Source: a virus
DNA length: 53,628 nt
Virus record (IMG/VR): IMGVR_UViG_3300022200_000063
Coordinates: 1-53,628 of that record
Direction: 5' to 3' (one strand)
Shown here: one piece after another, positions 1 through 53,628 of the stretch
Layout of the letters: each line of letters opens with the position of its first letter
How positions within the stretch are numbered: position 1 is the first letter of the stretch
Notes under the pieces: generated by a model
The model's database searches: none
Told to the model about the DNA's origin: nothing
Seen by the model: only the letters and a program-made list of their open reading frames with translations
Made by a program: the position numbers and the translations under genes

Positions 1-397
1 ATTATATAAATTCTGTTACAGGAAGAATTCATACTAATTATACTCAGATTATGAATACAGGCAGGCTTTCTTCAGGACAAAAAGGAATTCCTAAAAAAGG
101 GATAAAACAACTTCCTAATATGCAGAATGTTCCTTCAGATGATAGAACTCGTCATTGTTTTGTGGCAGATAAGGGGAATACTCTTATTGTAGCAGATTAT
201 TCTGGACAGGAGCAAATTGTTTTAGCTAATAAATCTCAAGATAAAGATATCATAAGATTTTATCGAGACGGTTTAGGTGATATGCATAGTTTTGTTGCTT
301 CTAAGATCTATCCTGAATTAGCAGAACTTTCTTTAGATGAAATTAAAAATAATCATAGTAAAAAAAGACAGATTGCTAAGTCAGCAGGTTTTGCCAT
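1..397 (+). CDS. DNA polymerase family A, exon 1 (5' end outside window)
   Basis: Replicative DNA polymerase of the Pol I fold. The frame is already open at base 3, before the ATG at 51, and reads a typical palm/fingers sequence (RIHTNYTQ, then TGRLSS), so the gene begins left of the window. Motif A is visible as VADYSGQEQIVLA, with the metal-binding Asp codon at 195-197. The fingers O-helix begins with R-Q-I-A-K-S-A-G-F, matching the R-x3-K-x3-F spacing of Pol I. The frame hits a stop at 402-404, but the missing part of the helix (N-Y-G-G-Q-G) resumes at 1285, after a group I intron. Joining base 397 to 1284 restores AT|A (Ile) and keeps the frame. Visible coding in both exons totals about 339 residues. 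The exonuclease region, if any, is not in view. Confidence 0.93.
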
Positions 398-1283
398 AAA
401 CTAAACCTAGAAATTTTTGTATATTTGCTATAAACTTATGTTTATGGGAAATAGTAATAGTGGATTAAAACCTTTTAAATCTCCTTTTAAAATTGGAGAA
501 GAAGAGTCTGAATATTGGCTTGGTTATTTATGTGCTGATGGGAATATTCAATATTCTAAAAAGTACAGAATATATAAAGTTTCATTATTTAGTAAAGACA
601 AAGAAATCATAGATAAATTTATACAATTTATAGGACCTCGTTGTAGATACCATAAAAGAAAACAAAACGGTATTCATGAAGCTTACATATTTTCTAGAGA
701 TTTGTGTGAAGAACTAATAAATAAATATAATATAGTTCCCAAAAAATCTCTTATTTTAAACCCAAATCTTCCTCAAAATAATCATGTTATACGTGGGTAT
801 TTTGATGGAGATGGGAGTATAAGAAAAAATAAAAAAGAATGTAAGTTGACAACAGGTTCTGAAAAATTTAAAAATTTTATTTGTGATTATCTTGATTGGT
901 TAGGAATTTATTATGTGATTCGTAAAAAAGGAAATGCATTTGATATTTGTTTAGAACGCAAAAAAGAATGTATAGACTTTCTTACTATTTTATATAAAGA
1001 TTCTAAAATCCATTTAAAACGAAAGTTTGAACAATTTGTGGCACTAACTAGTGATAGTTAGTTAAAAATCGGATGAATTGCTGGAAAGCTAAGTTTTGTT
1101 ATAAAAACAATCAATAAGTATGACAAAATATGCCAATCAGCAGCCAAGCCTAATAAGCGTATTAGGAAGGTTCAGAGACTACATGGTGTAACACGATCTT
1201 GTTACGTAATACATGAATAGCGTCCGACATCTCAAAGAGATGATGATATAGTCCATGCCTTTACGAAAGTATTGGATAACATG
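398..1283 (+). other. Group I self-splicing intron in the DNA polymerase gene
   Basis: An 886-nt insertion that splits the polymerase O-helix codon for Ile. The 3' part holds the four conserved group I core elements in order: P AATTGCTGGAAA (1076-1087), Q AATCAGCAGC (1135-1144), R GTTCAGAGACTACATG (1170-1185) and S ATGATATAGTCC (1243-1254). The R GACTA and S TAGTC segments can pair to form P7. Boundaries were chosen so that exon 1 ends in T (397), the intron ends in G (1283) and the reading frame is restored. These are the group I rules. A P1 guide helix is less clear: bases 444-451 can pair with the end of exon 1 with one mismatch, but without the usual G-U at the splice site. The core resembles the phage subgroup IA introns of T4 td type. 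Confidence 0.9.
438..1061 (+). CDS. Intron-encoded LAGLIDADG homing endonuclease
   Basis: Lies wholly inside the group I intron, upstream of its catalytic core. Two LAGLIDADG-type helices are present: YWLGYLCADGNI near the N-terminus and VIRGYFDGDGSI about 90 residues later. Each ends in the acidic residue that binds the catalytic metal (ADG and GDG). Two motifs in one chain of about 207 residues indicate a monomeric, pseudo-dimeric nuclease that cuts intron-less polymerase alleles so that the intron is copied in. The open frame extends back to a TTG at 417, but ATG 438 (or ATG 444, also in frame) is the more likely start. No Shine-Dalgarno sequence is visible. Phage DNA polymerase introns more often carry HNH or GIY-YIG enzymes. 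Some LAGLIDADG proteins also act as maturases, which cannot be judged here. Confidence 0.88.
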   Translation: MFMGNSNSGLKPFKSPFKIGEEESEYWLGYLCADGNIQYSKKYRIYKVSLFSKDKEIIDKFIQFIGPRCRYHKRKQNGIHEAYIFSRDLCEELINKYNIVPKKSLILNPNLPQNNHVIRGYFDGDGSIRKNKKECKLTTGSEKFKNFICDYLDWLGIYYVIRKKGNAFDICLERKKECIDFLTILYKDSKIHLKRKFEQFVALTSDS

Positions 1284-1908
1284 AAATTATGGAGGACAGG
1301 GAATAACTATTGCACAAAATCTAAATATTAGTTTAGAAGAAGGAGAAAAGGTATATCAAGCCTATTTTAAAGCTTTTCCTGGATTAGCTAATCATTTTTC
1401 TAAAGAGAAGAAAAAAGCTTTAGAGTTGGGGTATATAGAATTCAATAATGTTAGTAAAAGAAAATGTTTTGTAGAAGATTTTGAAACTTATAAAAAACTT
1501 CAAAAAGAGCTTTATGATACTCCTGGTTTTTGGGAAACTTATAAAAAAGAAAAAGCTTTAAATAGTGATTTCTTTAAAAATGAATTAGGACCTAAAGTAA
1601 GGCAATTTTTCATCATTAAAGGTAATATAGAAAGAACTTCTTTAAATTATCCAATTCAAGGAACTTCAGCAGATATTACTAAACTTGCTGGAATTTATAT
1701 GTTTAGAATTTTAGTAGAACAAAAGCTTTTATTTAAAGTATTAATGCCTAATGTAGTTCACGATGAACTACATTTAGAATGCCCAAAAGAACTTTCTGGG
1801 ATAATGGCTTCTAAACTTAAAGAGTCTATGGAAAAAGCAGGAGATGTTTTTTGCAAGATTGTAAAGTTAAAAGCAGAGCCTTGTATAACAGATTATTGGG
1901 CACATTAA
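1284..1908 (+). CDS. DNA polymerase family A, exon 2 (C-terminal)
   Basis: Continues the polymerase after splicing. The first full codons read N-Y-G-G-Q-G, supplying the conserved O-helix Tyr and the turn after it, followed by an acidic helical segment and NYPIQGTSADI (the usual N-x-P-I-Q-G-x-A/S-A-D motif). Motif C is VVHDELHLEC, with the catalytic His-Asp-Glu codons at 1759-1767. The chain ends TDYWAH and a TAA stop, the normal position for a family A C-terminus. An ATG at 1426 is only an internal Met. All polymerase catalytic residues that fall in the window are intact, so the gene should be functional once spliced. Confidence 0.93.
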
Positions 1909-1917
1909 AATTAAATT

Positions 1918-2172
1918 ATGGGATTAAAGTATAACGGTGATTTTGATACTATAAAAACAATAAAGGAGTTGAAGCGTCAAGTATGTATTAATGCTTTATG
2001 CTTCACTCCTTCTATTAAAAAAGCTGCTGAAGAAGTTGGTATAACTGAAAGAGGAATGCATGATTTTTTAATAGAAAATAATTTAAATCATTTTTTAATT
2101 AAAAAAATGAGAAAAGAGTTTAAGAATTCTAAAATCAAAGTAAAACTTAGAAAAAATGCTACAGAAAATTAA
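1918..2172 (+). CDS. Small helix-turn-helix protein
   Basis: An 84-residue basic protein starting nine bases after the polymerase stop (TAA then AATTAAATT ATG). The middle region S-I-K-K-A-A-E-E-V-G-I-T-E-R-G-M-H-D-F-L reads as a Fis-type helix-turn-helix: an Ala-Ala pair in the first helix, the Gly of the turn, then a recognition helix. The C-terminus is Lys/Arg rich and could add contacts to DNA. Position between polymerase and other replication genes suggests a regulator or replication accessory protein. No specific family is recognised, and the target is unknown. Confidence 0.6.
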   Translation: MGLKYNGDFDTIKTIKELKRQVCINALCFTPSIKKAAEEVGITERGMHDFLIENNLNHFLIKKMRKEFKNSKIKVKLRKNATEN

Positions 2173-2216
2173 AAATTTTATATTTCTATTATTAGTTCAT
2201 TTATTATTTAAAAATT

Positions 2217-2624
2217 ATGAGTAAAGGATATATTATAAAAAAAGTAGATAAGAATTTTAAATCTACTGTAATAATTAATCAAAAAATCTATACTTGTCAA
2301 AATATGGCAATCTTAGAATGTGGTCTGCTAAATGATAGTGAAGATCAAGAAAATATTTATTATTATTTAGACACTGTATCACTTGAAGAAGAAATTAGCC
2401 GAACTGAAAATTTTGAGTTTGATTTACATGGAGTTTATTATTTAGCAGGAGACGGTAGTAAACCTTATTCTTTTGATGTAAAAGCAGTTAATAGGGGAGG
2501 AGAGTGGAATATTTCAAGTATCAATTATAAAGGAAGTGATATAGAAGATTTGGACTTTTCAAAAGAATTTAAAAATGCTTTAAAAAATACTGCTGTAGAT
2601 TATATGATTAGTAAATATGAATAA
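2217..2624 (+). CDS. Hypothetical protein, 135 residues
   Basis: Not recognised. An acidic, probably alpha/beta protein with no membrane segment or signal peptide. Residues 1-50 look like beta strands, and the middle holds a Tyr-rich stretch (ENIYYYLD). It begins after a 44-nt AT-rich gap with the context AAAAATT ATG, the start pattern seen at several genes in this block. It ends two bases before the start of the DnaA-like gene, which suggests co-translation with it. Real coding is supported by the tight packing and ordinary codon use. Confidence 0.6.
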   Translation: MSKGYIIKKVDKNFKSTVIINQKIYTCQNMAILECGLLNDSEDQENIYYYLDTVSLEEEISRTENFEFDLHGVYYLAGDGSKPYSFDVKAVNRGGEWNISSINYKGSDIEDLDFSKEFKNALKNTAVDYMISKYE

Positions 2625-2626
2625 AT

Positions 2627-3106
2627 ATGCAAGAAAAAATATATGATGACGGTGATATTATCAGGTATTATAAAAATGTATTTAGTAAAGAAAAGAGGAG
2701 CAGGAAAAGAAAATATATAGATCCTAGAGATTATATGATTGCTTTATTGCATTATAAATTTGGCTATACTGAAGAGATAATTGCTTCTATTTTTGGTCCT
2801 ATAGACAGATCTACTATTAATCATGCTAAAAGGAATCCTTATTATGCTTTGATTTATAATGATGCTACATTTTTAAAAAATACTAAAGAAGTACAAGAGA
2901 AATTTCCTTATGTATTTCCAGAACCCTCTTTAGTAAAAGGATATCCAGGAAGAAAATACGCAATTGCTGTAAAACTTACTCCAAGAGATTACGATATATT
3001 AAAGACAATAGCGAGTGCTAGAGGACAAAGAATAGATGATACTGCTAGAAGACTGCTCTTAAAGCAGATCAGATTATTTGAATTACAATATTTAAAAGAT
3101 GGATAG
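2627..3106 (+). CDS. DnaA domain IV-like DNA-binding protein with C-terminal ribbon-helix-helix-like segment
   Basis: Residues about 30-69 resemble the DnaA C-terminal DNA-binding domain: a helix with Y-M-I-A-L-L-H, a second helix E-I-I-A-S-I-F-G, then DRSTINHAKR (60-69), which matches the DnaA signature D-H-T/S-T-V-x-H-A. In DnaA this signature binds DnaA boxes at origins. The AAA+ part of DnaA is absent. A second region (about 106-150, KYAIAVKLTPRDYDILKTIA) looks like an Arc/CopG-type strand-helix-helix. A phage origin-binding or transcription factor with two DNA-binding modules is a reasonable inference. Its last bases overlap the start of the SF2 helicase gene by 8 nt, consistent with a shared replication role. 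The function is not proven. Confidence 0.62.
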   Translation: MQEKIYDDGDIIRYYKNVFSKEKRSRKRKYIDPRDYMIALLHYKFGYTEEIIASIFGPIDRSTINHAKRNPYYALIYNDATFLKNTKEVQEKFPYVFPEPSLVKGYPGRKYAIAVKLTPRDYDILKTIASARGQRIDDTARRLLLKQIRLFELQYLKDG

Positions 3107-4262
3107 AAATGAAAGACAAAAAATAGGATTAAATAAATGGCAAAATTATAATTATCAAGGAATAGCTTGTTATCCAACAGGTTTTGGTAAGACTTACACA
3201 GCAATTCGAGCTATTAAAGGAATGATTAAAAAGAAAAATATAAAAACTGTAGAAGTTATTGTTCCTACAATAGAGTTAAAGCATCAATGGTTATCAGAAT
3301 TAAAACTTCATAAAATTAATATTGCTACTGTAACAGTTATTAATACTGCCATTAAATACCAAAGAGATGTAGATTTCCTAGTTCTAGACGAAATTCACAG
3401 ATATGCTGCTGAAACATTTAAAGAAATATTCAGTGTAAGTGGATATAAATATATTTTAGGACTAACTGCTACTTTAGAAAGAGAAGATGGTCTTCATGAG
3501 ATTATTCTTAAATATTTAGATATTTTTGATGTTATTACTGTAGCAGAAGCTCTGAAAAATAAATGGATTTCTGAGTATAAGATTTATAATATAGCAATTC
3601 CTTTATCAAATGAAGAAGCAGTTGCTTATAAAAAATCTGATAATAGTTTTAAATATTTTGCTTCTCAGTTGGGATACGGAGGAATAGGAAAAGCTCAAGA
3701 ATGGATGAGTTCTGGGGATTCTGTTAAAGCAGGTAAAGCTGCTGCTTACTATAATTCTATGAGGACTCGAAAAAAAATCTGCTTAAATAATAGTAATAAA
3801 ATAGAAGCTGTTAGTAAAATAGTTGAATTATTTCCTGATAGGAATGGACTCATTTTTAGTGCTACTACTGAATTTGCAGAAAAACTTCAAGAAAAACTCG
3901 GAGATATCTCTATGACTTTTCATAGTAAGCTTACTAAAAAAGACCAAGAAAATGTCATTAAAAGGTTTAAAGACAAAAGAACTAAAGTTCGAATTTTAAG
4001 TTCTGTGAAAGCTTTAAATGAAGGGTTTAATGTACCTGATGCTTCTATCGGAATTATTGCTGGAAGTAACTCAACTAAAAGAACTTTTATCCAACAATTG
4101 GGAAGAGTAGTGAGGTATCAAAAAGATAAAATCGCTATCTTTATAAATCTATATTCTCCTGATACTCAGGAAGAAAGTTGGTTAAAAAACAGGTTAGAAG
4201 GAATTGATAAGTCCACTATTTATAATGTGACTTTATCTGAATTTATTAATCAATACAAATAA
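3099..4262 (+). CDS. SF2 DNA/RNA helicase (XPB/UvsW-like)
   Basis: ATP-dependent translocase or helicase of superfamily 2, 387 residues. Motif I (Walker A) is PTGFGKT at 26-32, motif II is DEIH at 97-100, motif III is TAT at 123-125 and motif VI is QQLGRVVRY from 332. The second RecA domain has a clear strand with L-I-F-S-A-T-T. The arrangement resembles short type III restriction/XPB-like helicases such as T4 UvsW, which remodel branched DNA and control origin R-loops. That role is inferred by analogy only. The start overlaps the preceding gene by 8 nt, and the next gene follows after four bases. No nuclease domain is attached. Confidence 0.88.
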   Translation: MDRNERQKIGLNKWQNYNYQGIACYPTGFGKTYTAIRAIKGMIKKKNIKTVEVIVPTIELKHQWLSELKLHKINIATVTVINTAIKYQRDVDFLVLDEIHRYAAETFKEIFSVSGYKYILGLTATLEREDGLHEIILKYLDIFDVITVAEALKNKWISEYKIYNIAIPLSNEEAVAYKKSDNSFKYFASQLGYGGIGKAQEWMSSGDSVKAGKAAAYYNSMRTRKKICLNNSNKIEAVSKIVELFPDRNGLIFSATTEFAEKLQEKLGDISMTFHSKLTKKDQENVIKRFKDKRTKVRILSSVKALNEGFNVPDASIGIIAGSNSTKRTFIQQLGRVVRYQKDKIAIFINLYSPDTQEESWLKNRLEGIDKSTIYNVTLSEFINQYK

Positions 4263-4266
4263 AATT

Positions 4267-4920
4267 ATGGTAATAGGAATTAGTGGGAAATTAGGCTCAG
4301 GTAAAGATACTATGGGCCTAATTATCCAAGCTCTTATGGAGAAAAATTTAGTACATTCTGAAATAGTAGATATAGCCATGGGAAAACTCGTTCTTCCCAA
4401 GTCTGATTGGGAAATTAAAAAAATGGCGGGTAAACTTAAAGAAATAACTTCTATCATTCTTGGAGTACCCGTTGAGAAGTTCGAAGACAGAAATTTCAAA
4501 GAATCATATCTTCCTGAAATTTGGAATTATGTAGATAAAAATGGTTTTAAAAAACAAATGACTGTTCGAGAATTTTTCCAAAGATTGGGAACTGATGCTA
4601 TGAGAAATGGACTACATGAAAATGTTTGGGCTAATGCTTTTTGGGTTGATTATGTAGACCAAAAACCAGACGATAGATTTTCTAATATAGAATATCCCAA
4701 TTGGATAATTACAGATGTTAGATTTCTTAATGAAGCAGAGTCTGTTATAAATCATGGAGGTATTCTTATTCGTGTGAACAGAGGGGGAGATACAGGAAAC
4801 CATCCTTCAGAAACAGGCCTTGATGATTGGGAATTCGAATATATTATTGATAATAATGGAACTATCAGTGATCTGATAAAAGAAGTAGAAAAAATATTAA
4901 TTCAAGAACAAATATTATGA
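4267..4920 (+). CDS. Deoxynucleoside monophosphate kinase
   Basis: Phosphorylates dNMPs for phage DNA synthesis. The N-terminus is a P-loop, GISGKLGSGKDT (residues 4-15), and the later W-I-I-T-D-V-R-F-N-E-A motif is the strand and loop typical of phage dNMP kinases (T4 gene 1-like). The C-terminal N-R-G-G-D-x-x-x-H-P-S-E region matches the family lid and base-binding part. Length (217) fits. It starts four bases after the helicase stop and overlaps the following small gene by ATGA, so the genes are likely co-translated. Specificity for particular dNMPs cannot be read from the sequence. Confidence 0.82.
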   Translation: MVIGISGKLGSGKDTMGLIIQALMEKNLVHSEIVDIAMGKLVLPKSDWEIKKMAGKLKEITSIILGVPVEKFEDRNFKESYLPEIWNYVDKNGFKKQMTVREFFQRLGTDAMRNGLHENVWANAFWVDYVDQKPDDRFSNIEYPNWIITDVRFLNEAESVINHGGILIRVNRGGDTGNHPSETGLDDWEFEYIIDNNGTISDLIKEVEKILIQEQIL

Positions 4921-5114
4921 GTAAAGTAATTAAAGATAAAGCTACGGAATCTGCTTTAAAATGTTGTCTAGATGCTATTTATACTGATTTATTAATGCTA
5001 CAAGATGGTTCTTGGGAACCAGACGAATCTAGTATTGAAGCTTCTATTAACACAGTCGACACTATTGGTAATATATTAGGTATTAGAATAAAAGATATGA
5101 GAGATGAAAATTGA
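4917..5114 (+). CDS. Hypothetical small acidic protein, 65 residues
   Basis: Not recognised. A short, probably all-helical, acidic protein. It overlaps the kinase gene by the four bases ATGA and the next gene by 11 nt, the pattern of translationally coupled phage genes. No motif or membrane segment is visible. Confidence 0.6.
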   Translation: MSKVIKDKATESALKCCLDAIYTDLLMLQDGSWEPDESSIEASINTVDTIGNILGIRIKDMRDEN

Positions 5115-5673
5115 AATAGATTTAAACGCTTGTGTTCGCTATAATGTAACTCCTGATGAATATTGTTTGCTCTATTTACTTTATCATAAAGATTTTGAAC
5201 GTATTGAAAAAGTATTTGGAAAATCAGAAGCTGTTATTATTAGAAACAGAATACAAATAATGAATCCTAAATTTATTTTAAATAAAGAAAGAGTGCCATT
5301 CAAACAAACTATTTTAAGTAATAAAAATGTCTGTAAACTTTTGAATATCAGAGAAGATGAAATTCGATTTATAGAATTTTATAATCTTTATCCAGTTAGA
5401 GTAGGCTCTAGAGTTCTCAGAGCTGCTGATGTTGATACTGTTATAGGTAAAAAACACGAAGCCAAATATCTCAAAAAAGTAAAAACTAAAGAACAACACG
5501 AAGAGGCTAAAAAAGCAATTATTGTGTTTGTAGCGAAACAAAAACAAACAGGAAAGTTAGCCTTTTTACCAGCTATGGAGACAGTCCTTAATAATGCTAT
5601 GTGGGAATCTTGGAAAAGTTTAATAGATACATCAGGAACAGAGCAGAAAGAGTGGAATGAAGAAAGTATTTAA
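5104..5673 (+). CDS. Hypothetical protein upstream of the DnaB-like helicase
   Basis: Not recognised by family. 189 residues. The N-terminus (I-D-L-N-A-C-V-R-Y-N-V-T-P-D-E-Y-C-L-L-Y) has the look of a small winged-helix or HTH fold, and the centre is Lys-rich. It sits directly before the replicative helicase gene with a 3-nt gap (TAA ATT ATG), so a helicase loader or replisome accessory protein is a context-based guess. No ATPase motif is present, which argues against a DnaC-type loader. Confidence 0.6.
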   Translation: MKIEIDLNACVRYNVTPDEYCLLYLLYHKDFERIEKVFGKSEAVIIRNRIQIMNPKFILNKERVPFKQTILSNKNVCKLLNIREDEIRFIEFYNLYPVRVGSRVLRAADVDTVIGKKHEAKYLKKVKTKEQHEEAKKAIIVFVAKQKQTGKLAFLPAMETVLNNAMWESWKSLIDTSGTEQKEWNEESI

Positions 5674-5676
5674 ATT

Positions 5677-6756
5677 ATGGGAAAAGCAAAATATTGGGAT
5701 AGACTCAAAGAGCAAATAGAAAGAGGAAAGAAAGGTTTAAATACTGGAATTCCTTTCGGAGGATTTACTACTCTTAGTAATCATATTAAAAATATACAAC
5801 AGGCAAGATATGATTTTATATTCGCTGGTACCTCTGTTGGTAAAACAGCTTTTGTTAACTCTACTTATGTTTTTGGAGCTATTAATTTTTTAGAAGCACA
5901 TCCTAATTATATTCATAAACTTGAAGTTATCTATTATTCATTAGAGCTTACTCCAGAAGAACAAATTGCAAAACATATTGCTAAATTAATTTGGGAAGAA
6001 CACGGTATATTAACTGATGTAGACGAAATGCTAAGTGTTGGTAATACTGAAATACCTCCTGAAGTAGATGCTTTAATTGATAATTACAAAGAACAATTAG
6101 AAGCTATACAAGATAAGTACATTTATTTCAAAACTTCTTTAAGTCCAAAATCTTTATTTAGAGATTTGGTTAATTACGCAGAAAAACGAGGAAAAGTGAT
6201 AAGAGATGCCGAGGGGAATATTTTAGATTATATCCCCAATGATCCAACTCTTATCACTTTAATTGTTATTGATCATATTGGATTAATTAATTATAAAGAT
6301 TATAAAACTAAAAAAGAGGCTATTGATATGGCTTCTAGGCATTTAGTATTTTTTAGAAATATGTGTCGATTTAGTCCTGTAGTAATTTCTCAAATGAATA
6401 GAGGATCAGAACAAATGGACAGAAGAGAAGAAGATAATTGGCAGCCTTTATTAAGTGATATTAAAGATTCTGGTAATACTGCAGAAGACGCTAATACCGT
6501 TATAGCAATAGCTAGTCCTTTTTATTATGGAGTACAAACCTGTTTAGGATTTGATATTACAAAATATAAAGACAGATACAGACTAGTAAAGATTCTTAAA
6601 AATCGTAATGGTAAAAGAAACTTACTTGCTAGTTTTTTATTTATTGGTGAAATAGGTGCTTACTATCAATTACCATCAGCAGAAGAACTTGGTGGCAGAA
6701 GGCCTGAAGAACTAGATAAAGTGATGAAATATTATGCAAGTAAAAAAGAAGAGTAA
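5677..6756 (+). CDS. Replicative DNA helicase, DnaB-like
   Basis: RecA-fold hexameric helicase that unwinds the phage replication fork. Walker A is AGTSVGKT at 50-57, with Lys56. Walker B is L-I-V-I-D-H-I-G with Asp199, and motif H3 ends in S-Q-M-N-R (Gln239). H4 is D-I-K-D-S-G-N-T-A-E-D-A-N, and the arginine-finger region is KNRNGKR (Arg310). At 359 residues it matches the ATPase domain without the DnaB N-terminal collar, as in many phage enzymes. The insertion at about 110-190 is longer than in cellular DnaB. With the primase, polymerase and SSB-like protein in the same block, the window supplies almost a complete replisome. Confidence 0.88.
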   Translation: MGKAKYWDRLKEQIERGKKGLNTGIPFGGFTTLSNHIKNIQQARYDFIFAGTSVGKTAFVNSTYVFGAINFLEAHPNYIHKLEVIYYSLELTPEEQIAKHIAKLIWEEHGILTDVDEMLSVGNTEIPPEVDALIDNYKEQLEAIQDKYIYFKTSLSPKSLFRDLVNYAEKRGKVIRDAEGNILDYIPNDPTLITLIVIDHIGLINYKDYKTKKEAIDMASRHLVFFRNMCRFSPVVISQMNRGSEQMDRREEDNWQPLLSDIKDSGNTAEDANTVIAIASPFYYGVQTCLGFDITKYKDRYRLVKILKNRNGKRNLLASFLFIGEIGAYYQLPSAEELGGRRPEELDKVMKYYASKKEE

Positions 6757-6931
6757 AGCATTACTTGAAGCAGAGTTATCTTATGCTCAGAGAATGAGGT
6801 CTTTAGCTGTAGCTAATAATTGGGACTATGATGCTAATGAATGGGATCTAGAAATCAAAGAATTAAAAAAATGTTTAGAGAAATACAATGATAGTAAAAA
6901 CAATAATAGGGAATCTACTAGAGGAATATGA
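6734..6931 (+). CDS. Hypothetical small helical protein, 65 residues
   Basis: Not recognised. Predicted to be mostly helical (L-L-E-A-E-L-S-Y-A-Q-R-M-R-S-L-A) with many charged residues. It overlaps the helicase gene by 23 nt and the macro-domain gene by 44 nt. It fills the 131 bases between them, which would otherwise be empty in a densely packed block, and this is the main support for it being real. Confidence 0.5.
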   Translation: MQVKKKSKALLEAELSYAQRMRSLAVANNWDYDANEWDLEIKELKKCLEKYNDSKNNNRESTRGI

Positions 6932-7403
6932 AAAAGGAAATATAGATGTTATGGTACATGGCTGTAATTGTTTCCATACTATGGGAGCAGGAATAGCAGG
7001 TCAAATAGCTGGTAAATATCCTGAAGTATTTGAAGCAGATAAAACTACAAAATTTGGTGATTTCAAGAAATTAGGAACTTATACTGGGCATCAGTACGAG
7101 TTTAAAAAAGGTAAAATGATACTTAATTTATATACTCAATTTAAACCAGGGGCTAATTTTGAATATACTGCTTTAATAAAAGTTCTTAAAACTCTTAATA
7201 GAGATTTTAAGAATAAAGGTTTAATCTTTGGATTTCCTGAAATAGGTTGTGGTATAGGAGGCGGAGACTGGTATTTTGTAGAAAAACTAATTCAGAGGTA
7301 TACCACTAATTTAAAAATAATAGTAGTAAAGTATGATCACGGAATTAAAAATGTGGGTACAACAAGAGCTCGTTTTGAATCCGAAATACAGGGACTCGAA
7401 TGA
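6888..7403 (+). CDS. Macro-domain protein (ADP-ribose binding/hydrolase)
   Basis: A single macro domain of 171 residues. Diagnostic parts are D-V-M-V-H-G-C-N-C-F-H-T-M-G-A-G-I-A (20-37), the adenine and distal-ribose binding loop, and F-P-E-I-G-C-G-I-G-G-G-D-W, the phosphate-binding loop near residue 120. The MGAGIA form resembles the Poa1p/ALC1-type subgroup, which acts on ADP-ribose-1''-phosphate or removes ADP-ribose from macromolecules. In a phage it could clear ADP-ribose marks placed by host toxins such as DarT, or salvage NAD-derived metabolites. This is inference. The start at 6888 gives the usual first beta strand (MIVKTIIGNLL). The end overlaps the next frame. Confidence 0.83.
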   Translation: MIVKTIIGNLLEEYEKGNIDVMVHGCNCFHTMGAGIAGQIAGKYPEVFEADKTTKFGDFKKLGTYTGHQYEFKKGKMILNLYTQFKPGANFEYTALIKVLKTLNRDFKNKGLIFGFPEIGCGIGGGDWYFVEKLIQRYTTNLKIIVVKYDHGIKNVGTTRARFESEIQGLE

Positions 7404-7629
7404 AAAACTGTATTTTAAATATTTAAAAAGTATAGGATATGATACTTCTAAATCTGTTAAAGATTTTTTAAAAGATATGGAAAACAGAGAGATAAAGTAT
7501 ATAGATTCTATAGCAAGAGCTTCTCGTTTAGTGCAAGAAGAAAATCCACATTTACGTGGTAAAATGTGGAAGAAAAGAAAAGTAAAAAGTGTTGATGTTA
7601 AACACGAAATAATCGCGGAAAAACGCTGA
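7351..7629 (+). CDS. Hypothetical small basic protein
   Basis: Not assigned to a family. About 92 residues if started at ATG 7351; an upstream in-frame ATG at 7333 is less likely. The C-terminal half (S-I-A-R-A-S-R-L-V-Q-E-E-N-P-H-L-R-G-K) is a short Arg-rich pattern often seen in small phage proteins of unknown role. It overlaps the macro-domain gene by 53 nt. It may bind nucleic acid, given its basic charge. Confidence 0.5.
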   Translation: MWVQQELVLNPKYRDSNEKLYFKYLKSIGYDTSKSVKDFLKDMENREIKYIDSIARASRLVQEENPHLRGKMWKKRKVKSVDVKHEIIAEKR

Positions 7630-7693
7630 TAAATGCAGGTTTTTTCGTATCTTTAATAAGAGGTTAAATCAATCAAAAAACAATTAATTTATT
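7630..7693 (+). other. Intergenic leader before the Sak4-like ATPase gene
   Basis: 64 AT-rich bases with a T6 tract (GGTTTTTTCG) and a run of A just before ATTTATTATG. A weak TATCTTTA box could be a Bacteroidota -7 element, but no matching TTTG upstream element is convincing. No stable hairpin was found. Confidence 0.3.
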
Positions 7694-8368
7694 ATGGGAC
7701 AACTAGTATTTGTCGTTGGAAAAAGCGGCATGGGGAAATCTACGTCTTTGAGAAATCTGGATCCAACAGAGACAGTAATTATCAATACAGACCAAAAACC
7801 TTTGCCATTTAAAAAGTTTGGAGAGAAGTATAATGAAAAGAACGGTAACTATGTCAAGACTTCTGATATAGCTTCTGTAATCCAAAAACTTAAAGAATGT
7901 CATAAAAATTCCAAAATCAAAACTATTATTGTGGATACTTGGTCAAGAATTATGACTGATACAGTAATGAGTCCTGCTTTTAGAGCAGAACAAGGTTTCG
8001 GTAAGTGGACTAAAATGAGTGGAGGCCAATATGACTTGATAAACACTATTAATGAAAAACTTAGAGATGATGTAATTGTGTATCTTTTTGCACATCCAGA
8101 AACTCATTATGATGAGTCTGGATTTGCTTCAGAAAGAATCGCAGTACAGGGAAAACAATTAGAAAGATTTGTTCCTGAAAGCTTTAGCTCTATTGTTTTA
8201 TATACAGAAATAAAAAAAGTTCCTGGACAACCTAATAAACATTTATTCAGAACTGTGAGTTCAGGCACAGATACTTGTAAAACTCCATTAGAAATGTTCG
8301 ATAGTGAAGAAATCGACAATGATTTAGTATTAGTTAATACAGCTATCAGAGAATATTATGGTTTGTAA
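7694..8368 (+). CDS. Sak4-like RecA-fold ATPase (single-strand annealing/recombination)
   Basis: P-loop ATPase of 224 residues. Walker A is VGKSGMGKST at residues 8-17, and Walker B is T-I-I-V-D-T-W-S near residue 79. The short RecA core, with V-I-V-Y-L-F-A-H-P-E as the sensor strand, fits the AAA_24/Sak4 group of phage recombinases. Known Sak4 proteins anneal single strands together with a phage SSB, and an SSB-like gene lies 740 bases downstream with an exonuclease further on. The protein would work on replicating phage DNA in the cytoplasm. Other small phage P-loop proteins share this outline, so the exact subfamily is less certain than the ATPase call. Confidence 0.72.
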   Translation: MGQLVFVVGKSGMGKSTSLRNLDPTETVIINTDQKPLPFKKFGEKYNEKNGNYVKTSDIASVIQKLKECHKNSKIKTIIVDTWSRIMTDTVMSPAFRAEQGFGKWTKMSGGQYDLINTINEKLRDDVIVYLFAHPETHYDESGFASERIAVQGKQLERFVPESFSSIVLYTEIKKVPGQPNKHLFRTVSSGTDTCKTPLEMFDSEEIDNDLVLVNTAIREYYGL

Positions 8369-8416
8369 TTTCACTTTTAAAAATAAATTTCCAAACTAAC
8401 AAGGTTATTGAAATGG

Positions 8417-8446
8417 TTGCAAAATGGGGAAATTTATTAGTATAAA
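8417..8446 (+). promoter_or_regulatory. Candidate promoter in the 142-nt leader before gene 8511
   Basis: The gap 8369-8510 is the longest non-coding stretch in the left block. It holds TTGCAA (8417-8422), an 18-bp spacer and TATAAA (8441-8446), 64 bases before the start codon. A TTAA tandem run (8482-8498) and an A-rich tract follow, and would serve as an unstructured ribosome loading site. The match is to a generic sigma-70 pattern, not to the Bacteroidota TAnnTTTG element, so the call is weak. Transcription by a phage polymerase is also possible. Confidence 0.25.
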
Positions 8447-8510
8447 TAATAATTACAATAACAAGTAGATTGAATAAAAAAATTAATTAATTAATTAAAA
8501 ACACAAAAAA

Positions 8511-9056
8511 ATGAACAAAGAAGTAATTTGGGGAGTACCCACATTAAGAACTAAAAAAGTAGAAAAGTTTAACACACCTGTAGTAACTATGTCATCATTG
8601 GCAAAAAAAGGAGCAGGTCGTAAATTCTCTTTTAATACTGCTGCACAAGAAGCATTAGGATTAGAAGGAGGAGAGACTTACATTACTTTTGGATTTAGCG
8701 GAGATAGCATTTTAGTAATGGCAAGCGCTAATGAGGATCCTAATGGAGTACAACTCACAAAGCAATGTAGTATCAGTAATAAGCGTATTTACGAATACAT
8801 TGCTAAAATTCAAAACCTTAATACAGATGTAGAGAATCACTTACATTTAACAGCTGTAGAAGGTCAGCCTTATTTTGAAGTATCTTCTATTGAATCTGAA
8901 TCTGTATTAATAGAATCTTCACAGGATAATGCAGAAGAATTAGAAACTATAATGGAAGAAGAAGTTCAAGAAGTTCCTAATTCTCCAGGACCAGTATTTG
9001 TTGCGGACTCTTCAGATGACGAAGAAGATACACAAATTGACGAAGAATGGGCATAA
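8511..9056 (+). CDS. Acidic-tailed protein of unknown function
   Basis: 181 residues with two parts. The N-terminal 110 residues are mixed strand/helix; a segment G-R-K-F-S-F-N-T-A-A-Q-E-A-L-G-L is faintly like an AbrB-type swapped-hairpin domain. The last 45 residues are strongly acidic and disordered, ending D-E-E-W-A. Such tails act as protein-recruitment or DNA-mimic segments in SSB-type proteins. It follows a long AT-rich leader with a very A-rich start context, which suggests high expression. It sits next to another acidic-tailed protein (9108). No family is recognised, and a replisome or recombination accessory role is inferred from context. Confidence 0.62.
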   Translation: MNKEVIWGVPTLRTKKVEKFNTPVVTMSSLAKKGAGRKFSFNTAAQEALGLEGGETYITFGFSGDSILVMASANEDPNGVQLTKQCSISNKRIYEYIAKIQNLNTDVENHLHLTAVEGQPYFEVSSIESESVLIESSQDNAEELETIMEEEVQEVPNSPGPVFVADSSDDEEDTQIDEEWA

Positions 9057-9107
9057 TTTATTGAAGAATAGTATAATTAATAAAAACACTTTTAAAATTT
9101 TTAAACA

Positions 9108-9701
9108 ATGATTAATTTAAATGACAGCAGTTATGATGCTGGTACATCAGCAGTAATTTTTAATGGAGGTAAAGCAGGTATTGTTAATAATGTGACTATT
9201 TCTATAGAAAAGAAGAAAGCTGATGACAAAGAACAAGCTCCTGATTATAAATTAGTATTTACAGATGCTAATGGAGGATCTTGTAATACTTCTTTTTGGT
9301 ATGTAACAGCTGATACTCAATATGCTAATATGAAAGAGCAAACCTTAAAGCAAGGTAAAATTTTGAAACATATTATTCATGCTATTTATGGATCAGAGTT
9401 CCAAATTCCTGTGGTAAAAACTCCTAAAGAATTATTAGATACTTGTATGAAGCTTATCCGAGATGGATTGGCTTCTGGTCTTAAATTTAGAGTATTTGCT
9501 AATTATGGGACTGCTCAATATACTAAAAAGTATATTCAGCCTCGTTCTTGGGTTCCTTTTATGGAGCCTATGACTGTATTGGAAGAAGAAAGTCGCTTAA
9601 AACAAGGCGATCTTGATGCTATGGTGCGTCTTGAAGAAGATTCTCCTGTTTCAGTATCAGAAAAAAGTTCTTCAAGTACTGATGACGATGATTGGGATTA
9701 A
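9108..9701 (+). CDS. Single-stranded DNA-binding-like protein
   Basis: 197 residues. The body is predicted beta-rich with aromatic residues (S-F-W-Y-V) that could stack on bases, followed by a Ser-rich linker and the terminal tail S-T-D-D-D-D-W-D. The short acidic tail with an aromatic near the end is the hallmark of SSB-type proteins (E. coli SSB ends DDDIPF; T7 gp2.5 has a comparable tail). Such a protein would coat single strands and recruit replication and recombination enzymes. Neighbours are a Sak4-like ATPase and a primase. Sequence similarity to a known OB fold is not obvious by eye, so the call rests on the tail, size and context. A strong terminator follows. Confidence 0.58.
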   Translation: MINLNDSSYDAGTSAVIFNGGKAGIVNNVTISIEKKKADDKEQAPDYKLVFTDANGGSCNTSFWYVTADTQYANMKEQTLKQGKILKHIIHAIYGSEFQIPVVKTPKELLDTCMKLIRDGLASGLKFRVFANYGTAQYTKKYIQPRSWVPFMEPMTVLEEESRLKQGDLDAMVRLEEDSPVSVSEKSSSSTDDDDWD

Positions 9702-9712
9702 TCGTTAAATTT

Positions 9713-9748
9713 GTAGAGAGGCCTCATTAAGAGGCCTTTCTATTTTTT
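9713..9748 (+). terminator. Rho-independent terminator after the SSB-like gene
   Basis: Stem GTAGAGAGGCCTC (9713-9725), loop ATTAA, and the complementary arm GAGGCCTTTCTAT (9731-9743) with two G-U wobbles, followed by TTTTTAT. It lies 12 bases after the stop codon and 11 bases before the primase start, so it should end or attenuate transcription between these genes. Confidence 0.82.
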
Positions 9749-9758
9749 ATTTTATAGG

Positions 9759-10763
9759 ATGGGGAAATTAGACTTAAATTCTATTGCTTTTAACGAACAC
9801 CTTACTAGAGAAGATATCTTTAATATAATATCTCAAGAAGATATTTATTCTTTTTATATTGGGGAAAAGGTAGAATCAGGAGATAGACTACATAGCCCAT
9901 TAAGAGAAGATAATGTACCGTCTTTTGGTATATATTATCATAAACATCAACAAGGAATATTAATGTTCAAAGATTATGCTACAGGAGATTGTGGAGATGC
10001 TATAATTTTTGTATGTAAACTTTTTAATATTACTTATTATGAGGCCTTAATGAAAATTGCTTTTGATTTTAATCTTACGAGTCTACAAATTACTGATGGT
10101 AAAAAATACTATCAGACTATGAAAAAAGTAGTGCAGAAAGAACAAGTCAAGTTGGGAATAAAAATTAGGAATTGGCAAATAAAAGATAAGTCTTATTGGT
10201 CCAGTTTTGGCATAACAAAACGAACATTAATAAAATATAACGTATTTCCTATAAGTTATGTATTCTTTAATGGAGATGCTTATAAAGCAGATGATCTTGC
10301 ATATGCTTATGCAGAGTTTAAAGATAATATTCCCACTTATAAAATCTATCAGCCTTTTAGTAAAAAATTCAAGTGGATAAATAACGCCAATTATTCCGTA
10401 CATCAAGGATATAGTCAATTACCTTCAAAAGGAGAATTACTAATTATTACTAAATCACTTAAAGACGTTATGAGTATTCGTGACGTTTTAAGAGTCCCGT
10501 CTATCGGTCTACAATCTGAATCAGTTATGATGAAAGACTCTGTTATGGAAGAATATAAATCAAGATTTAAGAAAGTAGTTTGTCTTTTTGATAATGATAA
10601 TGCAGGTATTAATTTATCTGAACAATTTAGTGAATATTTTAATGTACCATATTTTTTACTTCCTAATATAAATGATACAAAAGATTTTTCAGATCTAGTA
10701 AAGGAAGTTGGTAAAGAAAAAGCACGACAAATTTTTACCAAAGAATTAAACAAATTAATCTAA
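9759..10763 (+). CDS. DnaG-type primase (TOPRIM)
   Basis: Makes RNA primers for lagging-strand synthesis. The N-terminal part (LHSPLREDNVPSFG, then a G-D-A-I-I-F-V segment) follows the outline of the CHC2 zinc-binding domain. Most of the usual zinc Cys residues are missing, so this part may have lost metal binding. The TOPRIM core has G-E-L-L-I-I-T-K-S-L-K-D (usually a conserved Glu; Lys-Ser here) and FDNDNAG, with Asp278 and Asp280 as the metal-binding pair. The 334-residue length fits short phage primases lacking the helicase-binding C-terminal domain. The stop overlaps the ATG of the next gene by one base (TAATG). Confidence 0.8.
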   Translation: MGKLDLNSIAFNEHLTREDIFNIISQEDIYSFYIGEKVESGDRLHSPLREDNVPSFGIYYHKHQQGILMFKDYATGDCGDAIIFVCKLFNITYYEALMKIAFDFNLTSLQITDGKKYYQTMKKVVQKEQVKLGIKIRNWQIKDKSYWSSFGITKRTLIKYNVFPISYVFFNGDAYKADDLAYAYAEFKDNIPTYKIYQPFSKKFKWINNANYSVHQGYSQLPSKGELLIITKSLKDVMSIRDVLRVPSIGLQSESVMMKDSVMEEYKSRFKKVVCLFDNDNAGINLSEQFSEYFNVPYFLLPNINDTKDFSDLVKEVGKEKARQIFTKELNKLI

Positions 10764-13192
10764 TGAAAAGAGAAACAGACAAGCAAATCGGCTACGATTC
10801 TAACGTGGTCTTCGACGGCTATGATGCTAAAATTAGCGAATCTGATATGGATAAATTATGGGATTTATTACAAGATCCTTATAAAAATTCTATTGGAGCA
10901 GTAGTCAGAGAGTATGTGAGTAATTCTTTCGATTCTCATGCAGAAGCAAAATTTATTAAAGAAAATTCTGTTGAGGATATTCGTAAAGAGTATTCTATTT
11001 ACAATAATTATACTGATGATTATATTTATGAGCTTAAAGAGAGACTATCAGATTTTAATGATGATCCTGTAATTGTTACTATTAGTAAAGATGATACAGG
11101 GCATTATTGGGCTACTGAAGATTTTGGAGTAGGTTTAAGTCCTGAGAGAGTACGAGATGTATTTTGTAATTATCTTAAATCTACCAAAGAAGATACAAAT
11201 AATCTTATAGGAGCTTTTGGTATTGGCTCTAAATCGGGGTTATCGTATACTGATGTAGTCTATATCAGAACTCGTTACAATGGCACTGAGTATTTTTATA
11301 TGCTAAGAAAGGGAGAAAAGTCTCCTAGATTAGATGTAGTTATGGATATTCCTACAGATGAAAGAAATGGGACAGAGATTAAGGTCTATATCAAAACTAC
11401 AAAACAATACTCTTGGTCCAATCCTCAACCTGAGACTCATAGATTTCAAGAAGAGTGTAAAAAACAATTAGCTTATTTTGATAATGTATATTTTAAAGGA
11501 ACGAATATCGCCAATGACTATACTATTATAGAAGGAGATAATTGGAAAATATCAAGTAATGGTAATCCTTTTTCAGGTCTACATATGTGCTTAGGAAAAG
11601 TGGCCTACCCCATTGATTGGGATTCTTTAGGCGAAGAGTCAATAAAACTTCCTGTAGCTTTAAAGTTTGATATTGGAGAATTGGACATTATTCAAACAAG
11701 AGAAGATGTAAAATATACTCCTAGAACAAAAGAAGCCATTTTAAATAAAATAAAAGCACTTAAACAAGAATTATTGGATAGATGGAAAGCTGAGAATGAA
11801 TACGAAACAGATAATTTCATAAATTTCATTAAGAATAGACATAATAATATTGTTTTAAATTTTACTACTAAGAACTATTCATCTACTTTGTATCTATCAG
11901 AATTATTTTCTGATAAAGAGATGCCTAAATGGAAATTCATTCCTTACGATAAAATAGGTTTTAATGTAGATTCTTTTGAAGGTTTTAGGTTTTTTGTAGA
12001 TTATCATTCTCCAAACTATGTAAATAACACAGGTTTAAAACATCAAAATAATGAGATAGCAACTTTAATAAAAAGAAATGCTCCTTGTTATCGTATAGTA
12101 GGAACCCATGATTCAAGAAAGAGTAAATATATAGCAAATACTGTAGATAGACCTTTATTTTATTTTGTAAGAGAAAAGGCAGATGCTACTATAAATTTAA
12201 AGCATTATAAAACTTTTTTGAAATTAGAAAACTACCCTAAAAGTGAGTGGAGAACTATAATTAGTACGGTACAAAAAGAAGAAAAGAAGGCTCTTTTAGC
12301 TTTTACTAAATCTTATCAAAATACTATTATTGATCCAGATTGGCTAAAAGCACAAAGAAGTGCTAGAAAATCCTCTGATAATACTGTGTTTAATATTTAT
12401 AAATATGACGATTCTTATAGTTATTCAGGTGCTTTTAAAGCACATCAAATGAAGAAAAGGCAGATTGAAGGAAGTAAGAGGATTTTATATGTAGCAGGAC
12501 TTAAAGAAGACCAACGTTGGTTAAGATTTGTACATTATGTACTCACCGATATTTACGGAAGTTCTAAGAAAAGATACTTTAATGTTTTCTATATAGCTCC
12601 TTCAAATGTTAAATATTTAAAAGATGCAGTCAACCTAATAAATCCTTTAAATTATATGGAAAATCGAATTTTTATCAAAGCAGTAACTGCAATTAAGATA
12701 GCTAGATCACCAGAATTCGAGTCTTTAAGAGAAATCCTAAGCCATTCTTCAAAATACTCTCATGCATTATTAAATATTAATCCTGAGATTTCTAAATTAA
12801 TTGACGAATTATCTTCTTTTACTACTAATTACAATTCTTTTAATAATATCGAACTAAACTCTAAATTTTATAGTAAAGAAAGTAAGGAATCTTTTATTAT
12901 AAGTGTGTATAATTATGTAGAAAGTAAAGGTCTTTTTGATAAGAAGTATTTAGAAATAGCTGATAAAGTTCAGGATTTCTTTAAAAATGTTCCTTTAATA
13001 ACTAATCTAAGACAATCAGAGATTACAGAACAAAATTTAAGTGTAGCATTTTACAGATTTAATAAATCTGCTCCAAAACAATTTTGGAAAAAAATTAATC
13101 CTATGCTTTATGTGAATCTGAATGATGAGGAGTTTAAATGGTTAGAAAAAGTGGAGCAAAATCGTTATAAAAGAATTCATTTAATACCTTAA
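10763..13192 (+). CDS. rIIA: RIIA-like GHKL (Bergerat-fold) ATPase
   Basis: An 809-residue protein with an N-terminal GHKL ATPase: motif N R-E-Y-V-S-N-S-F-D-S (Glu50, Asn54, Asp57), motif G1 DFGVG (120-124) and motif G2 GAFGIGSKSG (150-159). The remaining 600 residues are Tyr- and Lys-rich without a clear family. T4 RIIA has the same layout, and an RIIB homologue lies 264 bases downstream, which makes the assignment to an RIIA-type protein likely. In T4 the pair affects lysis timing and resistance to the lambda Rex exclusion system. Its role in crAss-like phages is not known. Other GHKL families (Hsp90, MutL) lack the RIIB partner. Confidence 0.75.
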   Translation: MKRETDKQIGYDSNVVFDGYDAKISESDMDKLWDLLQDPYKNSIGAVVREYVSNSFDSHAEAKFIKENSVEDIRKEYSIYNNYTDDYIYELKERLSDFNDDPVIVTISKDDTGHYWATEDFGVGLSPERVRDVFCNYLKSTKEDTNNLIGAFGIGSKSGLSYTDVVYIRTRYNGTEYFYMLRKGEKSPRLDVVMDIPTDERNGTEIKVYIKTTKQYSWSNPQPETHRFQEECKKQLAYFDNVYFKGTNIANDYTIIEGDNWKISSNGNPFSGLHMCLGKVAYPIDWDSLGEESIKLPVALKFDIGELDIIQTREDVKYTPRTKEAILNKIKALKQELLDRWKAENEYETDNFINFIKNRHNNIVLNFTTKNYSSTLYLSELFSDKEMPKWKFIPYDKIGFNVDSFEGFRFFVDYHSPNYVNNTGLKHQNNEIATLIKRNAPCYRIVGTHDSRKSKYIANTVDRPLFYFVREKADATINLKHYKTFLKLENYPKSEWRTIISTVQKEEKKALLAFTKSYQNTIIDPDWLKAQRSARKSSDNTVFNIYKYDDSYSYSGAFKAHQMKKRQIEGSKRILYVAGLKEDQRWLRFVHYVLTDIYGSSKKRYFNVFYIAPSNVKYLKDAVNLINPLNYMENRIFIKAVTAIKIARSPEFESLREILSHSSKYSHALLNINPEISKLIDELSSFTTNYNSFNNIELNSKFYSKESKESFIISVYNYVESKGLFDKKYLEIADKVQDFFKNVPLITNLRQSEITEQNLSVAFYRFNKSAPKQFWKKINPMLYVNLNDEEFKWLEKVEQNRYKRIHLIP

Positions 13193-13194
13193 TT

Positions 13195-13464
13195 ATGGAA
13201 AATGAAATAGCAAAAGATTATTTTGGAAATGATGTGCAAGTAGGAGATATTATAATCAGACCTGTATACTCTTCTGTAGAAGAAAGAAAGGTGGTTAAGA
13301 TAACCAGATTAAGTATATACTTAGAAGGAATACATTATATATGGAATCCGACAAAAAAACGTTATGAAGCTACATCTAATTCTTTTGGAAAACCTTTAAG
13401 AATAAGTAGAGAGTACTGGGAATATAGAATTTTTAATAAATCAAAATTAACAAACAATGATTAA
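13195..13464 (+). CDS. Hypothetical small protein between rIIA and rIIB
   Basis: 89 residues, not recognised. The N-terminal V-G-D-I-I-I-R-P-V-Y and later aromatic strands suggest a small beta-barrel (KOW or Tudor-like). It starts two bases after the rIIA stop (TAATT ATG) and overlaps the rIIB start by 8 nt, so it is probably co-translated with the pair. Confidence 0.55.
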   Translation: MENEIAKDYFGNDVQVGDIIIRPVYSSVEERKVVKITRLSIYLEGIHYIWNPTKKRYEATSNSFGKPLRISREYWEYRIFNKSKLTNND

Positions 13465-14752
13465 AGCAACTAGAGTTGGGCATACTATTGTATGTTTTAT
13501 CAACAACAAAATGTATCAAAAAACATTTTTAGATGAAAAAGAATTAATTTCTAATTATGAATTAATCCTTAACACTTCAGACGAAGATCCTGAAGAAATA
13601 GCTAATTTAAAAGCTATTTTTGAGATTCCTAAAACTTCTGAAGAATTAGAAATTGAAAAAAAAGTTGAAGAAATTAATCGTAATGCTGAAGAACGTAAAG
13701 ACCTTCTTCAATGGATGGAAGATATTAAGAATCTCGGAGATGAGCATTTTGAGGTAAAAGGGATTAGTTTGTATATGAAAGGTATTCCTATTTCTGTACC
13801 AGAATTTTTAGCTAAAGAATTTGCTAAAAGAAGAGAAAATGAGGAAGATCTAAAATCATTAATTAATTTTTGGAGATTATTAGCATTAAATCCTGATCCA
13901 AGATGTAGAGAGGACTTGTATAAGTTCTTAATTAATAATCATATGGTGGTTACCCCTTCTGGTTATTTCTTGGCTTATAGAAATGCAAATGTTAAAAAGG
14001 CTTCTAATAACAGAATTCTTGAAGAATTTGTAGCGGCCCAAATAATAAAAATCAAAGGATGGAAAAAATCTCCTAAAAATTATATTATTTTTCAACATCT
14101 AGATTCTAATGAACTTGAATGTAAGGCTTTTCAAATTATAGATAAATGGTTTGATTCAGAGAATATTAAACGTTCTGATTATAAGGAATTAGGTAATCTC
14201 CAAGATTTATCTGATGAGTTTAATGAAAATATTCACGAATTAGGACAAACTATCTATACTGACGCTCATTCAGGAAGTACTACTATTATTATAGGACAAC
14301 CAGTTACTATTGATAGAAATGAATGTGATGCTGATCCTGATAGAACATGTTCCAGAGGTTTGCACTTAGGTTCTACTAATTTTATGAGTAGAAATTATTT
14401 TGGTTCTGTGGGTCTTGTATGTTTATGTAATCCTATGCATGTTGTAGCAGTTCCATATACTGATGGACAAAAACTACGTACTTCTGAATATTTACCTATT
14501 GGTATTGCTGAGTACGAGAAGCAGGGAAAAATTATACCAATAGAATCAGCTACTTTTGAGTATGACTATGCTACTCATACAGAGGAACAATTGACTGACA
14601 TGCTCTCTAAGGCTCGTTTTGAATCTCTTAAAGAACATAAAATCCTTCCTTTGGAAATCACTCAAAAACAATTAGATGAGATTCTTAAAGGGTTTTCTGA
14701 ATCTGTAGATGATATGAGAGAAATAATTAATAACAGAGTAAATAAAGTGTAA
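13457..14752 (+). CDS. rIIB: RIIB-like protein
   Basis: 431 residues. The C-terminal half carries the RIIB signature: D-R-N-E-C-D-A-D-P-D-R-T-C-S-R-G-L-H (Cys298, His303), then a Tyr/Phe-Gly turn, L-C-N-P-M-H-V-V-A-V-P and a K-L-R-T-S-E-Y strand. This matches T4 RIIB (pattern D-x-T-C-S-x-G-L-H-V and N-P-x-D-V-V-S-V-P). The centre has a helical F-L-I-N-N-H-M-V-V-T-P-S-G-Y-F-L-A-Y-R, also typical. T4 RIIB works with RIIA near the membrane in an unclear manner that affects lysis inhibition and exclusion. Pairing with the GHKL protein upstream strengthens both calls. The N-terminal 120 residues (acidic, coiled-coil-like) are specific to this version. Confidence 0.8.
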   Translation: MIKATRVGHTIVCFINNKMYQKTFLDEKELISNYELILNTSDEDPEEIANLKAIFEIPKTSEELEIEKKVEEINRNAEERKDLLQWMEDIKNLGDEHFEVKGISLYMKGIPISVPEFLAKEFAKRRENEEDLKSLINFWRLLALNPDPRCREDLYKFLINNHMVVTPSGYFLAYRNANVKKASNNRILEEFVAAQIIKIKGWKKSPKNYIIFQHLDSNELECKAFQIIDKWFDSENIKRSDYKELGNLQDLSDEFNENIHELGQTIYTDAHSGSTTIIIGQPVTIDRNECDADPDRTCSRGLHLGSTNFMSRNYFGSVGLVCLCNPMHVVAVPYTDGQKLRTSEYLPIGIAEYEKQGKIIPIESATFEYDYATHTEEQLTDMLSKARFESLKEHKILPLEITQKQLDEILKGFSESVDDMREIINNRVNKV

Positions 14753-14753
14753 T

Positions 14754-15245
14754 ATGGTAAGTGAAATTAAATTAGAATTTCCTGAGTTTATTACACATAT
14801 ACCTCAAAGTAAGAACAAATTTTTAAAAATAGGTTATAACAGAATCTACGCGTCTGCCCACCATACGGTTAGGGCAGCGCTAGTTTCTGCTATGCATGGT
14901 TATATTGAAAAACATATTCCAGAAAATTTGTCTATAGAAACTCCTATAGAAACTAAACTTGTTGTGTATGTACCAATAAATTTTGGAGATGTTAAACGAT
15001 TAAAGGACAAAAAAACAGGTAATTGGTACTTGAATTGGAAACCTGCAAGAATAGGATATTCTCCTAGATGGGATATCGGAAATCTCGCTATGGTATGGAT
15101 TAAATGTTTAGATGACGTACTAATTAAGAAAAATATTCTTCCAGAAGATACTGTGGAATTTCTAAAAAAGACAAGTTATGAATTTGTAGAAGTACCTACA
15201 TTAAAAGAGAGAAAATTAGTATATCATATCAAAACAATTAAATAA
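14754..15245 (+). CDS. RusA-like Holliday-junction resolvase (probable)
   Basis: 163 residues. The C-terminal part R-W-D-I-G-N-L-A-M-V-W-I-K-C-L-D-D-V-L holds Asp107 and the pair Asp120-Asp121, followed by an ILPEDT turn. This resembles RusA enzymes, where P-D-I-D-N-L-x-K-x-x-x-D-x-L places the metal-binding Asp residues. The Gly in place of the usual second Asp of DIDN is a deviation. The preceding strands (T-K-L-V-V-Y-V-P) fit the RusA fold. A resolvase next to an exonuclease and a Sak4-like annealing protein would complete a phage recombination set and debranch DNA before packaging. Confidence is limited by the deviation. Confidence 0.5.
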   Translation: MVSEIKLEFPEFITHIPQSKNKFLKIGYNRIYASAHHTVRAALVSAMHGYIEKHIPENLSIETPIETKLVVYVPINFGDVKRLKDKKTGNWYLNWKPARIGYSPRWDIGNLAMVWIKCLDDVLIKKNILPEDTVEFLKKTSYEFVEVPTLKERKLVYHIKTIK

Positions 15246-16255
15246 TGAATACATATAAAGAGATAGAAGCTATAAATCAGAGTTCCCTAAAGCAAATTTT
15301 AAAAAGTCCTAAAGCATATTTAGACGCTAAAGATAAGGATGATTTTGGAAGAGATCCTAAGCATTATGTATTAGGCAGTCTTCTTGATGAAATGTTATTA
15401 GAGGATTCTGATTATATAGAAAATAATTATTATCAAATGCCTGAGATTTCAGTAAGTGATTCTATTAAAGATATTATAGAATATGTGCACGAAGTTGTGA
15501 CAGTTGAGGGAATAGAAGATACTATAGAATCTGGGGCATTAGATGAGTTAATCGTTAAAGGATGTGGAATTTATAATTGGAATCCAAAATGGGGACCAGA
15601 AGCTAGAGCAAAAAATATTAAAGCAAATGGTGGTATTGAGTACTTCAACGCTCTAAAGAATTGTAATGGGAAAACTCTTATCACTGCTTTAGAATATAAT
15701 CAAGCTTTAATTGCTAAAATGGCCGCCATATCTGATCCTTATATTAAACCATTTTTAGTAGCTTCTTCTGATAATGAAATTATAAAGAAAAAAGTAATCC
15801 AATTTACTTATAGAAATTATAGTTGTAAGGGAGAAGTAGATTTAATTAGAATAGATCATAAAAACAAACTGATTCATCCTTGCGATATAAAAAGTCTTGG
15901 CATGTCTACTGAGTATTTTCCATTAAATTTTTGGAAATTCAGATATGATTTTCAAGGAAGTTTTTATTCTATAGGATTAGAGCAGGATCCTGAAATTATC
16001 AGTTTAATGAATAAAGGCTATGGAATAAAGCCTTTTAAATTTATCGTTATAGACATTAATAATAATAGTTACCCTCTTATTTATGAAATGCCTTCAGATG
16101 TATTTATGATAGGCGTTCGAGGGGGAACTTTGTCTAACGGTAAAGTTTTAGAAGGAATAGACCAGGCTTTTGATAGATTAGATTTCCACCTAACCAAAGG
16201 TGATTTTACCTACCCTAAAGAATATTATAATGGTCCTTTAAAACTTTCTATATGA
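15245..16255 (+). CDS. PD-(D/E)XK exonuclease (RecE/YqaJ-like)
   Basis: 336 residues. The N-terminus I-N-Q-S-S-L-K-Q-I-L-K-S-P-K-A-Y and Y-V-L-G-S-L-L-D-E-M-L-L-E match the start of phage RecE-type and related exonucleases, where the Gly-x2-x3-(H/D) helix lies near the active site. The nuclease core is visible as GEVD (196-199) followed by D-I-K (214-216), the D/E-x-K catalytic pair, then a Q-G-S-F-Y-S helix. It would resect 5' ends for annealing-type recombination. The stop overlaps the next start by four bases. A Cas4-like role is unlikely because no iron-sulphur cysteine cluster is seen. Confidence 0.72.
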   Translation: MNTYKEIEAINQSSLKQILKSPKAYLDAKDKDDFGRDPKHYVLGSLLDEMLLEDSDYIENNYYQMPEISVSDSIKDIIEYVHEVVTVEGIEDTIESGALDELIVKGCGIYNWNPKWGPEARAKNIKANGGIEYFNALKNCNGKTLITALEYNQALIAKMAAISDPYIKPFLVASSDNEIIKKKVIQFTYRNYSCKGEVDLIRIDHKNKLIHPCDIKSLGMSTEYFPLNFWKFRYDFQGSFYSIGLEQDPEIISLMNKGYGIKPFKFIVIDINNNSYPLIYEMPSDVFMIGVRGGTLSNGKVLEGIDQAFDRLDFHLTKGDFTYPKEYYNGPLKLSI

Positions 16256-16863
16256 GTGTATTAAAATATACCAAAACCTCTACTTTTCTATTTCCTCTTT
16301 TAAATATTCCTAAAGAATTTTTTAAATGTGAAGTAAAAAATAGTTTTGGAACTATTTTATTCCACTCTAGGTTCATCAATGCTTATTTATATAATAATGA
16401 TGTAGTAACAGATACTTGTATTCATTTATTAATCAGATCTTACCAAGATCCTGGTTTTCATAATTTCTATAAGACTATAACTAGTTTAGAGAATTATGTA
16501 GATGATTATGAGAAAGATGGTTTTCTTATTGTTATTATTGGTGTGCCTGAAGAAAATATTAATGACTTTTATTTAATTTTAAAGGGACAGTATTCTAAAA
16601 TATCTAAAGAAGCTCGTACTAAAATATTCAAAAACTCTTTCTTTTCTGGTAATATTTCTGTTTTGCCTATGATTTTTAGTAAAGCATTGGCTTTAAAAGA
16701 GATGTGGGAGAAAGAATTATCTACTCCTGAAATAGGATTTATAGCAGATTTAGGGGATCAGGAAGTGTGGAGTATTTTAGACGAAAAGAAAGAAACTTTA
16801 GATAAAGATGTATTCGTCTCATTAAAAGAGTTTAGTAGAAAAAGTAATATTATTAAGACATGA
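16252..16863 (+). CDS. Hypothetical protein, 203 residues
   Basis: Not recognised. A soluble alpha/beta protein with a hydrophobic strand (F-L-I-V-I-I-G-V-P) and an acidic C-terminus. It overlaps the exonuclease (ATGA) and the UDG-like gene (ATGA), so it is translated with DNA-repair or recombination genes. No catalytic motif is evident. Confidence 0.6.
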   Translation: MSVLKYTKTSTFLFPLLNIPKEFFKCEVKNSFGTILFHSRFINAYLYNNDVVTDTCIHLLIRSYQDPGFHNFYKTITSLENYVDDYEKDGFLIVIIGVPEENINDFYLILKGQYSKISKEARTKIFKNSFFSGNISVLPMIFSKALALKEMWEKELSTPEIGFIADLGDQEVWSILDEKKETLDKDVFVSLKEFSRKSNIIKT

Positions 16864-17558
16864 GTAAGTATGGAAGAACATTTTGGGAAAAAGAGATTGG
16901 GAAAGATTGGACTCTTGTATTGAAATATTTATTAAAAACTCCTTATGGAGATAAATTAATAGATTTTCTTAATGTAGAGTATGCTATGCAAAAAGTAAAT
17001 CCTTCCAAAATGAGTCAAGTATTTTTACCTTTTCGTACTTGTGCATGGGAAGATATTAAAATTGTGATTGTAACCGCTGAGCCTCATATTTTTGCAGGCT
17101 CAAGCGGATACGGTCCTGGAGAGCCTTATACAAATTCTTTTTACTCTTCTTCATTAGGATTACTTTATAATGCAGTAGAACGAGCCTACTACTCTCCTTA
17201 CAAAACTTTTAATTTTGATTTTGATTTTTCTCTAGAATCTTGGGCAAAACAAGGAATTCTTTTATTAAATTTAAGTCTTTCTGTAAGAAAAAATGAACCT
17301 GGTTCTCATGAAAAGCCTTGGAATAAGTTTGTATCAGAAGTCTTAAATCAAATTAATGAAAGAAAAACTGGTATTATATTTCTCTTAATAGGAGATCGCC
17401 CATGTAAATTAGGAGATCATATTTCTAAAAATCATTATGTATTTAAAACTAAGGCTTTAAAGGATTATGTAGGGGAGAAAAAAGAATTTCCAGAAAATGT
17501 ATTTCTTGATATAGACAAGATTATGGTAGATTTGTACAACGAAAAAATTAATTGGTAA
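16860..17558 (+). CDS. Uracil-DNA glycosylase-fold protein with altered active site
   Basis: 232 residues following the family 1 UDG layout: W-E-D-I-K-I-V-I-V-T-A-E-P-H (74-76 is E-P-H), G-Y-G-P-G-E, then S-F, then Q-G-I-L-L-L-N-L-S-L-S-V-R (Asn137) and G-S-H-E-K-P-W-N-K-F, as in the UDG line V-L-L-L-N-x-x-L-T-V-x-x-G-x-x-x-S-H. The catalytic water-activating motif is normally G-Q-D-P-Y-H; here it is T-A-E-P-H-I, so Asp is Glu. The HPSPLS loop near the C-terminus is replaced by K-T-K-A-L-K-D. It could be a divergent enzyme or a binding-only relative acting on uracil in phage DNA. It overlaps the previous gene by four bases. Confidence 0.75.
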   Translation: MSKYGRTFWEKEIGKDWTLVLKYLLKTPYGDKLIDFLNVEYAMQKVNPSKMSQVFLPFRTCAWEDIKIVIVTAEPHIFAGSSGYGPGEPYTNSFYSSSLGLLYNAVERAYYSPYKTFNFDFDFSLESWAKQGILLLNLSLSVRKNEPGSHEKPWNKFVSEVLNQINERKTGIIFLLIGDRPCKLGDHISKNHYVFKTKALKDYVGEKKEFPENVFLDIDKIMVDLYNEKINW

Positions 17559-17932
17559 TGAAGATAGGAGATAAAGTAGTTTGTATTAATGTAAATTGGT
17601 CAGTAGATCCTCAAAATTTTCCTGATGTAACATTTCCTGAATTATATCAGGAATTGACGATTAGAGATATTTATTATTATCCTCTTGATGGAGGGCTGAT
17701 AAACCTTGTGTTTGAAGAGATTAGGAATCCTTTAAAGGGTTATCCTATAGTCACTCAGTTATTTGGAAGAGATATAGAGCATGATTTTGATAGTAAGAGA
17801 TTTGCAAAATTGGAGGATAGAAAAATTGAGGAAAAGAAAACAAATGCTTTGACCAAGAAATTAGCATTAAAAGCACTTGAGGAATATCCAGAATATAATC
17901 CAGAAGAATTGATTAAAGAAGTATTAATATGA
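17558..17932 (+). CDS. Hypothetical protein, 124 residues
   Basis: Not recognised. The N-terminus M-K-I-G-D-K-V-V-C-I-N suggests a small KOW/SH3-like barrel, and the C-terminal third is helical and charged. The start is taken at ATG 17558, which overlaps the UDG-like stop as TAATG; an upstream TTG is less likely. It overlaps the MazG-like gene by four bases. Confidence 0.6.
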   Translation: MKIGDKVVCINVNWSVDPQNFPDVTFPELYQELTIRDIYYYPLDGGLINLVFEEIRNPLKGYPIVTQLFGRDIEHDFDSKRFAKLEDRKIEEKKTNALTKKLALKALEEYPEYNPEELIKEVLI

Positions 17933-18429
17933 ACATTAGTAGTGATATGAGAGATATGGAAAAAGATTTAGAAGAAAAATTAATTCAATCTGATATAGTA
18001 AGAATGATTACTGTATGGAGTGAATTATTCGGAGCTCCTATTCAAGAAGAGAAAAAACTTCCCACAAGAGATCGTGAGAATTTAAGTTATAAACTTATTG
18101 AGGAAGAACTTCAAGAGTTGTTTGAGGCCCAAAATGAAAGAGATCTAACAGCTATTCAAGATGCTTTAGGAGATTTACTTTGGGTAGTAATACGTGCTAT
18201 GATGGAATATGGAATAAGTCCTCTTTCTACAATTAGGTCTATCTATATTTCTAATATGTCTAAGTTAGACACTTCTTTTAAAGATCTTTTAAAATCTGCT
18301 ATGATTTATAGTAATAAAGGAATAGAAACCTATTATAAACAGACAGAAGATGGGAGATATATCCTTAAGAGAGAGCTTGATGATAAAATTTTAAAATCTC
18401 ATAAATTTAAAGAACCTAAATTTAACTAG
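17929..18429 (+). CDS. MazG-like nucleoside triphosphate pyrophosphohydrolase
   Basis: 166-residue all-alpha pyrophosphohydrolase. The metal-binding helices are visible: L-I-E-E-E-L-Q-E-L-F-E-A (Glu59, Glu60, Glu63) and D-A-L-G-D-L-L-W-V (Asp78, Asp82), preceded by the W-S-E-L-F-G-A-P segment found in phage members. Family enzymes split NTPs or dNTPs to monophosphates, for pool cleansing, dUTP removal or lowering of (p)ppGpp alarmones. The substrate here is unknown. A role with the neighbouring UDG-like protein in handling uracil nucleotides is possible. It is the last gene of the + strand block and ends with TAG. Internal ATGs at codons 7 and 10 are alternative starts. Confidence 0.8.
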   Translation: MNISSDMRDMEKDLEEKLIQSDIVRMITVWSELFGAPIQEEKKLPTRDRENLSYKLIEEELQELFEAQNERDLTAIQDALGDLLWVVIRAMMEYGISPLSTIRSIYISNMSKLDTSFKDLLKSAMIYSNKGIETYYKQTEDGRYILKRELDDKILKSHKFKEPKFN

Positions 18430-18506
18430 TCCATATATAATATTGATATAGTAGGGTAGGAAAAAGTATTTATAAATATACTTGAATTTGTGGACAGTGT
18501 GATAAT

Positions 18507-18540
18507 AAAAAGAGTTACTCAGAAATGGGTAACTCTTTTT
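18507..18540. terminator. Bidirectional terminator between convergent blocks
   Basis: Stem AAAAAGAGTTACTC (18507-18520), loop AGAAAT (18521-18526) and arm GGGTAACTCTTTTT (18527-18540): 14 pairs with one G-U. The A-run on one side and the T-run on the other give a U tract to transcripts from either direction. It lies between the last + strand gene (stop 18429) and the last - strand gene (stop 18559), exactly where two convergent operons should end. Confidence 0.9.
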
Positions 18541-18558
18541 ATTTAAAAAATTTGGCGT

Positions 18559-21500
18559 CTAGTATGCATTATAGGTATCTTCCACTTCTTTAACTTCATC
18601 TACAGTAACTTCTTTATCTTTGAAAGCATTTTTCAAAACATTAAGTCCTGTGATATGTCCTAAACTAAACCAGGAAGATTCTCCTTCTTCGTCTTTTTTC
18701 ATAGTATTATAAATAGGAGAGTCTAATACCTGTTTAATGAAGTTATTCTTTTGATCAGGGAATTGTAGTTCATAAAGATTTTTATAAGCAGGTATTTTCT
18801 TAGTCCACCATTTTGCTGCATGAGATTGGTCTTCGTACATACCTCTCTCATAAACTTCTCCAAAATTAAAAGCTTCTGTAATATCCAAAAGGTCTTTAAT
18901 AGTCTTTACTCCTACTACTGGTTCGTCGATCATTTCCAGTGTTTCTTGCATAGACCAAGATGATTTCTGCTCTAACAGTAATCTATTCATTTGATATGCT
19001 AAAAGTTGCATAGTAAAATCTTCTTTATCGTCATCTGCGGCAATATTTACTAATCCTGATAATATCGAAATAAGTGTCAAGAATAAGAAATCTAATCCTG
19101 CCTTTTTGGCAGCTCTCTTTTCTACATCATTTAAATTTGCCCAAGCCTGCATAAAAGCAAGAGGATTTTTTTGATTCCATATCCCGTCTACTAAATAATT
19201 TTGCCAAATCAATTTACCAAAAGTAGCATTATAAATACCTATTTCTGTTTGACCTGTAGTATACACTACTCGTTCTTTTTTAAATCTAGTATCTATCAAA
19301 TTGATAAACCATCCTCTGTGCATTAGAGGAAAATCCCCCGCTACTGTTCTGCTAAGAGCTCCTTTATCAGTTTCACTTATAGTACCGTCTACTAAATTAG
19401 TAACGTGCTCTACTTGTGAAAAGATTTTATTTTGAATACCTTCTGTAACATATTGACTAAATTCTGGTTTAACTTGAAGTTTTTTGTTAACTACTTCAAA
19501 TGCATTATAGAAACTTTTATCTCTTAACTTACTCCATTCAGAATCTATAACTTTTTTATCTACTCCTTCTTTCTCTTTTAGTTTTGTAAATTCTAATTTA
19601 TTAACAAAATTTCCATTATAAAGTCTATTATTATCTAAAATAGATAAAGTAACTCTTCCTTTAATAGCATAATCAACTGTTTTATAATTTAAGAACAGCA
19701 TATCTTTAGAAATAGCTTCTGAAATAAATTTTGACTTATTTGTATTTTTTAAAGTTTTCGATAATTCTACAACATTTCCTAATTGTAGAAGTAAGTGCAT
19801 TTTATTGTTCTTTTGATGGGATAAAATTTCTGTACTAACTTCTGCAAGATTTTTTATATACTCTATTCTTGCCCATTGCTTACTCTCATTAGTAGAGTAA
19901 ATCCCCACTTGATCTTCTATTATAGAATCTATAGAACCTTTTAAATAACCAGAAACAGATGTTATCAAGTTCATGGCCAAGTTATTAGTTCTAATATAGT
20001 TAGTAAGTTTGTCTACTATTTTACTAGCAGAAAATATTTTATTTCCAATTTTGATTTCAATATCTTTTTTAGCTACTCCATATACATATTGATCTATAAG
20101 TACATCAAGAATTTTATAATCAATGGATTGACTTCCAGAAACTGTTGTGGGTTTTATTTTTCCCTTCCTATATTTAGTCTCTGCAATACCTTTTTGAACT
20201 GTCAGAAGCTCTGGCCCTAGAACATTCATTTGTTTAAAATTCTCAGCCATTTCTGCAAAAATAGTAACACTTCTAGTTAAATCTAAAGAAAGATTATTTG
20301 GATCTGATAGTCTTCTTGTAAAAAAGATAGGAATAACTCTATTGTTAAGTTGCCTCAAATCCCCAAATTGAGTATCATCCTCGTCTCTACTTACTACTTC
20401 TTTAAATCCTTCTGTTGTAACATCTTTAATTTTTTCTAAGAATGATTTATTTTGAGTAGTCATTCTTTCCAAGAATTGTTTTCTAATTCCTGGAATTTTG
20501 TAATAAGCACTCTCTGTCCTATATTCTGCAGGTAATTTATCTGTAGCCTCCTTAATCTTACTTAATAATAAGTCATAATAATTTTTTACTGCAGGAACTT
20601 TCATCAATTCTTTAAATCTAGGATTTTCTGCTTTTGGCATTACTATTGTATTACCATTACTATCCTTTACTTTAATAGTATTTTCATCAAAAAACTTTTC
20701 AAAAGTTTCTTTGTATACTTTAAGTTCTGATGGAGACAAACTGGCTTTGTTTATTTCAGAAAAATCTTCTGCTCCAAGAGTTTTAGCTAAACTTTCTTGA
20801 ACTTTTCTAAGTTTCTCAAAATATCCAGAATAATCCTTTTCTCTAATTAAGTATTGAGAAGGTACCCCATTTTCACCTAACTCAACTAAATCTTCTACTT
20901 TGTACCCAGCCGCCTCAAGTTCTGCTTGTGCCTGCAGTAATTCATTAGAAACTCCTACGGCATATCTTCTTACTTTTTTAATAGAATCTGATATAAGTTT
21001 ATGGACTGCTCGGATTACACTACTTTTAGCAAATTTGTAATTTCCTACGTAAAATCTCCACCAAGAAGCATCTTCATCGACTATTACATCTTCTGCCTCA
21101 GGATCAAAATCAGGGTCTATAATATTACCAGCAGCATCAGTATTAGCTCTTTTTAAAGCATTGATTCTGATTTGTTTAATGTGTTTACGATTTTCTGTAT
21201 TAATATTATTAATTCTTTTTTGAATTTCTTCTATCTCGAATTTTAGATTAAAATTTTCTATACTTTCTATACCTTCTAATGTTTGATTCTTCAACTCATT
21301 ACCAAAATCATTAAAAAGTACGCTATACATGATAGTAAAATTTTCTATCATATTAGAAATATCTGCAGGTAGTAATTTATTGTTATTTTTATATTTTTCA
21401 AAAATATTTTCTAATTGCTTGAGTTCTGCAGAAGCGGTTTGGAGTACATTTAAAACAGCTGCATCAAACTGACTTTTATTGATTTTATCTTTTAAAGTTT

Positions 21501-22665
21501 TCGTTTGCAATGCTAAGAATTCTGTAGCCTTTTTACTTTTAGACTGTTTTAATAGATCCGCTAATCTATTTTCCATCTGCTCAACAGCTTTATTTAAAAA
21601 AGTTATTTTTTGTTTTTTATCAGCCTCTTCTCCTACACCTCCAGGATAACTATAATCTTCTGTTAGTTGGAAATAATTAGTAGAATCTTCTACTATAGCA
21701 TCTTCTATAGTCTCTCCTTTTAAAATAGATTCTGCTATAGGAAGCATTTCTTTTTTAATACTATCAACAGCTTTTTGATCTTTCTTAATACTACTAATCT
21801 TTCTCCAAAATCTATTAAAAATAGCTTTTAGATAAGCTAAGATTCCTTTATTATTATTATTTTCTTGGAAATTAGTTACAATAACTTTAGCCAATATTTT
21901 ACCCAAAGCTTCTTTTCTAAACTGACTTTCTTTAGTATAAACATTTTTATAATCTTCCTTAACTGTTGTGTATTCTTCAGTATTTACTACAGTATCTAAA
22001 GCTTTTTTTACAGAAGGATCTTTTGACATAAAGGCAATAGCAAAATGGGCTACCTCCTCTGCCATAGTATCCAACTTTTCTTTAGTAGGATCTATACCTA
22101 TTATTTTGTCGAGCATCATCGCTACTCCAGCGGCTCCCTCAAAGACATCACCAATACTAGAAAATCTTTTAGAAAGTTCTCTAATATCCTCAATAGCAAT
22201 TCCATTATTTATTGCCCAGGATTCCAATAAATTATTTAAAGTTTGATTAGGACCTTTTTTTTCCAAAGATTCTAATTGAAATTGCGGAGCTTCTACAGTA
22301 ATATAATAATCCCCTAATTGTTTTCCAGGAGCGGGAATAGCTTGTTTTAAAGCTAAGGCTTTATATCCCATTGATTTATTATAATCTCCTACTAATTTTA
22401 AAACTTCTCCGTAACGCTGTGGATTAATAAATCCTTTAGCATTAGCATTTACTTTTTTCAGTATGCTTTTCTTAGCCTGTTGTGGATTCTCTTTTATTAC
22501 GTTTCCTTTATTTAAATAATCCTTTATTTGTTTGGCTGTTGGAAAAAGAGTAGCTTGTCCTGAGTTAACTAATTCGTTAACTATTCCTGCAAGAAGGTCT
22601 GATGGAATATTAGTTTCCTTTAATAATTTTTGAAAATCTGGATGTGATATGTTAAGACAAGACAT
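18559..22665 (-). CDS. Giant virion/cargo-type protein, 1,368 residues, downstream of the virion RNA polymerase
   Basis: No enzyme family recognised. It starts two bases after the polymerase gene stop, and in crAss-like phages a large protein in this position is usually part of the injected polymerase/cargo set. The N-terminus (S-C-L-N-I-S-H-P-D-F-Q-K-L-L) followed by F-P-T-A-K-Q-I is a small module typical of crAss-like giant proteins. Residues 201-207 read M-A-E-E-V-A-H, similar to a zincin helix but with Glu in place of the first His. The centre (350-700) is rich in coiled-coil helices. Near residue 1190, F-L-F-L-T-L-I-S-I-L-S-G-L-V-N-I-A-A forms one hydrophobic segment that could enter a membrane. 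The C-terminus is acidic. Probable virion cargo; a structural role in the polymerase assembly is also possible. Confidence 0.6.
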   Translation of the reverse strand: MSCLNISHPDFQKLLKETNIPSDLLAGIVNELVNSGQATLFPTAKQIKDYLNKGNVIKENPQQAKKSILKKVNANAKGFINPQRYGEVLKLVGDYNKSMGYKALALKQAIPAPGKQLGDYYITVEAPQFQLESLEKKGPNQTLNNLLESWAINNGIAIEDIRELSKRFSSIGDVFEGAAGVAMMLDKIIGIDPTKEKLDTMAEEVAHFAIAFMSKDPSVKKALDTVVNTEEYTTVKEDYKNVYTKESQFRKEALGKILAKVIVTNFQENNNNKGILAYLKAIFNRFWRKISSIKKDQKAVDSIKKEMLPIAESILKGETIEDAIVEDSTNYFQLTEDYSYPGGVGEEADKKQKITFLNKAVEQMENRLADLLKQSKSKKATEFLALQTKTLKDKINKSQFDAAVLNVLQTASAELKQLENIFEKYKNNNKLLPADISNMIENFTIMYSVLFNDFGNELKNQTLEGIESIENFNLKFEIEEIQKRINNINTENRKHIKQIRINALKRANTDAAGNIIDPDFDPEAEDVIVDEDASWWRFYVGNYKFAKSSVIRAVHKLISDSIKKVRRYAVGVSNELLQAQAELEAAGYKVEDLVELGENGVPSQYLIREKDYSGYFEKLRKVQESLAKTLGAEDFSEINKASLSPSELKVYKETFEKFFDENTIKVKDSNGNTIVMPKAENPRFKELMKVPAVKNYYDLLLSKIKEATDKLPAEYRTESAYYKIPGIRKQFLERMTTQNKSFLEKIKDVTTEGFKEVVSRDEDDTQFGDLRQLNNRVIPIFFTRRLSDPNNLSLDLTRSVTIFAEMAENFKQMNVLGPELLTVQKGIAETKYRKGKIKPTTVSGSQSIDYKILDVLIDQYVYGVAKKDIEIKIGNKIFSASKIVDKLTNYIRTNNLAMNLITSVSGYLKGSIDSIIEDQVGIYSTNESKQWARIEYIKNLAEVSTEILSHQKNNKMHLLLQLGNVVELSKTLKNTNKSKFISEAISKDMLFLNYKTVDYAIKGRVTLSILDNNRLYNGNFVNKLEFTKLKEKEGVDKKVIDSEWSKLRDKSFYNAFEVVNKKLQVKPEFSQYVTEGIQNKIFSQVEHVTNLVDGTISETDKGALSRTVAGDFPLMHRGWFINLIDTRFKKERVVYTTGQTEIGIYNATFGKLIWQNYLVDGIWNQKNPLAFMQAWANLNDVEKRAAKKAGLDFLFLTLISILSGLVNIAADDDKEDFTMQLLAYQMNRLLLEQKSSWSMQETLEMIDEPVVGVKTIKDLLDITEAFNFGEVYERGMYEDQSHAAKWWTKKIPAYKNLYELQFPDQKNNFIKQVLDSPIYNTMKKDEEGESSWFSLGHITGLNVLKNAFKDKEVTVDEVKEVEDTYNAY

Positions 22666-22666
22666 A

Positions 22667-25600
22667 TTAACAATTATTTAAATGCTTTAAAGTTTCGATT
22701 CTTGCTCCTAAAGGCATACTTTCAAAGACTTCCTTACTAACTTTAATAGTTTCTCCTTTAGCTTGATTCAAAATTACATATTTCTCATAAGAAGGATCTT
22801 TAATAATCTCTGCTATAGGTAAGATACCTTCTCTTAATTCTGGTGTTATAACAGGGGCTTCTCCAGGATCTTCTTCTGATAGAGCTTTTATTATTTTAAT
22901 ATTTGGAATATCTATATCAGGAAGATAAGCAAAAGGATCCGATGTTCCTGGTACATCTATATCAGGTAGATGAGCAAAAGGGTCCGATATTTCTGGTATA
23001 TCTATATCAGGTAAATTATTAAGACTATTTAAACTTCCTTCTATAGCTGTAAACTCTTCATTATTCATTCCTAAAACAGGAGTTGAGGTAGAATTCTTTA
23101 ATTTAAGAGTTACAGATTCTGTGATATCATTAAACATATTATACTCTACAGCAAAAAGAGAAGTTCCTAAAAGATTAATCTTAGTATAAAGCACGTGTCT
23201 TTCGCCTTCCTCTACTTTCTGATAAAGTTCTACCTTACCAGACTTGTTGCTAGTTTTGATAAATTTAGGAAAATTAAAGATACCATCTGCATCTTGTACT
23301 TGAATATTTCTAAAAGTAGCTTTATTTAATTTTAAAATTCCCTCCGAAGTCTGATGTTTTCTCCATCCTCTTACATCCTCTTTTTCTCCTGCAAACCTTA
23401 CGTTATCAGGAATACCTGTAGTATTATGAATAGCTAAAAAGGCCTGGTTAAATTTATCATCTTCAAAACGAACGTAATGGAGACTTTTAGAAACATGGAA
23501 AAGTTTTTTAGGATTTTGACGAGCTACGTCCATTAACTTTTGTAATTCATTAATATATCCTTCAAGTGTTTCTGCTTTTCTTACTCCATATTGATTAGCT
23601 TTTCCTAGAGGAGTTATCTTTCCTACATTAGGACCATCTAAAACTATTTGTACATCCATATTTCCAAAGTCTTTAACTTGTGGACTGAACAGAATACTTT
23701 CTGTAGTAGAAATGTTAGGAATCATTAATGATTTTTCTCCTGTATTCTGTACAAATTGCTTTTCAAATCTTTCTAATAAAGTAGTATCCCCCCCTTCAAT
23801 AGCAGCTAGTCCTGCTTCAATATGCTGGTTAAAACTTCTGTTTCCTCTACTCGGATCAGTTAATTCTAAATGTGGGTAATTTCTAGCAAATTTGTCAGTA
23901 AACATTATTTCTGGAACCAAATGGAAGAAAGTGTATGGTCCAAAATTAAATCCTGAAGAAAAGAAAGTATATTTTACTAAATCCATAGCTAATTTATGAA
24001 CAGCTGGGTCTGGACTAATTAGCATTTCATACCAAAGTCTTTTATAGTTGATGATATCTTGAGCGTTCTTACCTGTAGTATAGAAGCTGATTCTTTTTAT
24101 TGGAATCTTGTTATTAGCAGATTCAATATTAAGTTGTTCTAAAAATGGAATAAAAGGAGAATCAGGATTATTAGCTATAAAATCTCTCAAATTATCAGGC
24201 GTATCTTTAAGTACACTTTCTGCTTGATTATATTTAAAAGTAGGGAATCCAGAAGCTAGGAATGAAATCATCCCAGCATCAATACTGTTAGCCTCTTTTT
24301 CTGAAATACTGTAAATAGAATCTTTCATGTTAGAGAACCTAACCTTCAATCTTCCTAACTGAGATAATTTTATGGTATTATCCGATTTCAGTCTTCCAAT
24401 TGCAGGGAAAATTTCATTCATAATATCTATAAATTCTCTCCATCCATACTGAGTAAATGCAGCATTAATATGAACTCCCTCTTCTTTTTCTATCAAAAAG
24501 TCTTTTACTCCTAAAATAGGATACTCAGGATTATTTAAAATCTTAGATTGTTTATACATCTTAGAAAAAGCTGCTCCATGTGTAGGACCAGGACCACTTG
24601 TATCTGTTTTTGTAGCTCTTGTTACTTCTCCTAATTTTCCAGAAATATTTAAAATCTCTTCAAAAAGAGAAAGTACTTTATATTGATCCAAGAAATATTT
24701 GGCTTCAGTTCCTTTTACCAAAGAGTCTTGTAATTCTTCCAAACTGATGTCTACAATATTCTCATCAATAGTATTAAACTCTTCTTCAGAAATATTAAAC
24801 GATTTTTGAATCTTAGCTTTCAAGTCTTTCTTAATTCTCGCAAAGCTGGCATTACTTTCTTTCAGACTACCTTTAGCTTTGAAATAAGCATTAGTAACTT
24901 CCAGTATAATTGGCTGATTGATAAAGGTGAATGTATATTCTGATTCTACACCTAATCGAAGCATAGTAGCTATGATATCAGCTGTGTAAGTATTCATATT
25001 AAGATAAGAAGCAATAGGGTCTTTAGCATTATCCACTACTGCTGCAATAAGGTTTGCTAATGATTTAGAAATTCTTATCTTACCTGATTTAGTGTCGGAA
25101 TAAATTTTATTTAAATCTTGATACTCAACACCATTGATATAAATAGGAGTTCTTAATTTTAATTGAGAAAGTTGAGCTTTAGCATGGTGAACGTTATGGT
25201 TAGCAAAAATACCAATCAAATCGTTACCTGTCATATTTCTAACAAACAACTCTCTCTGAGTGGAAGGATAGTTAATATTAAAATCTATATCTTCTAGTCT
25301 ATCTATTAATTTTTTAAGAGCGTCTTGATAGTCATTAATGGTTATTTTCCCTGTACTATAATCACTGAATAACGCTAATGCTTCTTTTTTAAGCTCAGCT
25401 TTAGGTCCTTTTTTATCGCTTATTTTAAGTAGTCTTAATTTACTACCCAAAGCTTTTTCTTCAGCAAATCCTCCTGGATCTAATATAGACACTGCAGTAT
25501 TCCTATTTTTAAGAATACTCTTTACAATTTCCATTAAGCGGTTATCCCTTGATTTCTTTCCTTGAATGTCTGAGGCTTTTACAGAAACTCCTTCTAAACT

Positions 25601-28600
25601 TTCTACAATTGCATCTTTAATAGTATTAATTAATTGATTAGCTCGTGCTATAGATTCGTTATAAGGAATAAATGTTTCTAGTTCTGTTACTTTTTCATAA
25701 AGCAATTCTTGAAGAGCTTCTTTTTGTTTATTAGATTTTGCTTTTTCTATTTGTGCAGAAAGATTTTCTATCTCTAATTGTAATAATTTCTGCTCAGACT
25801 TCTCTTCGAAAGCTTGTTTCCTATAATCAAAAAGATTAATACGATTCTGTAGAATCTCTTCTACTGATAAAGTAACATTTTTAGTAGAAACTCCTTCAGG
25901 CAAATACGTTGTTAAGAATTTTTCTAGTCCTCTTAAGTCTCTGAAAATATGATCTACAATCTCTTTCTTACTACTGTTAGCACTTAAAGGTTTAATGTAT
26001 ACAGCTTGTTTTTTCCCATCTTTCTCTACTACATAGAAATTAGGAATCATCATAAATAATTTATCAATATCAAAGTCAAGACCTGCTATGGTAACAGCTT
26101 CTGGTGGAAGAATTAAGGTTCCTCCTTGTGCAGGATCTGTAAATCCTTTTACTCTGATATTAAACATAGAATATTTATCCTCTGTTGGAATACGATAACC
26201 TATTATTTCTAAAAGTTGTTCAGGAAGAACAGATAAATCCACTTCTCCATTAGGTAATTGAGGAAAGAATTTTTTACTCCACCAAGGAAGTAAAGCTTGA
26301 TATGTAATAGCTCCAGTTTTTGAATCTACTTCTATTTTTAAATCATCACTAATTCCAAAACCAGTGGTGTTAATCATATTACCACCATTAATCTTTTGTT
26401 TAATAATTCTATTATTAACAAAAGAATACATTAAGTTCTGAACTTTAATGTTTAATGATGGATGCCATAGAGGTAGGGCAGTAGTTGTCTTATTTGGATT
26501 AAGGTAATGAGGTATTAATTCTAAAGCCTCTAAATATCCAGGATCCATATTACGATCTTCTATCTCTCTTCTTAGAAACTCTACTAATTTTTCTAGACTA
26601 AAATTGCCATCCTTATCTTTAAATATTTTACGAACTCCTTCTGCAGATTCTTTAATATTGGCTACAATTAAATCTTGATATTCCTGGGCAAGTTCTCTAC
26701 CAGTTATTTTTTTACCGTTTCCATCTTCATAAATAGCATCAAAATCTAAATCAGCTATAATCAAATTTCTAATCTGCGAACCATAATTACCTATCTCATC
26801 TACATAGTGAGGAGGAGTCTCGTTTTGCAGTTTCCAGTCTTCTTGCTTTAGCGTAATTACTTCTGCTTCTTCGTTTAAAATGTAATTTCCAGAAGCGTCT
26901 TTTGTTAAATTATTTTTAATAGGTTCTCCTGATTCGTTTAATCCTGAAAACAGTCCTCCTACTTTAATAGCAGACTCAAAAACTATAGCATTAACTTCAT
27001 GTTCAGAACCATCTTTATGAGTTATTCCGTTTTCTAGAATTTCATATGCTTTCGCAAGTTTTGGGTATTTTAAATTTCCGTTTACATCTTTTCTCTCGGC
27101 CATTGCTCTAGTGAGTAGTACCTCTGAGTTTTTAACTTGTACAGGTACTATTGTTCCATCTATATTTATTTTAGTAAACATGAATGGTTTGATAGGAGGG
27201 AACAATGCTATATCATCAATACTTTCTACACCTTCTCTTATACGTACAGCCGCATCTCGGTGAGCTTGGGTAGTACGGTTCATACTATCTAAAATATCTA
27301 AATATCTTTCGATACTTATGTATGTAGCACCATCTGAATTATTATTACCTCTTTCTTTTGTACCTAAGTCTTTCCAAATACTTAATAAAGCTGCTTTCTT
27401 TTGAGGATTTAAATTTTTATCAGACATAATAAGTTCTGATATAGCTTTTACAGTTTCTTCTTCAGTAGGTACTATCTCATCTTCTAATATTAGAATATTA
27501 TAATCATTAACTACTTTAGTATCAGTATAACTACCAGGGCTAATTACTTGTTTAAATCTTTTCTGAAAATCTTCTGTATTCTTATAAAATGCAGGATCTC
27601 CAGCGAGAATAGTGTTGAGTTCTATATTAGTATAGAAAGTATTTAGTAAATAATTATCATAAAATTGTTTTTTATCTTTAATAGCATTACTGATCAACTC
27701 TTCTTCAAAACGAAGAGCTCCTTTATCATAATACAGAATTCCTTTTTCTTCTGCTTTTTGATATTCATTTGCTAAATACGTATTAAAAATATAGCTTTCT
27801 ATCTCTGAGCGTAATAGCCCTTCTTCTGTTTGTAATTCTTCTAGCGAATATTTAGAAGAATTTAAAAAAGATAGATTTACGAATTTAGTTCCATTTTCAA
27901 CATAGTTAGGAATAAAATTGAGTTTATGATTGTCAGGAATATTTTTTAATTTATTTATCCTAGCAATCTCTCCTAAAGCTAACTCTACTAAGTTGTCTAT
28001 AATTTGTTCATTAGTATATCTTCTGGCTTTTACAAAAGGTATATTGGTACTATTAGAAGGAATAGGAAGTTTGTAAAAACTGAACCCCTCCTCTTTTAGT
28101 CTTTCTTCTTTCGCATTATTTTGAAAAAACGCCAAACAAACAGCTTCTAATTCTGCAGGAGAAAGTTCGTCATATGGAATAGAATAGAACTTACCTTGTC
28201 TAGAAAGTGATTCAAACATCGCCACAGTAAGTCCTTCTTCCGAAGTAGAGAATGTTTTTAATTCTCCAGTCTCCATATCAAAAATATCGTTTATCATTGG
28301 AGATTTTGATAGAATAGGATCTTGTCTTATTTCTTCCCAAAATGCTTTAGCTTCTCTAGGATTAGTAAGTTTACTGAATAATTTATTTAAATAATTACTG
28401 TATTGAACTGTGTACTTTGTTTTATTATTAGAATCTCTAAAGGCCATATTCACATGAGTCTCTAATCCTAATTTAAGAGCCGCAGCTAAGCCAGCCACGG
28501 GACTTCCTATAGCAGTTTGATTCTCTCCTGAATCTGATTTTTTAATTTCCAAGAATGGATTCTGCCCTTCAGATAATTTTTGAAGAATGTCTTCAACTCT

Positions 28601-31600
28601 ATTTAAAACTTTGTGTACTCTTTTTACACTAGGAGAAACATCTGTTCTTACAGGTGCCCAAGTGTCTACTAATTGTTTAGTGGTTATTGGTAATTCTATA
28701 CTATAAAGAAATTCTGATATTTTTCCCAGTTCTGTAATAATAGTATCTTTCCCTCTAGCATTATCGAAATTTGTTCTTATTTCCTTGAACTCTGCAAGTT
28801 TTTGTAACGCAAATTCTTTATCAATAGAGGTAAAATCTTTTTGTCCTGATAACGGGCCTGATGTATGATTATTGAAAAATTTAGATTTGTGATTTAAGAA
28901 ATTGGCTATTAGGAAATCCTCAATAATCTTACCAATAGTTTTTCTGTTTTTATTAAATATACGATAGTGTCCTTTTTCATAATAAACTGTCATGTAGTTT
29001 ATATTTGACTTAGACGCTAATGTTACATACAAATCAACTACTAATCCATAATTAGATTGTAGTTTATCTAGAAGTTGAGGAATAAAATCTCTTTCATTTT
29101 TAATAGCTTCTAATTTTTCAAACATGTCCTCAACACTTGTAGAATTAGTAATCCTTTGAGACAAGAATGAGAACACCTCGTTTCCTGCAAAAGTCTCTCT
29201 TGCTCCAAATCTGTTTAGTAGAGGATTTCCATTTTTAGGATTAACTTTATAGAAGTTATTAAAGATTCTTTTCAGAGTTTGACTCATAGTGGTTCTTGGA
29301 TCGAACTCTGCTATATCTCTTTGCCAATTTTCTAAATCTCCTAATTTATTTTCATTATCTTCATCAGTTTCTTGTGGCTCTGTTCTATCCTCTACTAAGC
29401 CTACAGCAGAGGATAAATCCTTAATTATAATGCCATCTTCTGATTTAAGAGTTCTTAAAAAAGCCTGCATCAAAGGCATAGATTCTAAATCTACAGGAAT
29501 TAGATAAGTACCATCTGGACCTTTAACAGTTTCAAATACTTCTGGACTAAAAGAGATTTGTCCTCCTTCTCTAAAAATTACTCCTAATTCTGAAGCTAAT
29601 TGTTTAAACAACTCACTATTAGGTTTTAACTTATTCTTTCCATAAGTCTTTACTATTCTTGTAATAGTTTTTCCTAAGAGAACTCTAGGGCCTACTTTGG
29701 AAATAATATCAGGATCATTTAATCCTGCAAAACTCTGCTCTTCTAAACTTTTTAAAAGATCAGCTTCTTTAATAGAATTTATTTCCGCAAAGAAAGTCTG
29801 TTTAATATATTCAATAGCTTCTTTTTCTAGACGAATATCGGTAAAACTTGAATAAACTTTACTGATACTACTTGCTCTCATACTTTCAAATTCAGATGTA
29901 TCTGTATTTTTAAAAGTAATTGTATCCTTATATTTTCCAAATTGAATATCGGAAAATAGAGATTCTATAGATATAGTAGCTTTATTATTAAATAATGTTT
30001 TAATTAGTCTAAAGATATTCTTGAAGAAATCTGTTACTCTTTGTCCAAAAGTTTTAGGTCCTTCTTGTTTCTTAAAATCTAAAGTTCCATCAGATTGAAC
30101 ATATTCCATAAACTTATCTGCCAAAAGTTCTTCTACTTCTAGATAAGTAGGATTTTCACTCAATTCTGATTTAAATAATTCTTTAGCTTCTTTTAAAATT
30201 AAAATTCTTTCTTCTTTAGATAAAGCTAAATTAAAAACTACGTGAAAAGCCTCATGATAAGCTGTTCCTGCAAAAGCGTTATTTTTTAAATAAAGTCCTG
30301 CTTTTGTAAATAATCCTTGTAAAGAGCCAGGTTGTTTGGCTAAATTTCTTAGATACTCAAATCCTTTAGGACTTAGGTATTCTCTAAGTTCCTCTTCGGA
30401 TTCAAACATTGTAATCTTATCCCTAACAGCTTTTCCAAGTTTATCTTGAATCCATTGAAGTTCTTTTTCTTTATCCCAATGCTCTCCTATAGTAGTAGTC
30501 CTTGCTTTAGGATTATCATCGTTAGCAGAGAAATCTACGTCATCTGCCTCTCCTCCTAAGTCTTCGGTGTTCAACACTTGTCCAGTAGCTTCTGCAACTA
30601 AGTCAGCAGACTTACTAGCAGTTCCTCCTAATTCAGGAAGATCAATATCAGGAAGCTCTGTTAACAGTGCGAAATCTCCAACTTCTTCATCAATAGGTCC
30701 CTGTGTTTTTAAAGGAGCAACTTTTTTATCTTCATTCTGTTTTTTAGTAATAGTTTTAAACTCTGCTACATCAGAAATTTTAAAAAATTCGTTTCTTGCA
30801 GAATTCTTTTCTTCATTACTAATTTCGGCAGGAGTATTTTCTATAATATTACTTTGAGGTTTTCTTGCTTGTGTATATGCTTCAATTTTATAAACTTCTA
30901 TTTGGTTTCCTTCTATAACAGCATATACTTTAGCTTTTTTATTAGTATTAGGTATACTAACCTCTCTACTAATAATAATAGCAAGTTCATCTATAGGACT
31001 AGCAAAAGCTCTAGATTCTCCTTTTTTATTTTTTTGATCTTCTACTTCTTTTTTAGCCATTTCGTTTATGGCTGCTTTTTTGGAAGCCTCTTCTTCTTTT
31101 GCCTTAGAGATTTGCTTCTTAATGCTTTCTAAAATTTCAGGAGTATACTTACTAAAATCTTTTGTATCTAATACAAATCCAGAACTATTAAAGAAGTTTC
31201 CGTTTTCTTGATAAAGATCTGTTGTGAAGAATCCATCATCAGCATATTTTTCATTTTGACCTTTTTTATTAATTTCAAAATAGTTTATTCTAGCAAGCTT
31301 GCCAGGAGTAGACATTTTGCCTTCCTGATTTCTTTCTCCTATATATTTACCATCTTTATAAGTTCCTAAAATAATTGTATTAAGTTCTTCAGGGCGATTG
31401 GCTATCTCTTCTTTAATTGTACCATCTGCTTGAGCAGTTCTTACAATAATAGTATTTCCTTCTTTTTCAAAGGAAACTTTATACATATTTTTTTCTAATT
31501 TCTTTTTAGCTTTTGTAAAAGCATCTCCTTCTAAAGTAAAAAGTAATTTTAATTGATTCTCAATCTGTTTAGCTATTTTAGTTTCTCCTAAAAAAGAGTT

Positions 31601-32143
31601 TCTTAATGGTACAGCACGTACACCAGTCCCTGAAGGAATTAATAAATACGGTTTCCATAATTCCATTTTAGCAATAGGGTTCTGACTACCAGACTCTAAT
31701 GTTTTAATATACTTAATAGTTTTCTCGTCTGCTTTTCCATACTTAAGTCCGTCAGGCCCCTTGATTACAACAACAAAAGGAACTTTAGTTCTCTTCATTC
31801 CAGTTTTCTTTTGCTGTTCTTCTATTGCAGCATTGGCAGCTTTAATTACTTCGTTAGGATTATTTCTAGCATATACATTATCAAGAACCTGGCCGTCCTC
31901 TACTTGTCTTGAGTTATTAAACTTTCTATTAATTTTTCTAAGGATTCTTACAGAAATCCCGTCAGGCTTTGTTTTTTGTCTTTGTTTTCCTATATTACCT
32001 AATTGTTGGTCTACTGGAAATTCTGATATTTCTATATTTTCAGCTACTATTAATTGATCTAGTAATCCACTATATAATAATTCTTTAAAATTAGCCTCAG
32101 TAACCCATTGGCCATTAATATAATAAAGACAATTTGCTGCCAT
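22667..32143 (-). CDS. Giant crAss-like virion RNA polymerase polyprotein
   Basis: A 3,158-residue protein, the longest gene in the window. The catalytic motif is G-L-D-F-D-I-D-K-L-F, with Asp2023, Asp2025 and Asp2027, the DFDID metal-binding loop known from the crAss-like phi14:2 virion RNA polymerase. About 40-50 residues before it, G-Y-R-I-P-T-E-D-K-Y-S-M resembles the R-x-P-T segment of cellular beta-prime subunits. Family members are single-chain double-psi-barrel polymerases packaged in the virion and injected to transcribe early genes. Upstream, residues 630-634 are HEAFH with Glu671/672 in E-E-L-L-A-D, a zincin metallopeptidase signature. LPDIDLP occurs at 497, and three 15-residue LPDID repeats lie at 3044-3080. 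The 300-620 region is low-complexity and charged. The polymerase call is strong; the domain borders are estimates. Confidence 0.85.
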   Translation of the reverse strand: MAANCLYYINGQWVTEANFKELLYSGLLDQLIVAENIEISEFPVDQQLGNIGKQRQKTKPDGISVRILRKINRKFNNSRQVEDGQVLDNVYARNNPNEVIKAANAAIEEQQKKTGMKRTKVPFVVVIKGPDGLKYGKADEKTIKYIKTLESGSQNPIAKMELWKPYLLIPSGTGVRAVPLRNSFLGETKIAKQIENQLKLLFTLEGDAFTKAKKKLEKNMYKVSFEKEGNTIIVRTAQADGTIKEEIANRPEELNTIILGTYKDGKYIGERNQEGKMSTPGKLARINYFEINKKGQNEKYADDGFFTTDLYQENGNFFNSSGFVLDTKDFSKYTPEILESIKKQISKAKEEEASKKAAINEMAKKEVEDQKNKKGESRAFASPIDELAIIISREVSIPNTNKKAKVYAVIEGNQIEVYKIEAYTQARKPQSNIIENTPAEISNEEKNSARNEFFKISDVAEFKTITKKQNEDKKVAPLKTQGPIDEEVGDFALLTELPDIDLPELGGTASKSADLVAEATGQVLNTEDLGGEADDVDFSANDDNPKARTTTIGEHWDKEKELQWIQDKLGKAVRDKITMFESEEELREYLSPKGFEYLRNLAKQPGSLQGLFTKAGLYLKNNAFAGTAYHEAFHVVFNLALSKEERILILKEAKELFKSELSENPTYLEVEELLADKFMEYVQSDGTLDFKKQEGPKTFGQRVTDFFKNIFRLIKTLFNNKATISIESLFSDIQFGKYKDTITFKNTDTSEFESMRASSISKVYSSFTDIRLEKEAIEYIKQTFFAEINSIKEADLLKSLEEQSFAGLNDPDIISKVGPRVLLGKTITRIVKTYGKNKLKPNSELFKQLASELGVIFREGGQISFSPEVFETVKGPDGTYLIPVDLESMPLMQAFLRTLKSEDGIIIKDLSSAVGLVEDRTEPQETDEDNENKLGDLENWQRDIAEFDPRTTMSQTLKRIFNNFYKVNPKNGNPLLNRFGARETFAGNEVFSFLSQRITNSTSVEDMFEKLEAIKNERDFIPQLLDKLQSNYGLVVDLYVTLASKSNINYMTVYYEKGHYRIFNKNRKTIGKIIEDFLIANFLNHKSKFFNNHTSGPLSGQKDFTSIDKEFALQKLAEFKEIRTNFDNARGKDTIITELGKISEFLYSIELPITTKQLVDTWAPVRTDVSPSVKRVHKVLNRVEDILQKLSEGQNPFLEIKKSDSGENQTAIGSPVAGLAAALKLGLETHVNMAFRDSNNKTKYTVQYSNYLNKLFSKLTNPREAKAFWEEIRQDPILSKSPMINDIFDMETGELKTFSTSEEGLTVAMFESLSRQGKFYSIPYDELSPAELEAVCLAFFQNNAKEERLKEEGFSFYKLPIPSNSTNIPFVKARRYTNEQIIDNLVELALGEIARINKLKNIPDNHKLNFIPNYVENGTKFVNLSFLNSSKYSLEELQTEEGLLRSEIESYIFNTYLANEYQKAEEKGILYYDKGALRFEEELISNAIKDKKQFYDNYLLNTFYTNIELNTILAGDPAFYKNTEDFQKRFKQVISPGSYTDTKVVNDYNILILEDEIVPTEEETVKAISELIMSDKNLNPQKKAALLSIWKDLGTKERGNNNSDGATYISIERYLDILDSMNRTTQAHRDAAVRIREGVESIDDIALFPPIKPFMFTKINIDGTIVPVQVKNSEVLLTRAMAERKDVNGNLKYPKLAKAYEILENGITHKDGSEHEVNAIVFESAIKVGGLFSGLNESGEPIKNNLTKDASGNYILNEEAEVITLKQEDWKLQNETPPHYVDEIGNYGSQIRNLIIADLDFDAIYEDGNGKKITGRELAQEYQDLIVANIKESAEGVRKIFKDKDGNFSLEKLVEFLRREIEDRNMDPGYLEALELIPHYLNPNKTTTALPLWHPSLNIKVQNLMYSFVNNRIIKQKINGGNMINTTGFGISDDLKIEVDSKTGAITYQALLPWWSKKFFPQLPNGEVDLSVLPEQLLEIIGYRIPTEDKYSMFNIRVKGFTDPAQGGTLILPPEAVTIAGLDFDIDKLFMMIPNFYVVEKDGKKQAVYIKPLSANSSKKEIVDHIFRDLRGLEKFLTTYLPEGVSTKNVTLSVEEILQNRINLFDYRKQAFEEKSEQKLLQLEIENLSAQIEKAKSNKQKEALQELLYEKVTELETFIPYNESIARANQLINTIKDAIVESLEGVSVKASDIQGKKSRDNRLMEIVKSILKNRNTAVSILDPGGFAEEKALGSKLRLLKISDKKGPKAELKKEALALFSDYSTGKITINDYQDALKKLIDRLEDIDFNINYPSTQRELFVRNMTGNDLIGIFANHNVHHAKAQLSQLKLRTPIYINGVEYQDLNKIYSDTKSGKIRISKSLANLIAAVVDNAKDPIASYLNMNTYTADIIATMLRLGVESEYTFTFINQPIILEVTNAYFKAKGSLKESNASFARIKKDLKAKIQKSFNISEEEFNTIDENIVDISLEELQDSLVKGTEAKYFLDQYKVLSLFEEILNISGKLGEVTRATKTDTSGPGPTHGAAFSKMYKQSKILNNPEYPILGVKDFLIEKEEGVHINAAFTQYGWREFIDIMNEIFPAIGRLKSDNTIKLSQLGRLKVRFSNMKDSIYSISEKEANSIDAGMISFLASGFPTFKYNQAESVLKDTPDNLRDFIANNPDSPFIPFLEQLNIESANNKIPIKRISFYTTGKNAQDIINYKRLWYEMLISPDPAVHKLAMDLVKYTFFSSGFNFGPYTFFHLVPEIMFTDKFARNYPHLELTDPSRGNRSFNQHIEAGLAAIEGGDTTLLERFEKQFVQNTGEKSLMIPNISTTESILFSPQVKDFGNMDVQIVLDGPNVGKITPLGKANQYGVRKAETLEGYINELQKLMDVARQNPKKLFHVSKSLHYVRFEDDKFNQAFLAIHNTTGIPDNVRFAGEKEDVRGWRKHQTSEGILKLNKATFRNIQVQDADGIFNFPKFIKTSNKSGKVELYQKVEEGERHVLYTKINLLGTSLFAVEYNMFNDITESVTLKLKNSTSTPVLGMNNEEFTAIEGSLNSLNNLPDIDIPEISDPFAHLPDIDVPGTSDPFAYLPDIDIPNIKIIKALSEEDPGEAPVITPELREGILPIAEIIKDPSYEKYVILNQAKGETIKVSKEVFESMPLGARIETLKHLNNC
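22904..23014 (-). repeat. Tandem 45-nt coding repeat (LPDID repeats) in the RNA polymerase polyprotein
   Basis: Two full 15-codon units and the start of a third, encoding L-P-D-I-D-I/V-P followed by a variable pair, then S-D-P-F-A-H/Y. Codons 3044, 3059 and 3074 begin the units. DNA identity between units is high, so they arose by recent duplication. A fourth single copy (LPDIDLPE) lies at codon 497, near 30640-30655. Confidence 0.85.
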
Positions 32144-32180
32144 ATTAAAAAAGTTTATTTAGCAAATATACAAATAAAAA

Positions 32181-33047
32181 TCAATCACATCTTTTATGCT
32201 CTTGTGATTCAGGATCGAAGAAGAAATTAATTTTTTTATTAATGATTTTTTCTACAATATTCTCGAAATTTTCATTAATAAATTTAGCTCTTTCGATTCT
32301 TTCTTTGCCATATTTTTCAAGAAGTTTCTTTTCTTGAGCAGGTCTTTTAGAAGCTCTCACTGAATTTAAAGCATTGAGTTCCATCAGAATTTTATTGTCG
32401 ATAACTTCAGGAACTATTAATGCAGGAGTAGGGAGTTGAGATTTTAATTCTTGGATTTTACTTTTTAGCTCATTTACTTTTTCAGAATTTACTTTAACCC
32501 CACTTGTTGGTTGTATTGTAGGTTTAGCTTCTGTTAATTCTATTATCTCTTTTTTTAATTCTGGAAAAGCTTTATTTAGATTTTCTATTTGTACTTTAAT
32601 ATCTGAATCTAAAATATCTTTATTTCTAGAATCAAAATAATTTTCAACTAATTCAGATAAATTATAATGCTCTAAGCCGTCTTTATTAGGAATAGTAATT
32701 TTAATAAACTCTTCTCTTAAAATAAGGTCTTGATTGGTATCTCCTTGTTCGTTTTCAAATTGTAAATTTTTATTAAAGTCATCAACTGTTAGAGGTCTTG
32801 ATACTCCTTCTTCAATTAATACAGTTATATTTCCAGAGTCTACGACTCTTTTCCATAAAAGTTTATTTAATTTTTCAGTAACATCTTGAACTGTAGTTTT
32901 CTTTGTTATAGGTTGAACAGATAAGGATTTTAAATAATCTTCTACAACTCCTTCTTTGGCAGCCCAAACTACATAAGCCGTAGGTTCTCCTACAGCTTTT
33001 TCTAAATCTTTCCAGATCTTTAATCTTTTATTAGGACAGCTAATCAT
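32181..33047 (-). CDS. Hypothetical 288-residue protein with CPNK module and coiled coil
   Basis: The N-terminal 40 residues (M-I-S-C-P-N-K, K-I-W-K-D-L, A-V-G-E, then A-Y-V-V-W) form a short module that I associate with the starts of large crAss-like virion proteins. The rest is charged and mainly helical: residues about 180-215 are a Lys/Leu/Glu coiled coil, with a Pro-rich break (L-P-T-P-A-L-I-V-P), and the C-terminus is basic with F-F-F-D-P-E-S. It overlaps the ferritin gene by four bases and ends 37 bases before the polymerase start. Likely virion cargo, or an assembly partner or scaffold of the polymerase. No enzyme motif. Confidence 0.6.
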   Translation of the reverse strand: MISCPNKRLKIWKDLEKAVGEPTAYVVWAAKEGVVEDYLKSLSVQPITKKTTVQDVTEKLNKLLWKRVVDSGNITVLIEEGVSRPLTVDDFNKNLQFENEQGDTNQDLILREEFIKITIPNKDGLEHYNLSELVENYFDSRNKDILDSDIKVQIENLNKAFPELKKEIIELTEAKPTIQPTSGVKVNSEKVNELKSKIQELKSQLPTPALIVPEVIDNKILMELNALNSVRASKRPAQEKKLLEKYGKERIERAKFINENFENIVEKIINKKINFFFDPESQEHKRCD

Positions 33048-33529
33048 AGATATCTCTCTACATAATGATCAAGTACTAATTTATCAGAAGTAAGTTTAGC
33101 ATGATCTAAAATATCAATAGCTTTTCCTACTTCTTCTACCTGCTCTGCACAATATTTAGAAGCTAATGCAAAAAGTCCTGTGTGCTTCATTTCTAGAGCT
33201 TTTTGAGCCAGTTCTTCACATTGCTTAGTAATCATAAGCTCATGGTCTAAAGTAGCCTCTAATACATCCATATAACTTTCAAATTCCATTACAGGAGAAT
33301 TCAGACTTTGTAGTTGAGGAGTAATACCGAAGTTCAATAGAAAATCCATAGACCATTCTGCATGGAGCTTCTCTTCTCCTTCATATTTTTTATATAGAGC
33401 AGCTAAATGTTTAAATCCTTGGTTATCAAACCAAAGAGACATTTGATGATATAATCTTGAACTAAATTCTTCTTGTTGAATTCTGTAATTCAAAAGTTCT
33501 ATAATCTTTTCGTCTAGTAGATTTCTCAT
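33044..33529 (-). CDS. Ferritin (non-haem, FtnA-like)
   Basis: A 161-residue four-helix-bundle ferritin, almost the length of E. coli FtnA (165). It aligns by eye along its whole length: S-S-R-L-Y-H-Q-M-S-L-W against S-S-L-L-Y-Q-Q-M-S-A-W, and L-D-H-E-L-M-I-T against Y-K-H-E-Q-L-I-T. The ferroxidase centre is complete: Glu20, Glu53, His56, Glu97, Gln130 and Glu133. It should oxidise Fe(II) and store iron in a 24-subunit shell. The gene overlaps the 1,260-residue cargo gene by one base (TAATG) and the next gene by four, so it is an integral part of the late operon, not a cloning or assembly stray. No signal peptide. Haem-binding bacterioferritin is unlikely because the length and residues match FtnA better. 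Confidence 0.9.
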   Translation of the reverse strand: MRNLLDEKIIELLNYRIQQEEFSSRLYHQMSLWFDNQGFKHLAALYKKYEGEEKLHAEWSMDFLLNFGITPQLQSLNSPVMEFESYMDVLEATLDHELMITKQCEELAQKALEMKHTGLFALASKYCAEQVEEVGKAIDILDHAKLTSDKLVLDHYVERYL

Positions 33530-36500
33530 TATTTACATAATTTTTTAATTAGTTCTCCTGTTTCTTCCATAGTCAGAGCGTCTATTTCTTCAGGAGTTAA
33601 AGTTACGGATTTTTCTTCTTTTAATATATTTTTTAAGTCAGATAACATTTTATCTTCCTCAGTTTCAGTTTGTTTTTCTAAATCAGTTAATTGTTTTTCT
33701 AATTCTCTAATTTGATCTTCAATTTCCTTAACGTTTATTTCTGTACCTTTTTTGACAGCTCTCATATTATGTTCGTTAAGGATAGCTTGTCTTAATGCTA
33801 ATAAATTACCCGCTCCTTTAGCAGTAGGTAATTTGCCAATAAAAATTTTCTTACCTGTAGCTTCGTCTGTATAATAAGCTCTAATGTCCATATTAGAGAC
33901 GTCAGTAGTAGACTCTCTATTATACTCAGTATCAGGTATTTCAAAAGTAGCTTCTCTAATATTAGTTCTTAAATCTTTATTTGATAAAAATTCAGGACTA
34001 TTTACTATAGCAGAATCAAATTCTTTTTCTTTTAAAGGGTGGTCTTTAGGTTTACCACTTTCATCAAATTCATATCCAGATTTTGTAACCTTCTTATCAT
34101 AAATCATAGTGATGAAAACTTCATCAGAATCTGTATCTTCAAATATTTCAGCTACTCTACTATAGTCTACTTCAGGTGACGCTCCTTCTACTGCAGGTTG
34201 ATACTCATCTTCAGAATCTTCAAAAATAGGCCTGTTAAAACTGATTTTCTCTAATTGTTTAATTTTAGCCAGTACCTCTTCAATACTGTTTAGTATCTTA
34301 TAATGGATGGATTCGTCTATTTCTGTTAACTGAATTAAATCATCTACAGATTTAATTCCAGGAACATCCACTCCTTTAGCCTTTAGAGAATTTACAACAG
34401 CGGAAAGTAGTGATGGATATTTATCTAAAAATCTTATTAATTCTCTAATATCATTATTAGATAAATTACCCAAATCGCCTGGTTTTATTTTTTCATATTC
34501 ATTTATTCCTTTAATGATATTTAAATGTACTATAGGATCTAAAGCATCAGAATTTCCAAAAAGAGCGTCGGCCTCTTCTACTGAAGTATTTACTTTAGTA
34601 TTCTTAGTATTTTTAACTTGATCTTTTAAAAGATCTACCATAGCTTCAGCCATTTTTTGAGAATGAACTGCTTTGAGAGTAGCAGTAAATTTAGCTAACT
34701 CTTTTTGTCCTTTAGCCGTAAATAAATTTTCATATAATTTAGCAGCTTGTGCCTTTCGTATTTTTAGATCTTTGATATCCTGAATAGACTGTTTTAAAGT
34801 AGGAGACATCAGACTGTATCTGATAGGATCTGACTTTTTAAATTCTGCTAATATTTCATCTATTTTTTTATTTATAGTTTCTTTAAATTCCGCTCTACCT
34901 GTCTTATCATTTATTCCTGCAAGTTCTACAGCCATACTATCTAAAGAACTCAAATCAATACCTATAGAAGCTCCAGTACCAAATACAGACCCTCCCTTAG
35001 AAGTCTTTTCTATATTTTCGAGAATTTCTGATTCTCTTATTTCTGTATTATCTATTGTCGATCTTAAATAAGCTAATTGCTTGACAAGTCCATCTTGATA
35101 TTCTTTTGGAGTAATTCTTGCAGTTACTTGATTATTAGTGTCTTTATATAAATTAGTAATAAATCTTTGTATTTTTTCTACAACAGTATCTGGATGGTTT
35201 TCCATCAATAACTTAACATTATCAATCTCTTCTACAATTTTTGCAGCACTTGATTCTGCTTTTTCTAAAGCTTTTTTTCTTTGGGCTTCTGTAAATTGGA
35301 ATTCTTTTGAACCGTATACTTCGTTAAACTTAGCTAAAGGAAGCTTTTTGGCGTTCTCTATATCTTGAAAAATAGAATCTACTATACCGAGTTCTGCTCT
35401 GTTATAGATTAAGTCAAACATTTGCTGATGTTCCGAGTTCTTAAATTCAAAGACATCATTATTAACAGCGGCTGCGTCTGCATTTTTTTGAGCCTCTGTT
35501 CTGGTAAAATGAGATTGAAAATTCTTAGCTAAAACAGGATTTTCTTTTTGTTGTAATGTATTCATTTTCGAAGCGAAGGCCCTTGCTTCTCTTGATTGAC
35601 TCCTAAGTTCTCTTATTTCCGATCCTGCCCCACCAAAACTTTGCAGTTTAAGTCTGTATTTACCTTTTGCATTTTGTTTTATTACAGGAAGCTTTAATCC
35701 TAATAATCCCATAGCAGCTCCAATAGAAATAGAAGAAACTCCTTCATCAGAATTTGCAAATTTTCTAGCGGCACCTACTAAAGAATTTATAAAATACACT
35801 TGTTCTTCAGTATTCTGAGCTCCGTACATGTGTCCGTAATAATCTAATAGCCCTTCTTCTAAAGCCCCTTGAGCAAATTCCTCAAATCCTTCTGATATAA
35901 AACCTTTTGTAGCTGCTTTAGTATATCCAAAATATTTTTGTATCCCAAATTCAGAAGCATCTACATTAGCTACTCTTTTACCATTAACAAATCTAGTTCC
36001 TGAAAAAGATTTAGGATCTAAATATTTATAATTTTTTCTAGCTCCGTTAATAGCGGTATTCCAGTTTTTTAAATATAATTTAGGAAATTGTATAAAATTA
36101 GATCCTGCTACTAAAGGTAAATTTATAGTATAAGCCATAAATCCAGCCTCATCGGCTTTTGCTCTATATAGTTTTTCTTGTTGCTCTGTTAAAGGTCCTT
36201 CATGCTGAGATATTAATTCGTTATAAACTCTATCGCTTGTACTACGTCCTATCAAACTATTTTCTAAACTACTAGATCTTAAAGCAGACATGATAGTAGA
36301 ATTAGTTTGAAAAAACTTTGCATAATAAGCTTTAGCTTGAGTGGCTTTTGCTGCATCATCCAGTTTATCTAGACCTTTAAGTACTCTGTAAGATTTTCCA
36401 AACGCTCTTACTGCTTGAGCTTCTAATTTAGCTGTATTAGCTGCTACACTGGCTCCTCCTGTAAATGGAGCAGCGGCTGTAGCCAATAATTCAGTTACTA

Positions 36501-37311
36501 CAGCACCTGCTACAAATGATATTGCAGGAGCCATCTCATCATTAAAAATTTTAACAGGATCAGATCCTACTCTTGTAAAGAAATCTTTTTTGACTGGCTG
36601 TCCAAACTCATCATACTTTATTCCTCCTGTCACAGGATCTATTTCCCAAATATTACTTCCTCCATAAATAAAAGTATATTTATCAATACTTCTATCTACA
36701 TATTCCCAAGCATCAAATGCGGAGTTGTTAAAAAGTTTAGCTGGGTCTAAATTTATAATAGCACTTCCTACTCCATAAATTGCAGGTAATATTCCTAAAA
36801 CATTCCAAGCGGTTTTTCCTATTAATTTACCTGTAGTCTTGCCTAATTCTGTAATCCATCCCTCATTCTCATCTAAATCATCTACAAAGTTTTTTATTGA
36901 TTTATGATAATTCTTTTCTTTATATTTAATAAGATCTTTGAAATCATTTTCAAAATGAATTCCAAAAGTATTAAGGTCTGTTAAGTTGACTAACTTTTGT
37001 CCGTTTTTTCTAATGTAAGCCTCTCTTTCATAAGGATCTGGAATAGCTCTTGCTATATCCACAGGCTGAATAACTTTACGAAGTTTTTCAGTATTAAATA
37101 TAGTAGAACCTGTCAAATGAATGTCCATACCAGCAGTACTAGCATTTCCTACAGCTTTTACTGCCTGTTCTTCTAGAGATTCAGGTTTTTTATATTTTAC
37201 ATTATCGAAGTCTAAAGTATTATCTACTGGATCTGGTATAGTAGAAGGTCCTTTTAATTTGATTTCTTTAGAATCAATTATATCTGATATAGGATTTCTT
37301 TTCTTTGACAT
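33529..37311 (-). CDS. Large cargo/ejection-type protein with hydrophobic segments, 1,260 residues
   Basis: Family not recognised; position and composition suggest an internal virion protein released with the DNA. Residues about 160-190 (A-W-N-V-L-G-I-L-P-A-I-Y-G-V-G-S-A-I) and 262-290 (I-S-F-V-A-G-A-V-V-T-E-L-L-A-T-A-A-A) are long enough to insert in a membrane, and a third weaker stretch lies near 530 (G-A-A-M-G-L-L-G). The middle is Ala-rich helix. The C-terminal 80 residues are a strong coiled coil (E-I-E-D-Q-I-R-E-L-E-K-Q-L). Hydrophobic patches inside a soluble protein fit pore-forming ejection proteins as known for podophages such as T7 gp14-16. That role is inferred. It is followed directly by the ferritin gene. 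Confidence 0.55.
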   Translation of the reverse strand: MSKKRNPISDIIDSKEIKLKGPSTIPDPVDNTLDFDNVKYKKPESLEEQAVKAVGNASTAGMDIHLTGSTIFNTEKLRKVIQPVDIARAIPDPYEREAYIRKNGQKLVNLTDLNTFGIHFENDFKDLIKYKEKNYHKSIKNFVDDLDENEGWITELGKTTGKLIGKTAWNVLGILPAIYGVGSAIINLDPAKLFNNSAFDAWEYVDRSIDKYTFIYGGSNIWEIDPVTGGIKYDEFGQPVKKDFFTRVGSDPVKIFNDEMAPAISFVAGAVVTELLATAAAPFTGGASVAANTAKLEAQAVRAFGKSYRVLKGLDKLDDAAKATQAKAYYAKFFQTNSTIMSALRSSSLENSLIGRSTSDRVYNELISQHEGPLTEQQEKLYRAKADEAGFMAYTINLPLVAGSNFIQFPKLYLKNWNTAINGARKNYKYLDPKSFSGTRFVNGKRVANVDASEFGIQKYFGYTKAATKGFISEGFEEFAQGALEEGLLDYYGHMYGAQNTEEQVYFINSLVGAARKFANSDEGVSSISIGAAMGLLGLKLPVIKQNAKGKYRLKLQSFGGAGSEIRELRSQSREARAFASKMNTLQQKENPVLAKNFQSHFTRTEAQKNADAAAVNNDVFEFKNSEHQQMFDLIYNRAELGIVDSIFQDIENAKKLPLAKFNEVYGSKEFQFTEAQRKKALEKAESSAAKIVEEIDNVKLLMENHPDTVVEKIQRFITNLYKDTNNQVTARITPKEYQDGLVKQLAYLRSTIDNTEIRESEILENIEKTSKGGSVFGTGASIGIDLSSLDSMAVELAGINDKTGRAEFKETINKKIDEILAEFKKSDPIRYSLMSPTLKQSIQDIKDLKIRKAQAAKLYENLFTAKGQKELAKFTATLKAVHSQKMAEAMVDLLKDQVKNTKNTKVNTSVEEADALFGNSDALDPIVHLNIIKGINEYEKIKPGDLGNLSNNDIRELIRFLDKYPSLLSAVVNSLKAKGVDVPGIKSVDDLIQLTEIDESIHYKILNSIEEVLAKIKQLEKISFNRPIFEDSEDEYQPAVEGASPEVDYSRVAEIFEDTDSDEVFITMIYDKKVTKSGYEFDESGKPKDHPLKEKEFDSAIVNSPEFLSNKDLRTNIREATFEIPDTEYNRESTTDVSNMDIRAYYTDEATGKKIFIGKLPTAKGAGNLLALRQAILNEHNMRAVKKGTEINVKEIEDQIRELEKQLTDLEKQTETEEDKMLSDLKNILKEEKSVTLTPEEIDALTMEETGELIKKLCK

Positions 37312-37326
37312 ATTGTAAAGATAAGA

Positions 37327-40300
37327 TTATTTAAGATTTTGACTTAATCTTTTAGCTAAATCTATACTTGTAAATGCAGGAATAACATCTTGTTTGCCTA
37401 AAGAAGGAATAAATCTACTTGGCCCAGTTCCCCACATCAAATCCAAAGCTCTCATATTTTGAGCATATCCTCCATTAGAAGAAGATAAGTTTACAATTGT
37501 ATAAGGAACTTCTCCCCCTTCAGATAATAGTTGTCCTGATTCATCTAGGTTAACCTGATATATTTGAGCATCTACACTCTTACTTCTATTGTTATAAGCA
37601 TAAACTATCTTGAATCCTGTATAAGAACCATCTTCGTTTCTCTTAAATGTAGCAGGTTGATGCTCTAAAGTCAAACTTGTTTTGCCATTCTTATTACCAT
37701 ACTCCATCATTTTAGTTAATGTAGTAGCACCTTCAAAGTATTCCTTCTGAACTTCTCCATCTACTAAGTTCAAATTAGCGTATGTATGAATACTATTTCC
37801 TAAAAGCTCTTCTGCTCTTGCATTAGGATAACCTGACCGTTCTCCTTCAATGATATTATTGACAGATTTAGTTACATTTTCATGATATTTTAAATCTGAT
37901 ATTCCTTTTCCATTTACATAATGGGTAGTATTATCTACAGCTACAATTAAATTTGTAGGATACTTTTGTCTAAACGATTGTAAGTAACTGTCTTTTTCAT
38001 TTTTAGTTAACTTATTCCAATCCTCATTACTAAGATTTTTAGCCTTTTTAATAGCGGAAATTGCGTCTGCATCGGTAGTACTAGTATTAGTATACTGTAA
38101 TAAAACTTTTTCAGTATCACCGTCTTTAATTGTTTTTAATAATATAGGTTGACCATAATACTTAGCAAGTTCCAAATCTTTAGGATAACCTTCTTCTCCT
38201 GGGCTCACCGTTTCTACAGAGTCTCCAGAAAATTTAGTGACAATAGAAATACCCTGATGGGCATTATTAATATTAGCTTTTATATAATCTACTAATTCAT
38301 GTAACTTACCCCCTGTCCAATTCTTTAAACTATCGTCTATAGCGATTCCTGGAGTAGTCATAGTAGCTTGGTTTTTATAAACCATTTGAATTCTTTTCTG
38401 AAGTTTATTCAACATTGGAGTAATAGCTTGATTCTGCAATTGTTGAACCTCTTGTCTGTCCATTTCAAGTTGCCCTAAATTTGTAAATTCTTGATTTATA
38501 TCTCCAGTACTTCTACTTATTGCTTGAGGTAATAAACTCAATCGTTTCTTACTTTCTAAACCTATTCTTTCCCAAGCTCTATCGAAATCTCCAGATTTAA
38601 CTTCTTTTACTAACTCAGGATCATAATCTACATCACTCTCAGATAATCCGTTAATAGTTTCAAGTAGATACATATTAACAGGATTCATTATAGCTTCTTT
38701 CTCTTCTTTTAGTTTATAGATAGTTTGATTATTATTAATTATTTCAGCTTTAATTCTTTCCTGTTCTGCACCTGTAGCACTTGATACTTGATCTTCTAGT
38801 ATTTTATTATTAGCTTGAAGGTCTTCTATCTTATCATTATAAGTATTATTAAACTTATTTATTTTATGATAAACCTTAGCATTACTGAGTTGATTATCCA
38901 CCAATTCTCTATCTGCTTCAGATATCTCATCATTGTTAACCCACTCACTAAATTTAACAGGTTTTTCTCCTGGTTGTACATTTACATCGTAGAATATGGG
39001 AATATCCTCTATTTCAGATAACCACTCTTCTTCTACTTCTGGGTCAGTAATAAAGCTGAAGAAATCTTTATTACCAAAGTTTTCTTTAGCAAATTCCGAG
39101 CTCACTTCTCCAGGAGAATATGATTGATTTATGTCTCCATCTGAAGTAGTAACACTTTGACTTACTACATTAACAGTGCTGTTTTCTAAATCATCATTAG
39201 TGATTTTATTTGAACCAGAAGAACCATTTCCTACATTATCTGTATAAGGAGTCAGTGATTTTTTAGATTTCATAAAATCAAAAATATCAGCACTTGTACC
39301 AGAGTATCCTAAAATTTTTCCTGTAATATAGTCAGCCTCAAATATCGCTTTACTAAGATTTTCTAACTTTTCTGGATCTCCTCCAGTAGCAGTAATCTGA
39401 TTAAATTCTTGATTATATTGTTGTTTACTATCTTCTAGTTTTCCAATTAAATCGGAGAAATATTTTTTCTCTTCGTCTGTTTTAGCTTTTTCTAATCCTG
39501 CTCTAGCATTATTTAAATCAGAATCTATAGAATTTAAATAATTTATTATAATGCCTTCTGCATATCTTCTTCTACCGTCAGGACCTCCCATACTTCGAGA
39601 GTTTACATAATACTCATCTCTTGCATTATCTCTTAAAGAATTTTTAAAATAATCAGACTGAGCTAAGTGTTTATATAATTCTGAATGTAATTGATCTTTA
39701 TTTTTCCACTCTTCTTGAACTGTTGTTTTAAGTCTTTCTCGTGTATCAGCATCTAACCATGTCCAACCAGAAATAGTATCTTGAGCTATTTCCCATGAAG
39801 GAGCCGCCTTAGAAAGTTCTTCTGTCTTTTCCATTAATTCTTTTTCTCTATCTATATTTCTAGGAGAGGAGTCAAAAGAATTATAAGAGCCAGTACTTCT
39901 ATCATAAGCAGCTCCTCCCTTTTCAGCATACTCTCCTAAAACTCTTTGTTCCCAATTTTTAAATCTAGTTTCGTCGAGATCCTCTTTTTCCACCATCTTT
40001 CTCATAATCTCTCTATCTTCTGAAAATTGTGCTTTTCTTTGTCGATATAAAGCAATTTCAGGATCAGAGTTGTAGATCTTATTTAGCCTTCTTAATTCTT
40101 TAGCAGCATTTCTGTAGTCTTTATCCTTTAATAGATTAGTTGTAAGTCCTTCTTTAAATTGATCAAATTCAGCACTAATTTGTTGAGCTCTTTCTGCATC
40201 TGCAGGCAATGTAGAAAAATCAAAAGCAGCCTCATCTATGACTTGTTGTGTTAAGTCATAAGTTTGTTGCATTTGAGATAAAGGTGCTGCAAACATTGTA

Positions 40301-40368
40301 AAGTCTACAGAACTTGGTGTATATTTAGCAGGAGTATATCCTTGAAATTTTGGACTTCCGTTCGGCAT
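37327..40368 (-). CDS. Large helical virion protein, 1,013 residues
   Basis: Not recognised as an enzyme. The N-terminus is Pro/Tyr-rich (P-K-F-Q-G-Y-T-P-A-K-Y-T-P), followed by long charged helices with coiled-coil character to about residue 320, then a Ser/Thr/Asn-rich acidic centre and a mixed C-terminal half. No membrane segment or signal peptide. It lies in the block between the GH19 protein and the hydrophobic 1,260-residue protein, with only one base separating it from the former. In crAss-like phages genes in this place encode proteins packed in the capsid or tail as cargo. Confidence 0.55.
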   Translation of the reverse strand: MPNGSPKFQGYTPAKYTPSSVDFTMFAAPLSQMQQTYDLTQQVIDEAAFDFSTLPADAERAQQISAEFDQFKEGLTTNLLKDKDYRNAAKELRRLNKIYNSDPEIALYRQRKAQFSEDREIMRKMVEKEDLDETRFKNWEQRVLGEYAEKGGAAYDRSTGSYNSFDSSPRNIDREKELMEKTEELSKAAPSWEIAQDTISGWTWLDADTRERLKTTVQEEWKNKDQLHSELYKHLAQSDYFKNSLRDNARDEYYVNSRSMGGPDGRRRYAEGIIINYLNSIDSDLNNARAGLEKAKTDEEKKYFSDLIGKLEDSKQQYNQEFNQITATGGDPEKLENLSKAIFEADYITGKILGYSGTSADIFDFMKSKKSLTPYTDNVGNGSSGSNKITNDDLENSTVNVVSQSVTTSDGDINQSYSPGEVSSEFAKENFGNKDFFSFITDPEVEEEWLSEIEDIPIFYDVNVQPGEKPVKFSEWVNNDEISEADRELVDNQLSNAKVYHKINKFNNTYNDKIEDLQANNKILEDQVSSATGAEQERIKAEIINNNQTIYKLKEEKEAIMNPVNMYLLETINGLSESDVDYDPELVKEVKSGDFDRAWERIGLESKKRLSLLPQAISRSTGDINQEFTNLGQLEMDRQEVQQLQNQAITPMLNKLQKRIQMVYKNQATMTTPGIAIDDSLKNWTGGKLHELVDYIKANINNAHQGISIVTKFSGDSVETVSPGEEGYPKDLELAKYYGQPILLKTIKDGDTEKVLLQYTNTSTTDADAISAIKKAKNLSNEDWNKLTKNEKDSYLQSFRQKYPTNLIVAVDNTTHYVNGKGISDLKYHENVTKSVNNIIEGERSGYPNARAEELLGNSIHTYANLNLVDGEVQKEYFEGATTLTKMMEYGNKNGKTSLTLEHQPATFKRNEDGSYTGFKIVYAYNNRSKSVDAQIYQVNLDESGQLLSEGGEVPYTIVNLSSSNGGYAQNMRALDLMWGTGPSRFIPSLGKQDVIPAFTSIDLAKRLSQNLK

Positions 40369-40369
40369 C

Positions 40370-43300
40370 TTAATCTTTTTTATTAAGCAAATTTACAAAT
40401 TGTTTTCCTAAAGAGTTGTATTTCAACTGATAGTCAGGAGCCATCATATTAGTATACGCTAGTCCCATTTTGTTAGCTTCCATCTGTTGACCTATAGCTC
40501 CTATGTCTGACATACCTTGTGCTAACATTGCTTGTTGTGCAAATTTCTGTGCCATATTAAGTTGGTCTGCGGCTTGTGTAGACATGGTTTTCATTTGTGC
40601 ATTTTGTGCAGAAGTCTGATAATCCAACATAGCCTGTCTGTTTTCCTGCTCTTGGATATTTTTAGCAAATCCTTCTTGCATACGTCCGTAAGTACTTGCT
40701 AAATTAGCAGCATAAGCTCCAGGATTTCCAGCACCTCTTAAGCCTTTTTGGAGTCCTGAGTATAATCTACGTCCTTCTTTATTAGCCTCAGAGTAATCGA
40801 ACTGAGGAGCTTCTAATGGATTATAGTATCTATCAGCACTAGTTTGTTCTGGATTTTGCAATCCTTGATATATATTATAAGCAGCAGGAGCCATAGATAA
40901 AACACTTCCTATTCCTTGATTATAATCAAGTTCTTTAAGCTGACCCTCTTGAGGTCCTTGCTTAATTACATTATTATTTGAGTTATTTCCCTGACTAAGA
41001 TATCCCAAAGCAGTATTAAAATCCATTTGGCCTGGGACATTAGAAGCTCCTAACATTGAGTTTACTCCCGAAAAAGCAGTTTGAAATGGATTACCATTAT
41101 CAAACATATTTCCTCCATATTTAAAAGAAATAGGTTCTCCTGTAGAAGTAACTCCGTAATTAGTTCTATATTCTGGAGCAACGTATCCTGGAGGATTGGC
41201 TAAATCTTCTGTAGATAATTTAATTCCTAATTCTTGAGACTTCTTAATCAAAGCATTTTCTACAGTACTAAGGTCTTTTTTCCAAACATCAAAAGATTTT
41301 TTATTACCTCTCTGTGAAGCGTAAGGACTTTGAGATAATATATCTTTTCTTCTAGAAAGTAGTTTTTCTAATTCTGGCGGATATGGACCTCCTTCTCCTC
41401 TAGTTCCTCCATTTCTTTGTACATTAGGAGCACTTATACCTGCTTCTTCTTCTGTGAATACAGGAACTCCCTGAGTATAAGGTTGCAAATATCCTGCTGG
41501 TAATGACCACTGTTGGCCTGTTTCAGGATCTTTATATGTAGTCATTTTGACTTTTTTAGGCAAGCCTAATTCTTGTCTCTTTTTTACAGCGTCTAGATAA
41601 GAATCTTTATAAAAATTCCACCCAGGATTATTTACTCCTTGATAAGTTCTTTCGCCTGTTTCAGGATTGAGAGTTCCTGTCCAACCATATTTATAATCAA
41701 GTAACCTTTGACTTGCTTCTGGCAACTCGTAAAATCCTACATCTTTATCTCCTAATTTATAAGTTTTAGTTCTGTATTCAGGTTCTGTTACAGGTTCTCC
41801 TGGACCACCATTTCCAAATTGTTGAGAGTTAGTAATATTTCCTAACATACCTCCTATTCCTGGAACAGCAGCAGACGCTCCTCCTAAAGCAACTTCTCCT
41901 AAAACGTCTCCTATATTTGCGTTTGTACCCACATTTTGCAGACCTGCTCCCACAGCTCCCATACCTGCTCCTACAAGAGTTCCTACTCCAGGAATCATAG
42001 AAGCTAAACCAGAGGCTGCTTTAAGTCCTGTACCTATACCTCTCATAACTCCTCCAAAATCATACATAGTACCCCCATAAGTCATAGGCATCATACCCAT
42101 CTCAGGAGCCATTGGTTGCCCTTCCATGCCTCCTTGTTCAGCCATCATTTGTTGTTCCATCATCATCTGCTCTTCTGGAGAAGGGCCTTGAGGCTGATTT
42201 GAGGCCATTAAAGCTTGCATGTACTCAGGATATTCTTCATTAAGTTTTGTAATTTCTTTTAAGAATTTATCTTCTTTCTTTTGAGCGTCTTTAGCATTTT
42301 GCATTTCAGTAAGTTCTTTATGAGCTGAGATAAATCCTGCAAGCTCTCTGTTTTTAGAATTTTCTTCGATATGATCTCCAACTCTTTTTGAATCAAGTCT
42401 TAGGATTTCTCTACCGATTTTATTTAATTTCTTTCCTACGTACTTATTAGGAATATTATATTTAGTAGCAATCTCTTTAGTCATTACCATATCATCATTA
42501 TTAGTAATGATAAAGTCTTCTCCTGTAGAAGGATCTTTAACTTTTAATTCCCCCTCTTCTACAAGATTAGGTTGACCATTTTTGCCAATTCCTTGTGGAA
42601 TTCCTCCTAATGGATTTTCTTCATGAGTACCGCCTTCTCCAAACTCTGTAATAGGCATACTCATTTGGCCTCCATCATTAAAAATAATTCCTCCATATTT
42701 AAACTGTGGGGCTCCTCTTTGCAAGAGTTGGTCTAATCCTGCAATCTTATTTTCAGAAAGATTAAAATCTCTTGAACTTAGATAATCAGGTTGATTTGCA
42801 TTTTGTTGATAATACTGAGAAATTAAACCTTGAGTATTATCAGCTTCAAAAACTCCTACAGGAGTAATTTGAGGGGACAGGTAAGAGATGTTTCCTTTAT
42901 TTTTATTTTCAGGATTAGTAGTTTGAGGAGTATTTTTATTTTGAACTGTAGGAATAGAAGTAGTAGGCTGACCTGTTGTATTAGCTGGTTTAAAATTAGT
43001 AGTAGCAAACTGATATCCTTTAGCAGTATTTAGTCTTTTATTAATTACTTCTTCAGAAGGCATTTTACCAAAACCTGCATTAGCCCTTGTAAGAAGATAA
43101 GCAGCATCTTCTATATTATTTATATTATTATAATCTACATAAGGAGTTAAATCCTGATATTGAGGTTTATTAAGATCTAGTCTAGACAATGTCTGCATCC
43201 TTCTTTTCATAAAAACTGCAGCCACCTTTGCTTGTATTTGAGGATCTATATCTAATAGTTCAGGATTATTTACCAAATCTACTCCTATTTCATCGCCTAT

Positions 43301-44080
43301 TTCTTTATAGCTTCCTTTTCCTGTGAGTTGATTAAATCCTCTTCCCCTATAAATCCAACCTTCTTCTGGACTCTCATTTCCTAATTTTTTCCCATATACA
43401 AATCCTGCTAACTTTTTTGGATTTTTAGCATACTCTTCTGCAAGTTTATTATAATAATTTTTCCCCTCACCTTTAGGAACAGCTTTCCCTGTAGTGGAAA
43501 ATGCATCCCAAATTTCAGGTAATCTCTCTTTAGAATAATTCATATTCTCTGGAGTTCCTCTTAATCCTCCTTCAGACATAATGATGGCCATCATTGCTTG
43601 TTGCATATAAGGATTGGTGATTCCTGCAGAATTTAATTCTTGAATAATCAAATCTTCTACTTCTGCTTGTGAACCATAACTCTTTTTTACAGTATGTACT
43701 GGGGTAGCATTTTTATTCAATACAGCAGTACGCTTTTCTACATCTCCTTGAGATAGTTTATGATACGTGTTATTAATATTCTTATACCAAACTCCATCTT
43801 GTAGTTTATACTTAACTCCATTATAAGTATACAGACCATCTTTAGGACCACCGTTACCAAAAGTATTAGCAGGAATCTCTGAGGTGTTTCTAAAAATAGG
43901 TGTACCCGAAGATGGATAGTTCCAAGTAGGAATATTAGGTACGCCTCCATTAGCATGTTTAACAGCTTTAGGTTTACCTCCAATACTAACAGACTGGTGT
44001 CCAGGAGTCTTAGCAAATTCTCCTGAAGCATGTCCGTAAGCTAACCAAGCTTTATAGGCCTTATTACTTTTAAAATCCAT
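40370..44080 (-). CDS. Multidomain virion protein with GH19 muramidase domain
   Basis: About 1,236 residues from ATG 44080, which lies one base after the muzzle gene stop; an ATG at 44101 is less likely. Domains in order: a short head (A-W-L-A-Y-G-H-A-S-G-E-F-A), then at about 120-290 a GH19-type lysozyme/chitinase fold. The latter has S-E-G-G-L (catalytic Glu170), E-N-M-N-Y-S, W-I-Y-R-G-R-G-F-N-Q-L-T-G and a Q-A-K-V-A-A helix. Next is a conserved G-G-T-H-E-E-N-P-L-G-G-I-P block, a Met/Gln-rich stretch, a Gly/Ala hydrophobic segment (M-I-P-G-V-G-T-L-V-G-A-G-M-G-A-V-G), and three Y-G-G motifs. It probably opens peptidoglycan and the inner membrane during DNA entry. That role is inferred. Confidence 0.72.
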   Translation of the reverse strand: MDFKSNKAYKAWLAYGHASGEFAKTPGHQSVSIGGKPKAVKHANGGVPNIPTWNYPSSGTPIFRNTSEIPANTFGNGGPKDGLYTYNGVKYKLQDGVWYKNINNTYHKLSQGDVEKRTAVLNKNATPVHTVKKSYGSQAEVEDLIIQELNSAGITNPYMQQAMMAIIMSEGGLRGTPENMNYSKERLPEIWDAFSTTGKAVPKGEGKNYYNKLAEEYAKNPKKLAGFVYGKKLGNESPEEGWIYRGRGFNQLTGKGSYKEIGDEIGVDLVNNPELLDIDPQIQAKVAAVFMKRRMQTLSRLDLNKPQYQDLTPYVDYNNINNIEDAAYLLTRANAGFGKMPSEEVINKRLNTAKGYQFATTNFKPANTTGQPTTSIPTVQNKNTPQTTNPENKNKGNISYLSPQITPVGVFEADNTQGLISQYYQQNANQPDYLSSRDFNLSENKIAGLDQLLQRGAPQFKYGGIIFNDGGQMSMPITEFGEGGTHEENPLGGIPQGIGKNGQPNLVEEGELKVKDPSTGEDFIITNNDDMVMTKEIATKYNIPNKYVGKKLNKIGREILRLDSKRVGDHIEENSKNRELAGFISAHKELTEMQNAKDAQKKEDKFLKEITKLNEEYPEYMQALMASNQPQGPSPEEQMMMEQQMMAEQGGMEGQPMAPEMGMMPMTYGGTMYDFGGVMRGIGTGLKAASGLASMIPGVGTLVGAGMGAVGAGLQNVGTNANIGDVLGEVALGGASAAVPGIGGMLGNITNSQQFGNGGPGEPVTEPEYRTKTYKLGDKDVGFYELPEASQRLLDYKYGWTGTLNPETGERTYQGVNNPGWNFYKDSYLDAVKKRQELGLPKKVKMTTYKDPETGQQWSLPAGYLQPYTQGVPVFTEEEAGISAPNVQRNGGTRGEGGPYPPELEKLLSRRKDILSQSPYASQRGNKKSFDVWKKDLSTVENALIKKSQELGIKLSTEDLANPPGYVAPEYRTNYGVTSTGEPISFKYGGNMFDNGNPFQTAFSGVNSMLGASNVPGQMDFNTALGYLSQGNNSNNNVIKQGPQEGQLKELDYNQGIGSVLSMAPAAYNIYQGLQNPEQTSADRYYNPLEAPQFDYSEANKEGRRLYSGLQKGLRGAGNPGAYAANLASTYGRMQEGFAKNIQEQENRQAMLDYQTSAQNAQMKTMSTQAADQLNMAQKFAQQAMLAQGMSDIGAIGQQMEANKMGLAYTNMMAPDYQLKYNSLGKQFVNLLNKKD

Positions 44081-44081
44081 T

Positions 44082-47000
44082 TTAATATATTTGTATATCA
44101 AAGAAATGTATAATTCTATTAAGAATTAATTCTTTATTATAAGTATTATCAAAATATAAAGTTAGTACAAAATGTGTACTTCTCAAACGATCTTTCTTTG
44201 AAGATAAAGAATTTCTAGGAATTTTCAATCTCCATTTGTCGAATCTTCTTTTTATACGTTCTAAATCTGTTATTTTTCCAGTGTCCTGATACTCAGTCTG
44301 GACTCTAAAACCTGTTATTGTTTGTGTCCTATCTATTACTTTAGAATCATTTCTTACAATAGAATTAAACTCGACCCATCTTAGAATTTTATTTATATCA
44401 GCTGCTTCATTAAGAACTAGTTTAATATAACATCCTTTAGTAGTTCCATAAAAGCTTCCCCAGTTTCCAGAATTTTCTAAATATACTTGTTCTTTATCAG
44501 AGGGATTTACTGATAGTAGGATATTATTATTTTCTATAAATCTCGTAGTATTATTAGAGTAGAAACTTGTAAACTGTTGCATTAACTCATCATATACTAA
44601 AGTCACTGTTTTATTTTCTTCAGTACTAGATGTATCTAAGAAAGTGAAAATCACTTCATTGTTAATTTTATCTTTGGCAATATGCACTCCTTTCCCTAAT
44701 ACAGGATTATCCCCACCATTTTCTTTTCTGAGAAGTACTCCTGAGTCAAAAGCATTTAAAAAACTATGAATACCTTTTATTTCTGAAAGAGGATTATTAC
44801 CTTGTCCAATTAAGAATTGCTTTTTGTGTATTCCATCAAAGTAATAAATACCAGAATCAGTAGCTTTTACACCCCATTGATGAATAGAGCCATGTTCTGT
44901 TGATATATAGATATGATCTTCAATACCTTCTCCTGAACCTAATTCTGTAGGAATTCCATCAGCTGCTGCAATAATAGCTCTTGGGTTTATAGAGTATCTT
45001 CCTACAGCAGTATCTTGGAAGAAGTGTACAAAGTTGTTAGAGTCTACGATTTTATTAATTGGTCCGTGATCGTCTACATCGTAATAATTATTAATTCCAA
45101 ACTGTGTCCAAGAATCTGTTTCTTCTTGGTTTATTTTAACATTTGATATGTATGCTCTAATATCATTTACATTAGAATTACTATCAAAAGCACTAGGTTT
45201 TACAAAAAATACTACATCTTTACTATCTCTGGAATAGACAGAGTTGTATGTATTTAGATACATATTCAAAGATTTAGCATAAGTAGTCTCTGAGTTATTT
45301 GTCTCCTGTCTCCATTTCTCATCTAAGACTCCTGAAGAACCTCCACTTACAGATTTCTTAACTCCTCTTTGCACTGTAGCCCCCCAAGGCAAACTCAAAT
45401 TAACCTTACTTTCAATAGGTAAGGTAATTGTAGATGTTCTATTAGAATTAAACACCTGAGCTGTTGCAACAGCATTTTGATAATATTTATCCCAAAGCCA
45501 AGCAGACCCATCTTGGAATGTCCACATGTCTATAAAAATATCTCCTCCAAATACAATAATAGTATCCGAAGTACCTACTGAAGGTTTTTCTATAAAAGGA
45601 CTTGCAGGGATAAAAGTGTTAGATTCTAAAGCATCTTGAGTATATCCTCCATAAACTTCTAATCTTGGTATTAAAATATCTATAATTGGAGTGCTTATTA
45701 ATCCATCTGCAAAAGTAGGACAAGCCACAGGTCCTCCAGTTCCTGCATCAAAATTACCAGTTTCAAAATAATGGTAGCTAGGAGTAGTTACTATTGGAGC
45801 TCCTGTTAAAAAATCAGTTGCTATAAATTCCATAGTCCCAGTGATCCCTGAGTTTCCTTTATAGAACTCAGTTGCCGCATAACTACTAGGACCTGTACTG
45901 TGATCATTAAGGAATGTGGATTCATCCATTGTAGTATAGAAATTTCTGAAATAATAACTTTGATCTACATTAGCATTATCGTATCCGTTATATTTTCCAA
46001 TTTCTAATTCTAACTCTTCGGACATTATTGTGTCATCTTGAGCATTTTTATCAAAAAGTATGTGACTATTTTCTCTCCATTTTTTAATATATTCAATACC
46101 TCTTTCATTAGTAGCATATCCACCAATAGCAGTAGTTTTATTAACAGTTTTTGTGGATCTTAGTTTTCTTCGATAATCTCCAAAATTACCTCCAAGATTT
46201 TCAGTAACAGCAGCTGTTGCTCCAAGCTCTTGAAAATAGTTAGTATTACTTAAAAGATTTCTAGTATAAGTATCTTTATTATTAGATGAATAATATTCTG
46301 AGTACCTTCCTGTGATTAACAGGCAAGAACTACTATTGATATTATTAATAGTATCTTCAAATTGATAAGATATTTCAGGAGAATAAAAAGTAAGGAATGA
46401 TCCGTATATAGGATAAACAGAGGTTCCTACTCCTGGTCCGTTATTTTGAATTGTGGCAAAATTACCATTTACACCAAAATCATATTTTGTGGCCGCAGGT
46501 CTATTATCTGTAATTGCAGAGAATAGATGAACTATATCATCTGTACCATCAGGTCTTAAATCATATACTCCAGATATTCCTGGAGGGGAGCCTACTGGAA
46601 TTTTAGCAGCTGCTCTCATAATACCTGAGCATAATCTATGAGTATCATCAATCGTTCTTTCTAGTCTGACGATTTGATAACCCGTTAGTTCAGAAAATAG
46701 AGTAGGACATGTAGAAAAATCTATGGTGAATTTTACTCCCAAGGACAATCCAAAAGTATTACCTGCACTTAGTTCATATGCTACAGGATAATAGTTTAAT
46801 ACTCCTGGAATAGTATCAGCACCATTAACATCAGAAATATCAGGGAACTTGATATCGCCTATATATTGGACGAAAGAAGCTTCTCCTTTTTTATTATAAA
46901 AAACAATTCCAAATCTATAAGTCTCTCCTCTTTTGTATCCTTTAAGAAGCCCTGATACAAAAGGAGACCCATTATTATCAAAAGAATTATTTATATAAGT

Positions 47001-48419
47001 ATACCCATCATTAAGGTTATGGGTAGTAACGGATCCAGGAGGAAGACTGTGATACTCAGGAGTACTTGCTCCATCTATTTTATACTGTTCTAAATGAAAT
47101 TCATAAGAGATATTAGGACCTTCTCCACCAATAGTAGTTCCGTCTGCTTTATATTTAAATTGTTTATCTGTGTGCCACTCTGTATCCCAGTGAGCATCTG
47201 AATTATATCCTAAATTATTAGCTAACCCATAGGAAGAATCTAATTCTGCGTTAAAAGCATTTTTTAGTTTTTTTTCTTCTATCTGTGCTGGAGTCCCTGT
47301 TAAAGGAAATGGTAGTGCTAGTCCAGAATTATAACGAGCTGTCCTAGCATCAAAAGTCTCTCCATTTCCTAATAACTCATCTATATCAAAGTAGCTTCCT
47401 TTAATATTAGCTACTATCAATGAATTATCTTTAGGAACTAATGTTTTACAAGTTTTAAAAGCATACTGTTTAGTAGTATAGGAATATGTTTCCAAATCTA
47501 TTATAGAACCTTCGTTACCTGTGTGTAAAAAAGATACAGATGTAGCATTATTTATACCTTTAGTTTCTATTGATTGTACTAAAGGACTTGCTGTAATACT
47601 ATCGTAAAAAACAGAGATTAATTCGATTGAGTCGAAATCTCCATAATTAGAAGTATCAATTGTAATTTGATGTGCTTTTCCTACAGGAACATTTATAGCA
47701 TTTCCAGAATATTGTCTTACATCCACAACATTTTCAGAACTATTACTTGTGTGGATCATATTTCCTGGAGGAGATATTAAAGTTTGTTTTCCGTCTGTAG
47801 TCTTTAATCTGTAAGCATATTGATAAATTCCTGCAAATAAGTTTCCTGAATTTTGAACAGCAGATAAAATCGGCTGTGTGTATATTATATTTGGAAATAT
47901 ATCCAACAATTCGGGAGGAGTAATACTTAGATTAGCGTCTTTAATATTAATACTTCTTAAGTAGTTATTATAGTCTGTCCAATATACTCTTTGAATAGTA
48001 CCAGATTCAAATCTTCCTATAGCCTCTATAGGCCACTCTTTACTAAAATAAAGATTAGTGTTTTCGTATATATTAGTTAATGATGTAAAGCTGTTATTAG
48101 ATTCATTATATTCTAATGTGAATATCCAACCATTTCCGCCTCCTGTAAGATAACTATCGTCTGTCACAAAAAGAATAATAGTGTTTCTTATAGATGCGAC
48201 TCCTACGACTTCTCTTACTCCTGATATAGTTAAACCTGTACTGTAGTTCCCTAAATCAAAAAATAAAGTATTTCCTTTTCTGTTTGTGATAGATCCTTGA
48301 GACTCTCCTTTAGTTGTAGATACTCTAATATCTAAAGCGTCTATATAAAATCCACCATTGATACTATCATATGATGTATCTAAATTCAATCCTTTATATT
48401 GATTTACTCCTTGCTTCAT
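44082..48419 (-). CDS. Muzzle/stabilisation protein (P22 gp10-like), 1,445 residues
   Basis: Large beta-rich protein; the start M-K-Q-G-V-N-Q-Y-K-G-L-N-L-D and the repeated strand pattern S-I-T-N-R-K-G-N-T are those of the crAss-like proteins related to P22 gp10, which close the tail end and carry the fibres. A C-terminal K-W-R-L-K-I-P-R motif is also usual in these proteins. No signal peptide, membrane segment or enzyme motif. The gene overlaps the ring-type protein gene upstream by ATGA and is followed after one base by the GH19 protein. At 1,445 residues it is longer than the P22 protein (about 470), as expected for crAss-like versions with inserted beta domains. Confidence 0.72.
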   Translation of the reverse strand: MKQGVNQYKGLNLDTSYDSINGGFYIDALDIRVSTTKGESQGSITNRKGNTLFFDLGNYSTGLTISGVREVVGVASIRNTIILFVTDDSYLTGGGNGWIFTLEYNESNNSFTSLTNIYENTNLYFSKEWPIEAIGRFESGTIQRVYWTDYNNYLRSINIKDANLSITPPELLDIFPNIIYTQPILSAVQNSGNLFAGIYQYAYRLKTTDGKQTLISPPGNMIHTSNSSENVVDVRQYSGNAINVPVGKAHQITIDTSNYGDFDSIELISVFYDSITASPLVQSIETKGINNATSVSFLHTGNEGSIIDLETYSYTTKQYAFKTCKTLVPKDNSLIVANIKGSYFDIDELLGNGETFDARTARYNSGLALPFPLTGTPAQIEEKKLKNAFNAELDSSYGLANNLGYNSDAHWDTEWHTDKQFKYKADGTTIGGEGPNISYEFHLEQYKIDGASTPEYHSLPPGSVTTHNLNDGYTYINNSFDNNGSPFVSGLLKGYKRGETYRFGIVFYNKKGEASFVQYIGDIKFPDISDVNGADTIPGVLNYYPVAYELSAGNTFGLSLGVKFTIDFSTCPTLFSELTGYQIVRLERTIDDTHRLCSGIMRAAAKIPVGSPPGISGVYDLRPDGTDDIVHLFSAITDNRPAATKYDFGVNGNFATIQNNGPGVGTSVYPIYGSFLTFYSPEISYQFEDTINNINSSSCLLITGRYSEYYSSNNKDTYTRNLLSNTNYFQELGATAAVTENLGGNFGDYRRKLRSTKTVNKTTAIGGYATNERGIEYIKKWRENSHILFDKNAQDDTIMSEELELEIGKYNGYDNANVDQSYYFRNFYTTMDESTFLNDHSTGPSSYAATEFYKGNSGITGTMEFIATDFLTGAPIVTTPSYHYFETGNFDAGTGGPVACPTFADGLISTPIIDILIPRLEVYGGYTQDALESNTFIPASPFIEKPSVGTSDTIIVFGGDIFIDMWTFQDGSAWLWDKYYQNAVATAQVFNSNRTSTITLPIESKVNLSLPWGATVQRGVKKSVSGGSSGVLDEKWRQETNNSETTYAKSLNMYLNTYNSVYSRDSKDVVFFVKPSAFDSNSNVNDIRAYISNVKINQEETDSWTQFGINNYYDVDDHGPINKIVDSNNFVHFFQDTAVGRYSINPRAIIAAADGIPTELGSGEGIEDHIYISTEHGSIHQWGVKATDSGIYYFDGIHKKQFLIGQGNNPLSEIKGIHSFLNAFDSGVLLRKENGGDNPVLGKGVHIAKDKINNEVIFTFLDTSSTEENKTVTLVYDELMQQFTSFYSNNTTRFIENNNILLSVNPSDKEQVYLENSGNWGSFYGTTKGCYIKLVLNEAADINKILRWVEFNSIVRNDSKVIDRTQTITGFRVQTEYQDTGKITDLERIKRRFDKWRLKIPRNSLSSKKDRLRSTHFVLTLYFDNTYNKELILNRIIHFFDIQIY

Positions 48420-49219
48420 GCTATATTACTAGGGCTTTGTACAATACGTCCTGGATAAATTGAACCTCCAGAAGTTTTTTCTCTAAATTTACGTTGTTCA
48501 GGTAATTGAAAATTAGCAAAGAAAGAAGCGTGGGCTTGTAAATCAGGAATTGTACGAACATGGGAATTCTTAACAGATTCTGCATGATCAACATTATGCC
48601 ATTGTTTAGCATGATTTACTGCTTGAGCAAAATACCAATCTCTTTCTTTTTGAATTTCTGCATATTTTTGTGGAGCAAGTGCATCTTGTATCCATCTTTT
48701 ACGAGCTGCTTTCCACGCGAGTTCATGACTTGCAGCTTCTAACCATTGCTGTTCTGCTGGAATAACTATGTCTCCGTGTTCGTCAGTAGGAATAGCTTCA
48801 TAAGCCATAGCCACATATCCTTCAGAAAAAGAAGTAAAAATAGAATTATTACTTACAGTATAAGTGTGAATAGACTCTGTTGTGTAGTCTCTTTCATCTT
48901 TATGATATCTTGTATGGAAATGATCCGAACTCCAACGCATAGGACATAAATGCCCTTTACCACATTCAGCTTCTTCTAATGATATCACATCATCTAAATA
49001 GGCTACTTGAACAATTTTGTGTAAGTCGTAAGGAAGTTCTCCTCTACCATCACAAATAGGAATATAAGCAATTTGTTGGCTCATTACGACTCCTACATTA
49101 GTATGAGCCATAAATTCAGCCAACCATTCTAAACCTTGTTCGTCATCTATTTCAAACCCCCAATCACGTAACTGTTTATCCATGATGGTTTTGTATGACA
49201 CCATTTTTCCTGCGTACAT
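48416..49219 (-). CDS. Neck/tail ring-type structural protein, 267 residues
   Basis: Belongs to the conserved crAss-like tail block by position and by a characteristic central line F-S-E-G-Y-V-A-M-A-Y-E-A-I-P-T-D. The N-terminal half holds a strand-rich region with P-I-C-D-G-R-G-E-L-P, and the C-terminal half has long helices rich in Trp (A-A-R-K-R-W-I-Q-D-A). No membrane segment. It is probably a ring or adaptor protein between portal and muzzle. The precise ring number cannot be decided from sequence reading alone. Confidence 0.58.
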   Translation of the reverse strand: MYAGKMVSYKTIMDKQLRDWGFEIDDEQGLEWLAEFMAHTNVGVVMSQQIAYIPICDGRGELPYDLHKIVQVAYLDDVISLEEAECGKGHLCPMRWSSDHFHTRYHKDERDYTTESIHTYTVSNNSIFTSFSEGYVAMAYEAIPTDEHGDIVIPAEQQWLEAASHELAWKAARKRWIQDALAPQKYAEIQKERDWYFAQAVNHAKQWHNVDHAESVKNSHVRTIPDLQAHASFFANFQLPEQRKFREKTSGGSIYPGRIVQSPSNIA

Positions 49220-49222
49220 ATC

Positions 49223-49489
49223 TTAAGCTTTACCTTTTAAAAATGCTTCTAATTTTTCAATTAGATTAGGTTCTTCCATAGGATTTTCTTGATGGATAGA
49301 TTTAACAGTTATATGTTTATAATCATCTCCTTCCTTAGTGCATTTTCTAACTGTTTTTATATAACCATTAGAAACTTTTTCTACACAGGTTTCTGTGTAA
49401 CTACCATCAGCATGTTCCTCACGCTTTTCCCAAGTAGTTTTTTCTTGTCCTTCTCCGTACATAGATATTGGTTTACTTAATTTATCCAT
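49223..49489 (-). CDS. Hypothetical small protein in the tail block
   Basis: 88 residues from ATG 49489, which overlaps the IHF-like gene by 8 nt; upstream Met codons at 49501 and 49522 are in frame but lie deeper in that gene. It is charged and strand-rich (T-T-W-E-K-R-E-E-H-A-D-G-S-Y-T-E-T). No family is recognised. Its retention between structural genes suggests a small virion or assembly protein. Confidence 0.5.
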   Translation of the reverse strand: MDKLSKPISMYGEGQEKTTWEKREEHADGSYTETCVEKVSNGYIKTVRKCTKEGDDYKHITVKSIHQENPMEEPNLIEKLEAFLKGKA

Positions 49490-50009
49490 AATAAAATACA
49501 TTTCTATTCGGATCTTTAACAACTTGTGCTATTAATCTCGAATATTGTCTTGAAGGTTTAAAAGTATAAAATCTTTTGTACTTTACAATAGCTGTAGCTT
49601 TGTCCCACAAATGCCTGTAAAACTCTTGTTGTGTATGAGTATTCTGATGATAAATTACTTTTTTATTTTTAATCTCAGTTATCTCATCTCTTGTTTTACC
49701 TTCATAAAGTCTTTCCCAATATTTCCAAGTAGCTTGCCAATCTGGTTTAAGACTTTTTTGTAGTTTACCTTCTTTATTAAAAAAGTTCAATTTTTTTGAT
49801 TGAACTCTTATATATCCTAATTTACCTAACTTCAATTCTAAGGCTTCTTTAACGATTGCCTCACTATAAGCAATCAAAAGTTCCTTTATAAATCTACTAT
49901 ATTGAGTTCTTTCTAACTTACTAAACTGACTATGTTTTCTGTAAAAACTGAAGAAATCGTATTTAGTAATATCACTTTTCTTTCCCTCTCCTCTTTTTAA
50001 ATAGTTCAT
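49482..50009 (-). CDS. IHF/HU-like structural protein of the crAss-like tail block
   Basis: 175 residues. The segment A-I-V-K-E-A-L-E-L-K-L-G-K-L-G-Y-I-R-V-Q-S fits the second helix and first strands of the IHF/HU fold (the pattern G-x-x-x-x-L-x-G-L-G-x-F), but the Pro-tipped DNA-clamping arm is not evident. Crassvirales are known to carry an IHF-like gene within the tail module, and the position here, between two ring-type proteins, matches. It may be a virion component rather than a DNA-bending protein. The C-terminal Y-K-R-F-Y-T-F-K-P region is Tyr- and basic-rich. The start overlaps the previous gene by ATGA. Confidence 0.6.
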   Translation of the reverse strand: MNYLKRGEGKKSDITKYDFFSFYRKHSQFSKLERTQYSRFIKELLIAYSEAIVKEALELKLGKLGYIRVQSKKLNFFNKEGKLQKSLKPDWQATWKYWERLYEGKTRDEITEIKNKKVIYHQNTHTQQEFYRHLWDKATAIVKYKRFYTFKPSRQYSRLIAQVVKDPNRNVFYYG

Positions 50010-50710
50010 TTACTAGCTGTTTGTCCATTACCTAAATCGTCATCATTATTTCCATTATCATCTACAGGAATCTGACGTTTTTGTAATAGTGTTTGTATTA
50101 TTTGAGGTTTCATGTAAGCCCACATCCATTGGTTTAATGGGTAAGGAGAATCATTAGACCAACAAGAATTTCCTGTAGAACAATTCACAAAAGCTTCTAG
50201 TGCAGTAGGGTCTTCAAAAATTCCTCTAATACTTATTTTTTCTAAAAGATTGACTGCAGGATCTTTACTAACAATATAGATGTAATTATCATATAAGAAA
50301 GCGTAAATTGTTTTTTGTGTAGTTCTTCCATTTCCTATATAAGGCACTCTGGAAAAATCTATTAATGAAAATCGTTTTGCCGTAATTATTACAGGTCCTA
50401 CAGAAGTAATACCTTTACTTTGATGAAATTCTATTGTATTAGGAATCTTAGATACTGTTCTTAAAATCTTACAACCTGCAGGAACTTCTACACAGCAATT
50501 ATGTGGATCCACAAGTTCTAAATCTAAACAAGGAATTTCTTGTTGTACATTAGGATCTATAGCTCTCTTTTTATTATACTCATTTCTAATGAATAAAGAA
50601 CGTTGTTCATTTATCAGATCAGTATAATATAAAGGATCAAACACTGAATCAGAATTGTTTACGTTCAGCATTTCGTCTAACTGGCTATGTAAATCTCTCA
50701 GTGTTAACAT
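50006..50710 (-). CDS. Neck/tail ring-type structural protein, 234 residues
   Basis: Helical N-terminus (L-R-D-L-H-S-Q-L-D-E-M-L), a central beta domain with T-I-Y-A-F-L-Y-D-N-Y-I-Y-I-V and I-S-I-R-G-I-F-E-D-P, and a disordered acidic Asn/Asp tail. The I-x-x-x-F-E-D-P line is characteristic of crAss-like head-tail connector proteins distantly like P22 gp4. It probably forms a dodecameric ring under the portal, though the exact position is uncertain. It overlaps the IHF-like gene by four bases. Confidence 0.6.
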   Translation of the reverse strand: MLTLRDLHSQLDEMLNVNNSDSVFDPLYYTDLINEQRSLFIRNEYNKKRAIDPNVQQEIPCLDLELVDPHNCCVEVPAGCKILRTVSKIPNTIEFHQSKGITSVGPVIITAKRFSLIDFSRVPYIGNGRTTQKTIYAFLYDNYIYIVSKDPAVNLLEKISIRGIFEDPTALEAFVNCSTGNSCWSNDSPYPLNQWMWAYMKPQIIQTLLQKRQIPVDDNGNNDDDLGNGQTASK

Positions 50711-50732
50711 AAATACAAATATATGAAATTAA

Positions 50733-52001
50733 TTAATAGACTTTTCCTTTAAAAAAGAAACTTCTATCATTATCTACTTTGATAGGATAAACATGTGTAT
50801 TATTCTTTTCATCAACATAAATAATTCCGAAACCATGAGCCCAAGAAGCTCTTATTCCTCTATCTACATATTTAAAAGTATCACTTTCAAAATCTATCAT
50901 ACATCCTAAATTGTAAGAAGTATTAGTTTGATTAGAATAAGAACCGAATCTATGAGTATGATTAAAGATATGATCTCTGTTTGGTATAGCTTGGAGTTGG
51001 TCTTTAGCAGCGTTCATTCCTATTTTTGTTCCGTGGAAAATATCTAAATCGTTTCCTAAAGTTGTATACCCATTCTTCCAGTCAGTAATAATGTCCCAAC
51101 CTCTTTCTTCTAACTCTAAAGCTTCGTGAGGTGACGGAAGACTTTTACCATATTTTCTAATAGATTGTTTGTCTCTAAAAAATCTATCTTCGTGATTTCC
51201 GTAGTGGAAGATTTTATCAATATCTTTCTTTAATCTAGTTTCTATATCGTAGATTCCCTGAAGGCCGTCTGAATATTCATATTCTAAATCTATTCCATCA
51301 GGAATCCAGTCTTCGTGTGAAGAAAGAGATCTTAAATCTAGATAATCTCCGTTGATGATTATTCCTGTAATGTCTTTGTGGTTTTCTTCTAGAAAATGTA
51401 AAAACTTATCCCAAAGAATTTTATCGTGGAAAGGTCTATGTATGCATCCTATTGATACCCACATTTCCATAACTCTTTTAGAAGTTTTTACAATGTGTCT
51501 AAAAACAGGTTTTTTAGTTTTGATTTGAGCTTTTCTTTTAAACCAAACTTTCACTTGGTAATTAGTCCTTTTAAAAGAGCTTTTACCATCTGCATGTTTC
51601 ATAGAAACGTCCCATGCATTAAAAACATGTCGATCTACTTCCCATACATTTAAATCTACCTCTGAAAAATTAATAGCTTCTCCTAAAGTTTTTATAGGCT
51701 TCTCACCTTTATATTCAAAAATAGCAGAACCATCTTTTTCTTCTTCCCACCTTGTTTCTATCTTTTTAGTAGTCTTATTATGGAGTTTGGAAGTAGATCC
51801 TAATTTCTTTTTTCTTAACTTTTGAAAAGTCCTTCTGATATAAGTTCTAAATAAATCTATCTCTTCTCCAGACAGGTTAAGATTCTCTTGTTCATTAATT
51901 CGTCTGGCTTCTGCTGTATAAGAACAATTTCCTCCTGTGTCTTCAAAACGTTGAATTAGAATGTTCAGGAATTTATTCCATTGAGAGGTTCCTTTACTCA
52001 T
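50733..52001 (-). CDS. Calcineurin-like metallophosphoesterase
   Basis: 422 residues from ATG 52001, which overlaps the amidase stop as ATGA; the longer frame from 52046 is less likely. The C-terminal 270 residues carry the phosphoesterase motifs: S-I-G-C-I-H-R-P (usually G-D-x-H), N-G-D-Y-L-D, Y-G-N-H-E-D-R, F-H-G-T and N-H-T-H-R-F-G-S. The Asp of the first motif is Cys, so one metal ligand is altered while the others are intact. The N-terminal 140 residues are basic, possibly HTH-bearing, and of unknown fold. Members cleave phosphodiesters or phosphomonoesters, including nucleic acids and nucleotides. Its place between lysis and tail genes does not point to a substrate. Confidence 0.78.
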   Translation of the reverse strand: MSKGTSQWNKFLNILIQRFEDTGGNCSYTAEARRINEQENLNLSGEEIDLFRTYIRRTFQKLRKKKLGSTSKLHNKTTKKIETRWEEEKDGSAIFEYKGEKPIKTLGEAINFSEVDLNVWEVDRHVFNAWDVSMKHADGKSSFKRTNYQVKVWFKRKAQIKTKKPVFRHIVKTSKRVMEMWVSIGCIHRPFHDKILWDKFLHFLEENHKDITGIIINGDYLDLRSLSSHEDWIPDGIDLEYEYSDGLQGIYDIETRLKKDIDKIFHYGNHEDRFFRDKQSIRKYGKSLPSPHEALELEERGWDIITDWKNGYTTLGNDLDIFHGTKIGMNAAKDQLQAIPNRDHIFNHTHRFGSYSNQTNTSYNLGCMIDFESDTFKYVDRGIRASWAHGFGIIYVDEKNNTHVYPIKVDNDRSFFFKGKVY

Positions 52002-52651
52002 ATTAAAGATTTTAACATATTTATTAGTTCTGGTTGAGGATGACAATCTGATTTGTCTGATCTATAACTTGTATGTGTAAACACTCCTGATTTACCTGCA
52101 AGTGCGTCATATGATAGATCCCACATATCCGCATTATAATCTAAAGGAATTCCATAAGTCTTATTCCAAAATACAAGCAATTGTCTAACAGATTCTATTT
52201 GCTCGTCTGTATATTTTTCAAAACCATAATATCCTCTAAATCCTTCAGGATATTCTTGAATCTTTTCACTAGGAATAACAGTATTAGCAGAAGAATACCA
52301 TTTACCATCTTTCTTTTTAAGTCCTCCCCAAGAATCGATCTCTATACCGATTGAGTTCATATCATTCCTTCTATAAGGTAATCCCATTTTAATATGGTCT
52401 TTACCATTCTCTCCTAAGTGATACGCCCAATACTTAGATGAAAATACTTGGTGAATTGTACCATCTCTTGCAATAAGAATACAAGTGCCAATTCTTTTAC
52501 CATCTTTCAACCACCAATTAATGTCACCATTAATGCTGTCTCCTGAAACTGTATGATGAAGAACAATTTGCTTTTTCTCATGCACTTCTTTAACAAACTC
52601 TCTTGCAGAGAAGTTATGTTGTACAATAGATTTTAAATCTAACTCTTTCAT
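51998..52651 (-). CDS. Endolysin: N-acetylmuramoyl-L-alanine amidase (Amidase_2)
   Basis: 217 residues. Zinc amidase of the T7 lysozyme type. The first ligand is in I-V-L-H-H-T (His32), with a Y-H-L-G turn (His78) and S-I-G-I-E-I-D (Glu104); the later ligands are His193 and Cys203 in T-H-T-S-Y-R-S-D-K-S-D-C-H. It cuts the bond between MurNAc and the stem peptide to burst the cell at the end of infection. No signal peptide is seen, so export through the holin just upstream is expected. Holin, spanin and amidase genes overlap one another by four bases each and form a compact lysis cassette. An unusual extra is the distal D-C-H arrangement. Confidence 0.88.
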   Translation of the reverse strand: MKELDLKSIVQHNFSAREFVKEVHEKKQIVLHHTVSGDSINGDINWWLKDGKRIGTCILIARDGTIHQVFSSKYWAYHLGENGKDHIKMGLPYRRNDMNSIGIEIDSWGGLKKKDGKWYSSANTVIPSEKIQEYPEGFRGYYGFEKYTDEQIESVRQLLVFWNKTYGIPLDYNADMWDLSYDALAGKSGVFTHTSYRSDKSDCHPQPELINMLKSLI

Positions 52652-53109
52652 TTTCTTGACTTGATAAACTTATAGACTGTAGCAACAGCTACTGCGATGA
52701 CAAGTATCCACATAATATATTTTATTGAGGTAAATAATTTATTCCAAAAGCTTTTTTCTTTTTCGTAGTAATATACAGGAACTTCTACCTCAATTTCTTT
52801 ATCTACATATACAGTATCACATTTTCCTTCTATGTAAACACTGTCTGCTTTTTCATAAACTCTTACAGTGAGATGATCTTTTACTAAAACTATAGTATCT
52901 TTAAGAACCTCTCTAGATACAATAGTATCTACTCTAGCACCATTAACTATAACGTGCACGGTATCATAGTATGTTTTGTACCTTGTTTCTATCAGCTCTG
53001 GATACTTGGTTATAAGCTTTGTGAATCTTCTCTGTGGTGAACAGCTAGTTGTTGCCACTAATAATAGCAGTGATATCCCTACAGCTAGAAGCTTAAAAAA
53101 ATCTTTCAC
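52648..53109 (-). CDS. Unimolecular spanin (lipoprotein with C-terminal membrane anchor)
   Basis: 153 residues. The N-terminus is a lipoprotein signal peptide (hydrophobic stretch 7-19, then T-T-S-C with Cys23 as the lipidation site), and the C-terminus has one membrane helix at about 129-148 (Y-I-M-W-I-L-V-I-A-V-A-V-A-T-V) followed by basic residues. Between lies a strand-rich periplasmic stretch of acidic/Val repeats. A lipid anchor in the outer membrane and an inner-membrane anchor in one chain is the u-spanin design of phage T1 gp11, which fuses the two membranes in the last step of lysis. The lack of acidic residues just after Cys23 argues against a surface-exported Bacteroidota lipoprotein. 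It lies between holin and amidase. Confidence 0.75.
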   Translation of the reverse strand: MKDFFKLLAVGISLLLLVATTSCSPQRRFTKLITKYPELIETRYKTYYDTVHVIVNGARVDTIVSREVLKDTIVLVKDHLTVRVYEKADSVYIEGKCDTVYVDKEIEVEVPVYYYEKEKSFWNKLFTSIKYIMWILVIAVAVATVYKFIKSRK

Positions 53110-53600
53110 TTTTTAATTCCTTTAAAAAAATTTACATTTTCTGCAATAATATTCTTAATTTTTGCAACAGTAACGTATACACTTTTTAGTATATTATTAC
53201 CTGATATATCAATCCAATTCTCGTTAATAGATCCAAGTTCAATTAGAGAAAATATTATTAAAAGTCCATTTGTTAAAAGAGCTTTACTCATGAACATTAA
53301 GTCTATACCTGTAAAATGTAAAATCTTACAAACAAACGGAGTAAGGAAAAAGTAATCCAAAGGAAACAATGCAAGTGCTAAGATAAAGTAACCTGCTGAT
53401 TTATATATGTATCCCTGACGAAGCATCTTAGAGCTAAACACATCGAAGAACTTTCTCTCTTCACGAATTGATAATTTCTTGAGTGATACTAACTTAACAG
53501 ATGTATCTACAAGAATCATCATCATAAGAATTAATATAGACATCTCTATTGGTGAGAATACAGCTAAAGCTCCTAGTAATATTGCTGTAAGATTTTTCAT
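53106..53600 (-). CDS. Holin-like membrane protein
   Basis: 164 residues with about four hydrophobic segments, at roughly 3-14, 18-35, 67-92 and 104-121. Charged loops contain an internal Lys/Arg cluster (K-K-L-S-I-R-E-E-R-K) and a basic C-terminus. The overall shape, including a D-T-S-V-K-L motif at the end of the second helix, resembles the holin-4/toxin-secretion holin family common in Bacteroidota and Firmicutes phages. It would make holes in the inner membrane at lysis. It overlaps the spanin by four bases. The first 28 bases upstream to the window edge are AT-rich and hold no gene. Confidence 0.68.
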   Translation of the reverse strand: MKNLTAILLGALAVFSPIEMSILILMMMILVDTSVKLVSLKKLSIREERKFFDVFSSKMLRQGYIYKSAGYFILALALFPLDYFFLTPFVCKILHFTGIDLMFMSKALLTNGLLIIFSLIELGSINENWIDISGNNILKSVYVTVAKIKNIIAENVNFFKGIKK

Positions 53601-53628
53601 TTTAAAAGGTTTTTATAAGAGTAAATAT

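Follow-up and report, generated by a model that had tools for sequence, protein, structure and literature searches.

Ferritin is a host housekeeping protein, and bacterial FtnA (E. coli 1eum and 4ztt; A. fulgidus 1s3q) resembles the protein described here in its five-helix fold (TM ~0.9), in ~30% identity and in iron sites A, B and C. Among phages of Bacteroidetes, ferritin-superfamily enzymes are known from the gut families Gratiaviridae and Flandersviridae, in which Dps and manganese catalase have been proposed to act in oxidative stress (Benler 2021, PMC8008677); FtnA-type ferritin is not among the enzymes that this study names. The Enterobacteriaceae myovirus Sajous1 encodes a ferritin-like protein, gp217, whose gene shares a putative operon with that of a tail completion protein; peptides of gp217 were detected by mass spectrometry (PMC10892097). 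Gp217 was assigned by Phyre2 at 22% identity, and no conserved slot is described for it; we set it apart from the present ferritin by its description, not by sequence.

The cargo modules of crAss001 (gp45 to gp50) and phi14:2 (g065 to g067) share the gene order muzzle, C1, C2, gp47, gp50, gp49 with the locus described here. The virions of crAss001 contain gp45, gp46, gp47, gp49 and gp50 (PMC10172136), and structural and cargo genes are late in crAss001 and phi14:2 (review PMC10136315). Neither module lists a ferritin, whereas in the present phage the gp47-like C3 gene is split and a ferritin gene lies in the split. In a literature search, mostly of open-access papers, ferritin was not reported from any crAss-like phage, and the two other papers containing both "ferritin" and "crAss-like" did not describe an FtnA-type ferritin in them. 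The structure collection BFVD contains a few viral ferritins.

The ferritin gene and its operon

The whole stretch of DNA analysed (the window; IMG/VR record IMGVR_UViG_3300022200_000063, 53,628 nucleotides) is a 53.6-kb fragment of a crAss-like phage, as indicated by Pfam matches of the muzzle, the ring proteins and cargo protein 1 and by crAss001 matches of the giant virion RNA polymerase proteins; TerL, portal and MCP fall outside it. The same Pfam matches (muzzle, ring 1, ring 2 and cargo protein 1) bear out the original prediction of a phage late/cargo operon. On the minus strand the genes run in the order ring 2, ring 1, muzzle, C1, C2, C3, ferritin, 288-aa protein, gp50-like, gp49-like, the crAss001 counterparts of the series from ring 2 to the polymerase being gp43 to gp50. 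Replication genes lie on the opposite strand. The features are as follows:

50006..50710, minus strand, tail ring protein 2 (Pfam)
48416..49219, minus strand, tail ring protein 1 (Pfam)
44082..48419, minus strand, crAss muzzle protein (Pfam, 498.9 bits)
40370..44101, minus strand, cargo protein 1 (C1, crAss_CARG1) with a glycoside hydrolase 19-like segment (Pfam)
37327..40368, minus strand, cargo protein 2 (C2, gp46 position), 1013 aa, no cysteine (crAss001-like order, homologues)
33529..37311, minus strand, N-terminal piece of cargo protein 3 (C3, gp47-like), 1260 aa (24% match to crAss001 gp47)
33044..33529, minus strand, type I phage ferritin (P0001), 161 aa (ORF, Pfam, PDB search, model)
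32181..33047, minus strand, 288-aa gene, a chimera that holds a split-off part of a cargo protein (homology to a gp49-like start and to the C3 end)
22667..32143, minus strand, gp50-like virion RNA polymerase protein, 3158 aa (crAss001 gp50 homologues)
18559..22665, minus strand, gp49-like RNA polymerase protein, 1368 aa (crAss001 match)

Both neighbours of the ferritin gene had been taken for virion-protein genes; the cargo context stood, and the downstream gene is better described as the split, chimeric cargo piece listed above. The GH19 (chitinase/lysozyme-like) segment covers residues 216-297 of cargo protein 1 (29.4 bits) and perhaps serves in cell-wall crossing. Elsewhere in the window, adjoining rIIA-like and rIIB-like genes (10763-13192 and 13457-14752; PHROG matches) recall the pair familiar from T4-like phages, an ORF between the replication genes (417-1061) contains YWLGYLCADG and by eye resembles a LAGLIDADG-type homing endonuclease, and the early region encodes a macro-domain protein (6888-7403; 27.4 bits), possibly for counter-defence against ADP-ribose signalling.

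The ferritin ORF runs from 33529 to 33044 on the minus strand (161 codons), and the plus-strand frame is stop-ridden; the complete ferritin gene predicted here was thus confirmed, and its strand, missing from that prediction, was supplied. The foreseen overlaps of 1 and 4 bases were found in the sequence, the start overlapping the upstream stop in TAATG and the downstream start overlapping the ferritin stop in ATGA. The protein matched Pfam Ferritin at 66.5 bits (cut-off 24.5) and, in a phmmer search of the PDB, FtnA-type ferritins at E ~1e-18 over residues 5-149. The AlphaFold2 model (monomer; mean pLDDT 95) has five helices including helix E (7-37, 40-66, 86-113, 117-146 and 150-160). Its top structural matches in the PDB were FtnA-type (TM ~0.91, rmsd ~1.4 Å, 158 columns), and it compared with E. 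coli FtnA 1eum at TM 0.91, so that the sequence searches and the structural comparison agree on the likeness to E. coli FtnA that had been claimed.

The di-iron site A/B was complete, with E20, E53, H56, E97, Q130 and E133 (E17, E50, H53, E94, Q127 and E130 in E. coli numbering). These are the six ferroxidase residues originally named, and the residues of the third iron site C were also present (E52, E129 and E132; E. coli E49, E126 and E129). The E. coli FtnA sequence used for the ligand alignment matches the segment of a related PDB chain save at a few positions. Bacterioferritins have Glu127 and His130 as site B ligands and a heme-ligating Met52; this identity was rejected, as the equivalent pair is Q130/E133 and the best matches are non-heme ferritins. 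Dps proteins lack helix E and form the di-iron site between subunits; they were rejected because the window protein has helix E and a complete intrasubunit site. Its C-terminus consists of helix E and one residue, without an encapsulin-type C-terminal cargo-loading peptide. Together, the matches and the predicted structure identify the product as a true FtnA-type ferritin subunit of a phage-specific subfamily, and the gene is complete and apparently working.

Two types of ferritin in crAss-like phages

Scanning IMG/VR with the window protein gave 51 loci, and a second scan, with only the C-terminal half as seed, gave 117 relatives, 80 of which were kept; the two sets overlap and their contigs are redundant, and reduction left 74 non-redundant complete sequences of this subfamily (type I). 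Virion-module ferritins were present in >100 contigs of relatives. The neighbours of type I genes were crAss-like (Crass_capsid, ring, muzzle, terminase and portal genes). Of 86 ferritins, 85 started ≤30 nt from the upstream ORF. Type I ferritins occupy at least seven gene positions, always among virion genes:

Inside C3, the window ferritin
Slot 2, with the gp50-like polymerase gene on one side and the gp49-like one on the other, 14 sequences as well as L009 and L013
Slot 3, downstream of MCP, flanked by the genes of a 232-aa virion protein and of a ~540-aa protein, 34 sequences plus L025
Slot 4, between portal and MCP, 14 sequences and a further four that are truncated
Before the muzzle, L072
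With tail genes on one side and cargo genes on the other, L050
Upstream of the terminase, L022

E20, E53, H56, E97 and Q130 were invariant across 74 type I sequences and 13 sequences of a second type (type II; 87/87 in all). All type I sequences have E133, and all type II sequences have Ala at that position; E52 of site C varied in 17 of the 74 type I relatives. Median dN/dS values of 0.18 (type I) and 0.135 (type II) indicated purifying selection. Unlike bacterial FtnA, the type I proteins are phage-encoded and form a distinct subfamily with the conserved helix-A motif N[YF]R[IV]xQEExSxR. The apparent invariance of NYRIQQEE was partly a search bias, since the motif had been a seed; the C-terminal-seeded scan gave N[YF]R[IV][QE]QEE variants.

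Among 50,697 phage records, no relative of the subfamily was found beyond weak matches to unannotated fragments and two Staphylococcus phage records, and no named phage record held a close type I member. Ferritin had been called unusual among virion genes, which is true of these named phages but not of environmental crAss-like phages, where it recurs. When 84,980 prokaryote genomes were searched for a cellular donor, the single match, a MAG contig, grouped inside the phage clade. That contig, from a Tissierellales MAG (L134; JACIXZ010000027.1, 5524 bases), carries a phage-type ferritin and is probably of phage origin and binned with the MAG.

The nearest relatives of the window were collected through the muzzle protein (mostly 39-50% identity), and 25 of these records were searched for ferritin. 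Ferritin was found in 14 of them, in every case of type II, its gene sitting between C3 and the gp50-like gene, one boundary away from the position of the window ferritin. Type II gave no BLAST match to the window ferritin. It keeps E20, E53, H56, E97 and Q130, has Ala at position 133, which we take to be comparable to A144 of human H ferritin, and is without site C; its closest solved relatives are H-type eukaryotic ferritins, and its model was weaker (pLDDT 74.8, five sequences). In some relatives C3 stands directly before the polymerase gene, the slot being intact and the ferritin absent, and the other blanks are contigs ending before the slot. Because several relatives with an intact slot have no ferritin at all, the ferritin is not essential. 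Common descent of the window ferritin with that of its relatives was rejected, as type II forms a separate clade (100/99) and lies after the end of C3, not inside it. The search of crAss-like genomes for ferritin in the same place, proposed with the original prediction, thus revealed that ferritins recur, but that their positions vary and that the nearest relatives have type II next door or none.

Function of the phage ferritin

Taken as a whole, the explanation that we consider probable, with due reserve, is that the gene encodes a late-expressed intracellular ferroxidase of the phage-specific FtnA type, imported from a phage with ferritin in slot 2. The protein would be translated from the late virion/cargo mRNA, and the observed stop/start overlaps suggest that its translation is coupled to that of the neighbours. 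FtnA-type ferritins form shells of 24 subunits in which iron is mineralised. Late in infection, the phage subunits would assemble into a shell that oxidises iron and takes away free Fe(II) together with the O2 or peroxide spent in oxidising it, and Fenton damage would thereby be limited during genome copying and particle assembly. We infer the late expression by analogy, and the role in iron oxidation and protection from the protein family. The ferritin is catalytically intact, has repeatedly been moved, always among particle genes, and is swapped in sister phages for an unrelated-looking ferritin. Because the subfamily is kept intact, repositioned among particle genes and replaced by another ferritin next door, iron/oxygen chemistry late in infection is probably under real selection in environmental crAss-like phages, whose gut relatives are the most abundant gut phages, and iron handling seems to matter at this stage of their infection.

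It is rather unlikely, yet deserves serious weight, that the ferritin is packaged as virion cargo, either protecting the packed genome or cysteine-bearing cargo from peroxide or being injected with the RNA polymerase. In every lineage the gene adjoins cargo, RNA polymerase, portal, MCP or ring/muzzle genes, and the counterparts of its neighbours here are the crAss001 virion proteins gp45, gp46, gp47, gp49 and gp50 (PMC10172136); non-virion proteins, however, are also encoded in late operons. The best hint comes from the MCP-side (slot-3) ferritins, which bear an N-terminal extension of 20-60 aa that starts with [L]LKR in 28 of 34 sequences and continues as a variable linker (L028 9881-10504, L034, L049 and L102 are examples, the start being written [L]LKR[PET]). 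From its sequence this extension looks like a targeting tag, of the layout expected of one, but the window ferritin and those in the RNA polymerase slot are without it. An encapsulin-like cargo tag was also considered for the extension, which is N-terminal, not C-terminal. Against packaging, moreover, the terminal cysteines that mark the cargo string (see below) are absent from ferritins, and the tail constrictions are <50 Å (PMC10172136), so that injection would need unfolding.

We regard as improbable the proposals that the ferritin mainly withholds iron from the host or from competing phages, or that it loads particle iron for entry through siderophore receptors (Ferrojan Horse). The latter was proposed for Sajous1, a Vi01-like phage in whose virion preparation peptides of the ferritin-like gp217 were found, but Sajous1 infected TonB- and FeoB-deficient hosts as well as wild type (PMC10892097); the crAss-like ferritins, besides, are not tail-fibre genes, and nothing in the present data points to surface exposure. 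That the fold was recruited for structure or scaffolding, with no iron chemistry, is very improbable: the virion-module position and the weak Dps-like fold match shared by predicted viral "prohead protease" proteins would suit it, but the core di-iron ligands, which a purely structural part does not need, are invariant in all 87 sequences of two divergent subfamilies. The prohead protease proteins matching the ferritin model are from uncultured Caudovirales (BFVD A0A6J7XDU5, A0A6J7WPK9 and A0A6J7WIS1), and the matches suggest Dps-like domains fused to capsid-assembly proteins.

Probable entry into the cargo gene and cysteines at facing ends

In the tree, the window ferritin nested in the slot-2 clade (100/96) on a long end branch. 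The first ~40 codons of the 288-aa gene (32928..33047, minus strand) matched the gp49-like start that follows slot-2 ferritin (SISCPNKRLKIWKDL), as in the alignment with the gp49-like start of L057 (ISCPNKRLKIWKDL). The last 20 codons of the C3 piece (33529..33591, minus strand) resembled the last part of the gp50-like gene found ahead of slot-2 ferritin (LSEDELGELLKKICK; LIKKLCK vs LLKKICK), a similarity that is weak alone (45% over 20 aa against L057; E 0.01-0.2). The window retains its own, different gp50 end and gp49 start. The C3 piece is homologous to the C3 of relatives up to residue ~1199, and the C-terminal part of the 288-aa protein (aa 188-288; 32181..32486, minus strand) matched the C3 C-terminus (L253, E 1e-9; L166, E 4e-10); by this homology it is the cut-off end of cargo protein 3.

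Because both flanks are foreign and the 288-aa protein ends as C3 does, a block of ~670 bases (~32928-33591, comprising the ferritin with a gene end before it and a gene start behind it) appears to have entered the 3' part of C3. The block would have been imported by recombination from a crAss-like phage carrying ferritin between two virion-RNA-polymerase genes, and its entry would have split C3 into the 1260-aa and 288-aa proteins, as their homology supports. Read in this way, the window copy is an insertion, not an old fixture. The view that the gene is fixed in the operon did not survive, as the copy carries foreign gene ends and interrupts a cargo gene, and the nearest relatives have another ferritin or none.

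It is hardly credible that a bacterial ferritin or that of another phage was mis-joined into the contig during assembly: no second contig covers the junction (an exact-junction DNA search turned up no other assembly of this phage, and L135, a contig of 100% identity, stops ~5 kb short) and the nearest relatives carry a different ferritin, but both joins are in frame with the stop/start overlaps kept, the composition of the ferritin gene fits its neighbours (GC 0.321 vs 0.315; GC3 0.191 vs 0.156), its product is ≤62% identical to any other ferritin found, so that no known contig could be the source, and the relatives' contigs with virion-module ferritins exceed 100.

The C3, gp50-like and gp49-like proteins were nearly cysteine-free internally (0.05%). 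At all 23 junctions of 15 chains, however, the upstream chain had a cysteine in its last ten residues, nearly always in the last four, and the downstream chain had one in its first six. The chains include phi14:2 (g067, g066, g065), crAss001, crAss002 and phi17:2 (named genomes L053 and L258-L271). True outer ends were without cysteine, the one outer match (L167) being a chain with gp49 cut by the locus end; a mere N-terminal preference for cysteine was rejected, since the series has none at its outer ends. Within the window, the C3 piece ends in KKLCK, its sole cysteine being the next-to-last residue, the 288-aa piece begins MISC and ends KRCD, and the polymerase begins MAANC; the gp50-like protein has cysteines at residue 5, at the last residue and at one internal position, and the gp49-like protein has a single one at residue 3. 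C1, C2, muzzle and ferritin are without terminal cysteines (one muzzle exception).

Some choices in this count were post hoc: the second start of crAss002 was shifted to an internal ATG giving MSC, and the ten-residue limit admits crAss001 gp50, whose cysteine is ninth from the end. Left out were cr108_1 and cr116_1, in which the polymerase genes are apparently intron-cut at the catalytic DxDxD motif. The expected chance per junction was ~1e-5, the related genomes not being independent.

As a tentative but real possibility, the sequences suggest that the cysteines at facing ends link successive chains by thiol/disulfide bonding into an end-to-end string, which could be divided into two to four polypeptides without losing ejection order; a ferritin block flanked by such ends could then split C3 and leave the string intact. 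Such a link was absent from the literature searched. Exposed by the ferritin insertion, the terminal-cysteine rule offers an explanation, open to test, for the ordered exit of several giant polypeptides from the capsid, and this side result may matter more than the ferritin finding.

Intron-like cuts in the polymerase genes of L002, L006, L057 and cr108_1 were without terminal cysteines. These apparent cuts fall at the catalytic GSDFDxDKMY of the gp50-like genes (L002 6062-7005; L006 7326-7575; L057; cr108_1, L265 15122-15413), and in L057 a 214-aa ORF lies between the gp50-like parts.
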